The translations under genes were made by a program, and so were the position numbers. DNA of 31,537 nt from contig NW_003133847.1 in assembly GCF_000003605.2 (NCBI RefSeq), positions 109,814-141,350 of the forward strand, read 5' to 3'. Numbering within the stretch: the first letter of the stretch is position 1; each line of letters begins with the position of its first letter. Under the pieces are notes generated by a model. It did no database searches and was not told the origin of the DNA. It saw nothing but the letters and a program-made list of their open reading frames with translations. Shown here one piece after another: positions 1 to 31,537 of this stretch. Source of the DNA: Saccoglossus kowalevskii (Eukaryota; Hemichordata; Enteropneusta; Harrimaniidae).

Positions 1-3000
1 CGATTTCAGAACGCAGATTGTGGTGAAAAAGGATACCCATTCGGGTGACACATATGCGTATAGCTAATATCTGTGGGAAACTTGAACCCATATTGGTCCT
101 GGTTGTCGTCAGTGCGTATTTCCAGGACCATTCACAAACATGCGTTTTGGTTGAAATCAGCGCATGGTGGGAGGTGGGGTGATCTTCAACTATCCCGGAT
201 GATAAACGGGTACGTGAAAGGTTGCGTCGATATCATTTGTATCAATGATCGTCCGTCCATAACAACATTTTTAACAGATTCACTATATTCAAAATGACGA
301 ACGACTTCACAACCAAACACAAATACAAACATGACATTTTGCTGATATTCGATAGAAAGGAAATTTTATTTTTGTGAAGCACATTATCATTAATGTTACA
401 TCCCAAAACGATATGCTCTCAGAAAAAAGTTCCCCGGTTAAAACTAGAGAAATTTTAGTCTCTAAACGCATTTACTGGTTACACATTGAACCACAAAATA
501 CTATAACCGTTTTTTAAGTTATAAATTCCATTCCGACCGATTGCATCATTTGTCCTACAAATATTTGTTCGAGGGGGCGGTTGAGACGATGATATATAAT
601 ACTATATTTTATTATTTGACAATTATAGATCATGTGTACTGATATTTCAAACATCAATACAACGACTAATGTGAGAATTTACGTAATTGTGGAAAACTTT
701 GGGACGAGCTGTTAGTTTATTGTTAAACCGGTACGAATGAATTGTTTTGATATCATGGTTAGTAAAATGAATTTGCCTTCAAAAAAGGACACCCACAATT
801 ATGAAAAATCAGTGGTTTCACGGTGTTTGAAGGCAATGGCGAGGGCTTGGCGTATGATAGTGCATTTCTCATCACTTATGCATATCAGTGTGAAGACGCC
901 TGATTCCCATCCTGCACCCGACCCTGACTGTGGGCGAGAGGGGAAATATACATGTTCTTATTCAAAACAGATCATAGTAAAACGCGATGCATGTCCAATC
1001 ATTTTCCGGAGTTCTTTTCACATCAAGTGAGCCCGGCAAGTGAGCAACAATTTGAAACAAACGGGGAAAGTCGAATCACACTCGGATGTCAAATTCTCTT
1101 TTCTTTACGGAACCAGCAAAGTATCATATGTCTAAAATGAAACATTCTCTAACCTGGCAACAAGTTTACACGCATGACAACGAGCGGAGATTCCTTATAC
1201 ACGGATGCAGACACGGACGGATGGTAAATGGTTTGAAGGGGGCAAAGGGGATAGCTGGTACAGGTTACTGGAAATAAAAAGGCATTTTACGTTTTTACGG
1301 GAATTAAAACGAAAGTTCCATTTACAGTAAAAAAAAGAGGATTTTACACTTTAATATTTAATAATTTGTGTTTAAGAATCAAAATTGGAAATTGTGTAAG
1401 AATTACGACATTAATGTGGGAACTGCGTTATACGCCTGAACACTAAGATCTTTGTACAAATTACGGACGAATAAAATAACTGGTTACATTTTACACCTTG
1501 CCCATGTCTACGAAATTACGTTTGTCACTTATTTAAATTACATTATTACGAAAATAAAAAGAACTGATTACAGCTTACGAAAATACCCCTTGCCGACCCT
1601 CTGGTTTGGGTTTGAATCCAAAGTGAATCTGTAGCACTATTGAACACACACACAAAAGATATGGGTTATGGCAGGGATTCGACATGTACTACTGCAATAA
1701 AAAAAATACGAGACCATTCAACATAGCAGTAGTCTGAAGATAACCTTGGAGAAACTGTTATACCTTCCGCCCAGCGATTTATACACACAAACGCGTTGGA
1801 TGAATACAATGTATTTCCCTCTGAACTGGAAGAGCCGGCACGTTTATTATGTTTCTCTTATTAATAATCATACTTGTGTAGATTAGTACATACATTAGTA
1901 GATCATTAGTAATGGCATAACTTTATCGCAAATGCCTGTTTTTTATATTAGGGTTGAGTAAACTGGATATAGTTCTATGCAAAAAAATCTACGCAGAGAA
2001 AATTTGAAATTATGATAACAAAAAACACACACATTGAATAGAGCAAAGCTAATACAATGTTTAGCATGATCAACGTACAAAATAATATACCTTAAAACTT
2101 TTAAGTGAATGACAACAATGATCCGTATAGTTAGTTTTATATAATGGTCAACGCCGTTAATAATATATGACTCTACTTTATTTGTAAATCCATTAGAACT
2201 GTAACCAGACAATGGGTGCGTGGTGTCAGATGCACACAGTAATATGTGCGTGAGTAAGTAATAATCAACTATTTCAATCAAATGAAAATATGTCTGTACT
2301 TATAACCTTTTTTTGCAGTGAAAACCACCGAGATTTCTCTGGATGTTGTCAGAAGATCAGAACAACTGAGTACCTACTTTATTTTTATTACTCGACAATA
2401 TTTTGAAACAAAGTAATCAACCCGTTGTTTTAATCTTACAATACCCAATCCCATTTTTTCTCTGCGCGAACGTGAGAGAAAACACAACATCTCTAAGTTT
2501 ATTTTTCTCAGTACTAGTAATTTATATACTTAGTTAGTTTTTCCACCTCAGCTTGAGTCTATATTGAAGTCCAATTGAGGGTATATTATATAAGTCATTG
2601 AGTCAGTTGTTGGATTTCCTACAAATTTGTTCCGCATTTCTAAAATAAAATGTCCGGTATATCGACTGGATATGTTACAGAAGAAACATGCATTAAACTC
2701 TGAGCTTGTTTGTTACACGCCGCATTCTTCACGGTGATTGGCGTGTTGACCGAGAAAACACTTTCAACCGCGTTTCGACTTTATATGCCCAGTCGCTTAA
2801 CCACTCTCCGATATGTACCTGTATTTCATTGCAAATATCCCGTGTTGTCAGTGAAGGGCAGTGGTCGACGTACACACTATTTTACGTGCGCTGTAAACGT
2901 AGTATGGAACCCACATCACACGACTCGGCGCAACGACCATCGCATTTTATAAAGCGCACATTTATTTTTTGGAGAAAATAGAATCGTCACAGAAAACTAA

Positions 3001-3180
3001 AAACTGACAAGCAGTTATGCGGCTAAAAAAATATCATAATTAGTACAGGCAGTTTTGTTTCTAGCCATATTTCGGAGTTGGTGCCCCCATGAATGAGTTC
3101 CCGCCCAATATTTGTCTTGAAAGATCGCGTGAACATGGTTTATATATGTATTTGTCTATCATTACCATCTAAGAATAAGC
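1..3180. other. Upstream intergenic sequence, no supported gene
   Basis: AT-rich sequence with only short open frames (all under about 115 codons). Their translations show no recognisable domain, and no splice-bounded coding stretch stands out. I saw no RNA gene, CRISPR-like array or clear inverted-repeat element here. Distal regulatory sequence or the end of a neighbouring gene cannot be excluded. Confidence 0.5.
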
Positions 3181-3184
3181 TCAT

Positions 3185-3191
3185 TGATTGG
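3185..3191 (-). promoter_or_regulatory. Candidate CCAAT (NF-Y) site upstream of the desaturase
   Basis: TGATTGG, the reverse complement of CCAATCA, about 275 bp upstream of the TATA-like element. NF-Y sites are known in vertebrate FADS2 promoters beside SREBP sites. No clear SREBP site was seen here. The same heptamer is common in repeats across the window, so chance is a real alternative. Confidence 0.25.
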
Positions 3192-3324
3192 CCCAGATAG
3201 TGGTACGACTCAGAGTACTTATTCATAGGCGGGAACCTGAATATTTAGTAACCTCCCAGGGAGTGAAATTTAAGATGCATGGATATTCATGATCAGGGGC
3301 ACACGTATTGAATGGAGTGCAACT

Positions 3325-3337
3325 TGGGCAAAGTCCG
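3325..3337 (+). promoter_or_regulatory. Candidate HNF4/DR1-type nuclear receptor site
   Basis: TGGGCAAAGTCCG resembles the HNF4 core CAAAGTCCA, with one mismatch in its last base. It lies about 300 bp upstream of the ATG. HNF4 is reported to drive desaturase promoters in fish; a role here is inference from a single motif. Confidence 0.25.
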
Positions 3338-3461
3338 GGAACGGGACGTATGTACGGTGAAGTTACCGTCGCTCGATACCGGTCTGATGATCCACTCGTG
3401 GTAACTGTCACGGATTACAAAATTCGGCTCAAAAAGAAGTCAATTGTAGTTCACCGAAGGC

Positions 3462-3470
3462 ATATATATT
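3462..3470 (+). promoter_or_regulatory. TATA-like element of the desaturase promoter
   Basis: ATATATATT about 165 bp upstream of the ATG, in the CpG-richer stretch of about 3340-3830. If used, transcription would begin near 3495 and give a 5' UTR of roughly 140 nt with no intron. No transcript evidence is available. Confidence 0.35.
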
Positions 3471-3494
3471 AACGTGCACAGCTGGACCATAACC

Positions 3495-3633
3495 CCGAAA
3501 CACGTTCAGACAGAGTTCCCCGTGACACACCCGCTCATTGTCATCCGGGATTGTCATTCTGAGGGTTTCCATCGCTGCAAACAGACAAGCCGGTAGACAC
3601 TTCTCGAATTGTGCTCCTATCAATCCGATCAAC
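3495..3633 (+). other. Likely 5' UTR of the desaturase
   Basis: Sequence between the inferred start of transcription and the ATG. It contains an in-frame TGA (3523-3525) and is richer in CpG than the introns. The 5' boundary is inferred only from the TATA-like element, and an upstream non-coding exon is possible. Confidence 0.35.
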
Positions 3634-3828
3634 ATGGGAAAAGGAGGCGACAAAGCCGGGAACGCCGATATTCAGAAGACTTACACGTGGGACGAAATTC
3701 GCAAACACCACAGTCGCGATGACCAATGGATCGTTATCGAAGGGGAAGTTTTTGACGTTTCTCGCTGGAGTAGGATACATCCAGGCGGCAGTAAGGTTAT
3801 CAGTCACTATGCTGGGCAAGATGCATCG
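3634..3828 (+). CDS. Desaturase coding exon 1 (cytochrome b5 core, HPGG)
   Basis: Encodes residues 1-65. The ATG at 3634 has a good animal context (A at -3, G at +4) and is the first in-frame ATG after a TGA at 3523-3525. Reading runs open further upstream, but only from non-ATG codons. HPGG sits at residues 49-52. The exon ends in GQDAS followed by the donor gtaaat, a phase-0 intron. The same frame reads nine codons into the intron before a stop, so splicing is needed to complete the b5 domain. Confidence 0.93.
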
Positions 3829-6800
3829 GTAAATCTATATTTTTTGGTTCTCTAATATATATATCATGTGTTACTAATCTTAGTTTATGTCGAATCGTCC
3901 CACGCTTCCATCGCAGATCACAGACGCCTGAAACAACCATAGTTACCGGTACCGTGGAGCTCCATGCCGGTACTCACCGCGTCGATATATTAACAGTTAT
4001 GTCGTATATGATAAGCATGCCGATTGACTGTGACTATTAACTAAAAGTTTTGTTCAAACCCATATGCTGGTTTGAATATAAAACTATGTATATTTAAAAC
4101 TACTGTAAATTTTAATCAGAATCACCAAAAGTTTCTTGACCTGTCCTTACTACGAGCGCTATCTTTTATAAGTTCATAGTAGTTCACTCTTTTAATAGAC
4201 TGGCCCAATTTACACAATGGTTGGTAGTTTCCTTAGCTACGTGCAGTGTTCTATTTCACGTAGAAGCGTAAAGGGTCGGACCAATTAGAAATGGGGGGGG
4301 GCAGCATAGTAAGATTTCCTTTAATGTAGAAACCAATGACAGAATGTTACTATTAACAAAAAATGTAGTTTCCTCTTTCTTTTTTCGTGTTACTGTAAAA
4401 TATTTTCGCTGGGAATTAATTTTCACTATTTTCACTGTAAGAATGATTCAGCGAAAATAAAATCCAGTGAATATACCTTTTTTTCTATATTTTACATTCA
4501 ACTCGTCAAAAATCAGTGAAAATAAATTCCATACAAACCACCCAAAAAGTCTTTCCAGTGAAAATTAATTCCAGCTAAAATAAAGTTTTTACAGTATTTT
4601 ATGAAATAGACAGTTATGAGTATTTTTAATTTAGTGTATTGATTACATTCATTTGAGATAATCCAAGAATGTTGTTAGCTGTAAATATTTAAATTCAATT
4701 CAAACGAGGGGATGAAATTATATGTTGCGTTCACGCACAGCTCCTTAGCACGGGCTAAGAGGTCAAATTCCTTAGCCCGTGCTAAGAAAACGTGCGTGAA
4801 CGCTTAGCACAGGCTAAGGAATGCTAAGTACGGGTTAAATCTGATCCGAATTTAAGACGCAGTCTAGACCTTAGCACGGGCTAACGAAGTATGCGCGAAC
4901 GCTTAGCCCAGGGCTAAGCGCCCTCTGCGGCGACCTTTGGGTGTGAAAATTGTCCCATGTTCAGATAATGACACTATTCCACCAGTCATTACTCCGCGCT
5001 TGCTTCCACACTAATCGAGTCACTGTAGTAGAGCGTACAGCAGCTCCAATCGTAGACAAAATAAATTTGGTTCGCTGTCTACGACATGCATTAATAAAAC
5101 TCTGTATTCTGTTACGCCCGTTGTATTCTGTTTATGTGCATCCAAATAAGTTTGGTCCGTCTTCTCTCTCATTCCTGTGCACGCCGCTTCAAAATTAGCA
5201 CGAAACATGCCAGCAGCAGAAATAGAACCTTGCGCGTGTCATCCATTTTTCGTTCATAAATAGCGGCTTACCAAAGGTCACCGACTAATGGCACCCCTTA
5301 GCCCGTGCTAACGGCTGGCCCTCCCTGTGCGTGGACGCAATTGGGTCTAGCCGAAATGCAAATATGCTAGATAAGCCTAAATCAGCTTAAATCTTAGCCC
5401 GTACTTCATGTAACGTGAACACAACTATAGTCATTCACCTGTCCTAATTAAAAAACAAACAAAAGAAAACATTTGTAGAGTTCAAGGTCGAAATTTGCAT
5501 ATGTGTGCTTCCCAAAACTTTTCTAAAGAACTATGAGAGCAGTAATCCGGTATTTGACACATCTATACAGATAGTCAAATGAAATATGTTCATGCTCTGA
5601 CATGTACATCACAAGCGCTAACACATAATACTTTATTTTGACTTTTTTTAACAGATATATTCATTAAAGGGATACCGTTTGGTGCACCATCAAAACAACA
5701 TTTTTATGTTTTTGTTTCTTCAGGTTTTTATTTGAGTACAAAAAAAATATTTACATGATTTTGAAGATATCTCTTGCACTTCCAAAAATTTTATTAAATG
5801 CTATAATGGTTAAATGTTTACTGTAGGGTCTATAAACAGATTTAATTTTGCAAGAGGATATATTTTCTTGAATTTTATAAGTTGTGGGAAAAAATTAAAA
5901 TTTTGCAGCATTGAGATTCCAGAGAGAATGGAGAATATCTAGGGCTAAAGTTTTCCTATTTTTTATTTTATTTTATTTATTTTTTATCATTATATATATA
6001 TATTGTGTAAATCAATGCTTTGATTTGTGATTTAGTTAAAGCGTGGTGGTCGCCGCGAATTTTATGTAAACAATGTATTTTACACACGTTGTATACGTCG
6101 CTATGAGTCCCATATCGAACAGATCGCGGCACGACTGTCGCCTAAATAACCTACTATTCATGTAAAAAGCATATGATAATCAAATCCTATCATGCATCTC
6201 TAAAAATATGAAATTGAAATATATTTTGGGTTGAAATGGACAATATGGATAACTTTGAGAACTAAATCAAAATAACTTCAAATATTATTTTCATAGTAGA
6301 TGTCTATCTATACATACAGATATATGATTAACCTGAACTAAATATTTGTTCAAATTAAATTTTATCTACTGTGGAATACTTTATTTTCGCTAGAATTAAT
6401 TTTCGCTGAAAAGGCTTTTTGGGCGTTTTGTATGGAATTTATTTTCACTGATTTTGGATGAGTATTATGTGAAATATAGGGGAAAAAAAAGTATATTCGC
6501 TAGATTTTATTTTCACGGCATCATCCCTTCAACGAAAATAGCGAAAATAAAATCCAAGCAAAAATAAAGTATTCTACAGTATCATGTATGCAAATGTGCA
6601 TGTATTTGTTGAATGATTCAATTCAAGATAAGTAAATAACAACCATTTTAATGTTAAAAATTCATCGACATCAAGCATTTCTGCCATTTCAGAACCAAAT
6701 CTTGGATGTGTGTGTAAAAAAAAATTTCAAACCTAGTACATACTGAACATTATGGGACCTTGATAAACATAATTTTGTTTTTCTGATCAAATTCGTAATG

Positions 6801-9800
6801 GCCGACTGGTGGCCATTTTGTTTTAAATAATTGTTTATTCTGAGGCCATAAGTTTGACATTCCATGACTGTTTATGTTCAAACTTTATATATTTTTTAAA
6901 CTTGATACCTCACAGAGACTATGTAATGCAATTACTTGTTGTTAAAGAATTATCATAATTTTATTTAGTGAAGACTTGTTACTATGAGTGAACAGGTAAA
7001 CTATTAATGAGGTTTTATAATCACAGCAAATGCGACTCCATCGCATCAGCCAGAGAATGGATTTGTTGTTCACACATGTCAAAGCCTCTGCTTTGTACAC
7101 ATAGCGACTGTGTTTATGTAGCTTGGAGAGTGGTTTTTCTAGCATCAATTTGGCAGGTCGATGCTCTTTGAATGATTGTGAATCAAAAAGGTAGATTACT
7201 GGAAAGTTATGGTAACAGTATATCTTTTTAAAACTCTCAGTCTAGTATGAACAAACTTTGCTATCCCCCCCCCCCCTTCCTTGGATGATTCGGATTTGGT
7301 CTATCCCTAAACAGTATGTAATTTATGCCATCCACTCCATGAAATGGCTTGTACATAAAATGCCTGCCACACCCACCTGCTTTCAGCACACACAAACCCA
7401 CCATACAATCATTTGAATGCAAATTGTAACTTTTGTCTGTCTTTCACAAAATAAACTTATGAGTGTTTAAAAAATTTGAAAAGAGACCTGTAGTGAATTA
7501 CGTCCGTTTGCGATATCACTTCCCTTACGATGCAATTACAAAACTAAAATTGGCATAATTGAAACTATATTGACAACACATGCATTTGAGTCAAGATATA
7601 TACAAGGCAGAATTTGATTCGCTAAAAAAAACTGCCAACAAACAAGCTGCTCTGTGATTGGTCAGAATGTTAGGTGTCAGGTATGGGTAGCCAATCAGGA
7701 ACAATCTTGTGAGTAGCTTTGCATTGACTCGTCACATGTGACATTGGAAAATTGACCAATGATGCATGGATTGGATATTTGAACAGAACCACCTGTTGAC
7801 ATAGTTGACCAATCAGGCATGGGTTTGGATGGATGGCAACTCACTGTATGTTTATTCACATGAAGAATATGCTAATCATTAAGTTTTATAGAACTTTTGA
7901 GAACAAATTTAAATCAATTAAAAAATTCAGAAAGTTGCAACATGTACTGCACCTAACTTTTCGAATCACCATCTTAGAAATAATAATCCAATCCAGAATT
8001 GGGCTTGATTACAGTAGTTCATACAAAGTGAACAAATTTTTGTTAAAACAAAATAATCTTGAAAATATTTTTTATGACATGTGAAAAATATTTCATGTTT
8101 AATTTTTTAGGGGAAAATCCAACATTTGTTAATTTCCAAAAACAAAATATTCAATATACTTTGTGCACAAATATTATCTGGATTGGTCCAGGTTGTCATT
8201 TTTTTTATTAATCGATATATATATGATTCAAAGTACATAGTTGTACGTGTAATTTACTGTATAGTCAATGGAAGTTCATTGAACTTTGACCCCCTTGACT
8301 GGTATTGAAAACTTGATGTCTTTACATAACTTTAATAGCATATTGATACATTGTTATAAGTGCATACCACTACACTTGAATAAATCAGAACAAAATAAAT
8401 CAAAACGCAAATTTTTCCAATTTTGAACCCAAAGCACATGTAAGAAATGTTTGCTTAGGAGATATAGTTAAAACAACTTTGTACAAACATAAATCTTTTA
8501 GGCTTATCGCGTCTCTTTAACCTTTTCACCACCAGTTTCCTCTTTTAATCACAAATTCACAAAATAGTCCAGTTTATAGTCTGCATTCTTTTCAGAAGAT
8601 TGGGACAAAGTAGCAAATTTTGGGTAAAAACTGAGAATTGACGCAAATTTTGTCTGTTAGCTCCCAAAATTAGGTTTCATTTCCAAAAATATTGAAGAAT
8701 ATGAGAAAAAAGTGCAGAAAATTAATGGTTATTTAATGGTTAGTACCCCAGTGTTATTAGACAATTTTAAGCACTGTAACAGTTAGCTCAATTCTTTAGT
8801 TTTATTTCTATTTGGAATAATTTTTCACACATTTCATCTCATTAATGACTAATTAACAAATATCTGAATGCCATAATTGTTTCTGCTAAAATTTTGGTAC
8901 AATATTTTTGACAAATTTTTTTTTTTAATTTTTCTGTAACTTCTTGGTTAATTTTAACTAAAAATATTACTGCTGAAAAGTGATGAAAATATGATTTATA
9001 TTATGAGTTTAATTTTTCTGTATATGTCTGTTGTTTTTGTTTTTTTAATTGACTTTACATTGTTCCATATCATGTACTTGAATGATAAAAAAATATTACA
9101 TCACTCCTTTGACACGGTGATTATACTGGTACGTGTGGAATCAGGTGTGCAAAAATGCAGTGATCATTTTTTTTGCACATGTAAGATCAAAGTTCGTTTC
9201 TATGCAGGCAGAATTGTTGCTAAGGCGTTTTTTAACTCATAACAATAGATACTTTGCACAGTAAAGTTACAGAGTTAAATATTGTTGAACAAGTCATTTT
9301 CAATGACATAGTCCCTGTCTGTTAGATATATATACATTGTATGACCTATTGTGTGATGTATGTGTTAAGTTTGAACTTGATTGGTTCAGGCATGTATGAG
9401 TTGTAGAAGCATCACCAAACAAGATGACCACCAATCAACCATTTTGGATTTTCTTGGGTGACAAAAATGCATGTGTCTTGTCCAATATGCTGTCTGATGT
9501 ATGTGTGTGGTTTGAATTTCATTGGTCCAGGTATGTTGAATATATGTATATGGATCAGGGAATTCCTTTTTTGAAATAAAATGGCCACCAGTTGACCATT
9601 TTGAACTCAATTAGAAAAATATAATGGAGTGCATCAAGATCACATTATATTCATTGTATGTACCATGTGATTGAACACAATCCGTCCATACGGATATCTA
9701 TTGTTGTCCATACGTCCATATGGTGTTCATGTCAGTTTCTCTGGAATGCAATGACTGTTACAGTTTTGTCTTAGCACAAGCATAGTATAACAAGAGATAC

Positions 9801-12800
9801 ATCAGCAACACATTTTTTTTGAGCCAATTAAAATTCACTAGTAGATAGTGTAGTCATCATGCCGCGCATGTGCGACATTTGTGTTGATAAACATTGATTT
9901 TCCCACAATCCAATGCACTCTTCTAATGCAAGTATGAAGTTTGATCTGGGTGCGACTTGCACAGCTGTTGACTCATTTTGATGTCCTCTAATCACCTAAA
10001 AATATCTAATTAAAGCTTGGTAACGTCTCAGTTTGATCTGCACAACAGCCAAAGTCGCCATCTTCGTTTATATGTGACCCATATATCTCACGCATGCATG
10101 GCGTGATGACTACCACTCTCTAAAACTTGTTCATTTTGAATTGAAAACAAGTTTAGGCATTACAGTCATTACGCCATGTCCTGTTCGATATGGGACTCAT
10201 AGCAGCGTATACAACATGTGTAAAATACATTGTTTATTTACATGAAATTTGAACACATGCTAAAGCATCTGTACTGTATTAAGGTCTCTTGTCAACGTGC
10301 TAGTGTAACTCATATCATTATATTTTTGGGGGATTTTGTTTAAAAGGGAAGTGTACCACGTATGGAATTTGGAACTTAAATATGGCTTAATGTCATCTAT
10401 ACATTATGCAAATACAGTTGTGAAAATTCATCATAAGTTGTTTCACTGATGTATGGTGATCTTAAGAAAACCAGGAAGTACTATATTTATTATGCAACCA
10501 TATATTATTTTTATGTAATAGTATATTGACCACGAACTTTCCATTACTTTTGCATATTATTTTTATATTGGCAAGGCTTTGTTAATTTTTCTATGTTTTT
10601 TTTTCTTCCCAATTTAGAACGTCTTTGGAGCATTTCATAAGCTTTGTTAATTTATCTATGTTTTTTTTTCTTCCCAATTTAGAACGTCTTTGGAGCATTT
10701 CATAAGCCACAAGACTTGCAGAAAGTTCGGAAATATATGAAGCCAATTCTTATTGGTCGAGTGGCGCCGGATCAGATGAATATTGCAGATATCGACAAAG
10801 ATTTTAAAGAACTTAAACAGCGTGCAGTGAAAATGGTAACAATTGACTTGCATCATTATTTGTAGCGTTTCGGTCGATAAACAACTTTGAGGATTTTAAC
10901 TATTTTGGGTTCCTAGTATGTTGTGATAGTCATTAAACTGTTTAATTTTTGTCGCTATCAATTTTGAAGTTCAAGACTTCCAGGGCATGAAATTTTGTGA
11001 AAATAACTAGAGCTCACTGTCATTCCTTCCCAATGAAATGTGACAAAAGTGTTTTTTTTCCAACTTGCAACATTTACAAAAACTTTCTCTCACATATTTT
11101 CACTGAATTATAATTATTCATGAATTAAAAACATAAGCCTGCACAAAAAACCGAAATCATTCCATTGAAGGGAGTTTGTTGTGCAGGCATGTCTCGTGGA
11201 CATTAACAATCAGCCAAATCTTTACGAAAATTTTTCAAGATTTACGATGTCAAATCTAAAATTTACTTGGATATTTGAAAGATAATATTTGTGATTATTG
11301 CATGTTTCTTTACAAACGAGACAACTGAAAGTATGATATACTAAGACAAAAATAATATTACCTGCATGTCAAGTATCTATTAATCTGCCCTAGCTGTTGA
11401 CTCCCTTTTATTGAACCCACTCCCCTATCAAAAATAATGGAAGCTCCCAAATTTGTTTTTTAATAAATTTTCAATGCCTTCTTTTTAGCTTGACTAATTT
11501 TTTTTTTTCTTTTACAGAATTTATTCAAGCCCAGTTACTTTTTCTTCTTCATGCAGTTTGCGATGATCATGGCACTCCAGACCATAGCGTATCTTAATTT
11601 CATTTACAATGGAGTTCACTGGTATACGTTTATTGTAACGACTCTTCTCTGGGGAACAGCGCAGGTATGTGTTTATAGCGCCTTCACTCATATAATTTAA
11701 ACTGCAAATGATTAAGCCTAAACAAAATTCACTTATTTTATCTTTTGTTGATGAATTATTTAAATCTGCAACATTTTTGCGCCTGTCAGCATTTTAGCAA
11801 CAACAAAAATATTTCTTCATTTTTGAAAAACATTTTGACCAGAACAATGTTTTTATTTTTAAATTATCTTAAAAATTGTGCTTTGATTTAGATTTTTTTA
11901 TGATTTTTTTATTTTTTTTTATTTATATAAGCGCACATACACTACTAATATAGCAAATACTGAATTAAAAAAACACCAATAAAGTTGCGGGTTTATTTTG
12001 TGAAAGATGACTTCGAAGCTCAAAGCTTTAAAGGGCGGTGGTTGTCACGTCATGCCCTGTTCGATATGGGACTCATAGCATCGTATACAACACATGTTAA
12101 ATATATTGTTTGTTTACATGAAATTAGAACTTGTGTTGCATGACAACCACTGTCCTTCAAACCAACTTTATATAAAGTGTGAAATAAAATTACCTCTGTT
12201 CTTTAAATTTTAGGCTCAAGGTGGTTGGTTACAGCATGACTTCGGTCACATTTCGGTATTCGATAATACGAATTTGAATCGCTGGGTACAACGCATTTTT
12301 ACAGGAGCATTCAAGGTAAGTCTTATAAACTGATTCTTCCAATATTTTCTGGAATTGTTGATCTGTATGTCATCGGCTGATTGGTCAGTTTAGGTGACCT
12401 ATCAGTTCACGCTGGTTGTCTGCTAGCCTGACAAGTTTGTGTGAGTTGCGCCCTCTGCAGTGCTTCAAACCCAACACATGCCTGACAGAACGATGTAGTT
12501 TTTCACTTCCCCCGACGATTTGTTGTTGGTACCAATCAAATTGCAGGAACGTCAGATAGTGACAGCTATTAAAGTGTAACCATTCACGGCAGAGTTTATT
12601 ACTGCCCAATGTTTATCATCATGTGAAAACAGTCTGATTTTTGCCGACAATGCAAACACGGCTTTGTTACCATGGCCACCAAAATGAATATTCACTGAAA
12701 CTAATTGCAAGAAGGCGTGAACTTTGCGAATTCGCAGTATTGATCTTGCCAACGAGACATATACTATTCTGTCAGGCGTTAGTGAGGTCTGAAGCCGTTC

Positions 12801-15800
12801 GGTCGGCGAAGGCGGCACTCACGTCTACATGTCATGTCTGCGTGCAAATATTTTTTGTGTATTTTTTATAATTCATGTATTTTTAAATATAATATCAACT
12901 GCTTTTATATTTTATAATAATTTTGTTGCAGTGAAACCCTTACCATGATCTTAAAAACACATACCTTGAAATCTGTATTGGAAAGTGCATCCATTATTTT
13001 CAACAATTGCGAACCAACATTCAGACAAAATCTGATTTTGAGTGAGAATTTCACAATTTTGTCATTGGTCAAATTTGATTATTCATTTGTCCTCATTTGC
13101 CAGATCAGATATGGTGTCCAAGATCGTGGGATTTTGAATGCCAACACATCTGCCTGTATAATAAAGTATATTTTATCTTCTCACAAAGCCTATAATATGA
13201 CTCACGATCGTCAATAACACTATAATATTTCAGTCATTGAGTTTGTATTCTTTGTCATTTCAGGGAGGTTCTGGACTTTGGTGGAATCACATGCACAATC
13301 AACACCATGCAAAACCCAATGTGGTAAGTCACTATTGAGAAAATTGTTACCATAGCAACAAAACCACTTTTTGACATGGAATTGGCTAACTTTGATGTGA
13401 CATGGAAAATAGGAAAAACAAAGATAAGACTAAAAAAAGTTATGTATAGTAGTAACCATGACAACACATATTTTAATATTTATATAGTATTTTATAGAAC
13501 TACACTTATATATTAAAAAAGAAATGAAATTAGTTTACATTTAATCCAGTTGTGCAAAAAAAAAAAATTTACTGGTGATCCAGCACATCAGTTGAAAATA
13601 TGCATATCAGAGCTTTTATGAAGAAATCTTAATATAATGACAGTTTTTAAATTGAAATAAAATATCACTTGTGCACATCAATTTTGGAAAATAACTTAAC
13701 CATAATTTTTTTCCTGAATCTTAAAATAAAAAAATTTTGTGATCAACTTCGTTTTTAGATGGATAAAGATCCTGATGTTAGAATTGAAATGCTTTTTGTA
13801 GTCGGTGATAAGATGCCGTTGAAGGTAGCAGAGAAAAAGTCCTATATCCTACCATACAACTGGCAACACAAGTATTTTCCTCTAAGTAAGTACAATTCAA
13901 TAACTATTCAAAACAGTAGGTGTCTTACAGCTTTGCTGCATATACCAGTGACCAGCTTTTACAAACAATCAGAAGCAACACTTTTCAAACTGATTTACTG
14001 TCAAATATTTTAATTTTATTTGAAATTTATTTTCACTATTTTCACTGAAGGCATGATTCAGTTCAAATAAAATCTAGTGAATATAACGTTTTTTCTATAT
14101 TTTCAAGTCATCAAAAATCAGTGAAAATAAACTCAATACAAAACACCCAAAATGTATTTTCAGTGAAAATTAATTCCAGCTAAAATAAAGTATTTTACAG
14201 TAATAATACTTGTATTAGTTTCACAGCATCTGAATAGACCATAGATGCAAATGGTCACTGAGATTGTGTTAAGAATAAGAGCCACAACTGTGTTTTTTTT
14301 TTTCATAATGTTTACACTTCCAATACCACGGTTACGTAGATCATTGGACATGAGTTTTTTACAGTGCATTAACAATATTTTGTGCAAATTCATTTCTCTA
14401 TTTAAAGTGGAAAGCTTGTCACCAAGCGGTGATAACAACGCAAAATATGCAAAGGCTCATGGGAAGATGTTTGTAAACAATGACACTATGTCTATCTGTT
14501 GCATACACCCTCACTTAAAGCGAGGGAGTCGTCACCTGTGCATGCGTCAGATGGCCATACCCATGAGCCTTTGCGTTTTTAGCATGTGTTGTTATCGTCG
14601 TTTGGGACTCAATTCCTGAGTGTACGCAAGTGACGACCCTCTCGCTTTAAAATTAAAAGTAATTTACACCTCCCAAATGAGTCGTTCATCTCTCTCTCTC
14701 TCTGGTGTTGATATGATAAAAGGGTGATGTTTGCCATGCAACGTGCATTCGAATATCGCGTGAACAAACAAAAATTATTTTACATTAGTATTCTTCGTAT
14801 GAAACCCATATGACATGCACAGTGACATCACTTGCCCTTTAACTAAATACTGTATAATTCTGCAAAAGACGAATGCTCTTCTGGAAAATTTGTAGCAACG
14901 ACCTTTCACTGAGATTGTTGTATCAAGTGTCAACAACCTTCGTGACCTCATGATTGCATTCAAAGTACAGTATAGCCATAAATTTTATCAGTTTTGGCAT
15001 TGATAGTACCGTCGTGTTTGATATCATGGAAAAATTCTCCATTACCATGGAAACTAATTTCTATATTTGCATTCTGCCATTGTAATTTGGGCTCACCTGA
15101 TCGCTTATAGATAACGTTGAGATAATGGAAATCGGGCGAGTGTGTGTTAACTCGTAAAGTGTCTTCCATTGTCTCATATCAACAGTTATATGTATATGAG
15201 TAACAATGACAACATTTATATTTGATTTTAATACTTGTGTATTGTTTTCCTACTGTAGCTGTGGGAAAAAAATAAACAACACTCACATTTAAGGAAGATT
15301 GCAGCTTACAACACTTTTTGGTGAAGAATTTTTGAAAATTTGCTAAATTATTTTTTGCGATTTGCTTTTTTAAATATCAGTATCAGTATAATCAGTATAA
15401 CTAAATTATACTTGTAGCAGCCTCAGAAAATTTGCATACTATTCTGCCTAAGCAAGAATAACGAGTATGCAAATTATCTTTGGCTATAATGTAATATTTT
15501 CATATTTTTTGTGGGTATTTTGGAAGTTGAAAAACAATCATGTTACAGTCATATTTTACTCCGTGAAATACACACGTACCATCTCTATTTCAGACCATTT
15601 TCATCTTTTTCAACTGGAAATCCATGTTTCTACGCTGTCTTAAATAGTTCTTCTAGCTGCCCTTTTTTGTACCCACCCACACTCACTCTGCTATCGCTGA
15701 AATTTTTTTAAAATATGCTGCTGACTCCTCCTGGGTTGCATGTCTACAGGTGCTCTTTTGATTTATATTTTTGTCCTACCCTCGCCGGTTGCTTTGTAGG

Positions 15801-17310
15801 TTACGCATGCGCAAATAGAATTACATTGCGTCTGACAGTAATTCGGGAATTGTATGTATTTTGTCAACCAAAGATGGGTTTATATGCTATGAGGAAATTG
15901 CAAAATCCTCATTTCTATAGAAACGAGTTTAAGTCACCCATTTGACCCTTTCGCTCAGCAAGTTATCAAGAGCTTGTAGTGTATTTTTTTAAATTTCCAC
16001 ATTTCAAATGGGTCCTATAATGAGTGTCAAATAATTTTGTCTTCAAGAAGGTTAGTAGTGAAAATTAAATGGTTTACAGCATACTGTATATTTGAAATTA
16101 GTTAAAGTGCGCCCCCTACAGTGTGATTTCATTGTGATTTTGTTTATTTTTCAGTTGGACCTCCACTGCTGTTTCCAGTGTACTTCCAACTAACTATAGC
16201 CCGTTATTTCTGGCAGAGAAAGAATACTATGAAAGTGGTAAGTAATGAAAGACTCAATTCAGTGTCTATACAAAAGTGTGGAACTGCATTGAATGGTGAT
16301 ATATGGTGTAGCTCACATCGATTTAAATTATTATGTATAATTTCAAGATAGTTTCTCTCAAATTAACATCAGCAGAAACAAAAGAATATCACCAGAGTTT
16401 TGTAATTAATCTGATAATAATTAATAATAATTGGCAATAATTAATGCTACCTAGTGATGTCTGGTGAAATCAACGTAAATTAAGTATCGTATCGTGAAAT
16501 AATAATAGAAATCAATTTCCATGGTCCAAAACAATTGCTGAAATAACGCCAAATATTAATATATTATTGTGTCGCCTGGTATGCTAATTATTGTTGAATG
16601 AGAGTTTTATTATTTTACTTGTGGTGATGTTTTTCATTTGCTTATATTTTCTAAATTTGTTTTATTTCAATAAATTTTTTTGAGCAACTGAATAATAAGA
16701 CTGAAAATAAACACATAAGTTTGCTAAAATGAGCAATTATTACCGTAATCCATAGTTGCAGATGGATTTTCTAGTAGTGTATACATTGAAAAATAGTTTT
16801 TCAGTATGCAACATCTGTGTTATGCATTTTCGATCTGTCCTTTATTAGGTCATACTGTATGTATGTGATACTTTATTTACTGGTTTTAATATGCAAATAT
16901 TCAAAATGGAACTTCATACATAAATAAACGGCTAAATTTTTCTGAAGTGTACATTATTTATTTCAGCTTTCTCATGATGTGTTGCCTGTAAATTTGAAAT
17001 TTCTAAGAGTTGACACTTATTAAAAACAAAAGTATCAACTTATAGCCAACAGAGGGCAGTGTAGCATGGAATTTAGATCTTGATGTTCTTCGATGAGGGA
17101 GAAAGCTGTTGATACAAAGAGAAAGAAAAACTTATAGTAAAAAAATTTTCAGTTTCAACCCTTTGAGCACCATTGTTAGCTTTTGACATCTACAAAATTA
17201 TTTTATACAGTCTGCATCAAATATTGATAAAAACAAATTTTTTTAACAAAAATAAAAAATATATCTGAAACTGTCGTTATGGTCCAAAGCAATTAAGAAA
17301 TTTAGTTCAA

Positions 17311-17369
<59 letters not shown>

Positions 17370-20355
17370 AAATAAATAAATTAAACAAATAAACAAACAA
17401 ATAAAATATTGTTTTGTATATTGCAGGAGATTTTTCTTTTCTCGCTGTATTACATCAGCCTTTGTTACATTTTTGTTCCAATTATTGGAATCCTAGGAAC
17501 GCTGCTTTTCTATGAACTCACTCGGTAAGTTTTTTTTTATTTCTTTTTTAATTTATTTTAATTAAAGAGCCACAGTATAGTGAACACACAAGGTATATCA
17601 CACACATTGTAACCATTTCGGGCCAAAAAAACAAGAAAAGTTTAAAAATAGTTATTAGCTAAAAATATGATACTGTAAAATACTTTAATTTAGCTGAAAT
17701 TAATTTTCGCTGTAAAGACATTTTGGGTGTTTTGTATGGAATTTATTTTCACTGATTTTTGACAAGTTGAATGTAAAATACAGGAAAAAATGTATATTCG
17801 CGGGATTTTATTTTCACTGAATCATTCCTCCAGCAAAAATAGCGAAAATTAATTTCAAGTGAAAATAATGTATTTTACAGTATGTTAAAAGTAGACATTC
17901 TGACCTAATTTTCCACTCATTTCATTATGAGAGTTTTGAAGGGTTTTATCCCTTAAACAAACGTAACTTCAATGAAAACAAAAGCCTCATATTTCAGTGA
18001 GTGGCACAGTATTAACTTTAAATGTAAAGGGGAACCTTCCAAGCCCAGGGATTGCACCAAAGAATCATGGGACACTATTGTTTATGTTGTTTACAATGTT
18101 AATCTATCCTTTGTTATCCATTGTAATTTTAATCCAGAAAGTAAATTTGTTGTGAGATTAGGCTCAACTGGAAGTGCCCCTTTAAATACATTTACATAAT
18201 TTTTTTTTAGAATTTGTAGCAGTGTGCATTTCCATAATTATTTGAAAATGCAAAAATCTCACAATAATATTTTTCATTTTTTTGTATGAATAATTCAACA
18301 GGTGAATATATTTTTTTTTGACAGGGTGATTGAAAGTTCATGGTTTACATGGGTGGCCCAGTCCAACCACATTCCAATGACAATTGACCAAGACCTGGAA
18401 AGACCATGGGTTCCTCTACAAATGCATGCAACAAGAAATCTTCAGAAATCACCTTTTAATGATTGGTTCACAGGACATCTGAACTTTCAGATTGAACATC
18501 AGTAAGTTAGGGGGTTTGCAAAAAAATTCAACGAGTTAAGGGGTATGTTTGAACAATTGGAAAGTAATTCAAAAGAACTTCTTGTACTGTAGAATACTTT
18601 ATTTTCGCTTGGAATTTATTTTCGCTATTTTCGCTGAATGGATGATTCCGTGAAAATAAAATCCAGCGAATATACTTTTTTTCCTCTATTTCACATTAAA
18701 TTCATCAAAAATCAGTGAAAATAAGTTCCATACAAAACGCCCAAAAAGCCTTTTCAGCGAAAATTAATTCCAGCGAAAATAAAGTATTCCACAGTATGTA
18801 TGTGTATTGTTCACAAGAACTCAGAACTTGATTGAGAATCAGTATGTTAAGGAGTTGGCATAAATAACAATGATTTATTTGTTTGCAGTTTGTTTCCTAC
18901 AATGCCACGTCATAATTTATATAAGATAAAGCCATATGTGAAAGAGCTGTGCCTAAAACATGGTATAGATTACCAAGAAGTTTCCTTGTCAAGGGCTTTC
19001 AAGGACATTCTAAGGTAAGAAATGTTACCAGATAACTCTTTGATAAAAACAAATGAATTTCCTAATTAAACATTGAGGGCGTATTTGACATGAAACCCAA
19101 TGAGCTTCGTCTCCTCATACCACTCTTGACCATGTGATCCATTGTTCTGACCATGTGTTTATTTCTGTGAATTCACACTTGGACTTTTGTCTGAGATTTA
19201 GCCACGTCGGATCCACAGCGTTGTTAGAGTATACATATATAATCGGGTGTCAGCTGCCCACTCAACATCTTCACGGAATCTGCTATAGCAAAATGTGATG
19301 AATGCATGAAATGTACATCCATACACAAGCAATAGCCGAACTTCAATTCCCCTCACACAATATTATAACCAAATTGCACAAAATTCAAAATGTAATTTTC
19401 ACATATAAATTGAGGTTCTGGCAGTTATGGCTTATCTATTTTTATGCAAAACAATGTACATTTCAATTTGCTTCACAACCACCTCATTTTGTTCCACCTT
19501 ACTCTGACACGCTGCTGTGGATCGGCGACTATCTGAGACTGTAGATTTTGTAATCGTCACATTTCTTTTTCATTTGCATATTGGTAGTGCATATGCAGAT
19601 TAGTAATTCAGACACTTGTTAGTGTCCGATATTTCTGAACTTATAGCTTGGCCAGGTGTCAAGGTTTGAAATTTTGAGGTGAATGAGAGTTATTTTCAGA
19701 ACTATTGAAGCCTTGCATTGTAGCAAATATTAAAACAAAATTTGACTTGACAAACCATGACTATACTCCCTACTCTATGATGAATTTGATGGGAATGGCT
19801 TTTCACAAATATGAAATTAATTGCTGTTTCATCTTTGACTCATGGTTGTTGTAGAATCAGCATTCTATAAAATACTTCATTTTTGCTTGGACTTAATTTT
19901 CGCTATTTTTCGCTGAAGGAATCTAGCAAATATATCTTTTTCCTATATTTTACATTCAACTAAAAATCAGTGAAAATAAATACAAAACACCCCAAAACTC
20001 TTCAGCGAAAATTAATTCCAGTATTTTACAATAAACAAAACAATTTATTGTATTTGTAAACATAGATTCAAGTTAAGGGTTGTCATGGAAAATAGGGAAA
20101 TTGAAACCCAGTGAAGATTTAATTTAATTGCAATAAATATACTGTTATATAATTAAATTTAACTGCCCTAGAAACCAATTTTGTTGTTCTAGCAACTGAC
20201 TTTTTTGGGAGCTTAGCCATTAACCAGTTTTACATGAGTATGATTTACGGATATAAACAATGCAATGTCTGGATTTTTTTTTTCACAGTTCTCTCAGGCA
20301 CTCAGGTGAACTATGGTTTGATGCTTACTATAACCTCCACGACAAACACGACTAA
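3634..20355 (+). CDS. Cytochrome b5-fused front-end fatty acyl desaturase (FADS1/FADS2-like), 11 coding exons, complete
   Basis: The spliced coding sequence joins 3634-3828, 10683-10835, 11518-11664, 12214-12315, 13264-13323, 13759-13885, 16155-16237, 17427-17524, 18325-18501, 18889-19014 and 20289-20355: 1335 nt, 444 residues plus stop, the same length as human FADS1 and FADS2. Seen: N-terminal cytochrome b5 domain (about residues 15-90) with HPGG at 49-52 and a second probable haem ligand His72; histidine boxes HDFGH (173-177), HNQHH (210-214) and QIEHH (377-381); hydrophobic membrane segments near 123-146, 150-165, 260-282 and 290-320; and LFPTMPRHN just after box III. Family knowledge: these ER membrane enzymes take electrons from cytochrome b5 reductase through the fused b5 domain. 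A di-iron site held by the histidines inserts a cis double bond between an existing bond and the carboxyl end, in polyunsaturated fatty acid synthesis. Whether this one is delta-5, -6, -8 or -4 cannot be read from sequence, so I give no FADS number. Confidence 0.95.
4391..4597 (+). mobile_element. CTGTA-family MITE, copy 1
   Basis: About 207 bp with ends TACTGTAAAATATTTTCGC and a matching inverse ending TTTTTACAGTA. Inside are repeated blocks such as GCGAAAATAAAATCCAG and CAGTGAAAATAAATTCC. Flanking TA dinucleotides fit a TA target duplication as in Tc1/mariner, by inference. There is no coding capacity. Confidence 0.75.
4724..5425. mobile_element. Palindrome-rich foldback DNA element, possibly Harbinger-derived
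   Basis: About 700 bp with inverted ends: left GTTGCGTTCACGCAC followed by TTAGCACGGGCTAAG, and right (reverse complement) GTTGTGTTCACGTTAC followed by TACGGGCTAAG. TAT flanks both ends. The 16-bp imperfect palindrome CTTAGCACGGGCTAAG or a close variant recurs about eight times (near 4745, 4771, 4802, 4822, 4870, 4901, 5297, 5395). On the minus strand from 5246 a 25-codon frame begins [15 protein letters not shown] and runs into basic residues before a stop. That style recalls Harbinger transposase N-termini but is weak evidence. Confidence 0.6.
6038..6143 (-). mobile_element. Small inverted-repeat element ('GTTCGATATGGGACTCAT' family), copy A
   Basis: About 105 bp with ends AAAGCGTGGTGGTCGCCGCG and, inverted, TTTAGGCGACAGTCGTGCCG. 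The core is the reverse complement of copies near 10169 and 12030, sharing GTTCGATATGGGACTCATA and GTATACAAC...TACATTGTTTA. Non-coding. Confidence 0.6.
6367..6581 (-). mobile_element. CTGTA-family MITE, copy 2
   Basis: About 215 bp, inverted relative to copy 1. It starts TACTGTGGAATACTTTATT and ends AAAGTATTCTACAGTA, with internal TGGAATTTATTTTCACTG and GCGAAAATAAAATCC blocks. It lies in desaturase intron 1. Confidence 0.75.
7265..7276. repeat. Poly-C tract
   Basis: A run of about 12 C residues in intron 1. It is simple low-complexity sequence, prone to length error in assembly. Confidence 0.8.
7655..7815. repeat. Cluster of CCAAT/ATTGG motifs in intron 1
   Basis: Five CCAAT or ATTGG sites occur within about 160 bp (GATTGGTCAG, CCAATCAGG, TTGACCAATGATGCATG, GATTGGAT, TTGACCAATCAGGCATG). 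The phrases resemble the TTGACCAATCAATGCA core of the 66-bp minisatellite 17 kb downstream. They may be relics of the same repeat. Confidence 0.35.
8519..8740 (-). mobile_element. Decayed AACCTTTTCACCACCA element, copy B
   Basis: It opens AACCTTTTCACCACCAG and contains TCAGAAGATTGGGACAAA and CCAAAAATATTGAAGAATATGAG. These match, in inverse orientation, the element at 22089-22313. The right end is too diverged to place exactly. Confidence 0.45.
9343..9612 (+). repeat. Two-unit degenerate tandem repeat, about 137-bp period
   Basis: Units start near 9343 and 9480. Each reads TGATGTATGTGT, then TTTGAA, ATTGGT(T/C)CAGG and later GACCATTTTG or AACCATTTTGG. Related phrases with TGGCCACC and CCATTTTG occur near 6797 and 23250, so it is a dispersed family. 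Non-coding. Confidence 0.5.
10098..10256 (+). mobile_element. 'GTTCGATATGGGACTCAT' element, copy B, with stem-loop
   Basis: The shared core spans about 10169-10247. To its left TGGCGTGATGACT pairs with AGTCATTACGCCA, and inside that TAAAACTTGTT pairs with AACAAGTTTA, giving a nested hairpin at 10098-10181. It is in desaturase intron 1. Confidence 0.5.
10576..10705 (+). repeat. 65-bp tandem duplication of the exon 2 splice acceptor
   Basis: 10576-10640 and 10641-10705 match at 64 of 65 positions (T10589 versus A10654). Each copy holds the pyrimidine tract, CAATTTAG and the first 23 bases of exon 2. Splicing at the upstream AG (10616-10617) would read [10 protein letters not shown] then TAA at 10648-10650 and also shift the frame, so the downstream AG is the productive one. 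The near-identity suggests a recent duplication or an assembly artefact. Confidence 0.9.
10683..10835 (+). CDS. Desaturase coding exon 2 (end of b5 domain, linker)
   Basis: Encodes residues 66-116, starting NVFGAFHKP with the probable second haem ligand His72, then a charged linker ending VKM. The acceptor is the AG at 10681-10682 and the donor is gtaaca; both flanking introns are phase 0. The acceptor and first 23 exon bases lie in a 65-bp tandem duplication (10576-10705). Only the downstream copy gives an open frame. Confidence 0.92.
10836..11517 (+). other. Desaturase intron 2 with a small hairpin
   Basis: AT-rich intron of 682 bp. The only structure noted is an inverted repeat, GCCTGCACAAAAAAC at 11137 against its near-complement ending at 11188 (15 of 16 positions), with a loop of about 20 nt. 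No gene. Confidence 0.7.
11518..11664 (+). CDS. Desaturase coding exon 3 (first membrane segments)
   Basis: Encodes residues 117-165, beginning [11 protein letters not shown], the usual NLF start of the desaturase domain. It carries two hydrophobic stretches (about 123-146 and 150-165) and ends WGTAQ. The acceptor tttacag follows a long pyrimidine run and the donor is gtatgt. Phase 0 on both sides. Confidence 0.93.
11665..12213 (+). other. Desaturase intron 3
   Basis: AT-rich intron of 549 bp. It has poly-T/A tracts and, at 12030-12158, a small inverted-repeat element listed separately. No coding sequence. Confidence 0.75.
12030..12158 (+). mobile_element. 'GTTCGATATGGGACTCAT' element, copy C (best-bounded)
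   Basis: 129 bp with clear inverted ends: AAAGGGCGGTGGTTGTCA on the left and, inverted, GAAGGACAGTGGTTGTCA on the right. The core matches copies A and B. Too short to code. Confidence 0.65.
12214..12315 (+). CDS. Desaturase coding exon 4 (histidine box I, HDFGH)
   Basis: Encodes residues 166-199. It opens [12 protein letters not shown], giving the first di-iron histidine box at 173-177, and ends TGAFK. The acceptor is ttttag, the donor gtaagt, phase 0 on both sides. Family members read AQxGWLQHDxGH here, so the boundary is well supported. Confidence 0.94.
12316..13263 (+). other. Desaturase intron 4
   Basis: 948-bp intron. Its left half (12448-12822) is an inverted-repeat element richer in GC than the rest. 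The right half is AT-rich with no supported feature. The open frames on both strands within the element are short and unrecognised. Confidence 0.7.
12448..12822. mobile_element. Inverted-repeat element in intron 4
   Basis: The left arm from about 12460 reads TGCTTCAAACCC..CATGCCTGACAGAA. The right arm (12763-12800), inverted, reads GGCTTCAGACC..ACGCCTGACAGAA. The element is about 375 bp, GC-richer than the intron around it. Ends are approximate; class unknown. Confidence 0.55.
13264..13323 (+). CDS. Desaturase coding exon 5 (histidine box II, HNQHH)
   Basis: A 60-nt exon, residues 200-219, reading [20 protein letters not shown]. It supplies the HXXHH box II (210-214). The second position is Asn where vertebrate FADS proteins have Phe (HFQHH). 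The acceptor is tttcag, the donor gtaagt, phase 0 on both sides. Confidence 0.93.
13324..13758 (+). other. Desaturase intron 5
   Basis: 435-bp AT-rich intron between box II exon 5 and exon 6. No repeat element or coding sequence recognised. Confidence 0.7.
13759..13885 (+). CDS. Desaturase coding exon 6
   Basis: Encodes residues 220-261 plus the first base of codon 262. It begins [17 protein letters not shown], matching the KDPDV segment after box II in animal FADS, and ends in KYFPL. The acceptor is tttttag and the donor gtaagt, phase 1. The track to the stop at 14013 is intron read-through. Confidence 0.92.
13996..14202 (+). mobile_element. CTGTA-family MITE, copy 3
   Basis: 207 bp, starting TACTGTCAAATATTTTAA and ending AAAGTATTTTACAGTA, in the same orientation as copy 1. 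It has the internal TCAAAAATCAGTGAAAATAAA block. It lies in intron 6. Confidence 0.7.
14413..14651. mobile_element. Head-to-head pair of TTAAAGCGAG elements
   Basis: A complete element (about 14514-14651) has ends TTAAAGCGAGGGAGTCGTCA and, inverted, TTAAAGCGAGAGGGTCGTCA. Its left end abuts a second, inverted and end-truncated copy (14413-14520) recognisable by ACAACGCAAA..GCTCATGGG and GTAAACAATGACAC. The two share one terminal repeat, so the pair could fold into a long hairpin. Confidence 0.6.
14960..15169 (-). other. Unassigned minus-strand open frame in intron 6
   Basis: 69 codons, starting [20 protein letters not shown] and ending at a stop. The composition looks less AT-biased than the surrounding intron, and a donor-like GTGAGC follows the 24th codon. 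No domain recognised and no partner exon found. It may be a nested exon, transposon relic or chance. Confidence 0.15.
16155..16237 (+). CDS. Desaturase coding exon 7 (third membrane region)
   Basis: Completes Ile262 and encodes up to Val289. It begins [12 protein letters not shown], matching the IGPPLLIPMYFQ segment of human FADS2, a membrane region near which residues tune regioselectivity in fish enzymes. The acceptor is ttttcag and the donor gtaagt. It enters in phase 1 and leaves in phase 0. Confidence 0.92.
16238..17426 (+). other. Desaturase intron 7
   Basis: 1189-bp AT-rich intron. Apart from the microsatellite at its 3' end (17313-17404) no element or coding sequence was recognised. 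Confidence 0.7.
17313..17404 (+). repeat. (AATC)n / (AATA)n / (AACA)n compound microsatellite
   Basis: About 13 CAAT repeats, then AATA repeats, then AACA-like repeats. They end about 22 nt before the exon 8 acceptor. The run displaces the usual pyrimidine tract and branch-point region. Confidence 0.9.
17427..17524 (+). CDS. Desaturase coding exon 8 (fourth membrane region)
   Basis: Encodes residues 290-321 plus two bases of codon 322. It is almost wholly hydrophobic ([18 protein letters not shown]...) and ends YELTR across the junction. The acceptor ttgcag lies about 22 nt after a long AATC/AATA/AACA microsatellite, so there is little pyrimidine tract. The donor is gtaagt, phase 2. Confidence 0.9.
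17671..17882 (-). mobile_element. CTGTA-family MITE, copy 4
   Basis: 212 bp, starting TACTGTAAAATACTTTAA and ending TGTATTTTACAGTA. Same orientation as copy 2, opposite to copy 1. It contains TTTTGTATGGAATTTATTTT. Confidence 0.75.
18025..18184. mobile_element. Small TAAAGGGG inverted-repeat element
   Basis: 160 bp. The left end TAAAGGGGAACCTTCC pairs with the right end, inverted TAAAGGGGCACTTCC. The end sequence resembles that of the foldback at 21432-21850 (GTTAAAGGGGAAGTC), so they may be related. The overlapping 75-codon frame is not convincing. Confidence 0.45.
18325..18501 (+). CDS. Desaturase coding exon 9 (leads into box III, QIEHH)
   Basis: The longest exon after exon 1. It completes Arg322 and encodes residues 323-380 plus two bases of His381. 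Motifs: [16 protein letters not shown], then [15 protein letters not shown], family hallmarks. The last His of QIEHH is split across intron 9. The acceptor is ttttttgacag and the donor gtaagt, phase 2 on both sides. Confidence 0.94.
18502..18888 (+). other. Desaturase intron 9
   Basis: 387-bp intron, the shortest in the gene. More than half of it is a CTGTA-family MITE (18585-18796). The rest is unremarkable. Confidence 0.8.
18585..18796 (+). mobile_element. CTGTA-family MITE, copy 5 (well preserved)
   Basis: 212 bp with ends TACTGTAGAATACTTTATT and, inverted, TACTGTGGAATACTTTATT. Internal blocks TCGCTATTTTCGCTGAA and AATCCAGCGAATATAC are intact. With copy 7 it is the cleanest family member here. 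Confidence 0.8.
18889..19014 (+). CDS. Desaturase coding exon 10 (post-box III)
   Basis: Completes His381, then [15 protein letters not shown] and on to residue 422 plus two bases of codon 423. LFPTMPRHN is nearly invariant in animal front-end desaturases. The acceptor is tttgcag and the donor gtaaga, phase 2. Confidence 0.94.
19189..19539. mobile_element. Inverted-repeat element in intron 10
   Basis: The left arm reads GTCTGAGATTTAGCC..GGATCCACAGCG..TTAGAGTA. The right arm, inverted, reads GTCTCAGATAGTCGC..GATCCACAGCAGCG..CAGAGTA. Arms are about 40 bp and the element about 350 bp. The 80-codon frame inside is not supported. Confidence 0.6.
19864..20033 (+). mobile_element. CTGTA-family MITE, copy 6 (truncated)
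   Basis: About 170 bp with the family's blocks (TTAATTTTCGCTATTTTTCGC, AAAATCAGTGAAAATAAA, GCGAAAATTAATTCCAG). Internal stretches are missing and the terminal ACAGTA is eroded. Confidence 0.65.
20289..20355 (+). CDS. Desaturase coding exon 11 (C-terminus and stop)
   Basis: Completes Ser423 and encodes [21 protein letters not shown], ending at TAA (20353-20355). The SGxLWxDAY pattern matches the end of human FADS2. The acceptor is tttcacag. There is no C-terminal KKXX-type ER retention motif. Confidence 0.93.
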
Positions 20356-20377
20356 CAAGATTCCATATCTGTGACTT

Positions 20378-20625
20378 AGAAGACCTTTTAACTCAGAAAT
20401 AATTCGCAAGATGTTCCATATGTTTACATTGTCAAGCAATGATTGAAAAGACTCCTTAACTTACAAGTAATTCACAAGATGTACATTATGTTTACATTGT
20501 CAAGCAAGTTGAGACAACCCCTTAACTCAGCAGTAATTTACAAGATGTACAACATGTTTACACTGTCAAGTGGTGATTGAGAAGACCCCTTAACTCAGCA
20601 GTTATCCACAACATGTAAAATATTA
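20378..20625 (+). repeat. Tandem repeat in the 3' UTR, about 67-bp unit, 3.6 copies
   Basis: Units start near 20378, 20447, 20513 and 20581 (69, 66 and 68 bp, then a partial one). Shared phrases: AAGACCCCTTAACTCAGCAG, ACAAGATGTACA and GTTTACATTGTCAAG. Units differ at many positions, so the array is not recent. Confidence 0.8.
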
Positions 20626-20816
20626 TAACACGCATATATTTTAATTTTAATTAGCGCATTCTTTATAACTTACTGTACATGTAACTATAGCAATGTAGGC
20701 ATTTTCAGAAAGTTGTGATACAGGTGGAACAAGGAATGCACATTTCTAGGTATTGTTAGGTTTTTGACGTTTCCACAGAATGATCTATAGCTATGCTCCT
20801 GAAAAGAGTTTTAGCA

Positions 20817-20822
20817 AATAAA
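20817..20822 (+). terminator. Polyadenylation signal AATAAA for the desaturase
   Basis: AATAAA 462 nt after the stop codon, followed within 25 nt by GTGTCTT, a plausible GU-rich downstream element. First canonical hexamer after the stop. Confidence 0.6.
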
Positions 20823-20840
20823 GACAGAAAATATGTACAA

Positions 20841-21325
20841 GTGTCTTAATTATAAACTACGTTTCTCTTGCGTCACTATGGAAAATTTTAGTATCTTTTT
20901 TTTTTCAGGATATAAATATTTACATTTCAATTTTAGCTCTGATCTTCAGGCCAACAAAAAAGTTGTGGCATGACACCATATTTTGTTTTTTGCCAAAATA
21001 TTGTAATAAATATCGTGGCAAGAAAAAAAAAATGGACTGGAAACAATTTTGTTTTGCCCAAAACAACTTCACTACCATTGTCTCTTCTCTATTGTCGCTG
21101 TTTTGTTTATGTATCTATAAATAGTGATAGAATGAAAACCATATTTTTCATAACTGTAATAAAAACTTATATGCAAAACTGAATACCTAACAATATTACA
21201 ATTGAGATGCACAAATGTAATATTTTTCCCATCAATTTTTTTTTCAAAACATGTACACTCATTTCACATAGAGGGTGCAATTCTAAACTGAGAGGGCGCT
21301 ATATTAAATTGATTACTGAGTAGCA
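20841..21325. other. Intergenic AT-rich sequence
   Basis: Sequence between the desaturase poly(A) signal and the assembly gap. Short open frames only; no element recognised. Confidence 0.5.
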
Positions 21326-21375
21326 NNNNNNNNNNNNNNNNNNNNNNNNNNNNNNNNNNNNNNNNNNNNNNNNNN
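21326..21375. other. Assembly gap (50 N)
   Basis: A run of exactly 50 N, so the true length and content are unknown. It lies 56 bp left of a long foldback, a structure likely to break assembly. Confidence 1.
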
Positions 21376-21431
21376 TAAATATTCATCACTTTTAGGGGTT
21401 TCATTAAGATGTGATTGACAGCTAAATAGCT

Positions 21432-21850
21432 GTTAAAGGGGAAGTCAAGCCAAACAACATAATGCTCCCCAAGGAAAGAGCTCCACAAATGTAGGAGAAT
21501 GCAATTTACAGTTTTTGTATATCACTTTTCTTTCTCTACATATTCGACTTTTCACCATTATTAAGTAGTCCGCCAACTTGATTTTCCAGCAAAGGATTGT
21601 GGATAAAGTGTGACATCATAACCGCTGTTGTGAAAATTAAGAAAATGCTTTCAACAGTGGATATGATGTCATACTTTACCCACAATCCTTTGCTGAAAAA
21701 CCAAGATGGTGGACTACATAATACTGATGAAAAGTTGAATATCTAGAGAATGAAACGTGATATAAATAAATTGTAAATTACATGTCCTTACATTTGCCGA
21801 GCTCTTTCATCTGGGAGTATTATGTTGTTAGCCTTGACTTTTCCTTTAAC
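21432..21850. mobile_element. Foldback element with long arms
   Basis: About 419 bp. The left half (GTTAAAGGGGAAGTCAAGCC, ACAACATAATGCTCCC, GAAAGAGCTC, CAGCAAAGGATTGTGG) reappears inverted in the right half. Arms are near 190 bp around a short centre at about 21630-21655. Non-coding; target duplication not clear. Confidence 0.75.
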
Positions 21851-22088
21851 TATAGAAACACTAGAAAATTGTTTTAGTTTCAGAACTACTAATTATAATA
21901 ATGGCGGGGTTAAGGTATATATTTCTTTTCAAGCAAACTTTATTTCTATTTCTGTGTAGATTGTTTTCTTTAAGTTTTTCATTTATGATCTTGTCCTACC
22001 TAATGTCAGCATTTTTAATAACACTGATACACTTGTGCAGACTACATCCAAATATTACTTTCCTAAAATATTATCCCTGTTAACTCCT

Positions 22089-22313
22089 AACCTTTTCACC
22101 ACCAGACTTTCTTGCCCAAATTTGTCTCCACTTTTTTCTCATATTCCTCAATATTTTTGGAAATGAACCATAATTTTGAAGCCAACAGTAAAAATTTGAG
22201 TCAATTTTTGGTTTTTCCGAAAACATTTTGTCGATTTTTGTCCCAATCTTCTGAAGGAAAGTGCAGACTACAAATGGGACGAATTTTTGACGAATTTGTG
22301 GTAAAAAGGTTAC
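22089..22313 (+). mobile_element. AACCTTTTCACCACCA element, copy A
   Basis: About 225 bp with ends AACCTTTTCACCACCA and GTGGTAAAAAGGTT (inverted AACCTTTTTACCAC). It shares CCCAATCTTCTGAA and CTCATATTCCTCAATATTTT with the decayed copy near 8519. Frames across it on both strands are repeat artefacts. Confidence 0.6.
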
Positions 22314-22479
22314 AAAATAAACCTGCATTATTCCAAGTGTGAAATGAACCTTTCATCCCAATGTGTATTGACCAGAAATGGATCTTGTATTTTCTGTCTC
22401 ACTAAGTGACAATTGTCAAAATATCACTGATCTGAAATTTCAAAGACTAAAAAGTTGAATCATCACGATTGTTTTTAAT

Positions 22480-22692
22480 CACTGTAGAATACTTTATTTT
22501 CGCTTGGAATTTATTTTCGCTATTTTCGCTGAAGGGATGATTCCGTGAAAGTAAAATCCAGTGAATATACTTTTTTTTTCTATATTTCACATTCAACTCA
22601 TCAAAAATCAGTGAAAATAAATTCCATAAAGAATGCCTAAAAAGCCTATTCAGCGAAAGTTAATTCCAGCGAAAATAAAGCATTCGACAGTA
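22480..22692 (+). mobile_element. CTGTA-family MITE, copy 7 (well preserved)
   Basis: About 213 bp from CACTGTAGAATACTTTATT to AAAGCATTCGACAGTA, same orientation as copy 5 and very similar to it. It lies downstream of the desaturase. Confidence 0.78.
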
Positions 22693-24336
22693 TTATAATC
22701 AAATGAACATACTGTGCAATTTAAATTTGATTCTGAAATAAAAAAGTTGCTTTCCAAACACTGCTGTTTCTATAATATGTGACTGGTTGGGCGTTAATTC
22801 TACTCCCAGTAGTTTGAACGAAATCGTACCAGGCATGCCTGTGAAATGGTTTTGGTTGTGTTTTATTTGCGGGGGAGGGGGAGGGCAAAACTTGACTTGC
22901 TGTCAGTTAAAACTTCAATGATTCCAAAAACAAATCCATGTACATATGTATACCATTCAGCACCAAATCTGAATAGTGGACAAAGACACTTGAAAAATAA
23001 GGCAAAAGGGCCATTTGAAACAAGTCAAAAACAATGTTGAATGCATCAGTAACCCACTATGTCTGAAGTTTATGTTTGTAATAAATCAGCCCAAACACAC
23101 TCGAGAATTGGTTGATGATATGTTTGAAATTTGAGTATATTTAAAAAGAATGACTGCTAGCAAAACTTAAACAAATCCCCTAAATACAAACCATTTTGTA
23201 TGCCTGTGTACCAAATTTAAACTAAGTATTTACCAAACTATTGGGGACATATAACAAGTAAAATGACCACCTGACAGCCATTTTGAATGAAATTGCAAAT
23301 CACTGGGCGAGCATCAGGTGATAAGATGTAGTCTTTTATACCTTGTCTATGTACCACCTTGTAATGGTCCAAGCATGCATGCACACATAAACCACATAGA
23401 AAAAGTCTTCTTCGACCAGATCAGAAAAAAAACTCAATACAAGAGATAGCATTGTTTTTTTGTTTTTTTTAATATACCGCAATAAATTGTACAATAAATT
23501 AAAATAACAATCATTAATTTTGACCTTATTTGGAGTTCTACATGAACTAGGTCTTTTTATTAAAACCACCAGCTGTTGATAAATTAAGGATTCACTGGTC
23601 AGTTGCATTCTGGGGGAAAAAAAAGACTCCCTAGACTGGCCACATGACACATCTCCTTAACTGCACAAATATCTGTATCAAAACTCGCTAAGCATCAATA
23701 TACAACCGAACATCTAATAATAACTTTTAAAGGTGAATTTCACCTACTTTTTATTCTTATTTCTATAAATTGGTAGAAAGGGTTGTCAGTAGTAATCGAC
23801 CAAACACCGCAAAGAAGGAGGGCACCGAATAACCAATCAAATTATTTGACAAGTATTCAAAGAAACCAAAGAGTAAAAGGAAATCTACACAGTAAAGTAA
23901 TACAAAATTCTAAAATTACATAATGAATGATTAAAAATAACTAATAAAGAGTGAATATAAATACAAAAATTAATCAGAAATACAATTATTCTAGTCTTTT
24001 TTAGTTTGAAATGAGTTTTACAATGACAAAGAGAAATTGATCTCTAAATCAACTCAATGCCATTTGGGCATCCATGAGAAGGGTCGTTACCGGAGAAGGC
24101 GTCACTTTATTCTAAATTTTGGAATAAAGTTATTTACATAAAATTTCTCACAAATTGAAATCAAGTTGTGGGAGAATATAGTGCTAAAAGGTCGATGAAC
24201 TAAGTAGTTCCAATTTGTTTTAAGAAGGGACTTGCAGAAAAATTAATATACATACATATAACATATTGGTAGTAGTCAGTTTTCAAAGATCTTCTAAAAG
24301 CCAGTTGCACATATGTGGGCAAGATGGTAAATTTAA
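22693..24336. other. Intergenic sequence without a supported gene
   Basis: AT-rich, with one degenerate phrase around 23200-23300 (GTACCAAATTTAAAC, GCCATTTTGAATG) that belongs to the dispersed family also seen at 9343-9612. Open frames up to about 100 codons show no domain. Confidence 0.5.
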
Positions 24337-24351
24337 TCAATTGTTGAAAGT

Positions 24352-24819
24352 ATGTGCCATGCTTGGGCACAATCAGTGTTTTGTGACGATAAATTACTAC
24401 AGTTAAAACCAAGAGCAATTCTTATGTTTCGATTGAGGGTAGAAGTAGTGAAGACCAATCAGAGAATAGAAGAAATAGAACAGCAGAGTAGTATTAGTTC
24501 TGCCGAAAGTGATGCTAGAAACGGTGGTGGTCATGACGACAGAGCATTTTTAAATGTGTTACTAAGCAACATATTAGACCGATATGCAACTGTTGCTATG
24601 CGTAGCGTTGGATCCACATTGGGTTTCAACACTGACCACTTTTCAAATAAAGTACACAGTTGGCACACAAAAATATTATCATCACACGAACATTTAAAAA
24701 AAAAATGTTATATAAAATGGTATATCGCACAATTACTGCCCGCAAAACCAAAACTTATTTGCTGCATAAATTTGCATAATCAAATAACTCATTTGCAAGA
24801 AGGTGATGAACACCAATGA
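24352..24819 (+). CDS. Orphan open frame, 155 codons, unknown
   Basis: The longest non-repetitive open frame in the window outside the desaturase. It starts at ATG 24352 (in-frame stop TAA at 24334-24336) and ends TGA 24817-24819. A second Met at codon 25 begins MFRLRVEVVKTNQRIEEIEQ, a charged stretch that could form a coiled coil. It is followed by a Ser/Gly/Asp-rich part and DRYATVAMRSVGSTLGF. I recognise no family and saw no good promoter, splice sites or poly(A) signal. It could be a single-exon gene, an exon, a transposon fragment or chance in an AT-rich region. Confidence 0.2.
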   Translation: MCHAWAQSVFCDDKLLQLKPRAILMFRLRVEVVKTNQRIEEIEQQSSISSAESDARNGGGHDDRAFLNVLLSNILDRYATVAMRSVGSTLGFNTDHFSNKVHSWHTKILSSHEHLKKKCYIKWYIAQLLPAKPKLICCINLHNQITHLQEGDEHQ

Positions 24820-25102
24820 GGTTGCGTATCAACAATTTCTTCACCCATGTTTTTTTGCATCACTGTGATCATCATGAGAAAGCTCACATGGAGAAGTATT
24901 TCAATTACAAAAATTAAATTATTTTAATTTCATCACAGTATCATAGAGAAAAAAACTGCATGTTTATATTGACCAATCAGTGACAGTTTACTTGACATAA
25001 TCATTAATTTTTCATGTGGCACAAATCATTGGCCAATCAGTGCCATGACACAATTTGATTGTGTTACAGAGTATTGCTTTATATGTAGAAATATACATGA
25101 AA
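24820..25102. other. Flank of the minisatellite with diverged CCAAT units
   Basis: Two sites near 24970 and 25030 (TTGACCAATCAGTGACAG and TTGGCCAATCAGTGCCATG) look like diverged units of the array that begins at 25103. No gene. Confidence 0.5.
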
Positions 25103-26510
25103 ACACTCTGATCTGATTATGTTAATGAATTCCTTATATGCATACTTCATTGCCCAATCAATGCAGTGACACTCTGATCTGATTATGTTAATGAATTCCT
25201 TATATGCATACTTCATTGACCAATCAATGCAGTGACACTCTGATCTGAATATGTTACTGAATTCCTTATATGCATACTTCATTAACCAATCAATGCAGTG
25301 ACACTCTGATCTGGTTATGTTAATGATTTCCTTATATGCATACTTCATTGACCAATCAATGCAGTGACACTCTGATCTGGTTATGTTAATGATTTCCTTA
25401 TATGCATACTTCATTGACCAATCAATGCAGTGACACTCTGATCTGATTATGTTAATGATTTCTTTATATGCATACTTCATTGACCAATCAATGCAGTGAC
25501 ACTCTGATCTGGTTATGTTAATGAGTTGCTTATATGCATACTTCATTGACCAATCAATGCAGTGACACTCTGATCTGGTTATGTTAATTAGTTGCTTATA
25601 TGCATACTTCATTGACCAATCAATGCAGTGACACTCTGATCTGGTTATGTTAATGATTTCCTTATATGCATACTTCATTGACCAATCAATGCATTGACAC
25701 TGATCTAGTTATATTAATGAGTTGCTTATATGCATATTTCATTGACCAATCAATGCAGTGACACTCTGATCTGGTTATGTTAATGATTCCTTATATGCAC
25801 ACTTCATTGACCAATCAATGCAGTGACACACTGATCTGATTATGTTAATGAATTCCTTATATGCATACTTTATTGACCAATCAATGCAGGGACACACTCT
25901 GATCTGATTATATTAATGATTTCCATATATGCATATTTCATTGACCAATCAATGCAGTGACACTCTGATCTGGTTATGTTAATGAGTTGCTTATATGCAT
26001 ATTTCATTAACCAATCAATGCAGTGACACACTGATCTGGTTATGTTAACGAGTTGCTTATATGCACATTTCATTGACCAATCAATGCAGTGACACTCTGA
26101 TCTGGTTATGTTAATGAGTTGCTTATATGCATATGACATTGACCAATCAATGCATTGACACTGATCTGGTTATATTAATGAGTTGCTTATATGCATATTT
26201 CATTGACCAATCAATGCAGTGACACTCTGATCTGGTTATGTTAATGAGTTGCTTATATGCATATTTCATTGACCAATCAATGCAGTGACACTCTGATCTG
26301 GTTATGTTAATGAGTTGCTTATATGCATATTTCATTGACCAATCAATGCAGTGACACTCTGTTCTGGTCATGTTAATGAGTTGCTTATATGCATATTTCA
26401 TTGACCAATCAATGCAGTGACACTCTGATCTGATTATGTTAACGAGTTGCTTATATGCATATTTCATTGACCAATCAATGCAGTGACACACTTTGATCTA
26501 ATTATATTAC
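25103..26510. repeat. 66-bp minisatellite, about 21 copies
   Basis: Tandem units of 66 bp (a few 64-68) with consensus phrases ACACTCTGATCTGGTTATG, TTAATGAGTTGCTTATATGC and TTCATTGACCAATCAATGC. Every unit carries one CCAATCA box and one TATGCATA palindrome. The left half tends to have GATTTCC or GAATTCC where the right half has GAGTTGC, so the array has sub-families. Long minus-strand frames (25079-25678, 25870-26139, 26147-26491) exist only because the period is a multiple of three and the unit lacks a stop in one frame. Confidence 0.97.
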
Positions 26511-27196
26511 CAAAGATTGTATAACTAAATATTTCATAGTCGGTCACATTCTTGAAATTTTGTTCTTGTAAATGTTCTTAAAGTTCTCATACTAAGAAAC
26601 GTTTTAATAGCAAAAATTTACAATTTTGCTCAGTGTCCATTTCAGTCAAGCATGTCTATGTAAATAAACCGATGCAATCTACATGCTTTTAAACAAAAAT
26701 ATCATTCAGAAATTCTACGACGATGTAATAAGACATCATTTCTAAAAATTCAGTAAGTACAAGTTTGCTACTTTCTTCAGAGATATACAGATTTCTTGAT
26801 ACAGCTTAAAAAATTCTAAGGCAATATCAGTTTTCTTTGAAATTTTGTTATAATGAATTTTAATTAAAATTGTTCTGGTAAGTGTAAAACATAAACAAAC
26901 ATCAGGCATCAATATTATCTGGCTAGCGGTTTTCAAGAAGTCATTTAAAACAAATTTGATATGGAACAAATGCTGATGGACAATCACCTTTATGAACGAG
27001 TCTGTTCAGTCAACGTCAATGACGGATTGGAAAAGCTAAAGAGTACTGATTTTGTTGAGGCAATTTCTTCTCACATTAGTTTGAATTGAGCAAATTCAAC
27101 ATCACACATCAATTCATGATTTGAGTTTATACTGTGTATTTTCCATCTTAACCTTAAAATACACACACAGCTCAAACGGCAGCTCGGGGAAAAGTT
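26511..27196. other. Spacer between the two minisatellites
   Basis: About 690 bp of AT-rich sequence with no repeat element or credible coding frame. Confidence 0.5.
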
Positions 27197-27199
27197 CGC

Positions 27200-28172
27200 C
27201 ATTGTCAAGCTTTGTTAAATTATAATCATTGTCAAGCTTTGTTAAATTATAATCATTGTCAAGCTTTGTTAAATTATAATCAATGTCAAGCTTTGTTAAA
27301 TTATAATCATTGTCAAGCTTAGTTAAATTATAATCATTGTCAAGCTTTGTTAAATTATAATCATTGTCAAGCTTTGTTAAATTATAATCATTGTCAAGCT
27401 TTGTTAAATTATAATCATTGTCAAGCTTTGTTAAATTATAATCATTGTCAAGCTTAGTTAAATTATAATCATTGTCAAGCTTTGTTAAATTATAATCATT
27501 GTCAAGCTTTGTTCAATTATAATCATTGTCAAGCTTTGTTCAATTATAATCATTGTCAAGCTTAGTTAAATTATAATCATTGTCAAGCTTTGTTAAATTA
27601 TATCATTGTCAAGCTTTGTTAAATTATAATCATTGTCAAGCATTGTTGAATTATAATCATTGTCAAGCTTAGTTAAATTATAATCATTGTCAAGTTTTGT
27701 TAAATCATATCATTGTCAAGCTTTGTTAAATTATAATCATTGTCAAGCTTTGTTAAATTATAATCATTGTCAAGCTTTGTTGAATTATAATCATTGTCAA
27801 GCTTTGTTAAATTATAATCATTGTCAAGCATTGTTGAATTATAATCATTGTCAAGTTTTGTTAAATTATATCATTGTCAAGCTTTGTTAAATTATAATCA
27901 TTGTCAAGCTTTGTTAAATTATAATCATTGTCAAGCTTTGTTGAATTATAATCATTGTCAAGCTTTGTTAAATTATAATCATTGTCAAGCATTGTTGAAT
28001 TATAATCATTGTCAAGTTTTGTTAAATTATATCATTGTCAAGCTTTGTTAAATTATAATCATTGTCAAGCTTTGTTAAATTATAATCATTGTCAAGCTTT
28101 GTTGAATTATAATCATTGTCAAGCTTAGTTAAATTATAATCATTGTCAAGCTTTGTTAAATTATAATCATTA
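27200..28172. repeat. 27-bp minisatellite, about 36 copies, with 161-bp higher-order period
   Basis: Unit phrase: CATTGTCAAGCTTTGTTAAA followed by TTATAAT. Variants have TTAGTTAAA, TTGTTGAAT, GCATTG or a one-base-short TTATATC. From 27691 a block of five 27-bp units plus one 26-bp unit (161 bp) repeats: its marker CAAGTTTTG falls at 27691, 27852 and 28013. Plus-strand frames reading NYNHCQALL are repeat artefacts. Confidence 0.97.
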
Positions 28173-28480
28173 TTAAACTTGTCAAATCAATGCTGTTATA
28201 TCAAATAACACTGTCAAATCATGGATACATGACAAGTTTAATTGTTAAGTCACAATTATCAAACCTAAGAAAAAAACATTATCACTGTCAAGCTTCATCA
28301 ATTTTCAGTTCAATCTATCACCAGGTCATTCGCCTCCCGGCTGAGTGATTTAGAGGCAACATATGGTGCCATACTTGTAGCTAAACATGCTTCCAAAAGA
28401 GGATTTTGAGATTTTATTTTCTTCATTTTTGTGAAATGTGACACATGAAAAATAATATTTCAGATTAATCAATTTAGATG
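28173..28480. other. Decayed edge of the 27-bp array
   Basis: Scattered phrases (CTTGTCAAATCA, CACTGTCAAATC, CACTGTCAAGCTTC) look like degenerate array units up to about 28300. Nothing further is recognised. Confidence 0.45.
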
Positions 28481-28659
28481 TACTGTAAAATACTTTATTT
28501 TCGCTTGGAATTATCGAGTGAAAATAAAATCCAGCAAATATACCTTTTTCCCTATATTTTACATTCAACTCATCAAACATAAGTGAAATAAATCCCATAC
28601 AAAATACCCAAAAAGTCCTTTCAGTGAAAATTAATTCCAGCTAAAATAAAGTATTTTAA
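28481..28659 (+). mobile_element. CTGTA-family MITE, copy 8 (internally deleted)
   Basis: About 179 bp starting TACTGTAAAATACTTTATT and ending AAATAAAGTATTTTAAA. About 30 bp are missing after the first block, and the terminal ACAGTA is lost. Confidence 0.7.
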
Positions 28660-29152
28660 ACAAATGCAAGCGACTAACAGCATTGATCACTTTATCAAAT
28701 ATTCATGTCGATAATTTCAAAATTTCAACGAAAACAACTAAGCCCTTCCAGACTGAGCGGCACCAAAAGTAATGAACCATGTGCATTGCATAGTCGTAGA
28801 ACATGTTCCAATTAATTCACCAATCCAGCAATTTACTTTTATTATCTTGTGAATCTTCACAGTTGATCACCGATTACAAAAAACTGTCACACTGTTATCA
28901 TGAAGATATACTGATTGATACAAAATCTGTGGATTCATATTTGTTTCCATAGAAACTAGTAAGGGAAATTGTTTATTTTTTTGTTTTCACTCAAAATCTG
29001 CATATGGCGATCAATTATCCTTGTCGTAATATACAAGCCGCTCTCCATCAAAATAAGTTCGATGAGAGCTAATGTATAAACATGTTTTCAATAGAATCCA
29101 GTGCTGGTTTCAACACGAGACAAAGTGATACAAAGACAAGTTACTGTAACTT
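28660..29152. other. Intergenic sequence, nothing recognised
   Basis: AT-rich, short open frames only. No inverted-repeat element found. Confidence 0.5.
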
Positions 29153-29317
29153 AAAGCGAGTGAGTCGTGACCTGCGCATGCATCAGATGGGCATAGCGTG
29201 TCACTGTTTACAAGAAAGCGTCTACCCATGAGTCTTTGCGTTTTTAGTGTGCGTTGTTATCTTCGCTTGGAACTCAATTCCCGCACGTGCGCAGGTGACG
29301 TCCTTCTCGCTTTAAGC
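29153..29317 (+). mobile_element. TTAAAGCGAG element, single complete copy
   Basis: About 165 bp with ends CTTAAAGCGAGTGAGTCGTG and, inverted, CTTAAAGCGAGAAGGACGTC. Its interior (GTCACTGTTTACAAG, CCCATGAGTCTTTGCGTTTT, GTTGTTATCTTCGCTTGG) matches both halves of the pair at 14413-14651. Confidence 0.65.
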
Positions 29318-30347
29318 AACCACAATATTGATCAGTAGTTGTGACGACACGAAATTTCACATAAATCATGACATTCACATACTTAGACTTTCACATTAAT
29401 CCCCACGATTACACATTGAACTTTCCGTCTGCAAAACATTTTCAATTCTTAAATTGTCGTAATTGTTTTATTTTATTTTTGTTCATGCAGCCTCGTATTA
29501 AATTGTAATTACTGAGTACATATCCAAGATCTTAGATATCCAAAAACTGCGTCAAGTGATGTTACTGAGCTGCTGTCCCGCCATCCACGAGAATTCGAGT
29601 AGCATGATCAAATATACGGTATAAATAAAATGCTTGTCAAACGAAAACATGAAATAGACACACAACATTTATCCAAGAATATTGCATCATGGGCTTTTGC
29701 ACTTACAAGTGTATAACGGTAGAGGAGGTACTTGGCAAAAGGCAAAACAAAAAGTTGTCAAACACAATTGATATGCCACAGTATGCGCATACATGGCGCT
29801 TTCACATTTTTGAATAAACATATAATGTATTTAACAAGCATTGTTCATGTTGCACGGGAAACACATCAAACATAATGCCATGGCAACTGTGATGCTTTGA
29901 AAAATCACAAGTAGCCGAAAGTAGCCGCTTTCATTACTAAAAAAAAAGATATGTAAGCATCAGTATAAAAATTTCAGTTTTACAACAAAAGATGATCATG
30001 AAATAACTAAACTCTACCTACCTACCTACCTGTTACATTGACGCTACTACACTCACATAATAATGTTTTTAAAAAAAACACTTAATTTAAAACATACAAC
30101 TAAAGAGGGAAAAAATATGTAAATTTGTCATTGTCAGTTTCAGCACCAAATCTCTCCAACATCATTGTCAATCTTTCCACACAAAAAAAACAAAAACACT
30201 GTCATCGCAAATATTTTCTATATTTGCAAGCAAGTACATGATTTCTTTTTAAAAGAAATTAAAAAAAAATTTAATTTTTTCATTTAAAAGTTTTGGTCAC
30301 ATTTTCACAATACATTCCAGTGTATATTGTATCACGATTAAACTCTC
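29318..30347. other. Intergenic sequence with a short CTAC microsatellite
   Basis: AT-rich, with (CTAC)4 near 30013-30031 and several A/T homopolymers. No gene recognised. It could hold the 3' UTR of a minus-strand gene entering from the right. Confidence 0.45.
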
Positions 30348-30625
30348 ATAATTGTTCACTACTGTGCACAATGGTGTAAACTCTTTCTTTTTTGGTAAAA
30401 TTCATCATTTTTTACACTTTCGAATCAAGCAAAATATTTCAACAAAGTTATCAAATCTGTCTGATAATTGTTCACTACCGTACTGTGCACATTGATGTAA
30501 CTCTTCAGCCATGATATTATCAATCTGGGAAATCTTTTTACTTTTTTGGTAAAATTCATCATTTTTTACAGTTTCAAATCAACATTTAAGCAAAAATATT
30601 TTAACAAAATTATCAAATCTGTCTG
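30348..30625 (+). repeat. Direct tandem duplication, two diverged units
   Basis: Unit 1 (30348-30473) and unit 2 (30474-30625) share ATAATTGTTCACTAC, ACTGTGCACA, TTTTTTGGTAAAATTCATCA and TTATCAAATCTGTCTG. Unit 2 has about 26 extra bases in its middle. Non-coding. Confidence 0.75.
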
Positions 30626-30748
30626 AATATTAAAAGATTATCCAATCACAAGCTAGACTTATAGTACATGCCCTTCTATTGGTCAATACATGTCACATGA
30701 CTTTATAGCTCCATAATTATATATTGACAAATAACTTTGTTCATCCAG

Positions 30749-30941
30749 GTAGGGTTAGTGCAGTCTCATGATGGAGACAGATGTCTTGTAAAATGTCATC
30801 TTAGTGATGATTTGCTAATACCCTCAAGACACGTTTCTTTGGTATCTGATTTTTTTTTAAAAATGACAGAAAGGTGCACTAAAACGAGGGACAAGTCTCA
30901 AAGGCCCACCTACAATAAAATGGAATGTTCCAGGATTCTTG
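30749..30941 (+). CDS. Candidate internal exon of an unknown plus-strand gene (partial)
   Basis: An open stretch of 193 nt lies between an acceptor (ttgttcatccag, AG at 30747-30748) and a strong donor (gtgagt at 30942). In this frame it begins VGLVQSHDGDRCLVKCHLSD and continues LLIPSRHVSLVSDFFLKM, then a basic stretch. Alternating hydrophobic residues could suit a small beta-barrel, but I recognise no family. Other exons would lie right of the window. It conflicts with a minus-strand candidate exon 87 bp away unless one gene overlaps the other, and it may be chance. Confidence 0.3.
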
Positions 30942-31027
30942 GTGAGTAGAGATACAGCTGACAACAGACAAGATAACATAACATTCACTTGACAAAGATG
31001 TGCTTGGACAGTGGTCTCAAGTTGTTG

Positions 31028-31141
31028 TCATGACAATATTGCGGCACTTCGCCGTGGGACAATCCCATCTAGGCTGGCTGATCGTTTGAGAGTGGCCTTG
31101 ACAATGTCTTTGAACTTGTCTTCTGATATTCTTGACATTGC
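31028..31141 (-). CDS. Candidate 3'-terminal exon of an unknown minus-strand gene (partial)
   Basis: Reading the minus strand, a long T tract and aaatttgcag precede an open stretch of 37 codons ending in TGA (31030-31028). The peptide starts AMSRISEDKFKDIVKATLKR and ends RSASLDGIVPRRSAAILS. It is rich in Lys, Arg and Ser, as expected of a soluble C-terminal tail, with KRSAS resembling a basophilic kinase site. Base composition is more balanced than the flanks. The remaining exons would lie right of the window. The protein is not recognised. The upstream part of the longer open frame (31142-31354) is read-through of the intron. Confidence 0.4.
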   Translation of the reverse strand, partial: AMSRISEDKFKDIVKATLKRSASLDGIVPRRSAAILS

Positions 31142-31537
31142 CTGCAAATTTGAAAAAAAAAAAAAAATATTCAAACCTCGGTCTGAATGCCAAAGTTGAT
31201 TTGCACCGTGAATTGATTTCCTACACCTATCAAGCGTTATTGTCAACTGATTGGCTGACAATACAACAGTGTTGGTTTCCTGAAGCAAACAGCCAATCAG
31301 CTGACGATTTCGCTTTATACAAACTGTAGGTATAGGAAACAAATTCATGGCCACAGTGGTGCACTATCTGAAAAACAGCAACATCATAACACCACATAGT
31401 CTTTTATAAACATATTTGGAAGTTGTATCAATGTGAAGCCATTAAGTGACATTCTTGACATACCAACTACAGCCTATGTTAAGTCAATGTAAATTTTAAA
31501 AGACACATTTTTACCAAAATCTTCAAAATATACGTGG
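31142..31537. other. Right-edge sequence, probable intron
   Basis: If the minus-strand exon at 31028-31141 is real this is its preceding intron. It contains an inverted pair of CCAAT phrases (TGATTGGCTGAC near 31248 and GCCAATCAGCTGAC near 31289). No second exon was found before the window ends. Confidence 0.35.

What the first reader, a model, noticed from the sequence alone, without database searches (positions are those of the whole stretch)
10576..10705. The exon 2 splice acceptor of the desaturase is tandemly duplicated, and the upstream copy is a poison acceptor
Two 65-bp copies, 64/65 identical, each hold a full pyrimidine tract, AG and the first 23 exon bases. The upstream AG leads to a stop ten codons on, truncating the product at 75 residues within the cytochrome b5 domain. 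Splicing machinery would see two nearly equal acceptors 65 nt apart, so the choice could set the level of productive mRNA, or the sequence may be a polymorphism or assembly error.
Basis: partly seen in the sequence, partly recalled or inferred. Interest (0 to 1): 0.72.

Follow-up and report, generated by a model that had tools for sequence, protein, structure and literature searches.

The report
Duplicated splice site in desaturase gene
A fatty-acid desaturase gene, probably of an invertebrate animal, carries a near-perfect 65-base head-to-tail duplication of one splice site, so the cell could splice to either copy and only the second gives a full protein; it looks like a recent, mostly neutral duplication rather than a control switch.

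Summary
Window 10576-10640 and 10641-10705 are a 65-bp tandem duplication, 64/65 identical. Each copy holds a possible branch site, the pyrimidine tract, the AG and 23 exon bases of exon 2 of an intact 11-exon, 444-residue front-end desaturase. Splicing to 10683 keeps the frame. Splicing to 10618 gives a stop after 75 residues, 185 nt before the next junction, so nonsense-mediated decay is expected. One match to the region was found in the 572-Mb own assembly.

Whether the upstream acceptor is used cannot be tested here. The cores (-28 to +23) are identical, so short-window models cannot separate them. Context leans to the productive copy: long flanking introns, and purine-rich exon after copy 2 against pyrimidine tract after copy 1. 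Human reporter data show no order preference between equal tandem acceptors.

Best reading: a young tandem duplication, or allele, across an intron-exon boundary, with mostly productive splicing and some wasted transcript. A regulatory role has no support; a local assembly error is not excluded. The kind is known: a potato RdRp gene has the same rearrangement. Interest is low to moderate.

The parts
3634..3828 (+). Desaturase exon 1 (ATG to donor TCG|GTAAAT), 65 codons, start of the cytochrome b5 domain
   Evidence: a paralogue on C3648 ends its exon 1 at the same codon with a GT donor
10576..10640 (+). Duplication copy 1: possible branch site TTAAT (A at 10585, -33), T-rich tract, AG at 10616-10617, 23 exon-2 bases
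   Evidence: the yUnAy branch-site motif is recalled
10641..10705 (+). Duplication copy 2, with the productive acceptor: possible branch sites TTAAT (A at 10650, -33) and TTTAT (A at 10654, -29; at this place the match exists only in this copy), AG at 10681-10682
10618..10650 (+). Reading frame from the upstream acceptor: [10 protein letters not shown] and stop TAA (10648-10650)
10683..10835 (+). Exon 2 (productive), 153 nt, phase 0 at both ends
   Evidence: the one exon-2 match found in the own genome
11518..11664 (+). Exon 3
12214..12315 (+). Exon 4 (HDFGH box)
13264..13323 (+). Exon 5 (HNQHH box)
13759..13885 (+). Exon 6
16155..16237 (+). Exon 7
17427..17524 (+). Exon 8
18325..18501 (+). 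Exon 9 (QIEHH box begins)
18889..19014 (+). Exon 10
20289..20355 (+). Exon 11 with stop codon

Best explanation
A recent small tandem duplication with 2-bp microhomology at the breakpoint crossed the intron 1 / exon 2 boundary of an otherwise intact front-end desaturase gene and copied the whole 3' splice site. The downstream copy stays joined to the full exon and is the productive acceptor. The upstream copy is a complete but orphaned acceptor whose use gives a frameshift and early stop, and such transcripts should be removed by nonsense-mediated decay. Most splicing probably goes to the downstream copy because exon definition favours the acceptor next to real exon sequence; a fraction is lost. 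Shown here: the duplication in the assembly, the gene model from sequence, the frames, identity of the two cores, one match to the region in the assembly. Inferred: that it is real DNA, recent and near-neutral, that the downstream site is preferred, and that decay occurs.
For: 64/65 identity, including the homopolymer T run, in an ungapped alignment points to a young event. The gene reads as intact: 11 exons, 444 aa, PF00487 E 1.5e-35, PF00173 E 8.7e-22, all three histidine boxes. Both introns flanking exon 2 are over 250 nt (6,854 nt from 3829 to 10682; 682 nt from 10836 to 11517; coordinates), the exon-definition class in PMC9225289, where the paper concludes that sites closest across the exon are favoured and that the upstream-acceptor preference is significantly reduced. 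The 65 nt after each AG differ: purine fraction 0.34 upstream against 0.57 downstream; GAA/GAG/AGA/AAG triplets 2 against 10. Core score alone does not predict use: 15 other AGs in intron 1 score as high or higher with a matrix built from this gene's nine other acceptors. The stop from the upstream site lies 185 nt before the first of 9 downstream junctions.
Against: No RNA-seq or reads were available. Core sequences from -28 to +23 are identical, and in a designed human library tandem acceptors of equal strength showed no order preference, so substantial upstream use is possible (PMC6783452). In the same paper adding an optimal branch point did not generally change the choice between tandem acceptors, which weakens any weight on the -29 difference. 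PMC9225289 reports an overall upstream preference for competing acceptors 20 nt or more apart before sorting by intron length. Local folding gave no useful difference between the two pyrimidine tracts (mean unpaired 0.62 and 0.66). These rules come from human data. The age is not measured: one difference in 65 bases allows a very wide range.
Confidence: 0.6

Rival explanations
1. The duplication is a local assembly error, such as two haplotype versions (differing at -29) laid in series, or a false tandem copy made in gap filling.
For: One difference in 65 bases is what two alleles might show; the assembly has a 50-N gap at 21326-21375 in this window; no reads could be examined. PMC4974935 names assembly error as the alternative to exclude for such a pattern.
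Against: One match to the region was found in the 572-Mb assembly, so no second haplotype copy is left over there (only the best candidates are scored). The unit is short and clean-edged with a 2-bp microhomology, as real tandem duplications often have (recalled). No such pair, real or false, was found in 139,095 readable control bases.
Confidence: 0.22
2. A functional poison acceptor: competition between the two equal acceptors sets, perhaps in a regulated way, the amount of productive desaturase mRNA through decay of the upstream-spliced form.
For: The upstream acceptor is complete and its use leads to an early stop well before further junctions. Equal tandem acceptors show no order preference in reporters. 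The only difference between copies adds a yUnAy branch-site match (TTTAT) in the productive copy.
Against: No RNA data and no test of conservation; near-identity suggests a young event, and exon context favours the downstream copy. One base difference in a motif as loose as yUnAy is weak evidence, and branch-point changes did not generally alter tandem acceptor choice.
Confidence: 0.12
3. Intron gain of the potato RdRp type: exon 1 is spliced to the upstream acceptor and a cryptic donor inside the duplicated exon piece is spliced to the downstream acceptor. With the only GT in the 23-base piece (10621) this would add three bases (one Asn) and keep the frame.
For: The same kind of rearrangement created a new, RNA-seq-supported intron in potato (PMC4974935). 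A 10621-10682 mini-intron (62 nt) would keep the frame (sequence).
Against: The three GT dinucleotides between the acceptors score -3.6, -1.4 and -5.2 against 7.0-12.7 for the gene's ten donors (the donor matrix was built from those same ten, which favours them).
Confidence: 0.03

Closest known systems
Potato RdRp gene PGSC0003DMG402000361: tandem genomic duplication across an intron-exon boundary (PMC4974935; passages and the Results and Discussion section read)
   Same: A tandem duplication containing the 3' end of an intron (putative branch site, pyrimidine tract, AG) and the 5' end of the next exon, placing two full acceptors in tandem.
   Different: There a cryptic GTAAG donor recruited from the upstream exon made a new intron with 106 RNA-seq junction reads, and the copies differ at ten nucleotides. 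Here the exon piece is 23 bases with no plausible donor, the copies differ at one base, and there is no RNA or read evidence.
Designed tandem 3' splice sites in human reporters (PMC6783452; passages and section 7 read)
   Same: Two acceptors of equal core strength in cis compete for one donor.
   Different: Synthetic, human-derived contexts, native acceptor distances 2-59 nt, -15 to +3 replaced; here natural, 65 nt apart and identical over a longer stretch.
BRCA1 partial exon 10 tandem duplication (PMC11839443; passages read)
   Same: Tandem duplication of an intron end plus an exon start; the mRNA contains the duplicated sequence with its intron piece and runs into an early stop.
   Different: 2,012 bp (395 intronic, 1,617 exonic), a disease allele. 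There the upstream copy carries a large exon piece; here only 23 bases.
Bivalve Fads genes, e.g. MulFadsB of Mulinia lateralis (PMC10970445; passages read)
   Same: Front-end desaturase with cytochrome b5 domain, HPGG and three histidine boxes; Table 1 gives 11 exons and 438 aa (the text says 10 exons), against 11 exons and 444 aa here.
   Different: The passages seen do not mention an acceptor duplication; sequences were not compared.

Membership tests
Tandem genomic duplication across an intron-exon boundary | Direct tandem copies containing intron end, AG and exon start | tested here: met
Tandem genomic duplication across an intron-exon boundary | Present in the DNA, not an assembly error (reads across both junctions) | not testable with these tools
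   No reads held; only that one match to the region was found in the assembly
Competing alternative 3' splice sites | Two complete acceptors (branch site, tract, AG) for one donor | tested here: met
   By sequence only: identical from -28 to +23; yUnAy matches at -33 in both
Competing alternative 3' splice sites | Both acceptors used in RNA | not testable with these tools
   No RNA-seq
Poison (unproductive, decay-coupled) splicing event | Premature stop more than 50-55 nt before a later junction | tested here: met
   185 nt before the first of 9 downstream junctions; the 50-55 nt rule is recalled
Poison (unproductive, decay-coupled) splicing event | Isoform exists and rises when decay is blocked | not testable with these tools
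   No RNA data
Intron gain by tandem duplication | A usable donor upstream of the new acceptor inside the duplicated stretch | tested here: not met
   Three GT sites score -5.2 to -1.4 against 7.0-12.7 for the gene's ten donors
Front-end fatty-acid desaturase | N-terminal cytochrome b5 with HPGG, FA_desaturase domain, HDxGH, HxxHH, QxxHH | tested here: met

The most novel reading that the evidence does not exclude
A natural, freshly made poison acceptor: an exact duplicate of a 3' splice site in cis that throttles a desaturase gene through decay, where the single substitution (-29, giving the productive copy an extra branch-site match) is an early compensating change that shifts the balance back to productive splicing.
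Probability: 0.08. Interest if true: 0.55.

Novelty: new member of a known kind. Interest (0 to 1): 0.28.

Why it matters
If real, it is a clean natural experiment: two acceptors identical from -28 to +23 in one gene, differing in position, exon context and one upstream base, with a stop codon reporting the upstream choice. RNA-seq of one individual would measure how far exon context and order decide acceptor choice in this organism. Intron-exon boundary duplications are also a first step in one route to new introns. Otherwise it is an ordinary small duplication, to be flagged to gene annotators because aligners may place the exon 2 start at either copy.

Tried and rejected
Considered and rejected: (a) chance similarity, excluded by 64/65 identity; control stretches of the same genome gave no such pair. 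(b) A mobile element carrying the repeat: in the window self-comparison the only match covering a whole copy is the other copy; the remaining matches to this part are 31 columns or shorter. The rest of the genome was asked only with the 301-bp region. (c) A link to the 27-bp minisatellite at 27200-28171, which shares AAGCTTTGTTAAWTTAT with the copy-1/copy-2 junction: the shared word is formed partly by the junction itself and copy 1 matches it with two mismatches, so coincidence is likelier; not tested further. (d) A new mini-intron of the potato type: no usable donor. (e) Different accessibility of the two pyrimidine tracts: no useful difference. (f) Dating or polarising the duplication with a paralogue: a paralogue exists on contig C3648 (exon 1 about 50% identical), but the exon-2 query found no second match at E up to 1, and its three fetched pieces hold no convincing exon 2 (one chance-level match, E 2.1). 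(g) Species: not identified; nothing here rests on it. 'Animal' or 'invertebrate' is inferred from the gene and composition, and comes from no call.

Limits: the acceptor matrix was built from nine sites of this gene, the donor matrix from all ten; both are crude. The control sample is small; 5 of its 20 stretches read wholly N and 3 more partly. Literature searches for the phenomenon by name are phrase searches of open-access papers only, some with capped lists. Searches gave 0 papers. Searches were on acceptor competition and on desaturases. Of the listed papers I opened PMC6783452, PMC11839443, PMC9225289, PMC4974935, PMC10970445, and of PMC2809761 only outline and abstract (not used). PMC2891723 and PMC2812944, seen in a listing only, have titles that bear on tandem duplication and gene structure and may hold further precedents.

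Full report
Observation. The one difference is T10589 against A10654, 29 bases before each exon start, and the first two bases of the unit recur after the second copy, a 2-bp microhomology. Each copy has a perfect match TTAAT at -33 to the branch-site motif yUnAy (motif recalled), the T-rich tract, TTTAG and the first 23 exon bases. Copy 2 has a further match, TTTAT, at -29, which copy 1 lacks.

Gene. I assembled 11 exons on the + strand from 3634 to 20355. They give a 444-residue protein without internal stops, with HPGG at 49, HDFGH at 173, HNQHH at 210 and QIEHH at 377. Pfam gives Cyt-b5 (8.7e-22, residues 18-92) and FA_desaturase (1.5e-35, residues 150-411). This reads as an intact front-end desaturase. 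The exon count and length resemble the bivalve MulFadsB (11 exons, 438 aa in Table 1 of PMC10970445, where the text says 10 exons; passages seen). A paralogue on another contig ends its exon 1 at the same codon with GTAAGT, so the exon 1 boundary is old. The organism was not identified; the window lies in a 572-Mb assembly of 4,830 contigs, and the 301-bp region around the duplication gave one match there, itself (only best candidates are scored). The exon-2 peptide gave one match at E up to 1.

Consequence of each acceptor. From 10683 the frame is kept. From 10618 the mRNA gains 65 nt, reads [10 protein letters not shown] and stops at 10648-10650: 75 residues, covering profile positions 1-56 of the 74-position Cyt-b5 model. 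The stop is 185 nt before the first of nine downstream junctions, so decay is expected by the usual rule (recalled).

Which acceptor would be used. From -28 to +23 the copies are identical, so any model reading only the usual -20 to +3 window must tie. A matrix from this gene's other nine acceptors gives 4.5 to both, ranks 68 and 69 of 1,433 AGs scored on the + strand of the window, and 15 other AGs in intron 1 score as high or higher, so core strength does not decide use here. Context differs. After the upstream AG come 23 exon bases and then the second intron end (purine fraction 0.34, two GAA/GAG/AGA/AAG triplets in 65 nt); after the downstream AG comes real exon (0.57, ten triplets). These triplet counts are a crude stand-in for exonic enhancers. 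The flanking introns are 6,854 and 682 nt. PMC9225289 (passages and section 9 read) reports that with long introns on both sides the upstream-acceptor preference is significantly reduced and concludes that sites closest across the exon are favoured, although acceptors 20 nt or more apart show an upstream preference overall. PMC6783452 (passages and section 7 read) found no order preference between equal tandem acceptors, and no general effect of an added optimal branch point on tandem acceptor choice, which counts against giving weight to the -29 change. Both are human data. I therefore lean to mainly productive splicing with an unknown unproductive fraction.

Origin and control. TRF on 20 stretches of the same genome (15 with readable sequence, 139,095 bases; 5 wholly N) found no tandem pair (up to 3.0 copies) of period 20-300 at 95% or more, and 13 of lower identity. 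So such young pairs are not everywhere, but the sample is small. The chance that a random 65-bp stretch in the window takes in the core of one of ten acceptors is about 1%, a post-hoc figure. An assembly error cannot be excluded; the authors of the closest published case I found checked reads for the same reason (PMC4974935, Results and Discussion read).

Comparison with the known. The potato RdRp gene has the same kind of rearrangement; there it became a new intron through a cryptic GTAAG donor recruited from the upstream exon. Here the three GT sites between the acceptors score -5.2 to -1.4 against 7.0-12.7 for the gene's donors, so that route is unlikely. A BRCA1 duplication of the same type, with a much larger exon piece, gave mRNA containing the duplicated intron piece and an early stop (PMC11839443, passages read). 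So both outcomes, read-through from the upstream copy and a new intron, exist in print; the present case adds a very short exon piece and near-identical copies. I file it as a new member of a known kind.

Verdict. Observation confirmed; interpretation partly supported. A regulatory poison acceptor is possible but unsupported. The finding is small, clean and easily testable with ordinary reads and RNA-seq.

Noticed in passing
4401-4597, 6367-6581, 14024-14202, 17670-17882, 18585-18800, 19862-20021, 22481-22696, 28496-28658: A dispersed repeat of roughly 200 bp with long inverted ends (TACTGTAGAATACTTTATTTTCGC... / ...GCGAAAATAAAGTATTCCACAGTA), eight places in this window on both strands. It looks like a MITE-type element; the label is mine and comes from no library.
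   Followed up: partly
10171-10254, 12047-12130, 6067-6122: A shorter repeat (up to 84 bp, 87-95% alike), two places in intron 1 (one of them about 320 bases upstream of the duplication) and one in intron 3 of the desaturase gene.
   Followed up: no
25103-26489 and 27200-28171: Two large minisatellites, 66 bp x 21 copies and 27 bp x 36 copies, downstream of the desaturase.
   Followed up: no
21432-21850: A long inverted self-match (421 columns, 82%), close to the 50-N gap at 21326-21375.
   Followed up: no
L031, L035, L029 (contig C3648): Pieces of a second front-end desaturase gene, 42-54% identical over the matched pieces, with the same exon 1 end. About 51 kb lie between its exon 1 and the next piece found; its exons 2 and 3 were not located.
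   Followed up: partly
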